From Cantharellus purpuraceus (Eukaryota; Basidiomycota; Agaricomycetes; Cantharellales; Hydnaceae): 64,000 bases of DNA. The notes under the pieces were generated by a model. That model ran no database searches. It saw nothing but the letters and a program-made list of their open reading frames with translations, and was not told where the DNA came from. This document shows positions 1 to 64,000 of the stretch, one piece after another; the stretch's first letter is position 1; each line of letters opens with the position of its first letter. The translations under genes were made by a program, and so were the position numbers. The stretch spans positions 1,922,001-1,986,000 of the forward strand of contig JALBUN010000023.1 of assembly GCA_025174535.1 (NCBI GenBank). Reading direction: 5' to 3'.

Positions 1-12
1 GCAAAATACATT

Positions 13-582
13 GTGAGTTTCCAGCAGCTAGCCCTGAAAGTCCAATGGGGCGATGCCACACTCCAATGCCAATTTTATGTTGGCCTCCCATCCTGCATCA
101 AGGACAAGATATCACATGTTGGTAAGCTGGATACTTTAGTTAACCTTCGCAAGCTCACCCAATCCATTGATGCCCATTATTGGGAATGTCAATTCAAGGT
201 CTCCCATGAAAATTCGGCTAACAACAAATTGGACAAATCATTGGACAAGACCCCAAAGTCCAACAAGGGGTCCAATAAGAAGATTACTACCAACTCTGGC
301 CAGAAGTCAAACACTGGTAATGCTGCCGCTTCTGGTTCCAGTCAGAACAACTCTGGCACCGGCAATAACTCCGGAGCTCACAAGAGCACTTCAGACCTCT
401 CCACCAAGCTGGGGAAGGATGGAAAACTTACCCAGAAGGAATGCCAGTGCTGCATGGACAACAACCTCGGTCTGTTCTGCAGAAAATGTGACCACCAAGC
501 CAAGGATTGCAACAAGGCAACCTCATTGGCAGCAAAGGCAAAGGGCCATGCCACCAATGCCATGACGGACCCAAAAAAATAG
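13..582 (+). pseudogene. gag: F0 gag, C-terminal capsid and nucleocapsid
   Basis: The open frame carries the retrotransposon capsid stretch (VQWGDATLQCQFYVGLPS) and a Ser/Asn/Lys-rich linker, then a degenerate CCHC zinc knuckle. Related copies read CLFCGKPGHQAKDC; here the first Cys is Gly and the spacing residues differ (GLFCRKCDHQAKDC), so RNA binding by the knuckle is probably lost. The N-terminus lies outside the window. Role in an intact element: particle formation and RNA packaging. Confidence 0.8.
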
Positions 583-599
583 CAAGTAGTCCTCTAGCC

Positions 600-1250
600 T
601 CTGTACAGGCTGAGGGTTGTGTTGGTATTCTCCGTATGACAAATGAAGTCTGCCTGAACGCATCCACTCTTTCCCACTCTGACTCCCTCACCCTCCTCAT
701 CTACTCTGACTCCATTCCCGATACCGCTATCCAAGCATTAATTGACTCCGGTTCTACTCACTGTTTCCTTGATTCCTCTTTTTCCAATTTACATAAACTC
801 CATACATACACCATAACTCCAATATCGCTTTGATTATTTGATGGCACTACTAATGCTGTTATTTCACAAGCAATAGATCTGTCTATCTGTTTTTCTGTCG
901 GAGAAATCCAGAACCTTACATTCTATGTTACTCCGCTTGACTCCAGCTGTTCTGTGGTTCTTGGACATAACTGGCTCACCTGCTACAATCCATTGATTGA
1001 CTGGGCATTGGGCCATATCACATTCCATTCTCCAGTGCAGGCTGTGTCATCCCCAATGTCACCAGCAACTTTAGGTGCAAAATTATCTTCCACCTCCACT
1101 GACTCCACTCTGATAGATACTCCATCTACCCCTCCATCTATATTGATGGTGGACACTATGGTCTTCACCAGACTAAGCAAACTGGAGGGCCCACAAATGT
1201 TCCAGGTTCACCTCTCCGATCCAATGCTCCTTGCCACCCATTCCACCTGA
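600..1250 (+). pseudogene. F0 aspartic protease
   Basis: Two open pieces (about 507-833 and 954-1250) are separated by a TGA near 832. The active-site triad is kept as ALIDSGSTHCFLD (D-S-G), followed downstream by the conserved [12 protein letters not shown] segment typical of gypsy proteases. The frame differs from gag and the piece is interrupted, so it is a relic. Other F copies in this window have lost the Gly of the triad. Confidence 0.75.
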
Positions 1251-1271
1251 TCAACTCCACTGGACCTATCT

Positions 1272-2930
1272 ATGATTCCTAAGGAGTATCATGAGTTTGC
1301 CAACGTGTTCAGCAAGTCTAAAGCCAACTCCCTAGTGGGACACCGACCATATGATCTCAAGATTGAGTTGGATAATAACTCCACCCCTCCACTTGGCCCT
1401 ATCCACTCGCTATCCCAAAAAGAGCTACTGGCTCTCTGGACATTCATAGACAAGAACTTGGCCATGGGTTTCATCTGCCCATCCTTATCCCCCCCATGGA
1501 GCTCTGGTCCTATTTGTCCACAAAAAGGATGGATCACTCCATTTATGCATCAACTTCTGTGGACTCAACAAGATCACTAAGAAAGACTGATACCCAATAC
1601 CCCACACCACAGACCTACTTGAGAGCCCATGAAAGGCTAAGATCTATTTCAAAATAGATCTCTGACATGCCTATCATCTATTCCGCATCTGAGAAGGCAA
1701 TGAGTGGAAAACAACTTTCCACACTCGATATGGATCTTTTGAATGGTGTGTCATGCCCTTCAGACTAACCAATGCTCTGGCCACCTTCCAGCAGTTCACA
1801 AACAATACCTTTGCCAACCTCCTTGATGTTACTGTCCTTGTTTACTTGGATGACATTTTGGTATATTCAAATAACGAAGAAGAACATTGGACACACGTCC
1901 AAGAAGTACTCCAACGTCTCCAAAAACATGGCCTCTTCGCCTGCACTGACAAATGCGAATTCCACTCCAACTCAGTTGAGTATCTAGGCTATATCCTCTC
2001 CCCTGCAGGACTGACAATGTCCGATGACAAAATCAAAGCCATACAGGAATGGCTGGAACCCCGGAAAGTCAAAGATGTACAGTCCTTCCTGGGGTTCACC
2101 AACTTCTACTGCCGCTTCATCTACAACTACTCTGATATTACTGTTCTGCTCACCTGACTTACTAAGAAGGGTATCCAATGGAATTTCACTGATGAATGTA
2201 GACAGAGCTTTGAGACCTTGAAGAAGGCCTTTACTTCTGCTCTGATACTAACTCATTGGGTTCCAGATGTTCCTATCCTATTAGAGACCAATGCCTCTGA
2301 CTATGCACTTGCTGTGATCCTGTCCATCTGATCACTTTTCACTCACATACATTTACGCCCCCTGAACTGAACTATGATGTCCATGACAAAGAGCTCCTTG
2401 CCATATATGAAGCCTTCCAGATATGGAGACACTACCTTGAAGGCCCCTCCGATCCGGTGGACATCATAACAGACCACAAGAACTTGGAATACTTCTCCAC
2501 AATGAAACTACTCACCTGGAGACAGGTCCGATGGTCTGAATACCCGTCTCAGTTCAACCTCGTTATCCACTTCCATCCTGGTCGACTCGGAGCAAAGCCC
2601 ACCACGTTAACTAGATGCTGGGACGTCTACCCATGTAGCAACTATGCCACTGTAAACCCACACAACTTTCATCCTGTGTTCACTAACAAGCAGCTGGCAT
2701 CATCCCTATGGGCATCCACCCTCATGACTCCCACCCTCCAAGCTGTCACCATTATGGACATCGACCAATTCCACTCCAACATCCACTCATCACTCCAATC
2801 CAATCCTGTTGCAGTTAAACACTTGGATGACCCTTCCAATCCAAAGTGGTTGCTTGACCCCCTCCAACACAACAACCAGATATACATCCCCGATGCCAAT
2901 GGTCTCCAACTCCGAGTTTTGCAGTATTAT
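1272..2930 (+). pseudogene. pol: F0 reverse transcriptase and RNase H
   Basis: RT fingers/palm start at about 1272; the catalytic YLDD motif lies in YLDDILVYSNNEEEH (1753-2157 frame), followed by the VKDVQSFLGFTNFYCRFI thumb/connection. RNase H follows ([32 protein letters not shown]) to about 2600. Stops and frameshifts occur, including a TGA at about 2155 (LLT-stop-LTKKG) that is also present in F-2 at 30279, so that lesion predates both copies. The linker to integrase ends at the A1 LTR. Confidence 0.85.
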
Positions 2931-2933
2931 CAT

Positions 2934-3698
2934 TGTTGTTCCAGCTGCTGGACATCTAGCTGCTGGACTTCTGGGGAGCAAGGAGAGGAGAGGGGGATTA
3001 GAGGGGACAGGGGAGGAACAGGAGCATATAGGAGGCTCAGGAGGTTTGGAGGGGTGAAGGGGGTAAAGGAGGACGGTTATAGGAATGGAATAGGGAACAG
3101 GAGAAGCCCCTGTGAGTTCCAGAACTTCCTGGGCATTATTTCTCTTTTATTTTCATCATTTCATCATCATGGACATATCCCCCCATCATCATCTCATCAT
3201 CCATCCCATCATTGACTCAGGAAATTTACGAATGACTTCATTCATTCATAGGACTTAGTATCATATATAAATCACGTCTGTAATGCACTTGAAAAGACAG
3301 AGCAATTATCTCTCACATATTCTGTCTGCGTGTCTGAATCTATTTGTATCTGGAATATCTCCAGAACGAACGCGTATTTCTATTAGCTTTTGCATATTCT
3401 ATTAGAATATTGCATGTTGCACTCGAATCTCGAATCACGAAGCCATAAAATCACTGGCTACTTTTTTATTAAGCATTTACTCTCGTTCGAGTCATCTGCT
3501 CCTGATCCCTGCTCAAATTGTCAATATCTAGACGAAGACTACACCAAATCCCATCAAACTTCATACGAGGATACTCCCAAGATATATCTCCAATTAGACT
3601 GCGCATACATCGTGTTCCCACCACTGCTCCATTTTCTATTCGACTTCTGCTCATCACTACACCCCAGCAAGGCAATTATTCACATTATTCAAATAACA
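2934..3698 (+). repeat. LTR A1 (765 bp, TGTTGTTCC...AAATAACA)
   Basis: Begins TG and ends CA; a second copy lies inverted at 9443-10145. The left flank is F0 pol (ATCAT) and the right flank is B-element gag (GGAAG), so there is no target-site duplication. It is probably the product of recombination between two A insertions or a deletion. It contains a short stretch (about 3470-3530) that A2 lacks. No internal region of an A element is present anywhere in the window. Confidence 0.8.
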
Positions 3699-4530
3699 GG
3701 AAGAGGTTCATAACTTCAACACATGAACTTCTGAGACAAGAAGTCCTCAAGAAGGGCTTCAATGCCAAGTTTAGCAGTATCAAGCAGTTATACAAAACTG
3801 CTCAAATGATAGAGGAAGTGACGCAATACCACCATGGTATGTGATGCCCAGAGAATGCGACTAACACATCCTCCTCAACCCATAGACCAGTAGTCAATAG
3901 AACTACTGGTATGATCAATATGGGTAGTTGACCCATGCCCCATGGACATGTGTTATGGCTCCCACACACACTCATGACAAGTGAGTGTTCAAAGTTGGAA
4001 CCCCATAATGGAAGCTCCAGGTCCAATTCCAACAATTACCTTTTCAAGGGTAATTATCAATCAAAGCCACCAGCACATGTGAGTGGTGATCAATTGAACA
4101 ATGTTACTAGTAACGTTGTGTGCTAAAAATGTGGCCAGACAGGTCACATGCAGCCCAGCTGCCCCAAACTAAAGGGCAACATAAGGTTGGCTGTGGTCCG
4201 AAAGGATGTGTCCTCACACATAGTGGAGGACAATGTAGACAGATTCTCCCTGATAGAAGGAGAACATGAAGAAGCAATGGATGATCCCAAGGACCATCTA
4301 GAGGAAAAAATACCAGCTATAGAAGTGGCTGATGAATGGGATGAAGAGGTTGCCCCATACAAATGGGACAACCAAGATGATGCCCCGAAAAGGAGGCTAC
4401 ACCAATGTATTGCTCCAATGCAATATGAATTTGACCCAATGATTGAATTCCACCGAAACACACCTATGCAGTGTGTTTCTGTAGTGCAACAAGATTCCCA
4501 AGAAGCAGGGAATCACAACAGCTGCATATA
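3699..4530 (+). pseudogene. gag: B1 gag C-terminus with CCHC knuckle
   Basis: Reads RFITSTHELLRQEVLKKG, then an Asn/Ser-rich linker and a zinc knuckle. At 4124-4170 the knuckle reads C-stop-KCGQTGHMQPSCP; the TAA replaces a residue between the first two cysteines. An acidic tail (IEGEHEEAMDDP...) follows. TGA stops also interrupt the capsid part near 3842 and 3928. The matching minus-strand copy at 44760-45588 shows the same order. MITE M1 starts directly after it. Confidence 0.75.
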
Positions 4531-5095
4531 GACGCTTGTTCAGAAATACAACAAATATGTATATACAACCTATTTTCCTCAAATTTTATACAATACACTT
4601 CAATTCAAACTTATTTTCATATTTCAACATGATTCTCAAATTTTACACAATATACTAGATTAAAACATATTGTGATATTTTGGCATAATTCTCAAAAATA
4701 ATTGTTTTTTCCCCATTTAGTGGTGGCAACTCTCTTGAAGGAACATCCAAATATCATTGATTCTTTCTTATACAATACTTATAACATAATTTGAACTATC
4801 TTTAATCCCCACCTGGTATTTGTATATCTAAATACCCTATATAATACCAATTATATTAATACATACATTCCTATTATATCCATGTAAATAATTATGTTCA
4901 TCTCAACCAAATATCTTATCTTTTAAAGTTTATTAAAATATAGAATATATGTTTATATTTATGAAAATTTCACACATCCGAAATCTTTTAAGATATCCAA
5001 ATTGTAACTCCCTGGCTTTATGTATCATTGAAATTCTGATGTATATCTCATATACATTAGAATATTGTATACTGACATGATTCCGAACAAGCGTC
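4531..5095. mobile_element. MITE M1 (565 bp, TIR GACGCTTGTTC, TSD ATA)
   Basis: The ends are inverted repeats (GACGCTTGTTCAGAAAT / ATTCCGAACAAGCGTC) flanked by ATA on both sides (4528-4530, 5096-5098). AT-rich, no coding capacity. It splits the B1 gag/protease region. It contains a hairpin (ATTCTGATGTATAT-type arms) next to one end. Four related insertions in the window also have 3-bp A/T-only duplications. Confidence 0.9.
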
Positions 5096-5098
5096 ATA

Positions 5099-6117
5099 GC
5101 TGCTGTCAGTGTCAACAGATCAGCCAAACCTATGTGTAATCATAGGAGCTGACAGAAGTTGACAGCGCAACCAGATAGACCATGCATAGACAATAAAACA
5201 ATCTCTGGGTATTGGGAGATTGGTGGAACACTAGCTCACTGTCTATTAGACAGTGGGAGTGAGGGGATAATGATATCCCCTGAATTCACATGCATGACAG
5301 GTATGAAAACCTTCATGCTAGAGGAACCCATCACGCTGCAATTAGCATGCATTGGGAGCAGGAATACCATAAATTATGGTACTCACACTACCATAAAGTT
5401 TGGTAGTTGAGACATTGAAGAATATTTTGATGTCACCAATGTTGAGTATTATGATGTAATACTCAGTACCCCATTCCTACAAAAGCTAGGAATATGCCTG
5501 GATGTTACACACCAGGTCCAATTGGGGGTCGGAGATTGGGTCAGAGGTTTCATCAGAGTCAGAGTATGTTGTGGGGGTCAGAACGGACTTGGCTTCAGCT
5601 TATGTGCTGCGCCCTCACTAATACTGGTGTCTGAGATTTCAGAGACGGAGTACAACTTAGAGAGTTAGGATTGGACTTAGGAACTAGGTGTGATTCAATA
5701 TTCAAACTGGGGAATGAAGTCCCCAGTTGGGCAACTTAAATACATATTTGAAATCTAATAATAATTACTCTGGTGATGGGTTTCCGAGGCCAATGGCCTT
5801 ACATGAGTATGTCCGAGTCTGATGGGGACGGATGTCCAGGTTCCTATGGTGATGCTGATGCATCAATCGGAACCAGAGATGGATGGGTGGAATTGGCAGT
5901 GACAATCAGACAGGTAGATGGAGACGTGGCGGTTTCCAAATGGAGTATAGATTTCATACATGCGGGGATCTGGGCGTTAATGAATATAGTCATAACACTG
6001 GACTTTAATGGCCCAGGTCAAATCATGATAGGAACTGAAGAAGTCCCCACCAATGAAGAGCATAATACCAATGCTCTTTGTACCCCATCACAGGGAATAA
6101 ACTCAATATGAAGAAGG
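5099..6117 (+). pseudogene. B1 aspartic protease, split by an F solo LTR
   Basis: Protease with active site LLDSGSEGIMISPEF at 5245-5285 (D-S-G intact), continuing to ILSTPFLQKLGICLD where the F LTR (5503-5997) enters. After the LTR and its duplicated CTGGA the frame resumes as DFNGPGQIMIGTEEVPTNEEH. Removing the LTR restores continuity with the minus-strand copy at 44200-44759. One TGA at about 5408 interrupts the frame. Confidence 0.75.
5503..5997 (-). repeat. Solo LTR of family F (495 bp, minus orientation, TSD CTGGA)
   Basis: Reads TGTTACACACCAGG...AGTCATAACA, the reverse complement of the F LTRs at 26082-26610 and 35203-35765. CTGGA is duplicated at 5498-5502 and 5998-6002. No internal F sequence accompanies it, so it is a solo LTR left by LTR-LTR recombination. 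It is short because the CCAACC-type minisatellite inside F LTRs has few units here. Confidence 0.92.
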
Positions 6118-6159
6118 AGTATTGGCATGAATAAATGACACCAAGGGGGCAACTCTAAA

Positions 6160-7730
6160 CATGAGCTACCCACAATGCAGTCCTTCCTAAAAGAAGGACT
6201 AGACTCAGTAAAGGACCCCTTAATGGAGGATCCAAATAAGAGCACAAGGCAAATAGCTTTGTCTTGTGAAGGATCAACCACTTACACAGCTGATCAGATC
6301 CCTCAGTTGAGGGATCAATGGAAAGAAAAGTACGCTGACCTATTCAGCAGCATACCCTTAGAACTTCCCCCATTTAGGGAAGTTAACCACAAGATTAATC
6401 TCATGGATCCTGACAAGTGAATACATTATCACTTGCCTAAGTGTCCAGAGCACTACAGAACTTTCAGAGAAAGTCCTGTGATACACCACTGCTAAATGGT
6501 GGGTATCGGCTACAGCCTGACAGGCTATGCCAATGCTATGCATTCCCAAGAAAAATGGAAAGCTCCACACCATGTTCGACTTGTGTGAACAGAATGATAA
6601 TATGGTGAAGGATGTAATGCCCTTCCCCAATCAGGACAACATTAGACACAACGTTGCCTGCTGTACATATCAATCTAAACTCGATATTTCTGAGGTGTAT
6701 GAACAGATACACATCAGACTGATGGATATACCCAAGATGGCATTTGCAACTGTCTTGGGGACATTCATCAGTCAAGTCATGCAGCAAGGGGACTGCAATG
6801 CCCCCTCAACATTTCAGTGGCTCATGACTGCCATCTTTTGAGAATATATCAGAAGATTCATCCATGTATCTCTGGACAACATATTTGTGTACTCTTGTAC
6901 TATACGAGAGCACAAACACCACCTAGAGATGGTATTCACTGAACTCAGAAAAGCACATATGTTCCTGAGCAAGGATAAGATTGATCTATACTCAACGAGT
7001 ATGGATTGCCTTGGTCACCTAATAGATGACCAAGGTGTGCATGCAGATGCTGATAAAATGCAGTGAATACAAGAGTGGAGACAACCTAGGTCGTACCATG
7101 AAGTCCAATGTTTTCTTGGACTAGTGCAGTATCTGGCACACTATATGCCAGATATAACTGCATACACAACCCCTTTATCAGGTTGTGCTTGTAATAATTG
7201 TCCATTCTTATGGACACCATTGCTGGAGAAATGCTTTGAAAGCATTAAGCTCCTAGCATGTAGGGCTCCAATATTGAAGCCCATCAATGTCAATAACCCT
7301 GATACTATTTGGGTTATTACTGACGGCGCCAAAACTGGAGTTGGAGCTGTCTATGGACAAGGAAAAGATTGGCAGACCTGTTGGCCTGCCAGATTCCTAT
7401 CCAAGAAATTTAGTGCTGCACAACAGCACTATAAGACCCATGAGCACAAGACTATAGCCATGCTTGAAGCCCTAATGAAATGAGAAGATAAGCCACTAGG
7501 ACAAACATTTGTCCTAGTAACCAGCCACAAGGGTCTCGAATACTTCAAGACCCAAAAGAACCTGTCTCCTAGACAGGTTAGGTGGTGGGAGTTCTTATCC
7601 CATTTCAACTTTACTACCCTGCATATAGACAGGGTAGAGAACAAAGTAGCAGACTGTCTGTTGCACTACTATGCTGATGACTCCCCAACAGAGAGTCATC
7701 CCAACTACATCTATGTGAACACAGATGTAT
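6160..7730 (+). pseudogene. pol: B1 reverse transcriptase and RNase H
   Basis: RT motifs in order: LCIPKKNGKLHTMFDLCEQND (6527 on), YQSKLDISEVYEQIHIR, FATVLGTFISQVMQQGDCNAPSTFQ, then HVSLDNIFVYSC. The B3 copy at 43386-43760 has SLDD, so the second catalytic Asp is Asn in B1. RNase H follows (WVITDGAKTGVGAVYGQG, EHKTIAMLEALMK, VTSHKGLEYFKTQKNLSPRQVRWWEFL). Stops at 6418, 6495, 6839, 7063 and 7483 make it non-functional. Confidence 0.88.
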
Positions 7731-8135
7731 GTCTTGACCCAGAAGGAGAACTGCTCCCCACAGAATGGTTTGTTGAGATCAGGACAGCAGCAGTCACCCG
7801 AAGGTGACTGCTCAAGAAAAAAGAAAACAGAGTGCTAGAAGCTGAAGCACTCAATGTTCAAACAGAATCATTGAATGATGATTCTAATTCCTCTAAAGAA
7901 ATAGAGGACATTGGAGTGATGTCATCAGATGATGATGGAACACCATTGTGATCCCATGTTGAGCATGGGATCAACCTTGTGCAGATTGTATGAGGCACAT
8001 ATAGAAAGGATACTGTCCTTTCTAAGGTGCTGGAAGCACCTAAAGAGCACGCATGATTTGGTGTGCGTGATGGTCTAATATGGACCAAAAATATATACAA
8101 ACGTGATGTTGTCTGTATACCCCACTCAGCGTTCC
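7731..8135 (+). pseudogene. B1 region between RNase H and integrase, integrase N-terminus
   Basis: Follows RNase H (YYADDSPTESHPNYIY, LDPEGELLP) and contains an acidic linker (DDSNSSKEIEDIGVMSSDDDG) and the approach to the integrase zinc domain (DGLIWTKNIYKRDVVCIPHSAF). It is interrupted by TGA stops and cut at 8136 by LTR E1. The same stretch is found at 46816-47050 and in part, inverted, at 41877-41962. Confidence 0.7.
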
Positions 8136-10270
8136 TGTTTTGGAACCCGCAAAATTATGGTGTTAGGGCAAACTCTAAATCACCACAATTCCATGAATGA
8201 ACAGCTGAGAAGAATATCAAACCCTGCTGCAGCACAACTCCAGAAACAATTTAATGTTTGTACTTTGGTTACAATCCTTTGTATTGGTCAATGCAGACTA
8301 TATGCAGAAAAGTAATATGTTTCTTAGCAGCAAGAAATGAATGAGACTTCCAGAGTCTAGAGTTCATGGATGCTTAGGGGTCCAGATATTCTGAAAAGAG
8401 GGGAATGCACTTAGAGGCTAAAGGAAGTAGGTGGATGAATCCAACCATCCAACCAGTGGCACTCTGAAGCAGGTAACAGCTATGTGTGAAGAAGTCTAGC
8501 AACTGCTTCACACAAGTTCAAGCTTCTAATGCTCTGCAAAGGCAGTACACACTAGTAACTTAAACAAGAGCACTAATGGCAGGACTATCAACAGACAATC
8601 TCACCCTGTAGATTCGTAGTCACATGAGGCAGATACTACACTCACGCCCAAAGCAGGAATATCACTACTTCGAGTGCAACCAAGTACAGTTACACAACTG
8701 TAAAAGATCCTTGAACTGGTAATCAACAGTTACTGAGATATAGAGGATGACACTGTATGTCACTCTAGTCACACTGGTGTGCAGAAGATGGGTAGAAGTG
8801 GTAGAATATGTTATTATTTCAGAGGCAGAATGACCTCCTTATATATTTTATTTACAGGGGCTGACTAATGGTTCTGGAATATTCTACCTATTAATAGATG
8901 GAAACTACTGGAAGGTTGTGGAAGGTGGAAGAAAGGGGTAGAATATTCCAAGCCAATCACAGGTTCTGATCACTGCACTAACACTGATCAGGAGCTGAGT
9001 AATGGCTCTGGAAAGTTCTATCTAATGATAGAAGGAAACAGCTAGAATGTTATGAAAGGGGTAGAATATTCCAAGGCAATCACCTGATCTGATCATCAAT
9101 CACCTGCTCTGATCCCTGAACTAGGCACTGATAAGGCAAAAAGGAGGGTATCCACCCTGTTTTCTGCACTGGTTTGGACAGCCATGGATAGCCACATCTC
9201 AGGTGATGATCTCCATGGAAAATAGTGCCCTGAGAGGCTGTGGTAAAGTTACAGAATATTTATTGATCAGAGACATCTGAGCTTGAATTCAGGCCAAATG
9301 CCTGGTCCAAAGGTGGAGAGCCGGCTGTGTGAAGGTTTGTGGGCACCTATGGGTCCACAACTGTAGCACAGCAGAATAAGAGCATTCTGGGCTGAGTTCT
9401 GCATGGAATATTCCTGAAAAAATATGGAAAAATAGAGAATATTGTTATTTGAATAATGTAAATAATTGCCTTGCTGGGGTGTAGTGACGAGCAGAAGTCA
9501 AATAGAAAATGGAGCAGTGGTGGGAACACGATGTATGCACAGTCGAATTTGAGATATATCTTGGGAGTATCCTCGTATGAAGTTTGATGGGATTTGGTGT
9601 AGTCTTCGTTAAAAAAATAGCCAGTGATTGTATGGCTTTGTAATTTGAGATTCGAGTTGGATATGCAATATTCTAATAGAATATGCAAAAGCTAATAGAA
9701 ATACGCGTTTGTTCTGGAGATATTCCAGATACGAATAGATTCAGACACACAGACAGAATAAGTGAGAGATAATTGCTCTATCTATTCAAGTGCATTACAG
9801 ATGTGATTTATATATGATACTAAGTCCTATGAATGAGTGAAGTCATTCGTAAATGTCCTGAGTCAATGATGGGATGGATGATGAGATGATGATGGGGGGG
9901 AAGTGTCCATGATGATGAAATGATGAAAATAAAAGAGAAATAATGTCCAAGAAGTTCTGGAACTCACAGGGGCTTCTCCTGTTCCCTATTCCATTCCTGT
10001 AACCGTCCTCCTTTACCCCCTTTGTCCCTCAAAACCTCCTGAGCCTCCTATATGCTCCTGTTCCTCCCCTGTCCCCTCTAATCCCCCTCTCCTCTCCCTT
10101 CTCCCCACAAGTCCAGCAGCTAGATGTCCGGCAGCTGGAACAACAAATATTTGAATAAGTCCATTCCAGGCACAAGCACTAAATATATGCTGATATTTAG
10201 GAATGGAAAAGCAAAGTATAGCACATTGGTGCTGCATAAATAGGATTTGATAGGGAAAAGGTGGTTCCCA
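8136..10270 (+). repeat. LTR E1 (TGTTTTGG...GGTTCCCA), interrupted by solo LTR A2
   Basis: The E sequence runs 8136-9442 and resumes at 10151-10270 after A2 is removed. Copies: E2 at 36287-37665 (1,379 bp) and E3 at 52041-53020 (truncated). Left flank is B1 integrase and right flank is F gag, with no duplication, so the unit was reshaped by recombination. It contains short hairpins (for example TGTGTGAAG at 8483-8491 with CTTCACACA at 8516-8524). A 50-60 codon open stretch at its start recurs in all three copies but has no recognisable domain. Confidence 0.75.
9443..10145 (-). repeat. Solo LTR A2 (703 bp, minus, TSD AATAT)
   Basis: Reverse-complement copy of LTR A1. AATAT is duplicated at 9438-9442 and 10146-10150, inside LTR E1. 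This proves an independent insertion followed by solo-LTR formation, and rules out A1 and A2 being terminal inverted repeats of one 7-kb DNA transposon. It lacks about 60 bp present in A1. Confidence 0.92.
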
Positions 10271-10913
10271 TACAGCAGCATCCATACCCCAAGCTCCTAA
10301 GTCCTAGACCAAGGTCTGGGAACCCAACCCTTTCAATGGCTGATCCACACAAACTCCAACCATTCCTTGTGCAATGCCAGTTGAACTTCCACAACCACCC
10401 CAATGTATTCACATCCAATCAGGTGAAGGTCACCTTTGCCATGTCCTATCTCAAGGGCACTGCACTGGACTACTTTGAGCCAGCACTCATGGACAACTCC
10501 AATGACCAAATATGGTCAGAGGACTACTCCAACTTTATCTCTAGTCTAGACTAATTTTGGTCCTTACAACCCCAAGGTCAATGCCAAGAATGAACTCAAT
10601 TGACTTCGGATGAAGGAAAATCACAAGATCACAAAATATATTGTGAGTTTCCAGCAGCTAGCTCTGAAGGTCCAATGGGGCAATGCCGCACTCTGACACC
10701 AATTTTATGTTGGCCTCCCATCCCACATCAAGGACAAGATATCATGCATTTGTAAGCTGGATACTCTGGTTAACCTTTGCAAGCCTGCCCAATCCATTGA
10801 TGCCTGTTATTGGGAACATCAATCTGAGGTCTCCTGCAAAAATTTGGCTAACAACAAGTTGGACAAATCATTGGACAAGACCCTCAAGTCCAACAAGGGG
10901 TCCAATAAGAAGA
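10271..10913 (+). pseudogene. gag: F-family gag fragment F5
   Basis: Encodes the F capsid region with frameshifts (KLQPFLVQCQLNFHNHPNVF, TFAMSYLKGTALDYFEPALMD). It starts directly after LTR E1 and stops at 10913, where the B LTR begins. The part equals about 160 codons upstream of the region seen in F0. Isolated relic. Confidence 0.8.
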
Positions 10914-11179
10914 TGTAAGTAGCCAAGGTACTTACCATAGTATATAATTATAATTGATGTATGCAGCATTCCATTAAGGAATGCTGTCTTCTTGGTAGAT
11001 ATATGTGCCCATAGGGTGCATATGTATAGTTATTATGTAAGCCAGTGGACCCAAGTACACGTGTGGGTCCACATATAGTAGACAGACCTTAGTAAACAAC
11101 CACACTGTACAGCACATCACACAACCAATATACTTGGTTGAGTTCTGTGTAACAGTGTGAAATAAGACACCAATTTACA
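10914..11179 (+). repeat. 5' LTR of B element (266 bp, TGTAAGTAG...CAATTTACA)
   Basis: TG...CA sequence directly upstream of the B gag leader. Inside it are perfect inverted repeats CAGCATTCC/GGAATGCTG (10964-10986) and GTGGACCCA/TGGGTCCAC (11045-11072). No second copy is in the window, so the boundaries rest on the TG/CA ends and the position before gag; the right-hand LTR of this B copy has been lost. Confidence 0.65.
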
Positions 11180-11370
11180 CTTTTTTGAACTTCCAAAGGA
11201 AGAATCAATTAATTCTTCCTCATTATTGAAGTTTTCTAGTCAATACTAGAAAACCAGTTGTTGCTGGTGTACAGATGTATACCAACCCCCCCAGTTGCTC
11301 ATATAAGTGAGCAACTAGTAGACTAACTTACTTAGTCTACAAAGATAGAAGAAAGAAAGGAGTCATCATA
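11180..11370 (+). other. B leader with a run of five perfect hairpins
   Basis: Non-coding leader between LTR and gag start. Consecutive inverted repeats with 9-bp arms: AGGAAGAAT/ATTCTTCCT (11197-11220), GTTTTCTAG/CTAGAAAAC (11231-11254), AGTTGCTCA/TGAGCAACT (11293-11316), GTAGACTAA/TTAGTCTAC (11318-11340) and AGTCATCAT/ATGATGACT (11361-11379, across the ATG). A structured leader could act in packaging or dimerisation of element RNA; that role is inference. Confidence 0.75.
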
Positions 11371-12725
11371 ATGATGACTTGCAGTAGAGTGAGTCATGCT
11401 GGCAGTGCACAGGGCATCATAAATGATGAATGGCAGCATGTAGTCAGCAGCAGAAGCTCCCATGAAGGGGAGCTAGACCCTAGAGAAGTCATAGGGACTT
11501 CTCATAAGGAGGACTCTAGGAGAGAGTCATTGTGGTCACAAGACCACACAGACCATCACACAATAGATTGTCTGTCAAACAGGAACCCCTCATCAAGTGG
11601 TTCTCTGATTAGAGAAGAAAGCAGGGGACAGTCATTAACTGCCTCCAATGTTCCTAAAGGAAAGGGACATGCTCAATATATGAGCACAAGTAGAAGTAGC
11701 CATACTTCTTGGGAATCACACAGCACAGAGTGGCATGAAACCCACAGGTCAATCACAAGATTGGCTGAACAACTCATGCATAATCAACATGAGATGGAGA
11801 GCATTAGCAAAGCTAGTGCTCAGGCAGCCAAGATGGCTGCTGAAGCAGGACATGCTGCCACTACTATGGGGCAGCAAATTGCAGAGATAGGAACGATGTT
11901 AAAATTGCTCCAAGAGAACTCTGAGTGATGCAAGTCACATTGCCAAAGATCAGATTCTTGACAAGAATCTGAATCTGGAGAGTCTGGATCTCCCTGGGGT
12001 GAGAGGATCCAACTGAATGATTGGTTGGACAGAGGAAATGAGATTCCCCCAATGGAGGGAATCAGAGACCCAGTAATCCCTGTAAGGCAAGAATTACCAA
12101 TCCAGATTGAAGAGGAAACTCCTCAATCTATGGCAAAGGAGCTCAATCAAGAGATCAAGCTATTGGAACAACAAGAAGTTGAGGCTTCTTGTAAACACAG
12201 ATTAGCCCTCGAATGGAAGGCTAAACATGCAGAGCAGGAGCTCAGCCAGCTGTTTAGAGAGCAGTGGCCCCAGCAAGAGCTCAATGTGGCTGTCAACTTA
12301 AACCAACAGTCATGACATGTGCTGAACAGTTATCAGCATGTACAAGCAGCGGGCCTTTCAGGAGACACCCACCATGAGCAATGAGATACCCAATGGGTAC
12401 CTCAAGAAGATGTTCCCCATAACAGAGAACAACCAGTGCCATTGACCTAGAAGGTCAAGGCATACTGGATCAATTGGATACAATTGATCCTATTGACGGC
12501 ATTACTCGCATGGTGTGAGTAGCCATAGTCAATAATAGAGATGCAGACCCAGAGAAGTCTGTACTTGCCAAGGTGGGCATTAAGGTATTGCCTCCTGAGC
12601 AATACGCAGGAGGTGCAGATCTTAAAGACTTCAAGATCTTTGTAGCAGGCATGCTGTGATGGCTGAAGATGAATAATCTTCTAGGGCCATCAAGTACAAA
12701 GTTTTAACTATTGTACTTAGGCACT
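11371..12725 (+). pseudogene. gag: B gag N-terminal half
   Basis: The first ORF (11371-11928, 185 aa) begins MMTCSRVSHAGSAQG and contains a Ser/His/Glu-rich region, ending in a helical segment (MESISKASAQAAKMAAEAGHA). After frameshifts and stops it continues (AKELNQEIKLLEQQEVEAS at about 12130, then YAGGADLKDFKIFVAGM at about 12600). It stops at about 12725, where G sequence begins; the rest of this gag lies, inverted, at 45100-45588. The coding region is also hairpin-rich (for example GAGAAGTC/GACTTCTC and TGTGGTC/GACCACA at 11480-11550). Confidence 0.7.
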
Positions 12726-12734
12726 ACAGAGTGG

Positions 12735-14148
12735 TGACGAGCCAGGATGCATCGAGGACGCATATCGAACCACTCTGACAGTCCAACTCCACCAGCGTCT
12801 TTTCGTATCAACTTTTAAATAGCGCCGCAACTCCCTATCCACCTCAGTCTCTAATTCGAGCCATCGATTGTCACTCGTGTTTCATCGCCATCGATCATTA
12901 TCAGCTTTCTATTCACACCAATCCTTTCATCATCATTCACATGGCTTCCCATTCTATTCCCCTCTCCAACATCACTTCTAATAATACGTCACACTGGTCT
13001 CTGGACACAGAGGACTATCAAAAATACGCCGAGCTCCATGGGCATGTTAAGCCACCTCCACGTGTCAAAATACTTCCAAAACTCTTTCAACATCCAAGAT
13101 TCCCACCATGTCTCTCTTATGCCATTGGCGATCCCATATTCTTTCACAATTCTGTTGAACCATATACATTCCTCGACATTTCACCTCTATATCGTAACAC
13201 GGATAGAAGAGTCGAACGTGAGGTAGAATTTCAGTCGCCATTGCCGACCTATCCTCCCACTTCAATCCGACTCAGGTTACATCGTGTCAGGCAAAGGGAC
13301 CAAATACTCTTGGAGCAGGATACCATATGGAGACGGATCACTAAGACAATAAGGAGTATTTGTTGTGGAAGCTGACGGAAGTCCTCATGTGACTCAGGGT
13401 CAATTAACCTTTGGAGCCGTAGGGAAGATGGTATTGGTGGACATTTCTATTGTTCTTTTATATGACTCACCCCTGTTTCATCTTTTAATTCATTCATACA
13501 CAACTTACTCATCCTTGTTCTATTTTTGGTTCTTTTATTACTCATCGCCCCCTATTCTTACAAAGATTACCCCTATCTGTCGTTTCATTTCTCCATGATT
13601 TCCCCTTTAGTAGTTCAACTTCACACGCTTTGTCAGCTGGCTTGATCAGCATTTCTTGCATCATATCGCATCATTTGCTCCTCATATTGTGTCGTTGTCC
13701 CCCGGGGATTTGTATATAAAAGGGCGCTAGTCTTCGCCTTTGGAATCAATTAACAAGTTTTCAGCCAACGCTCTAAAGTCAAAGTCCACGCTCTAAGTCT
13801 ACGCTCTACGCTCTACATCACAATCCATCATCTCTACACCGAGGTAAACACCTTGGTTCAACGATCAGATTTCCCTCCGCCACCGAGAGGTTGATTCTCC
13901 TGAAACCAGCTTTCGCGTACCTCCCAACCGGGCTCCGCATTGTCATCCAGTCACAGAGCACGATCAGCCATCGGGACCGACCTTTTGCTCCCATCCTCAT
14001 CCAACCACAGAGCACTATCCCACTTCCCTGTTACGTACTCCTCGCCCTGATTGATCTTTGGAGTGCTGAACAACTGCGTTACACACCGTCTGCTTGCTAG
14101 GACCGTTGCGCGCAGGCTTATAGGATCTATTCCTTAAGCGAACCGACA
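12735..14148 (+). repeat. Solo LTR D1 (1,414 bp, TSD GTGG)
   Basis: TGACGAGCC...AACCGACA flanked by GTGG (12731-12734, 14149-14152). Five copies occur in the window, three with perfect 4-bp duplications (GTGG, CCGG, CCGT), and none has an internal region. It has a TATA box (TATATAAA, 13713-13720) followed by a run of ACGCTCTA-type short repeats, as expected of a U3/R promoter. The first half carries an ORF (see next entry), which is unusual for an LTR. Confidence 0.9.
12941..13375 (+). CDS. 144-aa ORF inside the U3 of LTR D1
   Basis: Open from MASHSIPLSNITSNNTSHWS to a TGA. Central motif LSYAIGDPIFFHNSVEPYTFLD, then a basic Arg-rich tail (DRRVEREVEF, RLRLHRVRQRDQ). D3 keeps the frame (143 aa), differing by an in-frame 3-bp indel; D2 and D4 have a TGA at the Arg codon after PPTSI. 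The motif resembles YYIGDPLFIGNYDIPYAF in the small ORF downstream of integrase in C1 (23386-23655). No known domain is recognised. Whether it is translated is unknown; it may be a captured third ORF of the element. Confidence 0.5.
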   Translation: MASHSIPLSNITSNNTSHWSLDTEDYQKYAELHGHVKPPPRVKILPKLFQHPRFPPCLSYAIGDPIFFHNSVEPYTFLDISPLYRNTDRRVEREVEFQSPLPTYPPTSIRLRLHRVRQRDQILLEQDTIWRRITKTIRSICCGS

Positions 14149-14807
14149 GTGGGAGCAATACTATTGAGTCAGATTGAGTGGACTTAGCTTCAACTTGTGT
14201 GTTGTACCCCCTTTGATTGTCGGTCCAATATTTCAGAGTTTGGAGTACGGAGTTGGATCAGGGATCCAGAGTTTGACTTGTCAAGAAGGTACTTGTCAAG
14301 AAGCTAGCAACCAAGAAGTTGATGGGGCAAATCTTAGTTGATATATGAACCACTGTAATAGACAGAAAGTAGCCCATATAAGTATGTAGAGAATTGAATG
14401 CTAAAACTAAAATGAAAAACAATAAGACAGATATGGAGTACAACATGGAAAGGAGTTTGGAGTTTGGACCCAAGTCCAAACTATACTAAGCAATATAAAA
14501 GAAGGGGTTTGTTGTACCCCATAAGAAGAAACTACTTATGGAGAACAATAAGAAAAGGAGTTCAGAGTTGACGAAGGTGGAGTTGATGGAGGTGAAGTAG
14601 GGAGATGGAGACTGAGTTGGAGATGGAGTCTGGAGATCAGCCTTGGTGTTACAGGATGTAAAAGTATCTCCCTTCTAGATTGAGCCCATGAGATCTTAGT
14701 CAGCATTTTGGGAAAATTGGCAGTGTATGCATTTGAATTGGTGCATGAGGCTGGCCAAATTATTAAACATGTGCTACCTCTCTCCTCCTCTCTTACCACC
14801 ATCTGAT

Positions 14808-15780
14808 ATGCCCTCTGCCAAAGAACTTCACCAGCAATGCGCCACATTGGACAAGTTGATCATGGAGGCTGACACTGCAGAGAAAAAGAAGGTGGAAGAG
14901 GAAAAAAGGATCATGAGGGAGGTAGCAGCTTGCAAGAAGGCCGCTGAGACAGCTCAGATTAGGGTGGAGGCCACAAGGAAGAGGGCCTTATCGAGAGTGG
15001 TCATGAAAGGCAAGGAGGCGACCAAGGATCCTGACAAAGAGTCCAAGTTGGACCTCATATGTGATACATGCATCAAGCACGATGATGTGTGTGAGTGGGC
15101 AATGGTGAGTGGAATAGTGACTGGATGTTGAAATATCATACTGATTGTTATTTTGTATTTCCTAGACTGGAAAAGCACACTCCTGCCTCACGTGCCAGTC
15201 AAACCAGCTGAAATGTGAGGTAAAGGGTAGTGCTCCTCCTTGACAGAACCATGATCGTGAGGAGGGCAGCAGTGCAGTGGATCCTTCTCCAAAATGACAA
15301 TGGACTTGGGCCACAAGTATAGGTCCTATCATGGAGAGCATTCCCCCTGCATTGGTAGAAGCCATGCAGGATGTCAGTATCAACATGGCTGCAGTGGCCC
15401 ATTGACTGATCAAGGTTTCCAAGCAGGCTGAGAGGATGAACACAGCTCTCCAGGGCATTGAGACCTATATGGGTGAGCTCATGGGAATGTTTCACCATTA
15501 TACAATGGGACAGAGGTGGGGTCTGCTCCAGCAGGAGTTGGATATGCTGGAGTTGGAAGCTCTGGGCGCTGTATATGACATGGACTCAAATTCCTCAGGA
15601 TCTTGGGACTCCTCAGAGAATCTTGATAGGTTGGATGATGGGAGGTGGTGGTCATGGGAGGAGATAGATAGGATGCTGAGGGAGCAGGAGTTGGAATTGG
15701 AGAATCTGGAGAAGGAGGGAACGGTGGATGGAGAATCAGAGGAGTCAGGTGTTGGAGAATCGGAGTTAGAGGAGAAGTGA
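14808..15780 (+). pseudogene. Antisense accessory gene of element G: coiled coil plus Zn2Cys6-like cluster, one intron
   Basis: Runs opposite to G pol and ends 58 bp from the chromodomain stop. The N-terminus is helical and charged (LDKLIMEADTAEKKKVEEEKR). Exon 1 (14808-15104) ends in CDTCIKHDDVCEWAM. An intron 15105-15165 (GTGAGT, CTGAT branch, CCTAG) is followed by TGKAHSCLTCQSNQLKCEV. Spliced spacing is C-x2-C-x6-C-x10-C-x2-C-x6-C, the fungal binuclear zinc-cluster pattern. Three in-frame TGAs (about 15241, 15279, 15403) then interrupt an acidic, helical C-terminus; two sit where CGA would fit. F-2 has a homologue in the same position. Confidence 0.7.
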
Positions 15781-15838
15781 TGTATCTAGAGAATGTGATG
15801 ACTTGAATGACTGATTTCTTGGAGGAAACTGGAGTGAA

Positions 15839-17350
15839 TTAATGCAATGTGGGGCCGGGTTTATGAGGGTAGGCCTGGTGGAAATTGGAGATAATCTCTG
15901 TCACATGTCCTAATTCCGAGGCTGGTAGCCAGGAGGTTTCTTCATCTGTTCCTTCATATCCTGCCCACTTGACAAGGTATTGCAGTTTACATTTTCGTCT
16001 CTTGTTGATCTTGGAGTCCAGAATCTCTGATATCTTGTACTCCAGTTCTCCATCTATGATGACAGGAGGAACTGGGGTTGGTTCTTGACCGGAAAATGGA
16101 TCTGGAGTTGAGGGTTTGAGCATGGAAATGTGGAAGATGGGATGAATGGAATGCATGCTTTCTTGTAGACAGAGGGTAAAGGAGTTAGAGCCTGCTTGAG
16201 CGATGATTTTGAAAGGTCCAAGGTATTTTTCCAATAGTTTCTTGGAGGGTCTTGTTGTACAGATATTGTCAGATTTGACAAAAACCTTGTCTCCAACCTT
16301 GAAGCCTGCGCCAGGGATTGGCGGCAGTCAGCGGAGGTGGAGTATTGGAGTTGGGCATTGGAGATGGTCTTTCGGAGATGCTGATGGAGTTCATTGAGGT
16401 CCACAGCAAAGTTTTGAGCTCTTGAAGAAGCGAGGTCTCATTCAGGATGTATGGAGATGTTTGGGTGATAACACTTGTTGGCAAAGAATGGAGATAAGCC
16501 AGTAGTGGCATTCGGAGCATTATTATATGCAAATTCTGTGATGGGAAGTAAGTCAGACCAGTTGTCCTGTTGGTAGTTGCAATAGACTCAGAGGTACTGT
16601 TCCAGGGTCTGGTTCATTTGTTTGGTTTGTCCATCGGCTTCCAGGTGGTATCCAGAGGTGAAATGGAGTTTGATGTCCAAAGCTTTTCTGAGGGTTCGGA
16701 AAAAGGAGGATACAAACTCCATACCATGATCGGAGGTAATGTGTGGATGCTTGGAAAAGACATGGAGCAAGAATAGTTTTGCAAGCATAGGAGCTGTGAT
16801 GGTGTTGACTGTAGGAATAAAAATGGACTGTTTGGTAAGGTGGTCCACAATAACTAAGATGGTGTTGTAACTGGAGGATGCTGGAAGCTTCTCGATGAAG
16901 TCCATGGATATGGAGTTCCACGGACTCTCCAGAATGGGGAGTTGCTTGAGTAGTCCATAAGGACAATGTCTCTGTAACTTTGAGTGCATACAAGTGGTAC
17001 AAGACTTGATGTAGGACTTAACGGAACTATGGAGTTCAGGCCAGACATAGTCCTGCCTGACTAGTTCTATAGTTTGGTTCTGTCCAAAATGACCAGAGAT
17101 TTGTTTGTTCTGGAGTACACAGAGTCAGAGATTGTTCACATCGGGAACATAGATGCGGTTGTCGAGATGGAGTAAGCCTTCTGGGTCAATGGACCAGCAA
17201 TTGGTTGGTTTAATGAGATGTCCAGAGATGGCTGGATCTGATTGGAGTGCAGATCAGATATTGGAGTGGAGTGTATTGACATGATGGCTGCTCAGAGGAC
17301 TGGGGAATAGAACATCATTGCTCAGAGGGAAGTGGTTAACTGTTTGTTAG
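15839..17350 (-). pseudogene. pol: G integrase and chromodomain
   Basis: Minus-strand reading: integrase core SWNSISMDFIEKLP (first D), SDHGMEFVSSFF (second D), then a Glu-containing helix (MNQTLEQYL) from 16990 down to 16590. The linker KYLGPFKIIAQAGSNSFTL leads to a C-terminal chromodomain (YKISEILDSKINKRRKCKLQYLVKWAGYEGTDEETSW). Chromodomain integrases of this clade direct insertion to heterochromatin. Frameshifts between the pieces make it inactive. The zinc-binding N-terminus is only faintly visible at 17000-17110. Confidence 0.85.
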
Positions 17351-17812
17351 TAAACACAGGCCTAAGATTATGTGGATTTACTGCTGCATAATCATTTTCT
17401 CCCTCTTTAGGATAGACGTCCCATTGTCTAGTTAATGAGTCCAGTTTTGTACCGAGTTTGCTGGGATGGAAATGGATTACCAGATTAAACTGGGACAGGA
17501 ATTCAGACCAGCAGGCTTGCCACCTAGTAAGGAGTTTGGTAGTTGAAAAGTATTCAAGGTTCTTGTGGTCTGTGATGACATTGACCAGAGTTGGAGATCC
17601 TTCAAGGTAATGTCACCAGGACTTGAAAGCTTCAAAGATTGCAAGTAGTTCTTTATCATGGACATCGTAGTTGAGTTCTGCTGGAGTGAAAGTCCAAGAA
17701 TGGAAAGCTATTGGATGAACCTCATTGTCTGCTGGAGAGATGGTTGATAGAATGGCTGCCAGTGTGTAGTTGGAGGCGTTGGTTTCTACCATGATCGGAG
17801 ATCCTGGGTTCC
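17351..17812 (-). pseudogene. pol: G RNase H
   Basis: Minus-strand pieces include VETNASNYTLAAILSTISP, EVHPIAFHSWTFTPAELNYDVHDKELLAIFEAFKSW and a [13 protein letters not shown] segment, the RNase H of gypsy elements. It is interrupted on its 5' side by insertion of C1 at 17812/24237; the RT continues at 24242. Frameshifted relic. Confidence 0.8.
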
Positions 17813-18173
17813 TGTCAGGGTTCAAATAAGTCATATTCTATTTTTAGTATTTTCTCTTGACACCCCTATCAGCGCAGCCTGTCAGGGTGCGTCTCCCCTA
17901 TTTCATTGCCCCTATCACTTCCCCTATCTTTCCTCCCCTATCTTGGTTCTCCTATCCGTCTCCATCATTTAGTATAAAGACTTGCCTTGGTGCAGTGTGA
18001 TCCCCTCAGCTTGATCTCTGAGGATATCCGCTGTACCAGGTAAGTCCCATGTATTTATCAGAAACAGCTTGATCTCTGAGGATATCCGCTGTACCAGCTG
18101 GCATTATTTCTTATCGGCTCTCACTTATTGAGTATCTTGTTGTTGTGGCCTCGTCATCAGCGTCGCCCTCACA
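17813..18173 (+). repeat. C1 5' LTR with TATA box and 33-bp internal repeat
   Basis: TGTCAGGG...CCTCACA. TATAAA is at 17973-17978. The sequence AGCTTGATCT at 18008-18017, about 30-35 bp downstream of the TATA box, is complementary to the bases just after the LTR. A 33-bp unit starting CAGCTTGATC occurs twice (18007-18039, 18065-18097). GTAAGT follows the first unit and could be a splice donor. Confidence 0.93.
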
Positions 18174-18241
18174 GAAGATCAAGCTCATAAGACGACCCCA
18201 CACCTCATAACACTTTCCCTATTAACTACTTCACCGATACC
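18174..18241 (+). promoter_or_regulatory. C1 putative self-priming site and leader
   Basis: AGATCAAGCT (18176-18185), two bases after the LTR, is the exact reverse complement of AGCTTGATCT (18008-18017), the expected 5' end of the transcript. This is the arrangement of Tf1/sushi-type self-primed elements rather than tRNA priming. I saw no tRNA 3'-end complement. The leader ends at the gag ATG. Confidence 0.7.
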
Positions 18242-19384
18242 ATGACCGATCAGCTCCCTGAAGCCTATTGGGACACTCTAGGTGAAAGTGGTGGCTTTCT
18301 GCGAGCGTTGTTCAACACCCAGGCGCAGCAGCTCCAGCAGCTGCAACTCCAGAACCAGCACCTCCAAAGCCAGTTCGCCAATGTCCAGAACAACCTAGCA
18401 GATGCTGCCACTGCTGCTGCCATCGCTGCAGCACAGACCATCTCTCAGACCACCTCATTTCCCACACCTTCTCCTACATCGTCATCCGTTTGCCCAATAA
18501 GGGCAGCTGAACCAGCCAAATTCAATGGAGATCGTGCAGAGACGGAAGGTTTCATTCGCTCTATCAGGCTTGCCATTGCAGTCCAGCCTACATCTTTCCC
18601 AGATGAGCGGACCAAGATCCTCTATGCCCTCTCTTTTATGACAGGAGGTTCTGCTGAAGTATGGGCGCACAATGAGACACAGGCAGTCATTGACAGGACC
18701 TCACCGCTCTCCACCTTGGAGGAATTCATTAAGCAAGTGGAGAACGCTTTTGGGGACCCTGACCGCTCTCGAACAGCACGAACAAAGCTACACGATCTTA
18801 GGATGACACCTGGCATGTCAGCGGATGAATACACGGCACAGTTTGAGATACTAGCGGGAAGGACTGGGTTTAATGATGCAGCACTGGAAGATGCCTATGC
18901 CCGAGGGCTCCCTGCAATGATTCTTGACAAGATCCATGCACAGCCATCCCTCCCATCCGATCTCAAGGCATGGAAGGAAGCAGCCTGTCAAATTGACCGC
19001 AACCACCGTCGTCTTCTAGAAGTGAGACGTGCTCAGACTTCCCTCACTCCTGCCCGCTCTACCCCATCCCGCCCTCACAGCACTCCGGTCATCTCTGTAC
19101 CAACTACCTTGGCAACCTCTAATGGTGCTGCACCTATGGATATTGACTCCAACCGCCATCGCATTGAGACTCGGACATGCTATAACTGTGGAAAGCGTGG
19201 CCATATATCCCCAGCATGCCCTGAACCATGCAAGGAACATATCCGAGCTGATCTCACACAAACAGCAATTGCAGGCATGATATCAGAGTCAGTAGCAGCT
19301 GCACTGAAGGCCAAGGAAGAAGCGCAGAAGGCAGTAATTCCAAAGCAAGAGGAGAAGCAGGATTTTCAGGCCAGTCAGCAGTGA
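18242..19384 (+). CDS. gag: C1 gag (380 aa)
   Basis: Complete ORF from ATG in TACCATGACC. The N-terminus is a Gln-rich helical segment (QAQQLQQLQLQNQHLQSQ). The capsid core (AEPAKFNGDRAETEGFIRSI ... MTPGMSADEYTAQFEILAGRTGF) spans about residues 85-260, and a CCHC zinc knuckle CYNCGKRGHISPAC begins at residue 313. It overlaps the pol frame, which is -1 relative to gag and open upstream of the gag stop, so -1 frameshifting or reinitiation could express pol. No obvious lesion. Confidence 0.93.
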   Translation: MTDQLPEAYWDTLGESGGFLRALFNTQAQQLQQLQLQNQHLQSQFANVQNNLADAATAAAIAAAQTISQTTSFPTPSPTSSSVCPIRAAEPAKFNGDRAETEGFIRSIRLAIAVQPTSFPDERTKILYALSFMTGGSAEVWAHNETQAVIDRTSPLSTLEEFIKQVENAFGDPDRSRTARTKLHDLRMTPGMSADEYTAQFEILAGRTGFNDAALEDAYARGLPAMILDKIHAQPSLPSDLKAWKEAACQIDRNHRRLLEVRRAQTSLTPARSTPSRPHSTPVISVPTTLATSNGAAPMDIDSNRHRIETRTCYNCGKRGHISPACPEPCKEHIRADLTQTAIAGMISESVAAALKAKEEAQKAVIPKQEEKQDFQASQQ

Positions 19385-22300
19385 AGAGCATGCCCTGCCT
19401 GACAAACCGGTTTTCAGTTCTTGAATCATGTACTGTAGGGCTCACAAGCGATATGTTACACGCACACTCCCTTGTCCATCAGACTGAAACCAAAACAGCC
19501 ATGCCTGAAAACCCTTCTCAACTTCCAGCTAAACATGATGACCCTCCTCGTCTCTACCTTCGATCTGCAGACATCCGTCGATGTACAAGAATTCCCATGA
19601 AAATCCACTCGGTAGACACTGGATACCCTCTAGCTGTGGATGCACTCCTCGATAGTGGTGCTACAGGAATGTTCATTGATGCAGAATATGTCAAAGCAGA
19701 GAAACTTCGAACACGCCCTCTACCACGTGCCATACCTGTTTATAACATTGATGGGACCCCAAATGAAGCAGGTTCAATCAAGGAAGAAGTCGATCTCATC
19801 TGCACATATGGGACCCATACTGAACGTGCCACATTTTCAGTCACAAGCCTGGGAACCTTTGGGATAATTGTTGGGCACACCTGGCTTGTGAAGCACAACC
19901 CAGAGGTAGACTGGCGTACAGGAAAGGTACAGATGACTCGCTGCCCTGATTCATGTGGAGAAGTACCAGAACACAAAGAGCATTCGCTTGGTACAACTCC
20001 TTCAAATGGCAAGAACTCACACGGGCAACCCCAATACGAGGGAGACCGAACATTTGTTATCTTTGTAGAAGAAGACTTGGAGAATATCTATGCTGGTTCA
20101 ACAGTTTCTCAACAGCTCGCACAGAAGGCTGCAGAATCCACTCCAGTCAAAACCTTTGAGGAGATTGTCCCAAAGGCGTACTGGGGATTTAAGGATGTTT
20201 TTGCAAAGGAGTCCTTTGACCAACTTCCACCTCGAAAACTGTGGGACCACGCTATTGAACTCACTCCAGGAGCACAACCCTTCAGCACAAAGGTCTATCC
20301 AATGTCCCCAAATGAGCAGAAGGAGTTGGACGCATTCCTTGAGGAGAACCTACGGAATCATCGTATACGTCCTTCCAAGTCACCCATGGCATCCCCTGTC
20401 TTTTTGTGAAGAAGAAGGACGGTAATCTTTGTTTTGTGCAAGACTACCACAAGCTGAATGATATCACAATCAAGAACGCCTACCCACTACCCCTGGTACC
20501 AGACATCATGAATAAAATTGCCGCAGCCAATGCCAAGTACTTTACCAAGCTTGACATCCGATGGGGATATAACAATGTGCGTATTAAAGAGGGCGATGAG
20601 TGGAAGGCAGCCTTTCGAACCAATCGTGGTCTATTTGAACCCCTGGTCATGTTCTTTGGTCTCACAAACAGCCCAGCAACCTTTCAGACGATGATGAATG
20701 GCATTTTCAAGGAGCTCATTGACGATGGCACTATGGTAGTGTTCATGGGCGACATCCTCATTTTCACTGAATCCCTAGAACAACACCACACGATCGTGCA
20801 ATCTGTCCTTGAAATTCTTCGGGCCAACCACCTGTACCTCAAACCAGAGAAATGCCTTTTCTCACAACAGAAGGTAGATTATCTTGGATTGATTCTCTCA
20901 CAGGGACAGGTAGCTATGGACCCAGTTAAGGTGGCTGGAGTCAGGGACTGGCCCACACCGCGCAATGTGACAGAAGTCAAATCCTTCCTGGGTTTCATCA
21001 ATTTCTATCGTCGCTTCATTGAGGACTTCTCACATATCGCAAAGCCTCTGAATCGGTTAACAAAGGCAGATACACAGTGGTCCTGGATACCTGATGGCCC
21101 AGAACAAGAAGCCTTTGATAAACTCAAGCAGCTTGTCACGTCAACTCCAATCCTTGTCCTCCCAGATCAAACCAAGCATTTTCGACTAGAGACAGATGCT
21201 TCAGCATATGCAACAGGTGCTGTTCTATCTCAACTCTGTGACGATGAGAAATGGAGGCCGGTAGGTTTTGTATCCAAGAGCCTTTCAGATGCAGAGCGCA
21301 ACTATGCCATCCATGATAAGGAATTGCTCTCAGTCATCCGTGGACTAGAAGAATGGCGCCACATCTTGGAAGGGACCAAATACAAGATTGAAATCCTTAA
21401 CGACCATCAAAACCTCACATATTTCCGTACAGCTCAAAATCTCAATCGTCGACAAGCTCGCTGGTCACTATACCTTTCTCGTTTTGACTTTGAACTGATC
21501 CACCGTCCTGGACGACATTCAGCCAAACCTGATGCCCTCTCACGACGTGTAGATCATAAGCGGGGGGAGGAAGATAACCAGAACCAGATTCTTCTTGGCC
21601 CTGAGCTGTTCCACATTGATGCGACATCCACCTATCCAGGGCCAGAAGCTCAAATGATCACAGGAGAAGGAGACATATTCCTGGAACGTGTGCGGAATTG
21701 CACCAACAGAGATGAAAAGGTTGTAAAGGCTCTTAAGGAACTTGGCCCCTCTCGGAATTTACAAGGACAGGAATGGACCGAGGAGAATGGACTCGTCCTC
21801 TATCGTGGCAAGGTATATGTCCCTCTTGACCCAAAATTGCGCCATGACATTGTAAGGGCACACCACGATACTCACATTACAGGTCACCCTGGTCGCTGGA
21901 GAACAACAGAACTTGTATCCCGCAGCTACTGGTGTCCTGGATTTGGACGATACATTGCCAAATACGTCAAGGGATGTGACCTCTGCAATCGGACAAAAAC
22001 TTTCCCTGCTCCTCCTATGGGTAAACTCCTGCCTAATCGTGTCCCAGATCGGAGGTGGCAAGTGATATCTGTTGACCTTATTGTAGAACTACCCATCAGC
22101 CATGGCTATGATGCACTCCTTGTCGTTGTGGACCGTCTTTCCAAACGAGCACATGTTATCCCTACCACCTCTGACATCAACTCCATAGGAGTTGCACGAC
22201 TTTTACGAGACCATGTGTGGAAACACCACGGCCTTCCTGAGGAGATCATCAGTGACCGTGGCACCCAGTTTGTCTCTCAATTTATGCGCTAGCTCAATAA

Positions 22301-23279
22301 GCTTTTGGGGATCAAGGTTGCAGCATCCACAGCATATCATCCACAAACCGATGGTCAGACGGAAAGGGTCAATCAAGAAATTGAACAATACTTGAGGCTT
22401 TTAGTCAATCAGCGCCAGGATGACTGGATTGAGTGGGTTCCTCTTGCCGAATTCACATACAACAACCGCATCCACTCCTCCACGCAATCAACCCCCTTCA
22501 TGCTTGATACAGGCCAACACCCAAGGCTTGGGTTAGAGCCAATCCGAGAGACACGACTTGAAGCACTGGAAGAATTCACTGAGCGTATGGAGACAGCCAC
22601 CACTGAGGCTCGCTCCGCCCTGGAAAAGGCAGCAGATGATATGGCACGATTCTATGATGCCCATCGGCAAGCAGCCCCAGTATACAAACTTGGTGACAAG
22701 GTCTGGCTCAATGCACAAAATATCACCACCACCCGTCCAACCAAGAAACTTGATCACAAATGGTTAGGACCGTATGTGATTAATAAAGTGGTCTCACGAA
22801 ATGCCTATGGCCTACGACTTCCCCCAATCTTTGGTCGCACTCATCCAGTGTTCTCTGTTGTCTTACTCCGTCCTTATGAAAAGGATCCCATCCCTGAACG
22901 CCAGTCATCTCCTCCACCACCTCCAGTCATTCGAGATGGAGTACAGGAATATGAAGTTGAGAAGATCCTTGACAGCAGAGTTTTCCGAGGAAGACTGGAA
23001 TACCTGGTGCGTTGGAAGGGCTATGGAGCTGCTGTCGACCTCTGGATCCCAGCTAAGGATGCCAGTGGGGCTAGAAGGCGCATTGCAGACTTCCATCAGG
23101 AAAATCCTGAAGCCCCAAGGCGTATTTCGGCAGCCACCTATGCGGCTCTTCCCTTCAGTCGCTTTGAGAACTTCACAGAACCTCCCAAACAGGTCCTCTT
23201 TGATTGGACAGCTGGCAGGAACCCAACACGTGGTATTGGACACATTTCAGAGCCGCAGAATAGGCACAGTGAAGCTTAG
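19381..23279 (+). pseudogene. pol: C1 pol: protease, RT, RNase H, integrase, chromodomain (three lesions)
   Basis: Protease LLDSGATGMF (about 19650); RT from about 20230; RNase H LETDASAYATGAVLSQ, HDKELLSVIRGLEEW; integrase zinc domain HHDTHITGHPGR...CDLC; core D (VDLIVELP), D (SDRGTQFV), E (RVNQEIEQYL); chromodomain YEVEKILDSRVFRGRLEYLVRWKGYG. Lesions: a T run at 20400-20405 one base shorter than in C2, shifting the frame; the RT active site is FMGD (20742-20753) where C2 has FMDD; TAG at 22290-22292. Inactive on its own. Confidence 0.93.
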
Positions 23280-23385
23280 CGCTCACCAAATTCATCCATG
23301 CCGAAATTCCACTAACTGTATATAAGCCAGTGAATCCACTTCCCCTTCCTCAGTAAAACCATCATCGTTCACTACCCAACCCACC

Positions 23386-23655
23386 ATGCCTTACCAGTCT
23401 GAATCCACCCCTCTACGCTCACTCCGTTCCTACCCCTCAATCACTTGGTCAGTTGACTCAAGGGATACTGCACGTGCTGTAGAGGATTATAACCTCCCAT
23501 CTCCACCTCCACAAGTTCATTTCCCCTTCTGGCATCGTAATCCATCCAGACGCCAGACATACTACATCGGGGACCCTCTATTCATCGGCAACTATGACAT
23601 ACCATATGCCTTCCAAGGGCTCGCCGGTAAAGTCACCTATGAGGGAGGGAGATGA
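23386..23655 (+). CDS. C1 ORF3, small ORF downstream of integrase
   Basis: 89-aa ORF (MPYQSESTPLRSLRSY...) between the chromodomain stop and the 3' LTR. Motif TYYIGDPLFIGNYDIPYAF followed by a stop; the same frame remains open beyond the TGA to about 23765, so it may be a truncated longer protein. It has its own CAACCCACCATGCC start context. The similar motif in the D LTR ORF suggests a shared accessory protein. No domain recognised; function unknown. Confidence 0.5.
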   Translation: MPYQSESTPLRSLRSYPSITWSVDSRDTARAVEDYNLPSPPPQVHFPFWHRNPSRRQTYYIGDPLFIGNYDIPYAFQGLAGKVTYEGGR

Positions 23656-23875
23656 TACTTGGGGCAGTTTTCAGCACGAACAATCCCATATCCCCTGGAG
23701 AGTTCACCATCCCACTTTACCCCAAGGCAGAGAAGAGTCACCATCAACACTCGTCATGGGCTCTACTTTGGCAGAGAGTGAGAAGGGACCTTGCAGAGTG
23801 CTTCAGGGTGTGTCTCTCTTGAGATGGATGGGACGATAGTGCATATCGAGACGACATGCATTAAGAGGGAGGTGA

Positions 23876-24236
23876 TGTCAGGGTTCAAATAAGTCATATT
23901 CTATTTTTAGTATTTTCTCTTGACACCCCTATCAGCGCAGCCTGTCAGGGTGCGTCTCCCCTATTTCATTGCCCCTATCACTTCCCCTATCTTTCCTCCC
24001 CTATCTTGGTTCTCCTATCCGTCTCCATCATTTAGTATAAAGACTTGCCTTGGTGCAGTGTGATCCCCTCAGCTTGATCTCTGAGGATATCCGCTGTACC
24101 AGGTAAGTCCCATGTATTTATCAGAAACAGCTTGATCTCTGAGGATATCCGCTGTACCAGCTGGCATTATTTCTTATCGGCTCTCACTTATTGAGTATCT
24201 TGTTGTTGTGGCCTCGTCATCAGCGTCGCCCTCACA
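23876..24236 (+). repeat. C1 3' LTR
   Basis: No difference from 17813-18173 found on reading the two side by side; preceded by the purine tract AAGAGGGAGGTGA and followed by GTTCC duplicated from the left flank. It marks the right end of C1 within the G reverse transcriptase region. Confidence 0.95.
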
Positions 24237-24241
24237 GTTCC

Positions 24242-25200
24242 ATTGTGATAAGACTGGAGCTGTAGTGAAAGCTCTCTTTAACATTTCGAAGGATGTCTGG
24301 CAGGAGTCCGAGAACTCCCACAGAGTTCCTTTACAAGTTAAATGAGTCAGTGGAACTGTGAGATCAGAGTAGTTGAATATGAAACGCCTATAGAAATTGG
24401 CAAATCCTAAGAAGGATTGTACATCTTTGACTTTGCAGGGTTCTGGCCAATCTTGTATTACCTGGACTTTGCTGGAGTCCATAGTAAGTCCTTTTGGAGA
24501 CAATATATATCCAAGGTATTCAACCATGCTCTCATGGAAAGAACATTTGTTGGCTTGAGCATACAGCTTGTGTTTCCGGAGTTGGAGGAGGACTTCACAG
24601 ACAATGGTTGCTGTGTTCTTCAGAGGTGTTTGAGTATATCAGGATATCATCCAAGTACATGAGGATGCATATATCCAGGAGGTCAGAGAAGATGTCATTC
24701 ATAAGACGCTGGAAGGCTGCTGGAGCATTGGTAAGTCTGAAGGGCATAATGCACCACTCAAATGAGCCATAGTGAGTGTGAAACATAGTTTTCCATTCGT
24801 CACCTTCATGAATCCAGACAAGATGGTAAGCATGCCAGAGATTGATTTTGGTGAAGAATCAAGCCTTCCTAGGACTGTCAAGAAGATTGGAGATGTGAGG
24901 AAGTGGGTTATGGTCTTTTTTGGTGATTTTATTGAGGCCCCTGAAATCAACACAGAGTCAGAGGGAGATGTTCCCTCTTCCATTTCGATTCTCAAATCAT
25001 ATGGCTTGTGAGCAGGTAGGGTATTGGCATGGGTTTTGCTAAAAATGTCTGTGAATTTGTGATATTCTGTCAGAACATTCATCATGTCAACCGGAGGGTC
25101 CTCGGAGTTCCTTGGAACTGTGGAGGAAATGAACAACTTGAATGTTGGCTCAGAAGGAGTCATGGGCAAAGGTTGCCATGTTGATGGAAGCAATTTTCAG
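24242..25200 (-). pseudogene. pol: G reverse transcriptase
   Basis: Minus strand: [27 protein letters not shown], then [17 protein letters not shown] (YLDD intact, about 24640), VEYLGYILSPKGLTM, VKDVQSFLGFANFYRRFIFNYSD to 24350, ending in the GTTCC target site of C1. Upstream piece (24700-25190): VLTEYHKFTDIFSKTHANTLPAHKPYDL. Three frames are needed, so it is inactivated. RNase H continues beyond C1 at 17812. Confidence 0.88.
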
Positions 25201-25629
25201 AGCAACATGTGGAGATGGAGTTACAGAGTTGAGTGGAGCTGATGCTACCAACTTGGATGGCACCAAGGATTTAGTCTCTATTGGAGTTTGGAATGAGATA
25301 CTGCCCAATACCCATTCAATCAACAGATTGTAGCAGGTGAGCCAGTTGTGTCCCAGAACTGCCAAGCAACTAACATCCAACGGAGTTACATAAAAGGTAA
25401 CAGAGTGGGTTTCTCCCATAGGAAAATGGAGTGGCAAGTTGATTGTGGATTTGATAATGGAGTTAGAGGATCCATCAAAAAGCCATAACAGAATCAGAGT
25501 GATGTCTTCGGTTTGGAGATGATGTCCAGAGACAAACAATGAGTCGAGGAAACAATGAGTGGAACTGGAGTCCACTAGGGTTGGGATCGGAGTTAAAGGG
25601 ATGAGATCAGAAGTGAGTTGGAGTGTCAA
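25150..25629 (-). pseudogene. G aspartic protease
   Basis: One 159-aa open frame: TLVDSSSTHCFLDSLF (expected D-S-G is D-S-S, Gly replaced), a mid-part [33 protein letters not shown] and a Ser-rich tail. Order and residues parallel family F, showing that F and G are sister families. Loss of the Gly probably abolishes dimer activity. Confidence 0.78.
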
Positions 25630-25649
25630 GGAGTTAGGGTCTGAAAGAG

Positions 25650-26081
25650 TGGATGCATTGAGATGTAGCTCCGCAAAGGCACCAGTGAGTTCAACACAAC
25701 CCTTGTCTGGTGCTGGAGCCAGAGGGTTGCTGATTATTTTTTTGGCTCTGTAGCCTTGGCTTTGGAGCTCTTGTCAGACTTGTTGTCCATTGTAGCAGCA
25801 CAAGCCTTCATGGCTGCTGAGGTGGTCTTCAGACAATCCTTGGCAATGTGACCTACTCGTCCACAAAAGAGACAGAGGTTCTGTTTGATATGACGCTGTC
25901 ATTGCTGTGGAGTAAGTTTACCATCTTTACCTAGCTTGGCAGAGAGGTCAGGGGTCTGCTTCAGAGTTCCAGAGGTAGAGGCTGTAGGGGGGTTGGATCT
26001 GGGGTTACTGGATTTACCGGAGTTGGACTGCTTCTTGTTGTTGCTGCCCTGGGTGTTGGAGGAAGAAGTGGACTTGCTCTT
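25650..26081 (-). pseudogene. gag: G gag nucleocapsid
   Basis: Minus strand: Ser/Asn/Lys-rich linker (SSSNTQGSNNKKQSNSGKSS), SAKLGKDGKLTPQQ, a stop, then the knuckle CLFCGRVGHIAKDC (C-x2-C-x4-H-x4-C intact, about 25840-25880). Cut at 26081 by insertion of F-1; the N-terminal capsid part resumes at 41099 on the far side of F-1. Confidence 0.8.
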
Positions 26082-26610
26082 TGTTATGACTATATTCATT
26101 AACGCCCAGATCCCCGTCCGATCCACTCAGATCCCCACACATATGAAATCTATACTCCATTTGAAAACTGTCATGTCTCCATTTATCTGTCCGATTGTCA
26201 CCACTGAATCTCGCCCATCCATGTCTGGTTCTGATTGATGCATCAGCATCACCATAGGAACATGGACATCCATCCCTGTCAGACTCAGATATACTCATGT
26301 AAGGCCATTGGCCTCAGAGACCCATCACCGGAGTAATTATTATTAGATTTCATATATGTATTTAAGCTGTCCAACTGGGGACTTCATCCCCAGTTTGAAT
26401 ATCGAATCATGGCTAGTTCCTAAGTCCAATCATAACTATCTAAAGTCATACTCCATCTCCAAAATCTTGGACACCGGTATTAGTGAGGGTGCAGCACATA
26501 AGCTGAAGCCAAGTCTGTTCTGACCCCCATGACGTACCCCAATTCCCTCTCTGACTCCAACCCAACCTCCAACCCAATCTCCAACCCCCAATTGGACCTA
26601 GTGCATAACA
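26082..26610 (+). repeat. F-1 5' LTR (529 bp)
   Basis: TGTTATGACTATATTC...GTGCATAACA. Shares with all F LTRs the block ending CATAAGCTGAAGCCAAG and a CCAACC-rich minisatellite near the 3' end (few units here, many in the 3' LTR). Followed immediately by gag leader sequence. Confidence 0.92.
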
Positions 26611-27760
26611 GTATATTCGAACTGCCATACTCACTCCTACCAATGCCATGATCCACCGCCAATTCCAAATGCGCACGAACCGTTGAGGTGCCTGCTCCCA
26701 GCATAGACACCATCCCCAAGGTTGTTGAAGTACTGACAGACCACATAGAGGCCATCAATGAAGAGGATGACACTCCACCCTCCCCAAATCTGGCACAAGC
26801 CATCTCCCTGCTTGCCAGCAGCATCTGTAACCCACAAGTCCTGACCCATTCGATGGCTCCAATCCGTGAAAGCTCCAGCCATTCTTGGTGCAATGCTGGT
26901 TGAATTTCTGCGACCGCCCTGATGCATTCACATCCGATTGGGTGAAGGTCACCTTCACCATGTCCTATCTCAAGGGCACCACACTGGACTACTTTGAGCC
27001 AGCGCTCATGGACGACTCCGATGACCCGATATGGTCAGAAGACTACTCCAACTTCATCTCTGAACTTTGGACCAATTTTGGCCCTTACAACCCTGAGGCT
27101 GATGCCGAGAATGAACTTGATCAACTTTGGATGAAGGAAAATCACAAAATCGCAAAATACATTGTGAGTTTCCAGCAGCTAGCCCCAAAAGTCCAATGGG
27201 GCGATGCCACACTCCGATGCCAATTTTATGTTGGTCTTCCATCCCACATCAAGGACAAGATATCACGCGTCGGTAAGCCGGATACTTTGGTAAACCTTCA
27301 CAAGCTCACCCAATCCATTGATGCCTGTTATTGGGAACGTCAATCCAAGGTCTCCCATGAAAATTCAGCTAACAACAAATCAGACAAATCATTGGACAAG
27401 ACCCCAAAGTCCAACAAGGGCTCCGATAAGAAGACCACCACCAACTCAGGCCAGAAACACTGGTAATGCCACTGCTTCCGGTTCCAGTCAGAACAACTCT
27501 GGAACCAGCAATAGCTCTGGATCTCACAAGAGCGCTCTGGACCTCTCCACCAAGCTGGGGAAGGATGGAAAACTTACCCAGCAGGAATGCCAGCGCTGCA
27601 TGGACAACAACCTCTGTTTTGTTCTGTGGAAAACCTGGCCACCAAGCCAAGGATTGCAACAAGGCAACCTCATCTGCAGCAAAGTCAAAGGGCCATGCCG
27701 CCAATGCCATGACGGACAAGTCTGATGCCAAAGTGATGGACCAAAAAAAATAGTAAGCAG
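26611..27760 (+). pseudogene. gag: F-1 gag
   Basis: N-terminal part in pieces (PAPSIDTIPKVVEVLTDHIEAINEEDD), capsid core 26885-27466 (CWLNFCDRPDAFTSDWVKV, TFTMSYLKGTTLDYFEPALMDD, SFQQLAPKVQWGDATLRCQF), Lys/Asn linker, then after a frameshift at about 27460 the knuckle FCGKPGHQAKDC (27620-27655), with an extra T just upstream. Best-preserved F capsid in the window apart from F-4. Confidence 0.82.
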
Positions 27761-27779
27761 TCCTATAGCCTCCATATGG

Positions 27780-28441
27780 GCTGAGGGCTGCGTTGATACT
27801 CCCTGTATGACAAATGAGGTCCGCCTGAATGCATCCACTCTTTCCCACTCCGACTCCCTTACCCTCCTCATCTACTCCAACTCTATTCCCGACACTGCCA
27901 TCCAAGCATTAATTGACTCCAGTTCTACCCACTGTTTCCTTGATTCCTCTTTTTCCAATTTACATAAACTCCATACATACACCATAACTCCAATATCACT
28001 CTGATTATTTGATGGCACTACTAATGCTGTTATTTCATGAGCTATAGATCTGTCTATCCGTTTTTCTGTCGGAGAAATCCAGAACCTTACATTCTATGTT
28101 ACTCTGCTTGACTCCAGCTGTTCTGTGGTTCTCGGACATAACTGGCTCACCTGCTACAATCCGTTGATTGACTGGGCATTGGGCCATATCACATTCCATT
28201 CCCCAGTACAGGCTGTGTCATTCCCAACGTCACCAGCAACTTTAGGTGTGAAATTATCTTCCACCTCCACTGACTCCACTCTGATAGATACTCTGCCTAC
28301 CCCTCTGTTTATATCGATGGTGGACGCTATGGTCTTCGCCAGACTAAGCAAACTGGATGGTTCTCACATGTTCCAGGTTCACCTCTCCAATCCAATGCTC
28401 CTTGCTGTCCGTTCTGCCTGATCAACTCCACCAGACCTATC
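27780..28441 (+). pseudogene. F-1 aspartic protease
   Basis: Pieces 27807-28004 and 28125-28421: ALIDSSSTHCFLDSSF (D-S-S, Gly lost), [29 protein letters not shown]. Ends at 28441-28444 in CTAT, the target of MITE M2; in F0 the same position continues into RT. Confidence 0.78.
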
Positions 28442-28603
28442 TATGATGCTTGTTCGGAAGGATGCTGTTATACAATATTCTGATGTATACAAGATGTATA
28501 TCAGAATATATGAGATATACATCAGAATTTTAATAATGATCATAAAAATAGGGAGTTACAATCTGTTATGACTATATTCATTAATGTCCAGATCCCTGTC
28601 TGA

Positions 28604-29871
28604 TGATGAGCCAGGACGCATCGAGGACGCATATCGAACCACTCTGACAGTCCAACTCCGCCAGCGTCTTTTCGTATCAACTTTTAAATAGCGCCACAAC
28701 TCCCTATCCACCTCAGTCTCTAATTTGAGCCATTGATCGTCACTCATGTTTCATCACCATCGATCATTATCAGCCTTCTATTCACACCGATCCTTTCATC
28801 ATCATTCACATGGCTTCCCATTCTATTCCCCTCTCCACTCTCTTATGCCATTGGCGATCCCATATTCTTTCACAATTCTGTTGAACCATATACATTCCTC
28901 GACATTTCACCTCTATATCGTAACACGGATAGAAGAGTCGAATGTGAGGTAGAATTTCAGTTGCCATTGCTGACCTATCCTCCCACTTCAATCTGACTCA
29001 GGTTACATCGTGTCAGGCAAAGGGACCAAATACTCTTGGAACGGGATACCATGAGACGGATCACTAAGACAATAAGGAGTATTTGTTGTGGATGCTGACT
29101 GAAGTCCTCATGTGACTCAGGGTCAATTAACCTTTGGAGCCGTAGGGAAGATGGTATTGGTGGATGTTTCTATTGTTCTTTTATATGACTCACCCCTGTT
29201 TCATCTTTTAATTCATTCATACACAACTTACTCATCCTTGTTCTATTTTTGGTTCTTTTATTACTCATCGCCCCCTATTCTTACAAAGATTACCCCTATC
29301 TGTCGTTTCATTTCTCCATGATTTCCCCTTTAGTAGTTCAACTTCACACGCTTCATCAGCTGGCTTGATCAGCATTTCTTGCATCATATCGCATCATTTG
29401 CTCCTCATATTGTGTCGTTGTGCCCTGGGGATTTGTATATAAAAGGGCGCTAGTCTTCGCCTTTGGAATAAATCAACAAGTTTTCAGCCAACGCTCTAAA
29501 GTCAAAGTCCACGCTCTAAGTCTACGCTCTACGCTCTACATCACAATCCATCATCTCTACACCGAGGTAAACACCTTGGTTCAACGATCAGATTTCCCTC
29601 CGCCACCGAGAGGTTGATTCTCCTGAAACCAGCTTTCGCGTACCTCCCAACCGGGCTCCGCATTGTCATCCAGTCACAGAGCACGATCAGCCATCGGGAC
29701 CAACCTTTAGCTCCCATCCCCATCCAACCACAGAGCACTATCCCACTTCCCTGTTACGTACCCCTCGCCCTGATTGATCTTTGGAGTGCTGAACAACTGC
29801 GTTACACACCGTCTGTTTGCTAGGACCGTTGCGCGCAGGCTTATAGGATCTATTCCTTAAGCAAACCGACA
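28604..29871 (+). repeat. LTR D2 (1,268 bp, no TSD, internal deletion)
   Basis: Copy of D1 starting TGATGAGCC (usual TGACGAGCC) and ending AACCGACA, lacking about 145 bp within the ORF region (near 28838). The left flank is the F-2 LTR (CTGA) and the right flank is F-2 RT (GCGT). Unequal flanks and missing gag/protease indicate recombination between two D LTRs inserted in F-2. Confidence 0.88.
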
Positions 29872-30761
29872 GCGTCATGCCCTTCAGACTAACCAATGCT
29901 CCAGCCGCCTTCCAGAGGTTCATGAATGATACCTTCGCCAACCTCCTCAATGTGACCGTCCTCATTTACTTAGACGACATTTTGGTATATTTGGACAACA
30001 AAGAAGAACATCAGACACATGTCCGAGATGTACTCCGATGTCTCCAAAAACATGGCCTCTTCGCCTGCACTGACAGGTGCAAATTCCATTCTGACTCGGT
30101 TGAATACCTAGGCTATATCCTCTTCCCAGCAGGATTGACAATGTCTGATGACAAAATCAAAGCCCTACAGGAATGGCCGGAACCATGGAAAGTCAAGGAT
30201 GTACAGTCCTTCCTAGGGTTCGCCAACTTCTACCGCCGCTTCATTCATGGCTACTCTGATATCACTGTTCCGCTCACCTGACTCACTAGGAAGGGTATCC
30301 AATGGAATTTCACTGATGAATGTAGACAGAGCTTTCAGGCCTTGAAACAGGCCTTTACTTCTGCTCTGATACTGACTCATTGGGTTCCAGACATTCCTAT
30401 CCTATTAGAGACCGACACCTCTGACTATGCACTCGCCGTGATCCTGTCCATCATCTCTCCAGACGATGGACAAGTCCATCCAATTGCTTTTCACTCGCGT
30501 ACATTTACACCCCCCAAACTGAACTATGACATCCATGACAAAGAGCTCCTTGCCATATATGAAGCCTTCTGGATATGGAGACACTACCTTGAAGGCCCCT
30601 CCAATCCGGTGGACGTCATAACTGACCACAAGAACTTGGAATACTTCTCCACAACGAAACTGCTCACCTGGAGACAAGTCTGATGGTCTGAATACCTATC
30701 TCAGTTCAATCTTGTTATCCATTTCCACCCAGGTCGACTCGGAGCAAAGCCTGACACTTTA
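29872..30761 (+). pseudogene. pol: F-2 reverse transcriptase and RNase H
   Basis: Begins mid-RT (CPSDZ-type palm: [18 protein letters not shown]), YLDDILVYLDNKEEHQ (active site intact), VKDVQSFLGFANFYRRFI, TGA at 30279 (shared with F0), RNase [70 protein letters not shown], a TGA, and then the M3 insertion at the end of RNase H. Confidence 0.88.
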
Positions 30762-31326
30762 GACGCTTGTTCGGAATCATGTCAGTATACAATATTCTAA
30801 TGTATATGAGATATACATCAGAATTTCAATGATACATAAAGCCAGGGAGTTACAATTTGGATATCTTAAAAGATTTCGGATGTGTGAAATTTTCATAAAT
30901 ATAAACATATATTCTATATTTTAATAAACTTTAAAAGATAAGATATTTGGTTGAGATGAACATAATTATTTACATGGATATAATAGGAATGTCTGTATTA
31001 ATATAATTGGTATTATATAGGGTATTTAGATATACAAATACCAGGTGGGGATTAAAGATAGTTCAAATTATGTTACAAGTATTGTATAAGAAAGAATCAA
31101 TGATATTTGGATGTTCCTTCAAGAGAGTTGCCACCACTAAATGGGGAAAAAACAATTATTTTTGAGAATTATGCCAAAATATCACAATATGTTTTAATCT
31201 AGTATATTGTGTAAAATTTGAGAATTATGTTGAAATATGAAAATAAGTTTGAATTGAAGTGTATTGTATAAAATTTGAGGAAAATAGGTTGTATATACGT
31301 ATTTGTTGTATTTCTGAACAAGCGTC
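30762..31326. mobile_element. MITE M3 (565 bp, TSD TTA)
   Basis: GACGCTTGTTCGG...CTGAACAAGCGTC flanked by TTA (30759-30761, 31327-31329). F0 at about 2608 shows the unoccupied site (ACGTTAACTAG). Same length as M1 but opposite orientation. No ORF with coding character. Confidence 0.93.
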
Positions 31327-31329
31327 TTA

Positions 31330-32955
31330 ACTAGATGATGGGACATCTACCCTAAAGAGGGGAATAGCGACTATGCCACTGTAAACCCACACAACTTTCA
31401 TCCTGTGTTTACTAACAAGCAGCTGGCATCGTCCCTACGAGCATCCACCCTCATGACTCCCACCCTCCGAGCTGTCACCATTATGGACATGGACCAACTC
31501 CGCTCCAACATCCGCTCATCACTCCAATCCAATCCAGTTGTAGTTAAACACTTGGACAACCCTTCTGATCCAAAATGGTCACTTGACCCCAAAGGACACC
31601 TCCGACAAAACAACCGGATATATGTCCCCAATGCCAATGGTCTCCGACTCTAAGTTTTGCAGTATTATCATGATCACCCAATCTCAGGCCATTTCAGGCA
31701 AAATCGCACACAAGGATTAATCTGATGAGACTACATATGGCCAAAAATGCGAGAATACATTCAACACTACTGTAACTCCTGCACCATGTGTATGCACTCA
31801 AAATCGCAAAGGCACAAACCCTACAGAATGCTTAAGCAACTTCCAGTCCCGGAGCAACCATGGAACTCCATCTCCATGGATTTCATAGAGAAGCTCCCCC
31901 CATCACTCAGATATGACACCATACTCGTGATTGTTGACAGGTTCACCAAACAGTCACTATTCATTCCGATGCATGACACCATCACCTCCACCTCACTAGC
32001 TAAATTGTTCATTCTCCATGTATTCTCTAAACACGGAGTCCCATCACATGTCATGTCTGATCAAGGCTCGGAGTTTGTGTCCTCCTTCTTCCACACATTA
32101 GGAAAGGCTCTTGACATGAAGCTCCATTTCACCTCCAGATACCACCCTGAAGGAGACAGACAAACAGAACAAATGAATCAGTCCCTGGAACAATACCTCC
32201 GAATCTATTGTAACTATCAACAAGACAACTGGGCTGATCTACTTCTGATCGCAGAGTTTGCCTACAACAATGCTCTGAACGTGACTACTGGCATCTCTCC
32301 ATTTTTTGCTAATAAAGGCTATCACCCAAACATCTCCATCCACCCTGAGAAAGAACTTGCCTCAACCAAAGCCTGCCAATTTGTAAACAACCTTGATCAA
32401 CTACACCAACATCTCTGAGAAACCATCTCTGATACCCAGAAACAATATCAAGTCTCCACAGACCGACGCTGCATTCCAGCTCCAGACCTGCAAATTGGAG
32501 ACAAAGTATTCGTTAAGGCCGATCACTTCCGGACCACCCGCCCATTGAAGAAACTCTCTGAGAAATACTTAGGTCCTTATGAGGTCATTGCTTGCACAGG
32601 CAGCAGGTCCTTCACCCTCCACCTCCCAGACCACTTCCAAGCAGTTCATCTGGTTTTCCATATATCAATGCTCAAACCCGCTACTACGAACGAGATCTCC
32701 GGTTGCACGCAACCCCCACCTCCCCCAATCATCATCAAAGGAGACAATGAATATGAGAACTCTGAGATCCTGGACTCGAAGATCGACCATCGATACAAGT
32801 GCAAGCTCCAGTACTTAGTCAAATGGACTGGATATGAAGGCACTGATGAAGAGTCCTCATGGATCTCCGCGTCCAAACTCGATCATGCATCCAAATCCGT
32901 CTCCAACTTTCACTCCGCTTATCCAGACAAACCTGGCCCCCTTATGAATCTTTAA
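31330..32955 (+). pseudogene. pol: F-2 integrase and chromodomain
   Basis: The linker FTNKQLASSLRASTLM is followed by the zinc-domain remnant (YYHDHPISGHF...CNSCTMCMHSK) and the core with SMDFIEKLPP (D), SDQGSEFVSSFF (D), QMNQSLEQYL (E) at 31747-32418. A TGA follows, then the C-terminal linker KYLGPYEVIACTGSRSFTLHL and chromodomain YENSEILDSKIDHRYKCKLQYLVKWTGYEGTDEESSW ending at 32955. The core ORF of 223 aa is open, the best integrase of the F family here. Confidence 0.88.
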
Positions 32956-33109
32956 GTTCAATTACTAATGCTAATTCTATTATTTCGCATCATCATTTTA
33001 TTACAAGTCACAAGGGAAATTACCAGCCTGCCCAAAAAACTCCAAAGGAATATCACTCTGACTCATTTTTCTCCACTCTGAAATTTATAATCATTTTCAT
33101 TTTGTATTT

Positions 33110-35085
33110 TTATACATCATGTTTCCCCTTATCTACCTCAGGCTCCATCTCCGACTCATCATCACTCTCTACATCCGACACCCAATCTTTCTCATCCCCA
33201 ATGTCTGAATCCTCGTCCAAAGGGGCCATGAACTTCCACAACCGACGTAACTCAGCTGTCCGCTGACCCTCCAGAACCTCCTTCCATTTCATCGTCTTCA
33301 CCAAGTCCACTAGCAACCCCTCCGTCTGCCAGAGATGCTCCAACTGCAGGTTAACCAGCCGGATAAGCTGGCCCATGGTACTATTGGGCGCAGAGACGTG
33401 CCCCGTACCTGCACCGGTTGTTGCCCCTTCTGATCCAACACCACTACCCCCGGCTGCCACAGCACCTGTCTCTGTCCGCTGCTTTTTGGTCAGATGACCT
33501 TCTGATTCTTTCTCTGCCCCTCCTTGTACCACTAGTTGGGGCTTGACGCTCTGACTCCAGGGATCAAACTTTCCATTGATCCTACACCCTCCTTTCCAAC
33601 CCTGACAACGATCGCAGGACTGAAGGCGGCGAGTTGGGCCAGTAGGCCACACACACTCCACGCCCACATCATGACATAAGTTGTTACACCGGGCCCGCCA
33701 AATGGCTCTGCTGGAGCCAGAGCCTTGGGTGGTCCACCCCTTCTCACTGCGGCCTCCAAATGTTCCCTCTCCTCCTCCTTGTCATGCTGTTCTGCTGCTG
33801 CCTTCTCCATCTTGCACTTGTGAAGCTGGATCGCCGACCTAGCAACACGCAGCTCCTTCTTACAGGTCGCCAAAACACAACTCTCCACCTTACACCATAT
33901 GACCCTCCGGTCCACCTCCCGCTTCTCCGTATCAGCACTCGGATATGCCTTCAATGAAAAGACTGTGACATCAAGATTCTTCTTGGTGGTCATGGCATAG
34001 AGCTCCGCCCTTTTGTGAGCCTCAACTGTGGCTACCCAAGCCATCTCCTCGTAACAATTTGAAGTTGGATCCAGCTCCGCATCCGTCCTGACATCCACAC
34101 CCGCCTCGGGTTCTGCATTTGCGTTGAGCTCCATATTGGCATCAGGATCTGCCTCCACCTCTGCCCTCTCCGCCTCCATCGCTTCATCTTCCTCAGCCAC
34201 ACCCAACCCAAACAATGGCCGTACCCGCGGATGTAACAGTGAGTCCTCCGCAGTGACAGTTTTTGGACGAGTTGTCTCCGTCCATGTAATGGAAATGATA
34301 GTGACTTCAGGGGTCCCTGTCCATATTGGCACACTCAGGTCTCCTGGACTGGTCACCCCTGCCCTGGTCACCTCCTCCTCCACCTCCATGGCAGCTTCTA
34401 GCTCGTGCGCCTGCTCCTCCACTTCCTTCAGTCTCGTGGCCTCCATCGTGGCTGCAAGTTCCTTGACCCTGCAGGCCCTCTTGGCCTTTGTTTCCTCCTC
34501 TTTCCTTCTCCATTCTGTCTCCACCGCCTCTTTCCGCCTCTGCTCCTCCTCCTCCTTGCGTCTCTGTTCCATCTCCTCCTCCTCCTTCCGTCTCCGTTCC
34601 GCCTCCTCCTTGCATCTCCGTTCCATCTCCTCCTCCTCCTTCTGTCTCTGTTCCGCCTCCTCCTTGCGTCTCTGTTCCATCTCCTCCTCCTCCTTCCGTC
34701 TCCGTTCCGCCTCCTCCTTGCATCTCCGTTCCATCTCCTCCTCCTCCTTCTGTCTCTGTTCCGCCTCCTCCTTGCGTCTCCATTCCACCACCTCCTCCTC
34801 CTTCCATCTCCATTCCACCACCTCCTCCTCCTTCCGTCTCCATTCCACCACCTCCTCCTCCTTCCGTCTCCATTCCACCACCTCCTCCTCCTTCCGTCTC
34901 CATTCCACCACCTCCTCCTCCTTCCGTCTCCATTCCACCACCTCCTCCTCCTTCCGTCTCCATTCTGCTTCCTCCTCCTCTTTCCATTTCCGCTCCTCTT
35001 CCTCTTCCTTCCGTCGGGCCAAGAGCAACTGCTCAAGCTCAGCCATGCTCATGCTTGCCAAAGGGTTTGACATCATTTCAATCAT
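33110..35085 (-). pseudogene. Antisense accessory gene of F-2: long coiled coil and Cys6 cluster
   Basis: Convergent with pol (154 bp after the chromodomain stop) and starting 117 bp inside the 3' LTR. MSNPLASMSMAELEQLLLARRKEEEEER opens a roughly 190-residue Glu/Arg/Lys coiled coil made of 10-residue units (type EEEVVEWRRK). A less charged middle follows, then near 33690 a frame change. The second frame holds CNNLCHDVGVECVW...SCDRCQGWKGGC (C-x3-C-x6-C-x12-C-x2-C-x6-C) and an acidic C-terminus (DEDSDIGDEKDWVSDVESDD). Homologous in layout to the G gene at 14808-15780. Possibly a DNA-binding regulator; inference. Confidence 0.72.
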
Positions 35086-35188
35086 GCCCCTCCTTTTATA
35101 TGTCTCCAGACCCCCAGTATAACTCCAACTGCACCCAACCGTCTCACCTATTCAATCCATGGACATGAGGCCTCAGGGGCTCGGCCTT

Positions 35189-35202
35189 AAATGGGGAGAT
35201 AC
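35189..35202 (+). promoter_or_regulatory. F-2 polypurine tract
   Basis: AAATGGGGAGATAC directly before the 3' LTR (TGTTATGAC). F-1 has AAATGGAGAGATAC at the same place, and G has AGAAGGGAGATAC before its LTR. This proves that the antisense gene lies within the element, not beside it. Confidence 0.85.
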
Positions 35203-35765
35203 TGTTATGACTATATTCATTAACGCCCAGATCCCTGTCTGATCCACTCAGATCCCCACGCATATGAAATCTATACTCCATTTGGAAACTGCCATCTCCA
35301 TCTACCTGTCCGATTGTCACCGCTGATTCTGCCCATCTGTCACCAGTTCCGATTGATGCATCAGCATCACCATAGGAACCCGGACATCCGTCCCCATCAG
35401 ACTCAGACATACTCATGTAAGGCCTTCAGCCTTGGAGACCCATCACCGGAGTAATTATTATTAGATTTCAAAATATGTATTTAAGTTGCCCAACTGGGGA
35501 CTTCATTCCCCAGTTTGAATATTGAATCACGCCTAGTTCCCAAGTCCAATCCTAACTCTCTAAGTCATACTCCATCTCCGAAATCCCAGACACCGGTATT
35601 AGTGAGGGTGCAGCACATAAGCTGAAGCCAAGTCTGTTCCGACCCCCACGATGTGCTCCAACTCCAACCCAACCTCCAACCCAACCTCCAACCCAACCTC
35701 CAACCCAATCTCTGACCCAACCTCCAACCCAATCTCCCACCCCCAATTGGACCTGCTGCGTAACA
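35203..35765 (+). repeat. F-2 3' LTR (563 bp)
   Basis: TGTTATGACTATATTC...TGCGTAACA, followed by target duplication CAATC and the right half of MITE M2. It contains about six CCAACCCAAC-type units at 35660-35740. Confidence 0.93.
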
Positions 35766-36286
35766 CAATCTGGATATCTTTAAAGATTTCAGATATCCAA
35801 GTTTTTTTTGGATATCTTAAATTTTTATAAATATAAATATGTATTTCATATTTTAATAAACTTTAAAAGATAAGATGTTTGTTATGGATGAACATAATTA
35901 TTTATATGAATATAGCAGTAATATATATTAATATTATTGGTATAATAGAGAATATTTAGATATACAAATGCCAGGTGAGGATTCAAGGTACATTAGATTA
36001 TTTGACCAGTATAGTACAAGAAAGAATGAGTGAAAAGAAATTAAGTGTAGCAGGAGTAGAATATTCCCTTGAAGCAGTTGCCACCGGTAAATTAAAAAAA
36101 AAAGAATTATTTTTGAGAATCATGTCAAAATATCAAAATATGTTTTAAATCTAAGTAAATTATATAAATTTGAGAATCATGTATGAAATATCAAAATATG
36201 TTTTAATATAAGTATATTATATAAAATTTGAGGAAATGGGTTGTATATACATATTTGATGTATTTCTGAACAAGCATCTATGGTTC

Positions 36287-37665
36287 TGTTTTGGAACCTG
36301 CAAAATTATGGTGTTAGGGCAAACTCTAAATCACCACAATTCCGTGAATGAACAGCTGAGAAGAATATCAAATCCTACTGCAGCACAACTCCAGAAACAA
36401 TTTAATGTTTGTACTTTGGTTACAATCCATTGTAATGGTCAATGCAGACGATACGCAGGAAGGTAATACATTTCTTAGCAGCAGGGAATGAATAAGACTT
36501 CCAGAGTCTAGAGTTCACAGATGCTTAGGGGTCCAGATATTCCAAAATGAGGGGAATGCACTTAGAGGCTAGAGGAAGTAGGTGGATGAATCCAACTGTC
36601 CAACCAGTGACACTCTGAAGTGGGTAACAGCAATGTGTGAAGTAGTCTAGCAACTGCTTCACATGAGTTCAAGCTTCTAATGCTCTGCAAAGGCAGTACA
36701 CACTAGTAACTTAAACAAGAGCACTAATGGCAGGACTATCAACAGACAATCTCACCCTGTAGATTTGTAGTCACGCGAGGTAGATACTACACTCATGCCC
36801 AAAGCAGGACAATCACTACTTTGAGTGCAATCAAATACAGTTACACAACTGTAAGTGACCCTTGAACTGGACAATCAACAGTTACTGAGATATAGAGGAT
36901 GACACTGTATGTCACTCTAGTCACACTGGTGTGCAGAAGATGGGTAGAAGTGGTAGAATATGTTATGCAAAATGACCTCCTTATATATTGTATTTACAGG
37001 AGCTGACTAATACTACTGGAAACTTCTACCTATTAATAGATGGAAACTACTGGAAGCTAGTGGAATATGTGAGAAGGGGGTGGAAGTTTCCTAGCCAATG
37101 AGCTGCTTGGATTTGCTCTGACTCATGGCATGAGTCATAGATGGAGTCATAGTGTGACTCAGAGCAGGAGTCATAGTATGAGTAATCACAGGAGTCATTG
37201 CATGAGTCACCATTACTCAAATGACTTGATTGATACTTCGTTTCCCAGGCTGATCAGCACAGCTATGGGTAGGCACAGCTTCTATTGAACTCTCCACTGA
37301 AAATGGAGTCAGGAGGTGCAGTGGTTGTGAAGATATTGAGCATTTACTGGCAGTGGTGACCAGATTGAGTCAGAGATTGAAATGAGTCAGTTGTCCGGGT
37401 GACTCCAGCTGACTTTAAAGCTGCTGACATCTGTGAAGATTTGTGGGTCTATGTGGGTCCCAAGACTTCGCCCAGCAGAACAACAAGGTTGTGGACTCAT
37501 TTCTGCATGGAAAAATCCCGAAAAAATATGAAAAAATAGAGAATATTTGAATGACCCTAAATCAATAGAAATCAGTAAGTATTTGCTGATATTTTAAGGC
37601 CATGAAGCAAAATACATAAATTTGGGACAGGAAACAAGATGTTATTCAAGGAAAACCAGTTCCCA
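36287..37665 (+). repeat. LTR E2 (1,379 bp) with a cluster of TGA(C/G)TCA sites
   Basis: TGTTTTGGAACC...CAGTTCCCA. The left flank is F-1 at the protease/RT border and the right flank is the F-1 antisense gene, so no TSD and a deletion of RT-integrase between. A segment at 37119-37389 absent or different in E1 and E3 holds six perfect TGACTCA/TGAGTCA motifs (37119, 37131, 37155, 37203, 37366, 37383). Confidence 0.78.
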
Positions 37666-37698
37666 TACATCTCCACCTTGCACCATATGACCCTCCGG

Positions 37699-39109
37699 TG
37701 ACGAGCCAGGACGCATCGAGGACGCATATCGAACCACTCTGACAGTCCAACTCCACCAGCGTCTTTTCGTATCAACTTTTAAATAGCGCCGCAACTCCCT
37801 ATCCACCTCAGTCTCTAATTCGAGCCATCGATTGTCACTCGTGTTTCATCGCCATCGATCATTATCAGCTTTCTATTCACACCAATCCTTTCATCATCAT
37901 TCACATGGCTTCCCATTCTATTCCCCTCTCCAACATCACTTCTAATAATACGTCACACTGGTCTCTGGACACAGAGGACTATCAAAAATACGCCGAGCTC
38001 CATGGGCATGTTAAGCCACCTCCACATGTCAAAATACTTCCAAAACTCTTTCAACGTCCAAGATCCCCACCATGTCTCTCTTATGCCATTGGCGATCCAA
38101 TATTCTTTCACAATTCCATTGAACCATATACATTCCTCGACATTTCACCTCTATATCGTAACACGGATAGAAGAGTCGAACGTGAGGTAGAATTTCAGTC
38201 GCCATTGCCGACCTATCCTCCCATTTCAATCCGACTCAGGTTACATCGTGTCAGGCAAAGGGACCAAATACTCTTGGAGCAGGATACCATGAGACGGATC
38301 ACTAAGACAATAAGGAGTATTTGTTGTGGAAGCTGACGGAAGTCCTCATGTGACTCAGGGTCAATTAACCTTTGGAGCCGTAGGGAAGATGGTATTGGTG
38401 GACATTTCTATTGTTCTTTTATATGACTCACCCCTGTTTCATCTTTTAATTCATTCATACACGACTTACTCATCCGTGTTCTATTTTTGGTTCTTTTATT
38501 ACTCATCACCCCCTATTCTTACAAAGATTACCCCTATCTGTCGTTTCAGTTCTCCATGATTTCCCCTTTAGTAGTTCAACTTCACATGCTTTGTCAGCTG
38601 GCTTGATCAGCATTTCTTGCATCATATCGCATCATTTGCTCCTCATATTGTGTCGTTGTGCCCTGGGGATTTGTATATAAAAGGGCGCTAGTCTTCGCCT
38701 TTGGAATAAATCAACAAGTTTTCAGCCAACGCTCTAAAGTCAAAGTCCACGCTCTAAGTCTACGCTCTACGCTCTACATCACAATCCATCAGCTCTACAC
38801 CGAGGTAAACACCTTGGTTCAACGATCAGATTTCCCTCCGCCACCGAGAGGTTGATTCTCCTGAAACCAGCTTTCGCGTACCTCCCAACCGGGCTCCGCA
38901 TTGTCATCCAGTCACAGAGCACGATCAGCCATCGGGACCGACCTTTTGCTCCCATCCTCATCCAACCACAGAGCACTATCCCACTTCCCTGTTACGTACT
39001 CCTCGCCCTGATTGATCTTTGGAGTGCTGAACAACTGCGTTACACACCGTCTGCTTGCTAGGACCGTTGCGCGCAGGCTTATAGGATCTATTCCTTAAGC
39101 GAACCGACA
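37699..39109 (+). repeat. Solo LTR D3 (1,411 bp, TSD CCGG)
   Basis: TGACGAGCC...AACCGACA flanked by CCGG (37695-37698, 39110-39113) inside the F-1 antisense gene; the unbroken sequence is seen in F-2 at about 33910. Carries an intact 143-aa ORF at 37905-38336 (MASHSIPLSN...), nearly identical to that of D1 except for an in-frame 3-bp difference, and the TATATAAA promoter near 38675. Confidence 0.93.
37905..38336 (+). CDS. 143-aa ORF inside LTR D3
   Basis: Same product as in D1: LSYAIGDPIFFHNSIEPYTFLD core and basic tail, open to a TGA. Differences from D1 are mostly single substitutions plus one 3-bp indel (DTMRRIT against DTIWRRIT), so the frame is preserved in both. Unrecognised protein; expression unproven. 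Confidence 0.45.
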   Translation: MASHSIPLSNITSNNTSHWSLDTEDYQKYAELHGHVKPPPHVKILPKLFQRPRSPPCLSYAIGDPIFFHNSIEPYTFLDISPLYRNTDRRVEREVEFQSPLPTYPPISIRLRLHRVRQRDQILLEQDTMRRITKTIRSICCGS

Positions 39110-39113
39110 CCGG

Positions 39114-40129
39114 TCCGCCTCCCGCTTCTCCATATCAGCACTCAGGTGCGCCTTCAATGAAAAAACCGCGACCTTGAGGTTCTTCTTGGTGGTAGCAGCA
39201 TGGAGCTCCACCCTTTTGCAAGCTTCAACCATGGCTACCCAAGCCATCTCCTCGTAGCAATTCGAGGTCAGATCCAGCTCCATATCCATCCTGACATCCA
39301 CACCCACCTCGGGTTCTGCATTTGCGTCAAGCTCCATGTTGGCATCAGGATCTGCCTCCACCTCCACCCTCTCTGCCTCCACCACATCATCTTCCTCAGC
39401 TGCACCCACCACAAATAACGGCCATGACCACAGATGCAACAGTGAGTCCACTGTAGGGACAGTTGTCAGATGGGTTGACTCCATCTGCATAATCAAGATA
39501 ATGGCAACCTCAGGGGCCACTGCCCATATTGGCACACTTGGACTCCCCAAGTGACTAGTCGCCCCTGCCCCAGTCACCTCCTCCTCTACCTCCATGGCGG
39601 CTTCTAGCTCATGCACCTGCTCTTCCACTTCCTTCAGTCTTGCAGCCTCCATTGCAGCCACAAGCTCCTTGACCCTGCAGGCTCGCTCAGCTTTTGCTTC
39701 TTCCTCCTTCCTTCTCCGTTCTGTCTCTGCCTCCTCCTTCTGTCTCCACTCCTCCTCCTCCTTCCTTCTCCACTCCTCCTCCTCCTTCCGTCTCTGTTCC
39801 ACCTCCTCCTCCTCCTTCCATCTCTGTTCTTCCTCCTCCTCCTCCTTCCATCTCTGTTCCACCTCCTCCTCCTCCTTCCATCTCCATTCCACCTCCTCCT
39901 CCTCTTTCTGTCTCTGTTCCGCCTCCTCCTCCCCCTTCCATCTCCGTTCCTCCTTCCATCTCTGTTCCACCTCCTCCTCCTCCCTCCGTCTCCATTCTGC
40001 CTCCTCCTCCTCCTTCCATCTCCACTCCTCTTCCTCTTCCTTCTGTTGGGCCAGGAGCAACTGCTCAAGCTCGGCCACACTCATGTTTGCCAAAGGAGTT
40101 GACATCATTGAGGATAAGACCTCAATCAT
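39114..40129 (-). pseudogene. Antisense accessory gene of F-1, N-terminal two thirds
   Basis: MIEVLSSMMSTPLANMSVAELEQLLLAQQK then a Glu/Arg/Trp coiled coil (units such as EEEEVEQRWK), ACRVKELVAAMEAARLKEVEEQ, and the acidic middle (EVEADPDANMELDANAEPEVG), open until D3 interrupts it. After D3 only about 30 bp remain (37666-37698) before LTR E2, so the Cys6 part is lost. The start lies 116 bp from the 3' LTR, as in F-2. Confidence 0.72.
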
Positions 40130-40245
40130 GCCCCTCCTTTATATGTCTCCAGACCCCCAGTATAACTCTGACTGCACCCAACCATCTCACCTATTCAATC
40201 CATGGACATGAGGCCTCAGGGGCTCAGCCTTAAATGGAGAGATAC

Positions 40246-41098
40246 TGTTATGACTATATTCATTAATGCCCAGATCCCCATCCAATCCACTCAGATCCCC
40301 ACACATATGAAATCTATACTCCATTTGGAAACCATCACATCTCTACTTATCTGTCCAATTGTCACCACCGAATCTTGCCCATCCATCTCCGGTTCCAATT
40401 GATGCTGATGCATCACCATAGGAACCTGGACATCCGTCCCCATCAGACTCGGACATACTCATGTAAGGCTGTTGGCCTTGGAGACCCATCACCAGAGTAA
40501 TTATTATTAGATTTCAAATATGTATTTAAGCTGTCCAACTGGGGACTTCATCCCCAGTTTGAATATTGAATCACGCCTAGTTCCCAAGTCTGATCCTAAC
40601 TATCTAAAGTCATACTCCATCTCCAAAATCTTGGACACCGGTATTAGTGAGGGTGCAGCACATAAGCTGAAGCCAAGTCCGTTCCAACCCCCACAATGTA
40701 CCCCGATTCCCTCTCCAACTCTGACCCAACCTCCAACCCAACCTTCAACCCAACCTCCAACCCAACCTCCAACCCAACCTTCAACCCAACCTCCAACCCA
40801 ACCTTCAACCCAACCTCCAACCCAACCTTCAACCCAACCTCCAACCCAACCTTCAACCCAACCTTCAACCCAACCTCCAACCCAACCTTCAACCCAACCT
40901 CCAACCCAACCTTCAACCCAACCTCCAACCCAACCTTCAACCCAACCTCCAACCCAACCTCCAACCCAACCTCCAACCCAACCTTCAACCCAACCTCCAA
41001 CCCAACCTTCAACCCAACCTCCAACCCAACCTCCAACCCAACCTCCAACCCAACCTCCAACCCAATCTCCAACCCCCAATCAGACCTAGTGCGTAACA
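40246..41098 (+). repeat. F-1 3' LTR (853 bp) with expanded minisatellite
   Basis: TGTTATGACTATATTC...GTGCGTAACA. About 40700-41080 is a run of roughly forty 10-bp units of the type CCAACCCAAC/CCAACCTTCA, against a handful in the 5' LTR (529 bp) and F-2 (563 bp). The expansion creates long spurious ORFs in several frames. The LTR is followed by CCCTT, the imperfect target duplicate. Confidence 0.92.
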
Positions 41099-41103
41099 CC
41101 CTT

Positions 41104-41603
41104 GTCGTGGGACTTGTCCTGATTCTTGCCTGAGGAGGTCTCTCAAGCTACCTTGGAGCATCGTTCCAGTACTGAGCATCAATGGACTGTACTAAAGTCC
41201 TGAGTTCAGATAGGGTGACGGGTTTGCCTACTCTGGCAACTTTGTCCTTGATTTGGGATGGAAGGCCATTGTATAATTGGCATTGGAGTGCAGCATTCCC
41301 CCATTGGACATGAGCAGCTAGTTGATTGAACTCAACTAGATACTTAGTGATCCTCTGGTTATCATGCATTTGGAGATTCTCGAGTTCAGCCTCAGCTTCG
41401 GCCTCTGGGTCATGAGGTCCAAAATTGGTCTTTAATTTGGACATGAACTTGGAGTAGTCATCTAGCCAAGAGGCTTCAGAATCAGAGGTCAGGGTGGATT
41501 CAAACCAATCAAGTTCCCTTTAAATAAGATAGAGCATAAGTAACTTTAGTACTACCATTGGAGAACGCATCAGGACAGTTGCAGAAGTTGAGGGTGCATT
41601 GTG
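41104..41603 (-). pseudogene. gag: G gag capsid region
   Basis: Minus strand: SKLKTNFGPHDPEAEAEAELENLQMHD, then YLVEFNQLAAHVQWGNAALQCQLYNGLPSQIKDKVARVGKPVTLSELRTLVQSIDAQYWND. This is the part of G gag upstream of the nucleocapsid at 25650-26081, separated from it by F-1. At 41604-41606 (TAA) MITE M4 begins. Confidence 0.82.
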
Positions 41604-41606
41604 TAA

Positions 41607-41876
41607 GACACTTGTTCAGAATCATGTCAGTATACAATATTCTGATGTATATGAGATATACATCAGAATTTCAATGATACATAAAGCCAGGGAGTTACAA
41701 TTTGGATATCTTAAAAGATTTTGGATGTGTGAAATTTTCATAAATATAAACATATATTCTATATTTTAATAAACTTTAAAAGATGAGATATTTGGTTGAG
41801 ATGAACATAATCATTTACATGGATATAATGGGAATGTATGTATTAATATAATTAGTATTATATAGGATATTTAGAT
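41607..41876. mobile_element. MITE M4, first part (cut by inversion)
   Basis: GACACTTGTTCAGAATC... through the ATTCTGATGTATAT-GAG-ATATACATCAGAAT hairpin to TATTTAGAT, where it stops. The missing second part is at 46524-46815 in the opposite orientation. Flanking TAA here and TTA at 46521-46523 are reverse complements, as expected if one MITE was split by an inversion. Confidence 0.82.
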
Positions 41877-41962
41877 GTTCAGCTTCCAGCACTCTGTTTT
41901 CTTTTTTCTCAAGCAGTCACCTTCAGGTGACTGCTGCTGTCTTGATCTCAACAAACCATTCC
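41877..41962 (-). pseudogene. B fragment between RNase H and integrase
   Basis: Reverse complement of the B1 stretch at about 7765-7845, including the hairpin AGCAGTCACC/GGTGACTGCT (here with loop TGAA instead of CGAA). Its left edge GTTCAGCTTCC is the inversion breakpoint: its continuation (CACTCAATG...) is at 46816. Continues into 42535 once M5 is removed. Confidence 0.75.
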
Positions 41963-41965
41963 ATA

Positions 41966-42531
41966 GACGCTTGTTCGGAATCATGTCAGTATACAATATT
42001 CTGATGTATAGGAGATATACATCAGGATTTCAATGATACATAAAGCCAGGGAGTTACAATTTGGATATCTTAAAAGATTTTGGATGTGTGAAATTTTCAT
42101 AAATATAAACATATATTCTATATTTTAATAAACTTTAAAAGATGAGATATTTGGTTGAGATGAACATAATCATTTACATGGATATAATAGGAATGTATGT
42201 ATTAATATAATTGGTATTATATAGGGTATTTAGATATACAAATACCAGGTGGGGATTAAAGATAGTTCAAATTATGTTACAAGTATTGTATAAGAAACAA
42301 TCAATGATATTTGGATGTTCCCTCAAGAGAGTTGCCACCACTAAATCAGGAAAAAAAGAATTATTTTTGAGAATTATGCCAAAATATCACAATATGTTTT
42401 AATCTAGTATATTGTGTAAAATTTGAGAATCATGTTGAAATATGAAAATAAGTTTGAATTGAAGTGTATTGTATAAAATTTGAGGAAAATAGGTTGTATA
42501 TACGTATTTGTTGTATTTCTGAACAAGCGTC
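41966..42531. mobile_element. MITE M5 (566 bp, TSD ATA)
   Basis: GACGCTTGTTCGG...CTGAACAAGCGTC flanked by ATA (41963-41965, 42532-42534), inserted in B sequence; B1 at about 7760 shows the empty site. Very similar to M3 in sequence and orientation. Contains the same terminal hairpin with one or two changes. Confidence 0.93.
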
Positions 42532-42534
42532 ATA

Positions 42535-43860
42535 GGGAGCAGTTCTCCTTCAGGGTCAAGACATACGTCTGTGCTCATGTAGATGTAGTTGGGATGACTC
42601 TCCATTGGGGAGTCATCAGCATAGTAGTGCAACAGACAGTCTGCTACTTTGTTCTCTACCCTGTCTACATGCAGGGTAATAAAGTTGAAATGGGATAAGA
42701 ACTCCCACCACCTAATCTGTCTAGGAGACAGGTTCTTTTGGGTCTTGAAGTATTCGAGACCCTTGTGGTTGGTTACTAGGACAAACTTTTGTCCTAGTAG
42801 CTTATCTTCCCATTTCATTAGGGCTTCAAGCATGGCTATAGTCTCATGCTCACGAGTCTTATAGTGCTGTTGTGCAGCACTAAATTTCTTGGATAGGAAT
42901 CTGGCAGGCCAACAGGTCTGCCAATCTTTTCCTTGTCCATAGATGGCTCTGACTCCAGTTTTGGAGCTGTCAGTAATAACCCAAATAGTATCGGGGTTAT
43001 TGACATTGATGGGCTTCAATATTGGGGCCCTACACACTAGGAGCTTAATGCTTTCAAAGCATTTCTCCAGCAATGGTGTCCATAAGAATGGACAATTATT
43101 ACAAGCACAGCCTGATAAAGGGGTTGTGTATGCAGTTATATCTGGCATATAGTGTGCCAGATACTGCACTAGTCCAAGGAAATGTTGGACTTCATGGTAT
43201 GACCTAGGTCGTCTCCACTCTCATATTCGCTGCATTTTATCAGCATCTGCATGCACGCTTTGGTCATCTATTAGGTGACCAAGGCAATCCATACTTGTTG
43301 AGTATAGATCAATCTTATCCTTGCTCAGGAACATATGTGCTTTCCTGAGCTCAGTGAATACCATCTCTAGGTGGTGTTTGTGCTCTCATATAGTACAAGA
43401 GTACACAAATATGTCATCCAGAGATACATGAATGAATCTTCTGATATATTCTCGAAAGATGGTGGTCATGAGCTGCTGAAATGTTGAGGGGGAATTACAG
43501 TCCCCTTGCTGCATGACTTGGCTGACAAATGTCCCCAAGATGGTTGCAAATGCCATCTTGGGTATATCCATTGGCCTGATGCATATCTGTTCATATGCCT
43601 CAGACATGTTGAGTTTAGATTGATATGTACAGTGGGCAACATTGTGTCTGATGTTGTCCTGATTGGGGAAGGGCATTATGTCCTTCACTGTATTATCATT
43701 CTGTTTGCGCAAGTCAAACACAGTGCAGAGCTTCCCATTTTTCTTGGGAATGCATAGCATTGGTACAGCCTGTCAGGCTGTAGCTGGTACCCACCATTTA
43801 GCAGTGGTGTATTGCAGAACTTTCTCTGAAAGTTCTGCTCAGTAGTGTTCTGGGCACTTA
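42535..43860 (-). pseudogene. pol: B reverse transcriptase and RNase H (B3 part)
   Basis: Minus strand: IPKKNGKLCTVFDLRKQND, YQSKLNMSEAYEQICIR, FATILGTFVSQVMQQGDCNSPSTFQQLM, HVSLDDIFVYSC (43386-43760, catalytic DD present), then QYLAHYMPDITAYTTPLSG, WVITDSSKTGVRAIYGQG, EHETIAMLEALMKWEDKLLGQ and EYFKTQKNLSPRQIRWWEFLSHFN. Better preserved than B1: the RNase H frame is open for 256 codons and runs into M5. Part of the inverted block. Confidence 0.88.
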
Positions 43861-44759
43861 GGCAAGTGATAATGTATTCACTTGTCAGGATCCATGAGAT
43901 TAATCTTGTGGTTAACTTCCCTAAATGGGGGAAGTTCTATGGGTATGCTGCTGAATAGGTCAGTGTACTTTTCTTTCCATTGATCCCTCAACTGAGGGAT
44001 CTGATCAGCTGTGTAGGCAGTTGATCCTTCATGAGACAAAGCTATTCACCTCATGCTCTTATTTGGATCCTCCATTGGGGGGTCCTTTACTGAGTCTAGT
44101 CCTTCTTTTAGGAAGGACTGTGTTGTGGGTAGCTTCTGTTTAGAGTTACCCCCTTGGCGTCATTTATTCATGCCAATACTCCTTCTTCATATTAAGTTTG
44201 TACCCCATGACAGGGTACAAAGAGCATTGGTATTATGCTCTTCATTGGTGGGGACTTCTTCAGTTCCTATCATGATTTGGCCTGGGCCATTAAAGTCCAG
44301 GCATATTCCTAGCTTTTGTAGGAATGGGGTACTGAGTATTACATCATAATACTCAACATTGGTGACATCAAAATATTCTTCAATGTCTCAACTACCAAAC
44401 TTTATGGTAGTGTGAGTACCATAATTTATGGTACTCCTGCTCCCAATGCACACTAATTGCAGTGCAATGGGTTGCTCTAGCACAAAGGTTTTCATACCTG
44501 TCATGTGTATGAATTCAGGGGATATCATTATCCCCTCACTCCCACTGTCTAATAGACAGTGAGCTAGTGTTTCACCAACCTCCCAATACCCAGGGATTGT
44601 TTTATTATTTATGTGTGGCCCATTGGGTTGCACTGTCAACTTCTGTCGGCTCCTATGATTATACATAGGTTTGGCTGATCTGCCAATGCTGACAGCAGCT
44701 ATATGCAACTGTTGTGATTCCCTGCTTGTCAGGAATCTTGTTGCACTACAGAAATGCAC
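43861..44759 (-). pseudogene. B aspartic protease and connection to RT (B3 part)
   Basis: Minus strand: HFCSATRFLTSRESQQLHIAAVSIG, PHINNKTIPGYWEVGETLAHCLLDSGSEGIMISPEFIHMTGM (D-S-G intact, about 44560), ending in a TGA after HTTIKFGS at the same place as in B1, then the linker with GTEEVPTNEEHNTNAL. No F LTR is present here, so this copy shows the pre-insertion state of B1 at 5498. Confidence 0.8.
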
Positions 44760-45588
44760 TGCATAGATGCATTTCGGTGGAATTTGATCATTGGGTCAAA
44801 TTCATATTGCATCAGAGTGATACATTGGCATAGCCTCCTCTTCAGGGGCATCATCTTGGTTGTCCCATTCATATGGGGTGATCTCCTCATTCCATTTGTC
44901 AGCTACTTCTATAGCTGGCATCTTTTCCTCTAGATGGTTGGGATCATCCATCACTTCTTCATGTTCTCCCTCTATTGGGGAGAACCCATCTACATTGTCC
45001 TCCACTATGTGTGAGGTCATGTCCTTTCGGACTGCAGCCAACCTTATGTTGCCCTTTAGTTTGGGGCAGCTGGGTCACATGTGACCTGTCTGGCCACATT
45101 TGTAGCACACAATGTTACTGGTAACATTGTTTGATTGATCACCACTCACATGTGCTGGTGACTTTGATTGATAATTACCCTTAAAGGAGTAATTGTTGGA
45201 ATTGAACCCAGAGCCTCCACTATGGGGTTCTGGCCTTGGCGCACTTGCTTGTCATGAGTGTGTATTAGGAGCCATATACACACATCCATGGGCATGGGTC
45301 AACTCCCTGCATTCATCATACCAGTAGTTCTATTGACTACTGGTCTATGGGTTGAGGAGGACATGTTAGTCATGTTCTCTGGGTGTCACATACCATGGTG
45401 GTATTGTGTTGCTTCCTCTATCATTTGAGCAGTTTTGTACAACTGCTCAATACTGCTAAACTTGGCATTGAAGCCCTTCTTGAGGACTTCTTGTCTCAGA
45501 GGTTCACACATTGTGGTTATGAACCTCTTCCTGTACATGTATGTGTCTGGCAGCATTATCATGCAGCCTGCATACTTATCTAGATCAT
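44760..45588 (-). pseudogene. gag: B gag C-terminal half (B3 part)
   Basis: Minus strand from 45588: LDKYAGCMIMLPDTYMYRKRFI, LRQEVLKKGFNAKFSSIEQLYKTAQMIEEATQYHHGM, Ser/Asn linker, knuckle CYKCGQTGHM-stop-PSCPKLKGN, and acidic tail. It directly adjoins the G LTR at 45589; turned round, it continues the B gag that breaks off at 12725. This is how G is placed inside B. Confidence 0.78.
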
Positions 45589-46206
45589 TGTTACATCCTG
45601 TAACACCAAGTCCAATCTCCAGACTCCATCTCCAACTCCATCTCCATCTCCCTACTTCACCTCAACTCCACCTTCATCAACTCCAAACTCCTTTTCTTAT
45701 TGTTCTCCATAAGCAGTTTCTTCTTATGGGGTACAACAAGCCCCTTCTTTTATATTGCTTAGTATAGTTTGGACTTGGGTCCAAACTCCAAACTCCTTTC
45801 CATGTTGTACTCCATATCTGTCTTATTGTTTTTCGTTTTAGTTTTAGCATTCAATTCTCCACATACTTATATGGGCTACTTTCTGTCTATTACAGTGGTT
45901 CATATATCAACTAAGATTTGTCCCATCAACTTCTTGGTTGCTAGCTTCTTGACAAGTACCTTCTTGACAAGTCAAACTCTGGATCCCTGATCCAACTCCG
46001 TACTCCAAACTCTGAAATATTGGACTGACAATCCAAGGGGGTGCAACACACAAGTTGAAGCTAAGTCCACTCAATCTGACTCAATAGTATTGCTCCCACT
46101 CTGTCTCCTGTTGAACTGGAACAGTAAAGTCCCACTCCTCTCTATTACTAGCAGCCTAACTCCAGTTACTCCTTTTGAACTTCCAAGCATTCCAGCACCT
46201 TAACAG
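45589..46206 (+). repeat. 5' LTR of G (618 bp), inverted relative to the rest of G
   Basis: Starts TGTTACATCC (45589 region) and ends CACCTTAACA; the reverse complement matches the solo LTR at 55945-56622 and, in part, 14149-14663. Followed by gag leader (GTATATACAAACTAC) on the plus strand. The body of G is on the minus strand, so this end was flipped by the 41877-46815 inversion. Confidence 0.85.
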
Positions 46207-46520
46207 TATATACAAACTACTACCCTCAATCATCATGCCCCCCCCCTGAAGCACCCAAACCTCCATCCAAGTGGGAGTACCACCCACCACCATTGAGGAA
46301 GTCCCTGGAGAAGCTCCAGTATCCAACCAGGAGCTCAAGGCTGAACTCCAGGAAGGCACTCCTCCAGCCAATCCCTCATCTGTCCCAATCCCTAACCTTG
46401 CAGAAGCCCTCAGCATGTTGGCTAACTCTATATCATCTCCGAAGAAGTCCTCTGCTCGGACCAAGGTCCAAGAATCAGATACCTTCAACGGATCTGATTC
46501 CCACAAACTCCAGCCCTTCC
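46207..46520 (+). pseudogene. gag: G gag N-terminus (inverted segment)
   Basis: Reads VGVPPTTIEEVPGEAPVSNQELKAELQEG, AEALSMLANSISSPKKSSART, then FNGSDSHKLQPFL, cut at TTA by MITE M4. The next residues (TQCTLNFCNCPDAFSNG) are at 41540-41603 on the minus strand, so G gag becomes continuous if the inversion and MITE are removed. Confidence 0.78.
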
Positions 46521-46523
46521 TTA

Positions 46524-46815
46524 GACACTTGTTCAGAAATACAACAAATACGTATATACAACCTATTTTCCTCAAATTTTACACAATACACTTCAATTCA
46601 AACTTATTTTCATATTTCAACATGATTCTCAAATTTTACACAATATACTAGATTAAAACATATTTTGATATTTTGGCATAATTCTCAAAAATAATTCTTT
46701 TTTTCCCCATTTAGTGGTGGCAGCTCTCTTGAGGGAACATCCAAATATCATTGATTCTTTCTTATACAATACTTGTAACATAATTTGAACTATCTTTAAT
46801 CCCCGCCTGGTATTT
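46524..46815. mobile_element. MITE M4, second part (inverted)
   Basis: GACACTTGTTCAGAAATAC...TGGTATTTC. Its reverse complement continues M4 from 41876 with a loss of only about 5 bp. TTA at 46521-46523 is the partner of TAA at 41604-41606. Confidence 0.8.
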
Positions 46816-47176
46816 CACTCAATGTTCAAACAGAATCATTGAACAATGATTCTAATTCCTCTAAAGAAATAGAGGACATTGGAGTGATGTCATCAGATGA
46901 TGATGGAACACCATTGCGATCCCATGTCAAGCATGGGATCAACCTTGTGCAGATTGTACGAGGTGCATATAGAACGGATACTGTCCTTTCTAAGGTGCTG
47001 GAAGCACCTAAAGAGCATGCATGATTCGGCATGCATGATGGTCTAATATGGACCAAAAATATATACAGATGTGATATATACAGAAGTGTATGATTGGAGG
47101 AATCACTCCCCCAAAGAGCATACTGAACTAGAGCTTGCACTCTGGTTTGGGCAATTGGAAGGCATCACCCCCGATC
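46816..47176 (+). pseudogene. B integrase N-terminal region
   Basis: Plus-strand continuation of B (CACTCAATGTTCAAACAGAATC...), matching B1 7852-8130 and extending further: DGLIWTKNIYRCDIYTEVYDWRNHSPKEHTELELALWFGQLEGITPD. Contains hairpins GATCCCATG/CATGGGATC (loop changed from TTGAG to TCAAG against B1) and AGGTGCT/AGCACCT. Ends at the C2 LTR. Confidence 0.75.
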
Positions 47177-47538
47177 TGTCAGGGTTCAAATAAGTCATAT
47201 TCTATTTTTAGTATTTTCTCTTGACACCCCTATCAGCGCAGCCTGTCAGGGTGCGTCTCCCCTATTTCATTGCCCCTATCACTTCCCCTATCCTTCCTCC
47301 CCTATCTTGGTTCTCCTATCTGTCTCCATCATTTAGTATAAAGACTCGCCTTGGTGCAGTGTGATCCCCTCAGCTTGATCTCTGAGGATATCCGCTGTAC
47401 CAGGTAAGTCCCATGTATTTATCAGAAACAGCTGCATAGACTGAGGATATCCGCTGTACCAGCTGGCATTATTTCTTATCAGCTCTCCCTTATTGAGTAT
47501 CTTGTTGTTGTGGCCTCATCATCAGCATCACCCTCACA
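47177..47538 (+). repeat. C2 5' LTR (362 bp)
   Basis: TGTCAGGG...CCTCACA. It keeps TATAAA and the first AGCTTGATCT, while the second copy of the 33-bp repeat is altered (CAGCTGCATAGACTGAGG). AGATCAAGCT after the LTR is conserved, supporting the first copy as the self-priming partner. Confidence 0.92.
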
Positions 47539-47606
47539 GAAGATCAAGCTCATAAGACGACCCCACACCTCATAACACTTTCCCTATTAACTACTTCACC
47601 AATACC

Positions 47607-50154
47607 ATGACCGATCAGCTCCCTGAAGCCTATTGGGACACTCTAGGTGAAAGTGGTGGCTTACAGCGAGCGTTGTTCAACACCCAGGCGCAGCAGCTCC
47701 AGCAGCTGCAACTCCAGAACCAGCACCTCCAGAGCCAGTTCGCCAATGTCCAGAACAACCTAGCAGATGCTGCCACTGCTGCCGCCATCGCTGCAGCACA
47801 GACCATCTCTCAGACCACACCTTCTCCTACATCATCATCTGTTCGCCCAATAAGGGCAGCTGAACCAGCCAAATTCAATGGAGATCATGCAGAGACGGAA
47901 GGTTTCATTCGCTCTATCAGCCTTGCCATTGCAGTCCAGCCTACATCTTTCCCAGATGAGCAGACCAAGATCCTCTATGCCCTCTCTTTTATGACAGGAG
48001 GTTCTGCTGAAGTATGGGCACACAATGAGACACAGGCAGTCATTGACAGGACCTCACCACTCTCCACCTTGGAGGAATTCATTAAGCAGGTGGGGAATGC
48101 TTTTGGGGACCCTGACCGCTCTCAAACAGCACGAACAAAGTTACACGATCTTAGGATGACACCTGGCATGTCAGCAGATGAATACATGGCACAGTTTGAG
48201 ATACTAGCAGGAAGGACTGGGTTTAATGATGCAGCACTGGAAGATGCCTATGCCCGAGGGCTCCCTGCAACGATTCTTGACAAGATCCATGCACAGCCAT
48301 CCCTTCCGTTGACGAGCCAGGATGCATCGAGGACGCATATCGAACCACTCTGACAGTCCAACTCCGCCAGCGTCTTTTCGTATCAACTTTTAAATAGCGC
48401 CGCAACTCCCTATCCACCTCAGTCTCTAATTCGAGCCATCGATTGTCACTCGTGTTTCATCGCCATCGATCATTATCAGCTTTCTATTCACACCGATCCT
48501 TTCATCATCATTCACATGGCTTCCCATTCTATTCCCCTCTCCAACATCACTTCTAATAATACGTCACACTGGTCTCTGGACACAGAGGACTATCAAAAAT
48601 ACGCCGAGCTCCATGGGCATGTTAAGCCACCTCCACATGTCAAAATACTTCCAAAACTCTTTCAACGTCCAAGATCCCCACCATGTCTCTCTTATGCCAT
48701 TGGCGATCCCATATTCTTTCACAATTCCGTTGAACCATATACATTCCTCGACATTTCACCTCTATATCGTAACACGGATAGAAGAGTCGAACGTGAGGTA
48801 GAATTTCAGTCGCCATTGCTGACCTATCCTCCCACTTCAATCTGACTCAGGTTACATCGTGTCAGGCAAAGGGACCAAATACTCTTGGAGCAGGATACCA
48901 TATGGAGACGGATCACTAAGACAATAAGGAGTATTTGTTGTGGAAGCTGACGGAAGTCCTCATGTGACTCAGGGTCAATTAACCTTTGGAGCCGTAGGGA
49001 AGATGGTATTGGTGGATGTTTCTATTGTTCTTTTATATGACTCACCCCTGTTTCATCTTTTAATTCATTCATACACAACTTACTCATCCTTGTTCTATTT
49101 TTGGTTCTTTTATTACTCATCGCCCCCTATTCTTACAAAGATTACCCCTATCTGTCGTTTCATTTCTCCATGATTTCCCCTTTAGTAGTTCAACTTCACA
49201 CGCTTTGTCAGCTGGCTTGATCAGCATTTCTTGCATCATATCGCATCATTTGCTCCTCATATTGTGTCATTGTGCCCTGGGGATTTGTATATAAAAGGGC
49301 GCTAGTCTTCGCCTTTGGAATAAATCAACAAGTTTTCAGCCAACGCTCTAAAGTCAAAGTCCACGCTCTAAGTCTACGCTCTACGCTCTACATCACAATC
49401 CATCAGCTCTACACTGAGGTAAAACACCTTGGTTCAACGATCAGATTTCCCTCCGCCACCGAGAGGTTGATTCTCCTGAAACCAGCTTTCGCGTACCTCC
49501 CAACCGGGCTCCGCATTGTCATCCAGTCACAGAGCACGATCAGCCATCGGGACCGACCTTTTGCTCCCATCCTCATCCAACCACAGAGCACTATCCCACT
49601 TCCCTGTTACGTACTCCTCGCCCTGATTGATCTTTGGAGTGCTGAACAACTGCGTTACACACCGTCTGCTTGCTAGGACCGTTGCGCGCAGGCTTATAGG
49701 ATCTATTCCTTAAGCGAACCGACACCGTCCGATCTCAAGGCATGGAAGGAAGCGGCCTGTCAAATTGACCGCAACCACCGTCGTCTTCTAGAAGTGAGAC
49801 GTGCTCAGACTTCCCTCACTCCTGCCCGCTCTACCCCATCCCACTCACAGCACTCCAGTCATCTCTGTACCAACTACCTTGGCAACCTCTAATGGTGCTG
49901 CACCTATGGATATTGACTCTAACCACCATCGCATTGAGACTCGGACATGCTATAACTGTGGAAAGCGTGGCCATATATCCCCAGCATGCCCTGAACCATG
50001 CAAGGAACATATCCGAGCTGATCTCACACAAACAGCAATTGCAGGCATGATATCAGAGTCAGTAGCAGCTGCACTGAAGGCCAAGGAAGAAGCGCAGAAG
50101 GCAGTAATTCCAAAGCAAGAGGAGAAGCAGGATTTTCAGGCCAGTCAGCAGTGA
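47607..50154 (+). pseudogene. gag: C2 gag, split by solo LTR D4
   Basis: Residues as in C1: the N-terminal part 47607-48305 ends at KIHAQPSLP and the C-terminal part resumes at 49725 (SDLKAWKEAACQIDRNHRR). A 1-bp loss at about 49851 shifts the frame before the knuckle CYNCGKRGHISPAC (about 49946). The LTR insertion separates capsid from nucleocapsid, so no functional Gag is made. Confidence 0.88.
48310..49724 (+). repeat. Solo LTR D4 (1,415 bp, TSD CCGT)
   Basis: TGACGAGCC...AACCGACA flanked by CCGT (48306-48309, 49725-49728). C1 at about 18955 shows the undisturbed gag sequence. Its internal ORF (48516-48845) is cut to 109 aa by a TGA after PPTSI, where D1 and D3 have CGA. The promoter TATATAAA is kept near 49287. 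Confidence 0.95.
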
Positions 50155-52040
50155 AGAGCATGCCCTGCCTGACAAACCAGTTTTCAGTTCTTGAATCATG
50201 TACTGTAGGGCTCACAAGCGATATGTTACACGCACACTCCCTTGTCCATCAGACTGAAACCAAAACAGCCATGCCTGAAAACCCTTCTCAACTTCCAGCT
50301 AAACATGATGACCCTCCTCATCTCTACCTTCGATCTGCAGACATCCGTCGATGTACAAGAATTCCCATGAAAATCCACTCGGTAGACACTGGATACCCTC
50401 TAGCCATGGATGCACTCCTCGATAGTGGTGCTACAGGAATGTTCATTGATGCAGAATATGTCAAAGCAGAGAAACTTCGAACACGCCCTCTACCACATGC
50501 CATACCTGTTTATAACATTGATGGGACCCCAAATGAAGCAGGTTCAATCAAGGAAGAAGTCGATCTCATCTGCACATATGGGACCCATACCGAATGTGCC
50601 ACATTTTCAGTCACAAGCCTGGGAACCTTTGGTATAATTGTTGGGCACACCTGGCTTGTGAAGCACAACCCAGAGGTAGACTGGCATACAGGAAAGGTAC
50701 AGATGAATCGCTGCCCTGATTCATGTGGAGAAGTACCAGAACACAAAGAGCATTCGCTTGGTACAACTCCTTCAAATGGCAAGAACTCACACAGGCAACC
50801 CCAATATGAGGGAGACCAAACATTTGTTATCTTTGTAGAAGAAGACTTGGAGAATATCTATGCTGGTTCAACAGTTTCTCAACAGCTCGCACAGAAGGCT
50901 GCAGAATCTACTCCAGTCAAAACCTTTGAGGAGATTGTCCCAAAGGTGTACTGGGGATTTAAGGATGTTTTTGCAAAGGAGTCCTTTGACCAACTTCCAC
51001 CTCAAAAACTGTGGGACCACACTATTGAACTCACTCCAGGAGCGCAACCCTTCAGCACAAAGGTCTATCCAATGTCCCCAAATGAGCAGAAGGAGTTGGA
51101 CGCATTCCTTGAGGAGAACCTACGGAATCATCATATACATCCTTCCAAGTCACCCATGGCATCCCCTGTCTTTTTTGTGAAAAAGAAGGATGGTAATCTT
51201 CGTTTTGTGCAAGACTACCGCAAGCTGAATGATATCACAATCAAGAATGCCTACCCACTACCCCTGGTACCAGACATCATGAATAAAATTGCCGCAGCCA
51301 ATGCCAAGTACTTTACCAAGCTTGACATCCGATGGGGATATAACAATGTGCGTATTAAAGAGGGCGATGAGCGGAAGGCAGCCTTTCGAACCAATTGTGG
51401 TCTATTTGAACCCCTGGTCATGTTCTTTGGTCTCACAAACAGCCCAGCAACCTTTCAGATGATGATGAATGGCATTTTCAAGGAGCTCATTGATGATGGT
51501 ACTATGGTAGTGTTCATGGACGACATCCTCATTTTCACTGAATCCCTAGAACAACACCACACGATCGTGCAATCTGTCCTTGAAATTCTTCAGGCCAACC
51601 ACCTGTACCTCAAACCAGAGAAATGCCTTTTCTCGCAACAGAAGGTAGATTATCTTGGATTGATTCTCTCACAGGGACAGGTAGCTATAGACCCAGTTAA
51701 GGTGGCTGGAGTCAGAGACTGGCCCACACTGCGCAATGTGACAGAAGTCAAATCCTTCCTGGGTTTCATCAATTTCTATCATCGCTTCATTGAGGACTTC
51801 TCACATATCGCAAAGCCTTTGAATCGGTTAACAAAGGCAGATACACAGTGGTCCTGGATACCTGATGGCCCAGAACAAGAAGCCTTTGATAAACTCAAGC
51901 AGCTTGTCACGTCAACTCCAATCCTTGTCCTCCCAGATCAAACCAAGCATTTTCGACTAGAGACAGATGCTTCAGCATATGCAACAGGTGCTGTTCTATC
52001 TCAACTCTGTGACGATGAGAAATGGAGGCTGGTAGGTTTT
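50151..52040 (+). pseudogene. pol: C2 pol: protease, RT, start of RNase H (open frame, 3' truncated)
   Basis: An open frame of about 630 codons: protease LLDSGATGMFIDAEY, RT PLVPDIMNKIAAANAKYFTKLDIRWGYNN, FMDDILIFTE (catalytic DD intact), EVKSFLGFINFYHRFIED, RNase H LETDASAYATGAVLSQ. The frame continues by chance about 59 codons into LTR E3 (to 52220), giving a chimeric 689-codon ORF. It lacks integrase, so it cannot integrate, but its RT could in principle be catalytic. Confidence 0.88.
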
Positions 52041-53020
52041 TGTTTTGGAATCCGCAAAATTATGGTGTTAGGGCAAACTCTAAATCACCACAATTCCGTG
52101 AATGAACAGCTGAGAAGAATATCAAATCCTACTGCAGCACAACTCCAGAAACGATTTAACGTTTGTACTTTGGTTACAATCCGTTGTAATGGTCAATGCA
52201 GACGATACGCAGGAAGGTAATACATTTCTTAGCAGTAGGGAATGAATAAGACTTCCAGAGTCTAGAGTTCACGGATGCTTAGGGGTCCAGATATTCCAAA
52301 ATGAGGGGAATGCACTTAGAGGCTAGAGGAAGTAGGTGGATGAATCCGACCGTCCAACCAGTGACACTCTGAAGTGGGTAACAGCGATGTGTGAAGTAGT
52401 CTAGCAACTGCTTCACACGAGTTCAAGATCCTAATGCTCTGCAAAGGCAGTACACACTAGTAACTTAAACAAGAGCACTAATGGCAGGACTATCGACAGA
52501 CAATCTCACCCTGTAGATTTGTAGTCACGCGAGGTAGATACTACACTCACACCCAAAGCAGGACAATCACTACTTCGAGTGCAATCGAATACAGTTACAC
52601 AACTGTAAAAGATCCTTGAACTGGTAACCAACAGTTACTGAGATAGGATGGGTAGAAGTGGTAGAATATGTTATGCAAAATGACCTCCTTATATACTGTA
52701 TTTACAGGGGCTGACTAATGGTTCTGGAATATTCTACCTATTAATAGATGGAAACTACTGGAAGGTTGTGGAAGGTGGAAGAAAGGGGTAGAATATTCCA
52801 AGCCAATCACAGGTTCTGATCACTGCACTAACACTGATCAGGAGCTGAATAATGGTTCTGGAATTCTATCTAATAATAGAAGGAAACAGCTAGAATGTTA
52901 TGGAAAGGGGTAGAATATTCCAAGGCAATCACCTGATCTGATCATCAATCACCTGCTCTGATCCCTGAACTAGGCACTGATCAGGCAAAAAGGAGGGTAT
53001 CCACCCTGTTTTCTGCACAG
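52041..53020 (+). repeat. LTR E3, 3' truncated
   Basis: TGTTTTGGAATCC... about 980 bp, closer to E1 than to E2 in its second half (shared CTGATCACTGCACTAACACTG block). Ends at about 53020 (TTTTCTGCAC) where the minus-strand F-4 RT starts. No TSD can be read. Confidence 0.75.
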
Positions 53021-53024
53021 GTTT

Positions 53025-53199
53025 GCATTGTTTGGAGAGCCAGCAGCTCTTTTTGGGACAGCAAGTAGATAGGGCCAAGTGGAGGGGTGGAGTTGTCATC
53101 CAACTCAATCTTGAGATTGTACAGTTGGTGTTCTGCTAGAGAGTTGGCTTTAGACTTGCTGAACACATTGGTGAACTTGTGATGCTCCTTAGGAACCAT
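53025..53199 (-). pseudogene. pol: F-4 RT N-terminus
   Basis: Minus strand: VPKEHHKFTNVFSKSKANSLAEHQLYNLKIELDDNSTPPLGPIY, the conserved approach to gypsy RT, followed by LSQKELLALQT and then E3 sequence. The catalytic part is missing. Confidence 0.75.
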
Positions 53200-53220
53200 A
53201 GATAGGTCTGGTGGAGCTGA

Positions 53221-54990
53221 TCAAGCAGAACAGGTGGCGAGGAGAATTGGATCAGAGAGGTGAACCTGGAATGTTTGTGGTCTGTCCAGTTTGCTTAGTC
53301 TGGCAAAGACTATAGCATCCACCATCAATATAGACAGAGGGGTAGGTGGAGTATCTATCAGAGTGGAGTCAGCAGAGGTGGAAGACAATTTTGCACCTAT
53401 AGTTGCTGGTGATGTTGGGGATGACACAGCCTGCACTGGAGAATGGAATGTGATATGGCCCAATGCCCAGTTAATCAATGGATTGTAGCGGGTGAGCCAA
53501 TCATGTCCAAGAACCACAGAACAGCTGGAGTCAAGCAGAGTAACATAGAATGTAATGTTCTGGATTTCTCCAACAGAAAAACGGATAGACAGATCTATAG
53601 CTTGTGAAATAACAGCATTAGTAGTGCCATCAAATAATTGGAGCAATATCAGAGTTATGGTGTATGTATGGAGTTTATGTAAATTGGAAAAAGAGGAATC
53701 AAGGAAACAGTGAGTAGAACTGGGGTCAATTAATGCTTGGATAGCAGTATTGGGAATGGAGTTGGAGTGGATGAGGAGGGTAAGAGAGTTGGAGTGAGAA
53801 AGAGTAGATGCGTTCAGGTGGACCTTGTTTGTCACATGGGGAGTATCAACGCAGCCCTCAGCCCGTACAGAGGCTAGAGGACTGCTTACTATTTTTTTTG
53901 GTCCATCACCTTGGCATTGGACTTGTCCATCATAGCATTGGCTGCACAGCCCTTTGCTTTTTGCCTTGTTGCAATCTTTGGCTTGGTGACCAGGCTTTCC
54001 ACAGAACAGACAGAGGTTGTTGTCCATGCAGCGCTGGTGTTCCTGCTGGGTAAGTTTTCCATCCTTCCCCAGCTTGGTGGAGAGGTCTGGAGTGCTCTTG
54101 TGAGCTCTGGAGTTGTTGCCAGAGCCAGAGTTGTTCTGACTGGAACTGGAAGTGGTGGCATTACCAGTGTTTGACTTCTGGCCAGAGTTGGTGGTGGTCT
54201 TCTTATCAGACCCCTTGTTGGACTTTGGGGTCTTGTCTGACAATTTGTCTGACTTGTTGTTAGCTGAATTTTCATGGGAGACCTCGGATTGATGTTCCCA
54301 ATAATGGGCATCGATGGATTGGGCAAGCTTGCAAAGGTTAACCAGAGTATCTGGCTTACCAACACATGATATCTTGTCCTTGATGTGGGATGGGAGACCA
54401 ATGTAAAATTGGTGTCAGAGTGGCATTGCCCCATTGGACCTTTGGAGCTAGCTGCTGGAAACTCACAACATATTCATCCGAAGTTGATTGAGTTCATTCT
54501 CAACATTGGCCTCAGGGTTGTAAGGACCAAAATTGGTCTGGAGTTCAGAGATGAAGTCAGAGTGGTCCTCTGACCATATTGGGTCATTGAAGTTGTCCAT
54601 GAGTGCTGGCTCAAAGTAGTCCAGTGTGGTGCCCTTGAGATAGGACATGGTGAAGGTCACCTTCACCCAATCAGATGTGAACATGTCAGGGCGGTCATGG
54701 AAGTTCAACCAGCATTGCACTAGGAATGGTTGGAGTTTGCACAGATTGGAGCCATCAAAAGGGTCAGGTTCCCAGACCTTGGTCCAGGACTTAGGAGTTT
54801 GTGGGGTATGGATGCTGTTGGTGAGCAGGGAGATGCCAGATTCAGGGAGGGCAGAGTATTGTCCTCTTTGTTGACAGTCTCTATGTGGCTCATTGGTTCT
54901 TTGATGACTTCAGGGATGGTGTTGATGCTGGGAGCAGGCAACTCAATGGTTTGTGCACATTCAGAATTGGCAGTGGATTGTGGCATCGGG
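53221..54990 (-). pseudogene. gag: F-4 gag and protease
   Basis: The N-terminal and capsid pieces (54990-54250: PAPSINTIPEVIKEPMSHIETVNKEDN; TMSYLKGTTLDYFEPALMDN) are frameshifted. A 340-codon open frame (54243-53221) then holds linker, knuckle CLFCGKPGHQAKDC and protease in one reading frame, showing that F makes a Gag-protease fusion. The protease triad is IDPSSTH (expected D-S-G), so it is inactive. F-3 has the same PSS. Confidence 0.82.
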
Positions 54991-55020
54991 GTAGTAGTGA
55001 GTATGGCAGTTCAAATATAC

Positions 55021-55541
55021 TGTTACACACTAGGTCCAATTGGGGGGTCAGAACTTGGGTTGGAGTTGGGGGTCAGAGTCAGAGTGGGGATCAGGGTGCA
55101 TCATGGGGGTTGGAACAGACTTGGCTTCAGCTAATGTGCTGTGCCCTCACTAATATCTGTGTCTGAGATTTCAGAGACAGAGTACGACTTAGATAGTTTG
55201 GATCAGACTTAGGAGCTAGGCATGATTCGATATTCAAACTGGGGAATGAAGTCCCCAGTCGCACAACTTAAATACATATTTGAAATCTAATAATAGTTAC
55301 TCCAATGATGGGTCTCTGAGGCCAATCACCTTACATGAATATGTCCAAGTCCAATGGGGACAGATGTCCAAGTTCCTGTGGTGATGCTGATGCATCAATT
55401 GGAACCAGAGGTGGATGAGCAAGGTCAACAGTGATGATTGGACAGACTAAATGGAGATGTGATGGTTTCCAAATGTAGTATAGATTTCATGTGTGTGGGG
55501 ATCGGACAGGGATCTGGGCATTAATGAATATAGTCATAACA
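55021..55541 (-). repeat. F-4 5' LTR (521 bp)
   Basis: TGTTACACACTAGG...AGTCATAACA on the plus strand. Adjacent gag leader at 54990-55020 (inner side) and F-3 gag at 55542 (outer side). Low minisatellite content. Confidence 0.92.
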
Positions 55542-55599
55542 AGCCAATGCTACAATGGACAAGTCCAATGCCAAGGTGATGGACCAAAAAAATAGTAAG

Positions 55600-56926
55600 C
55601 AGTCCTCTAGCCTCTGTATGGGCTGAGGGCTGCGTTGATACTCCCCATGTGACAAACAAGGTCCACCTGAACGCATCTACTCTTTCTCACTCCAACTCTC
55701 TTACCCTCCTCATCCACTCCAACTCCATTCCCAATACTGCTATCCAAGCATTAATTGACCCCAGTTCTACTCACTGTTTCCTTGATTCCTCTTTTTCCAA
55801 TTTACATAAACTCCATACATACACCATAACTCTGATATTGCTCCAATTATTTGATGGCACTACTAATGCTGTTATTTCACAAGCTATAGATCTGTCTATC
55901 CATTTTTCTGTTGGAGAAATCCAGAACATTACATTCTATGTTACTGTTAAGGGCTGGAAAACTCAGGGGTCAAAGGGAATAACCAGAGTTCAGCTGCTAG
56001 TGGTGAAAGGGAGGGGACTTTACTGTTCCAGTTCAACCAGAGACAGAGTGGGGACAATAACTATTGAGTCAGATCAAGTGGACTTGGCTTCAACTTGTGT
56101 GTTGCACCCCCTCGGATTGTTGGTCCAATATTTCAGAGTTTGGAGTATGGAGTTGGATCAAGGATCTGGAGTTTGACTTGTCAAGAAGGTATGTCAAGAA
56201 GCTAGCAACCAAGAAGTTGATGGGACAAATCTTAGTTGATATATGCACTACTGTAATAGACAGAGAGTAGCCCATATAAGTATGTGGAGAATTGAATGCT
56301 GAGACTAAAACAATAAGACAATAAGACAGATATAGAGTATAACATGGAAAGGAGTTTGGAGTTTGGACCCAAGTCTGAACTAAAACTAAACAATATAAAA
56401 GAAGGAGGTTTGTTGTAACCCATAAGAAGAAACTACTTATAAAGAGAACAATAATAGAGTTCAGGGTTGATGGAGGTGGAGTTGATGGAGGTGGAGTTGA
56501 TGGAGGTGGAGTTGATGGAGGTGGAGTTGATGGAGGTGGAGTTGATGGAGGTGGAGTTGATGGAGGTGGAGATGAAGGAGATGGAGATCCAGAGTTCAGA
56601 CTTGGTGTTACAGGATGTAACAGTTACTCCGCTTGACTCCAGCTGTTCTGTGGTTCTCGGACATAATTGGCTCACCCGCTACAATCCATTGATTGACTGG
56701 GCATTGGGCCATATCATTCTCCAGTGCAGGCTGTGTCATCCCTGATGTCACCAGCAACTATAGGTGCAAAATTGTCTTCCACCTCTGCTGACTCCACTCT
56801 GAGAGATACTCCACCTACCCCTCTGTCTATATTGATGGTGGACACTATGGTCTTTGCCAAACTAAGCAAACTGGATGGATCACAAACATTCCAGGTTCAC
56901 CTCTCTGACCCAATTCTCCTCACTGC
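55600..56926 (+). pseudogene. F-3 aspartic protease, split by G solo LTR
   Basis: LNASTLSHSNSLTLLIHSNSIPNTAIQALIDPSSTHCFLD ... EIQNITFYVT, LTR, then [28 protein letters not shown]. The IDPSSTH triad is dead and shared with F-4. After removal of the LTR and one GTTAC copy the frame is continuous. Confidence 0.8.
55945..56622 (-). repeat. Complete solo LTR of family G (678 bp, TSD GTTAC)
   Basis: Plus-strand text TGTTAAGGGC...GATGTAACA flanked by GTTAC (55940-55944, 56623-56627). It defines both ends of LTR G and identifies the truncated copies at 12726-14663, 45589-46206 and 58577-59365. At 56467-56575 it has a 15-bp minisatellite GATGGAGGTGGAGTT repeated about seven times. Confidence 0.92.
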
Positions 56927-58390
56927 TGTTGGTTCACTTATGGAATAGATCCTATAAGCCTGCACACAACAGTCCTAGCAAACAGATGGTGTGTAATGCA
57001 ATTGTTCAGCACACCAAAGAACAGTCAGGCCGAGGAGTAGTACTGAGTAATGGGTAAGTGTAATAGTACACTGTGTCTGGTGAGGGTGATTAAGAGGGGC
57101 ACTGTTGAAAAGAGTTATAGTGCTCTGTGGTTGGAAGATGAGGGTGAGCAAGAGGGATGGTCAAGATGGTAGATCATGCTCTGTGACTGGAGGACAATGG
57201 GGAGCCAGGTTGAGAGGTATGTGAAAGCTGGTTTCAGGAGATGCAACCTCTCGGTGGGGGAGGGAAATCTGATGGTTGAACTAAGGTGCTTTACCTCAGT
57301 GTAGAGCTGATGGATTGTGATGTAGAGCGTAGAGCATAGACTTAGAGTGTGGACTTTGACTTTAGTGTGTTGGCTGAAAACTTGTTGATTGATCCAAAAG
57401 GTGAAAACTAGCACCCTTTTATATACAAATCCCCAGGGCACAACAACACATGAGGAGCAAATGATGCGATATGATGCAAGAAATGCTGATCAAGCCAGCT
57501 GATGGAGCATGTGAAGTTGAACTACTAATGGGGAAATCATGGAGAAATGAAGTGACAGATAGGGGTAATCTTTGTAAGAATAGGAGGTGATGAGTAATAA
57601 AAGAACCAAAAATAGAACAAGGATGAGTAAGTTGTGTATGAATGAATTAAAAAGATGAAACAGGGGTGAGTCATATAAAAGAACAATAGAAATGTCCACC
57701 AATACCATCTTCCCTATGGCTCCGAAGGTAAGTCAACCCTGAGTCACATGAGCATCCATAACAAATACTCCTTATTGTCTTAGTGATCCATCTCCATATG
57801 GTATCCTGTTCCAAGGGTATTTGGTCCCTTTGCCTGACATGATGTAACCTGAGTCAGATTGAAGTGGGAGGATAGGTTGGCGATAGTGACTGAAACTCTA
57901 CCTCACATTTGACTCTTCTATCCATGTTTATGATATAGAGGTGAAATGCTGAGGAATGTATATAGTTCAATGGAATTGTGAAAGAATATGGGATTGCCAA
58001 TGGCATAAGAGAGACAAGGTGGGGATCTTAGACATTGAAAGAGTTTTGGAAGTATTTTGACATGTGGAGGTGGCTTAACATGCCTGTGGAGCTTGGTGTA
58101 TTTTTGATAGTCCTCCATGTCCAGAGACCAGTGTGATGTATTATTAGAAGAGATGTTGGAGAGAGGAATAGAATTGGAAGCCATGTGAATGATGATGAAA
58201 GGATTGGTGTGAATAGAAGGCTGATAATAATTGATGGCAATGAAACATAAGTGACAATCGATGGCTAGAAATAGAGACTGAGGCAGAGAGGGAGTTGTGG
58301 CACTATTTAAAAGCTTGATACAAAAGATGCTGGCAGACTTTGACTGTCAAAGTGGTTTGATATATGTTCTCAATGCATCCTGGCTTGTCA
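56927..58390 (-). repeat. LTR D5 (1,464 bp, minus, diverged)
   Basis: Plus-strand text TGTTGGTTCACTTATGG...CTGGCTTGTCA, the reverse complement of D1 with many transitions, mostly loss of CpG. Flanks are CTGC on the left and CTGA on the right, an imperfect 4-bp match, with F-3 protease on the left and F LTR on the right. The oldest D copy; its ORF is broken. Confidence 0.85.
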
Positions 58391-58576
58391 CTGATCTGAA
58401 CTATCTAAGTCATACTCCATCTCTGAAATCTCAGACACAGGTATTAGTGAGGGCATAGCACATAAGCTGAAGCCAAGTCTGTTCCAACCCCCACAATGCA
58501 CCCTGATCCCCACTCCGACTCTGACCCCCAACTCCAATCCAAGTTCCAACCCCCCAATTGGACCCAGTGCATAACA
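58391..58576 (+). repeat. End of F-3 3' LTR
   Basis: CTGATCTGAACTATCTAAG...GTGCATAACA, matching the last 186 bp of F LTRs in plus orientation. Its beginning is replaced by D5. Confidence 0.82.
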
Positions 58577-59365
58577 AGTAGCCTGTATAAGTATGTGAAG
58601 AATTGAATGATAAAACTAAAAGTGATAGAATAATAAGATGGATATGGAGTACAACTGTTACACACTAGGTCCAATGGGAGGCTGGAACCTGGGGTCGGAG
58701 TTGAAGTGGGTGTCAGGGTGTGTTGTGGGGGTTGGAATGAACTTGGCTTCAGCTTATGTGCTGCATCCTCACTAATACCTGTGTCCAAGATTTCAGAGAT
58801 GGAGTATGACTTAGATAGTTCAGATCAGACTTAGGAGCTAGGCATGATTCAATATTTGAACTGGGGAATGAAGTCCCCAGTCGTACAACTTAAATACATA
58901 TTTGAAATCTAATAATAATTACTCCAGTGATGGATCTCCAAGGCTGACGGCCTTACATGAATATGTCCATGTCCAACAGGGATGGATGTCTGGGTTCCTA
59001 TGGTGATGCTGATGCATCAATCGGAACTGGGGACAGATGGGCAGAGTTACGATGATGATTGGATGGACTACAGGAGATGTATGGTTTCCAAATGGAGTAT
59101 AGGTTTCATATGCATGGGGATCTGGGGGATCAGACAGGGATCTGGGTGTTAATGAATATAGTCATAACAACAACACAGAAAGGAGTTTGGAGTTTGAACC
59201 CAAGTCCAAACTAATGTTAAGCAATATAATAGATGGTGGTTTGTTGTAACCCATAAGAAGAAACCACTTGTAAAGAGAACAATAATGGAGTTTGGGGTTG
59301 ATGGACATGGAGATGAGGTGGAGATAACGGAGGTGGAGATGGACTTGGTGTTACAAGATGTAACA
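58577..59365 (-). repeat. LTR G3 fragment interrupted by F solo LTR; right border of the repeat block
   Basis: 58577-58655 and 59175-59365 match LTR G (minus), ending AAGATGTAACA at 59365. The outer end is missing at the junction with the F-3 LTR. To the right no further repeat of this window is found. Confidence 0.8.
58656..59169 (-). repeat. Solo LTR F6 (514 bp, TSD ACAAC)
   Basis: TGTTACACACTAGG...AGTCATAACA flanked by ACAAC (58651-58655, 59170-59174), inserted in G3; LTR G at about 14430 shows the empty site GTACAACATGG. Solo LTR of family F. Confidence 0.93.
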
Positions 59366-60391
59366 GCAGCATACAGTTGGAAAAACCTTCCAATACCTGG
59401 TGTTCATGCTTTCTCCCAGCACCATTTGCAAGCTCTGGCCCATTCAGTGGGAAATTTCTTGGAAGCAAAGGTGACTAAGTAAGCTACTATCCTGTCAAGA
59501 AACTGAGGAGTTTGATCCATTTTTCATGGCCCTACAGATCAATTATCGCCGATTTTCAAATACCTGGTGACTCATAGTAGGACGCAATAAATTTCTACAA
59601 CTTGAAGATGGTCAATGACGCTAAAGCCTGCGTGCCATCTCTCGTCCTAATTCTGCCAGTTCGATGGCTTTGTCAGTCTCTCATGGTGGACAATGGTAAG
59701 AGTCGCGATCCCTGCACCTCTTCAAAGCACCCAAAGCTCGTCACTGAACCATTTGTCATAGCATTATCCCATACTGATCGAGAAGAACGCTGTTCCCCAT
59801 ACAGCATACGGGTGACAACAGGATCACGTTTAAGCTTTGCGAACTGCTTCTCCGAGGTCAGGCATTCATACGCGAAGGTCTCAATAATGTCCTCTATGAC
59901 TCGTGATAAACCAAATGACATACAGGGGCATTCATAAAGTCGCTGGCCTGATGGGAGAGTAAATATCCGCCTAGAAAAGCGATCACTAGAATTGATGACC
60001 GCGGAGCAAAAAAGCGAGAAATCCGTTAGCGGCAGCTTCTTAGCGTCATGCCTCTAATCCGGACGACCCGTCGCGCGGGGGTACATCTAAGATGAGATAA
60101 GTATGCAAGGCAGGCTTGGAGGTGATTCTGACTGCATGAAAGTTGAGAGAACTGACGACCCGGAGGATCTCGCGGCGACATTGACTCACGACGTACTTTG
60201 TTTGCATTGCCTAGAGAGAGTTTACCAAGTAGGACGACAGCTTGGTCATAGGGCATCATTTCTACAGCGGCCGAGCCTACCACAAGAGTTTCACGACTTG
60301 TATGTAACATTAGTACATGTATTCCGCTGTAAGAGTTGTGAGAGTTGGTGTGCGGAGACTCAATTAGTGACGCGCAATACTCACAGGTTTT
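59366..60391. other. Single-copy flank left of the ING gene
   Basis: Balanced base composition and no match to the repeats on its left. Overlapping open frames exist on both strands (for example 60103-60420 plus with CLHC and CKSC, and 60026-60424 minus), but none has a convincing start, splice pattern or domain. It probably contains the ING promoter and the end of a neighbouring gene. The sequence TCACAG just before the ING start could be a splice acceptor of a 5'-UTR intron. Confidence 0.5.
59673..60043 (-). CDS. Possible exon(s) of an unrecognised host gene
   Basis: The minus-strand frame is open from a potential acceptor (GGATTAG, about 60044) through KKLPLTDFSLFCSAVINSS, RRIFTLPSGQRLYECPCMS, RVIEDIIETFAYECLTSEKQ to a stop at 59673; the first ATG is at 59921. 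Composition is protein-like, but there is no domain I recognise and the upstream exon is not identified. It may be a real gene truncated by the repeat block or a chance frame. Confidence 0.3.
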
Positions 60392-62072
60392 ATGGCTCGC
60401 AACAGGAAAGCCCATCATAATCACTCAACCGATACTTTAAATTCGCAGGTCGCAAACGACCAGGTTGAAAAGCATAATGTTGAGACACTTGCTGAAGGTC
60501 AACCAGAGGGCCATGAAACTTCAACCGCGCCCGAGGCTGAGAACACCATAAACGTGCCCTCAGAGATCGCTCAAGAAATGTGGGAGTCGCTGAGGGAAGA
60601 ATTCTACGAGCGTGAGTCTCCACAGTCAGACCAACTTGTCTTTTGAGCAACTAATATGATATCAACGAAGAGATCGAGCAGCTACCACTATCATTACATC
60701 GGTCGTTCGCCCTCATTGGAGAGCAAGACCAAGAAGTTCAGGGTAATGAGCTCACCTCATGGTCTCGCACATAACTCATGCCTACATGAACAGCATATAA
60801 AGCTGAACTCTTGCCTACAATCCGGTCTTACGTTAGGCTTCGACAATCAATTCAAGAATATGTCGAAATGCCTGCCCACGGATACGATTATTACACCACT
60901 AATCGAATGGTTTCGAGCCCTGGTTCTACCTCCCCAGACCCTGGCATTCAATTTGCAAATTTTGATGTGGAGATCGCAGAGCGACAGCCTAGTCGCAAGT
61001 CTCCAGAAAGCACCGAATCGCCACAGCCTCAGAAAAACTCACAAAAGGAAGAAGATCTTGATATTGCCATCGAGGGTGTTCCTTTACGACTACCTTATTC
61101 TATACAATGTAGTACCACCAACGACTTTCGTCCCCATAATTCACAGTCACCCACAAAATCCAATTCGAAACATAATTCAAAGCCAAATTCGGTCACCAAA
61201 CCTTCTCAGCCTACTGCCACACGCACTCAGGGCCTTCGCGAGTCAGATGCCACTGTTCCCAAATCTGTGCCATTCCCCCCTCGCCCTAAACCCAAAACAA
61301 CCCGAGAGCTTCTAACACGCATTTCCTTTCTCACAAGGGAGCAGCTGCGAGCTTCCGAAGAAAAGGTCGCTTTAGCTATTGCCGTTTATGACTCGGTACG
61401 CCCATCATTCACATAAGACCATGCTATTAACATACATCAGGTTGACCGCCATGTGCGAGCATTGGACGCAGCGATCAGAGAGTACCAAGATGTAGGCGGA
61501 CCTGCTGATAGTGAGTGCCACGACGAGAAGACCATGCAGGAAGGGAATGACGCGGCAATCCATGAGGGCGAGGGCGAGGATGATGAGGAACCCCAGTTAG
61601 GTATGATTGGCCCCTTGGCTGAAACTGCTGGAAGTGGTGTACTTCGTTTGAGGAGGAACAGGAAGAGAGATAGACGCAACCAACAAAAACATCTTGCGGA
61701 TGTGCAACCGCTTACCCGTGTTCATGCGTTATCTACTACGACATCTCAGGAATTGCCCGTTGACCCGCATGAACCTCGATACTGCTATTGTAATCAAGTT
61801 TCCTACGGCGAGGTGAGGAATAGAACAAACTAGCACGACAATGTTTTGACTGGTGGAAAGATGATTGCTTGTGACAATGCTGACTGCAGTCGTGAGTGGG
61901 TAAGTTATCTTGACTATTTCTGTTGTAGACATTGACCTAATGTGTGGCATGATCTTTTAAGTTTCACCTAGGCTGCGCAGGTCTTGCCGCCCCACCAAAA
62001 GGCAAAGTTAAGTGGTATTGTAGAGGTTGTGAAGAAATGTTGGGTAGCAATAGAAGGCGAAGGATACGTTGA
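60392..62072 (+). CDS. ING-family PHD-finger protein (six exons, about 471 aa)
   Basis: Exons 60392-60611, 60671-60742, 60794-61395, 61441-61812, 61861-61899, 61962-62072; introns of 45-62 bp with GT-AG ends. The N-terminal ING helices include EIAQEMWESLREEFYEQIEQLP, EVQGAYKAELLPTIRSYVRLRQS and, later, RELLTRISFLTREQLRASEEKVALAIAVYDSVDRHVRALDAAI. A disordered middle, rich in Ser/Pro/Lys, lies between. The C-terminal PHD (residues about 410-460) reads [30 protein letters not shown]...KWYCRGCEEM with the Cys4-His-Cys3 set. Family role: reads H3K4me3 within histone acetyltransferase or deacetylase complexes; which yeast orthologue (Yng1, Yng2 or Pho23) cannot be decided. Confidence 0.88.
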
Positions 62073-62136
62073 GCAAACACATGAGTGTATACACCTTTGT
62101 AGCTGTACCGGTATGTACCAACAAGTTTGACGAAAG

Positions 62137-63900
62137 TCATGTTGTGTGTACTTTTTCCAGATCCAGACCTAGCTTGTTGGCGAGGGTCTCCATGTATACC
62201 TCTTGAGATGAAATAAGTCATTGTCAAATCTACGGCGTTAAACTTACCCGTCTGATGTCGTAGTCTCCAATACTCTGCCAAAAGTTTTGCCAACTCATCC
62301 TCGTTTTGCCGTAAGTGTTCAGCCATCTGGGTTACACCATAAGGATAAAGGCATGGTTGGCAGGTACAATATTTACCTTCTTCTCGATTTCAGTAGCCTC
62401 TCTTTTGGTTTCCTCCACGATCTGATCATTATCGCGTCTCTCCGACGACATCTCCTCAAATTCTTTCTTCAATTTAGCGATAGTTCCCTGGGATTTTTCG
62501 CGTTGTTCGTCAGCATACTTCTGTTCACGCTCAACCTTTTGCTCTGCGTTGGCCTTCCTTCGCTCTGCGCGCTGTAACAGGAGGGCGACGATTACGACAG
62601 GTCGTTCGATAACCGTGTGAAAAGTCACCTCCTGCTGTAATTCTAGTTCTTTGCGACCAACCATCTGTTTTTCTAAGTCAGATTTGGCTTTTGCGAGCTT
62701 TGCAAGCGACATGTCTAACGACTCCTGCTCCGCAGCAAGGGCAGCTAAGTGTCTGATATTGGATTGGATATCCTAGAGATAATGTTATCTTACAATACGA
62801 AAATCAGAAGAGTCGAATCACCTGCTCGTAGGCGACTAGTGTATCCAACTTAAGCTTCAAAGCTCTAGCTTTTGCTTCATTTGTTGCGATGTTTCGCCGC
62901 TCTTCCACTACATTATCGCCCATTGTGGAGATAATACGCTTGAGCCTTTCCGGTGACTGCACAATGCGGGCCTTGGTACGTGAATTTGTATCCAGTGCGA
63001 CATTGATCTCGTCTTGAATACCCGCCTTTCTAGAGGTTATTAGTCGTCCGGCACAAAGTCGAATTGAATGTTACTTTGCGCAAAACGAGATTGTCTCGTT
63101 CGACTTTCAACCCTTCCGCTTCTTGGAACACCGTGTTTTGTTCCTCATACAGGTCGCGGAGTTTGGCTGTCAATGTATGATTTTCCTCCATCAGTTGCTT
63201 GCATAAAGGTTCGTCTGCTTTCAACTGGGCCCTGTTGCAGAGTTCCTGACGTTTGTTTTCATTGGCAAATCAGAAATGACGCACGCATGGTCAAAGAGCT
63301 TTTGGCGTAGGTCCTGTATCTCTTGTTGCAAGTCATCTCTCTCTTCGCTGGCTTTCGTATATTGCTGCTGTAACCGATCTACAAATGGTAGACGCTCCTC
63401 GCTGAATCTGCCGAAGTTGATTATCGCCGACAGGATCTTGTGAGTTCGTCCAAAATTGGGAGATACCAGGTCCATCATCGAAAAGTCGTCGATGCCTGCT
63501 CCGTCTGCAACACGAGTGCTACACCAGCCGTGCCAATTAGTTCAAAGGCATCAACAAAGGATCTGATCCTACGCATGGTACAGAAGGACATGTAATCTTG
63601 AACTTGGCGCGATTAACTCCTGATATTTACTGTGGGTGAGAATCCCTTCTGGATGTAATCGGACGGATTCACCTGCCATTCGTCGATGACGACTAGTGAC
63701 CTCTCCGCTGATTTCTCAAGTTCCCCAATCGTAAGACCAGTTAGCTTCTGAATGGCACACGCGTATACCATTTGTACAACCTCTGGTTTGAGTCCTTTGG
63801 GCGGACGTAGATCGTCCTCTGTAATTGGATAGCCCCAAGAATGGACAACTAGCGCGATCTCCTGCAACTCAACATTGGGGTATGAGAAGCTTGCAGCCAT
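62137..63900 (-). CDS. NUF2: Kinetochore protein Nuf2 (nine exons, about 450 aa)
   Basis: Exons on minus: 63900-63673, 63619-63573, 63518-63285, 63231-63075, 63025-62822, 62772-62629, 62571-62377, 62326-62248, 62201-62137; introns of 46-57 bp. N-terminal calponin-homology-like domain: FSYPNVELQEIALVVHSWGYPITEDDLRPPKGLKPEVVQMVYACAIQKLTGLTI, VLLYHATRVADGAGIDDFSMMDLVSPNFGRTHKILSAIINFGRF. The rest is coiled coil to the end, giving the usual family length. Nuf2 pairs with Ndc80 in the outer-kinetochore complex that binds microtubules. The ATG at 63900 gives MAASFSYP; an in-frame ATG at 63912 adds four residues. It converges with the ING gene, 64 bp apart. Confidence 0.92.
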
Positions 63901-64000
63901 GAAGATGATCACGTTCGACTATAAGGATACGTCGACGGTCAGAATGTTCAATCGAGTGACAACGTGACACCTCGTGCGAGTATCACGTGACGGCAACGTT
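63901..64000 (-). promoter_or_regulatory. Upstream region of NUF2
   Basis: 100 bp of upstream sequence to the window edge. Contains the palindromic E-box CACGTG within GTCACGTGAT (minus strand, 63982-63991), a basic helix-loop-helix (Cbf1-type) site. Function here is not shown. Confidence 0.35.

Follow-up and report, generated by a model that had tools for sequence, protein, structure and literature searches.

Short perfect hairpins saturate a Ty3/Gypsy-type retrotransposon family of Cantharellus purpuraceus and may have been written by fold-back of its own strands

The window is a stretch of 64,000 nucleotides of the Cantharellus purpuraceus genome (40.15 Mb in 50 contigs), located on contig JALBUN010000023.1 (C23:1922001-1986000). 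It contains pieces of a repeat family, here called B, which by its sequence is a retrotransposon of the Ty3/Gypsy type. The B copy at window positions 3696-8137 is interrupted by two nested inserts. The longest B copy used, L032, served as the reference and contains B at positions 1517-7505 and ~8070 to 9342, split by a 564-bp element. The features of the window are as follows.

3696..4531, + strand: piece a of B copy 1, in the gag region; 87% identical to L032
4531..5092, + strand: 564-bp element with terminal inverted repeats (TIR element), nested in B copy 1 and not part of B
5096..5502, + strand: piece b of B copy 1, in the protease region; 92% identical to L032; the corresponding region of copy L024 matches Pfam RVP_2
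5998..8137, + strand: piece c of B copy 1, running from reverse transcriptase through RNase H into the putative integrase region; 90.8% identical to L032
7495..7518, + strand: hairpin within the RNase H coding sequence, with 11-bp arms and a 2-nt loop
7789..7812, + strand: hairpin with loop CGAA, which is TTCA in 3 of 28 aligned copies
10914..12725, + strand: 5′ part of a B copy, terminal/leader and gag-like region; 88% identical to L032:1517-3313
11231..11254, + strand: hairpin with 10-bp arms and a 4-nt loop in the non-coding leader
11311-11928, + strand: open reading frame in the gag-like region of the B piece at 10914..12725
41869..41964, − strand: short additional piece of B copy 2; 89.8% identical
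42531..45589, − strand: main piece of B copy 2; 88.4% identical to L032
46816..47071, + strand: extra B piece with the hairpin of the preliminary description at 46928; 93% identical
30765-31323, 41969-42528 and 41611-41876, together with L032:7506-8069: further places of the TIR element

The window also contains tandem arrays. The period is 12 bp in one (40617-41144) and 24/30 bp in the other, which occurs at 34493-35059 and again at 39639-40121. Four copies of one further element (12735-14145, 28604-29868, 37699-39106 and 48310-49721) are 98-100% identical over several stretches and 78-79% over others.

The domain order of B is protease, reverse transcriptase (RT), RNase H, and a putative integrase. 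The aspartyl protease upstream of the RT is recognised by RVP_2 above its cut-off (23.5 of 20.3) in L024, and piece c was assigned from Pfam RVT_1 and RT_RNaseH matches in copy L020. The RT-RNase H is of the Ty3 type, with the Ty3-type RT/RNase H 4ol8 as its best solved match (E 2.4e-22) and the Ty3-G polyprotein 7q5b as the second, and both enzymes are ordinary by family match. In the integrase region of copy L006, the score of SH3_Tf2-1 just equals the threshold for that family (30.0 for both) and the score of rve falls short of its own (23.3 of 32.6), and the integrase piece of B has blastp matches to peptides of 10 Ty3 relatives. The gag region represented by piece a encodes a CCHC-like motif, present in the peptide of copy L025, which we take to be a zinc knuckle. 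The domain order and the type of enzyme are those of Ty3/Gypsy elements (Metaviridae) such as yeast Ty3. B differs from them in its hairpin saturation and in continuing beyond the integrase, where a hairpin-rich stretch is common to four copies (L039-L042). Self-comparison of the three longest copies (L031-L033), which stop short of the 3′ end of B, identified a few direct repeats only and no paired long terminal repeats (LTRs), so that the label "LTR" used in the preliminary description found no terminal repeat to attach to in these copies. A search of viral contigs found no relatives of B.

A 1.5-kb piece of B has at least 48 matches in the genome, with 40 of 182 candidates scored, and the longer ones, the window's own aside, are 85-93% identical. 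The RT-RNase H peptide has more than 100 genome matches, fragments counted singly, at 71% identity or above, followed by a gap down to 33%. The loci L001, L002, L003, L008, and L009 duplicate the places of the window, L031, L032, and L033 and were left out of the counts, all of which come from one genome. The B copies at C1:3861484, C35:79775, C37:34142, and C37:57228 are equal in score, identity, and stops, which suggests recent segmental duplication; two of them share the 81-kb contig C37, and the one on C1 is close to the end of that contig. In L036, the copy on C1, the 5′ part and the RT are in opposite orientation.

The saturation of B with hairpins is real and stronger than first described. 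One perfect short hairpin occurs per ~60-75 bases of coding and non-coding sequence alike, about 15 times the number expected by chance. All 19 hairpins listed in the preliminary description are exact perfect inverted repeats at their coordinates, the one at 5237-5255 passes through the LLDSG codons of the protease as had been claimed, and the chance estimate given there (0.2 per kb for arms of at least 8) agrees with shuffled sequences. With loops of 0-12 nt and arms of at least 7, the 7,262 nt of L032 contain 101 perfect inverted repeats (5.9±2.7 in dinucleotide-preserving shuffles), and the segment L032:1517-7505 contains 79 (4.9±2.3), or 42 with arms of at least 8 (1.2±1.0). At this stricter length the coding and leader sequences of the window are likewise far above shuffles, with 24 hairpins in the pieces of B copy 1 (3699-4528, 5096-5502, and 5998-8135; 3,375 nt; 0.6±0.7 shuffled) and 12 in the 10914-12725 piece (0.4±0.7). 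In the whole window, 95 inverted repeats with loops of 1-12 nt (13.6±3.4 expected) cluster in B. Permutation of synonymous codons in the coding parts of B leaves 4.9±2.2 of the 53 observed, with a maximum of 12 in 200 shuffles, and neither dinucleotide nor codon usage accounts for the density of hairpins. All B sequence examined, 116.8 kb, contains 1,344 perfect inverted repeats with arms of at least 7, and the same hairpin can be present in as many as ~35 aligned copies, which lie on different contigs.

The hairpins that cross genes are built by codon choice. The reading frame is known for 53 of the 79 hairpins, and these are distributed over the three possible codon pairing phases as 24, 22, and 7 (p=0.008); the rarest phase is the one that uses codon position 3 least. 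The codons in arms are as conserved relative to other Ty3 elements as the remaining codons (p=0.80). Together, the phases and the conservation indicate that coding filtered the hairpins. Arms of at least 9 are concentrated in the 5′ leader and the post-integrase region, with 12 in 1,177 nt compared to 20 in 6,060 nt elsewhere (p=0.003), where the two regions were delimited visually and the post-integrase one may or may not be coding. These longer arms match a process restrained by coding.

Eleven other Ty3/Gypsy loci of the same genome (L043-L053) exhibit a weak two-fold excess of arms of at least 7 (51 observed, 25.6 expected), and 153.9 kb of non-B sequence contains 235 perfect inverted repeats where 108 are expected. 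Therefore, among the sequences examined, the saturation belongs to B, which alone of these Ty3/Gypsy elements carries it. A putative second hairpin-rich element at L032:7506-9901 proved to be mostly the integrase end and 3′ part of B itself. By their position, the other non-B hot spots of hairpins can be read as mostly the 3′ continuation of B.

The excess has a distinct shape. Split by exact arm length, the ratio of observed to expected inverted repeats is 1.02 at an arm of 3, 1.04 at 4, and 1.18 at 5, and then rises to 2.7 at 6, 9.2 at 7, 16.7 at 8, and 39 at 9. The enrichment thus begins at an arm of 6, and it stops near a loop of 12: in L032:1517-7505, arms of at least 7 with loops of 13-15 nt number 2 compared to 1.45 expected, and longer bins are near expectation. 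Loops of 4-8 nt are the commonest. The excess in L032 is in inverted repeats (101 observed, 6.5 expected), whereas mirror repeats (1 and 4.8), direct repeats (19 and 19.0), and same-direction complements (16 and 10.0) show nothing comparable. Past the first mismatch, the pairing frequency is 0.18-0.31 at offsets of 2 to 15, around a background of 0.25, and the first mismatch itself is G-T in 10 and A-C in 19 of the 79 hairpins. The palindromes of B are exact Watson-Crick, sharp-edged, and local, and the other elements examined lack them, from which we infer a cause specific to B. At L032:8785-8971, four adjacent hairpins have related arms (GAACTACC or GAGCTACC) and loops of 8, 7, 1, and 10 nt, as if a single hairpin had been copied repeatedly with new loops.

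RNA phages are known for selected RNA structure, which is ordered on the scale of the genome, and MS2, Qbeta, and GA were used as a positive control for such selection. They contain 7, 17, and 6 perfect stems, respectively, or 30 when pooled, compared to 53 stems with one mismatch (G-T 17, A-C 8, other 28; in Qbeta alone, G-T 5 and A-C 5). In L032, the 101 perfect stems are accompanied by only 35 with one mismatch (G-T 9, A-C 14, other 12), a ratio different from that of the pooled phages (p=4e-8). The contrast in G-T to A-C ratio between B and the phages is non-significant on its own (p=0.08 and 0.12). When each alignment column was represented by the majority of copies, and a CpG-prone pair was accepted as paired once 15% or more of the copies pair there, the perfect stems of 7 bp or longer numbered 121, and the stems with one mismatch (G-T 17, A-C 19, other 30) exhibited no preference for G-U over A-C. 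A stricter one-mismatch test gave G-T 46, A-C 43, and other 47 over all aligned copies, and G-T 3, A-C 0, and other 2 in L032:1517-7505 alone.

Folding of B RNA resulted in local z-scores of about -3.7 to -4.0, with the two strands alike (-3.98 and -3.80, p=0.51). The strands of MS2 differ (p=0.012), whereas the differences in Qbeta (p=0.08) and GA (p=0.35) are not significant, and the comparison of strands is a weak test of selection on RNA. The G+C content of the arms (0.44, background 0.43) was dropped as an argument against such selection, because it is at background in B and the phages alike and is uninformative. B resembles the hairpin-rich phages in that both strands fold better than shuffles and local hairpins dominate; however, its stems are mostly perfect and without preference for G-U, whereas those of the phages are mostly imperfect. 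Of the two causes proposed in the preliminary description, globally structured RNA was rejected: the excess is local, pairing is at background right past the arms, G-U is not favoured, and the strands fold equally. The other, template switching, gained partial support: it would account for stems that are exact and sharp-edged, and loop inversions between copies, described below, agree with it.

Decay of the B copies is mainly a change of CpG to TpG/CpA, and TGA predominates among the in-frame stops listed for them; both would result from cytosine methylation of repeats. The earlier impression that loop bases change while arms stay did not hold. The cited cases are CpG decay: the TTGAG/TCAAG loop is TCAAG in 12 copies, TTGAG in 9, TCGAG in 5, and TTGAA in 2, and the CGAA of the CGAA/TGAA loop persists in 3 copies; overall the pattern is mostly CpG decay and ascertainment. 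If hairpins are defined as perfect in L032, shared variants affect 27/1125 arm and 27/380 loop positions (p=8e-5), and arms appear clearly more conserved than loops. This difference mostly vanishes with the union set of hairpins (p=0.047, loop-flip positions excluded), in which shared non-CpG variants affect 79/2021 arm positions and 105/2163 positions of other sequence (p=0.15). The frequencies of rare variants in arms, loops, and outside are 0.236, 0.230, and 0.225, or 0.258, 0.207, and 0.211 with the union set. With fair ascertainment, no constraint on arms is measurable in the recent family history recorded by the aligned copies.

Pairs that changed on both sides and are still paired comprise 133 types, 112 of them CpG, 18 other transitions, and 3 transversions; the last all lie within ~30 nt of an alignment end, two in one column. 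Since every CpG of an arm has a CpG as its partner in the opposite arm, CpG decay alone can mimic compensation, and double transitions restore pairing by themselves. The search for compensatory substitutions among B copies, which may be too young for it, detected nothing beyond CpG decay. Among the aligned copies, which are close to each other, no homogenisation of an arm by a multi-nucleotide change was observed, and no asymmetry between the 5′ and 3′ arms that would indicate the direction of copying or the derived arm was detected in B (p=0.84). Counts over copies are non-independent because of shared ancestry, and the joined data contain 186 distinct hairpin centres. Copies gapped in the loop, loops shorter than 3 nt (in the loop test), columns with fewer than 8 copies, and, where stated, CpG-prone columns were left out.

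Some loops are inverted between copies. Inversions were scored in purine-pyrimidine space, ignoring transitions, and those with at least three transversions occur in 4/996 hairpin-centred windows compared to 3/76,079 others (p=9e-7), where all three non-hairpin matches were counted even though, at the level of letters, two are not exact inversions, and one sits where an alignment ends. With exactly two transversions, one inversion-like window is hairpin-centred and 24 are not. Inverted loops were found at five B hairpins, at L032 positions 1618 (3/28 copies), 5256 (2/32), 6210 (3/33), 6590 (3/28), and 9030 (2/25). The TTCA loop at window 7789..7812 can be explained if the loop was first inverted to TTCG and its CpG then decayed; none of the aligned copies has TTCG. 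In four of the five groups, the copies that share a flip have no group-specific variant, which suggests that flips recur. Pattern searches of the genome with two mismatches allowed found the hairpin at 5256 flipped 3 times and unflipped 78 times, and that at 9030 flipped 4 and unflipped 57 times.

The TIR element, which has one 14-bp hairpin with loop CTC, provides a control. Flipped loops were found in none of the nine intact copies examined first, but exact matches of the hairpin and its flank throughout the genome comprise 177 with the unflipped CTC and 38 with the flipped GAG. Flips are commoner in this element (38/215, exact) than at the two B hairpins (7/142, two mismatches allowed). The control rules out loop inversion as proof of templating specific to B: flipping is not special to B and is insufficient alone to explain it.

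We give about an even chance to the unproven reading that fold-back templating during the replication of B wrote the palindromes, which were then filtered by coding. While B is replicated, most probably by reverse transcription, the growing strand would fold back on itself, use its own arm as template for a few bases, and return to the original template. Near-palindromes would be converted into perfect ones, and many cycles, together with the protein-coding filter, would result in a saturated element. After insertion, the copies decay mainly at CpG, and some loops of 3-4 nt are flipped by a process that is not specific to B. Three points weigh most against fold-back: enrichment has a threshold at 6-7 bp, an unrelated element has flipped loops too, and no event of homogenisation was caught; a simple exponential model of tract length predicts enrichment of arms of 5, which are barely enriched (1.18-fold).

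A sharp onset at 6-7 bp is what a stability threshold would give, if selection had favoured many short, local, stable hairpins in the RNA or cDNA of B and tuned codon choice to them. Such hairpins could serve as packaging sites along the RNA, protect against nucleases or silencing, or pace reverse transcription. The prevalence of loops of 4-8 nt, the local folding scores, the equal coverage of leader and genes, and the construction of coding hairpins by synonymous choice, at no measurable cost to the protein, are in line with this selection. However, G-U is not above A-C across copies, imperfect stems are scarce, unlike in the pooled phages, pairing does not continue past the arms, and arms are not measurably more constrained than other sequence (p=0.15). 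Hairpin loops of 13-20 nt closed by arms of at least 7 are energetically acceptable, yet they occur near chance (6 compared to about 3.8). The contrast with the phages, the coding filter, and the longer arms in the leader and past the integrase favour fold-back over selection for local hairpins, which is a serious though less probable alternative. Template switching of the host at palindromes in nuclear DNA, of which B would merely show the most, could account for flipped loops in both B and the TIR element and for the two-fold excess of arms of at least 7 outside B, but it leaves the lack of saturation in the 11 other Ty3/Gypsy loci and the 153.9 kb of non-B sequence unexplained. Moreover, dead copies of B exhibit no homogenisation, and their rare variants are not depleted in arms (0.236, elsewhere 0.231, for L032-perfect hairpins; 0.258 and 0.211 for the union set), which makes a host-level process improbable. 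Chance, composition, codon bias, or an artefact of counting can practically be dismissed, as contradicted by both kinds of shuffle (dinucleotide and synonymous), by the control families, by the counts of direct and mirror repeats, and by the recurrence of hairpins across the aligned copies.

Full-text literature searches, with subscription journals mostly outside their reach, found no hairpin-saturated retrotransposon described in titles and abstract openings. The structure of Ty3 RNA is reportedly the subject of one published paper. According to the accessible text of two studies, template switching homogenises the arms of inverted repeats and inverts their spacers in yeast genes (Abraham & Hazkani-Covo 2021, PMC8604942), and, when DNA is replicated, such switching is able to generate RNA hairpins and to keep them intact (2022, PMC8794818). 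B resembles the mutations described there in its exact reverse-complement arms, short loops, and inverted loops of 3-4 nt. However, those mutations are, in the same text, scattered in host or RNA genes, whereas B has about a hundred palindromes in one family, and the homogenisation of arms was not directly observed in B. Fungal GalEa elements of the Copia type have, in the accessible text, a Conserved Hairpin Site, a single hairpin directly 3′ of the 5′ LTR (PMC5445492); both are hairpins in a fungal LTR retrotransposon, but GalEa has one site and B is covered throughout.

The hairpin of the TIR element, with more than 200 exact copies, is a natural counter of the flipping of palindrome loops in this genome. 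Reverse transcriptases normally make fold-back errors rarely, and such errors are difficult to observe. If these errors, or an equally strong selection for hairpins, have shaped more than 7 kb of B, mutational drive and selection could be tested against each other at some hundred sites simultaneously. We tentatively propose, at somewhat less than even confidence, that B is a self-palindromising retrotransposon, in which a fold-back bias rewrote much of the element's genome, genes included, mostly silently. If this is true, B would represent a mutational drive at the scale of a whole element.
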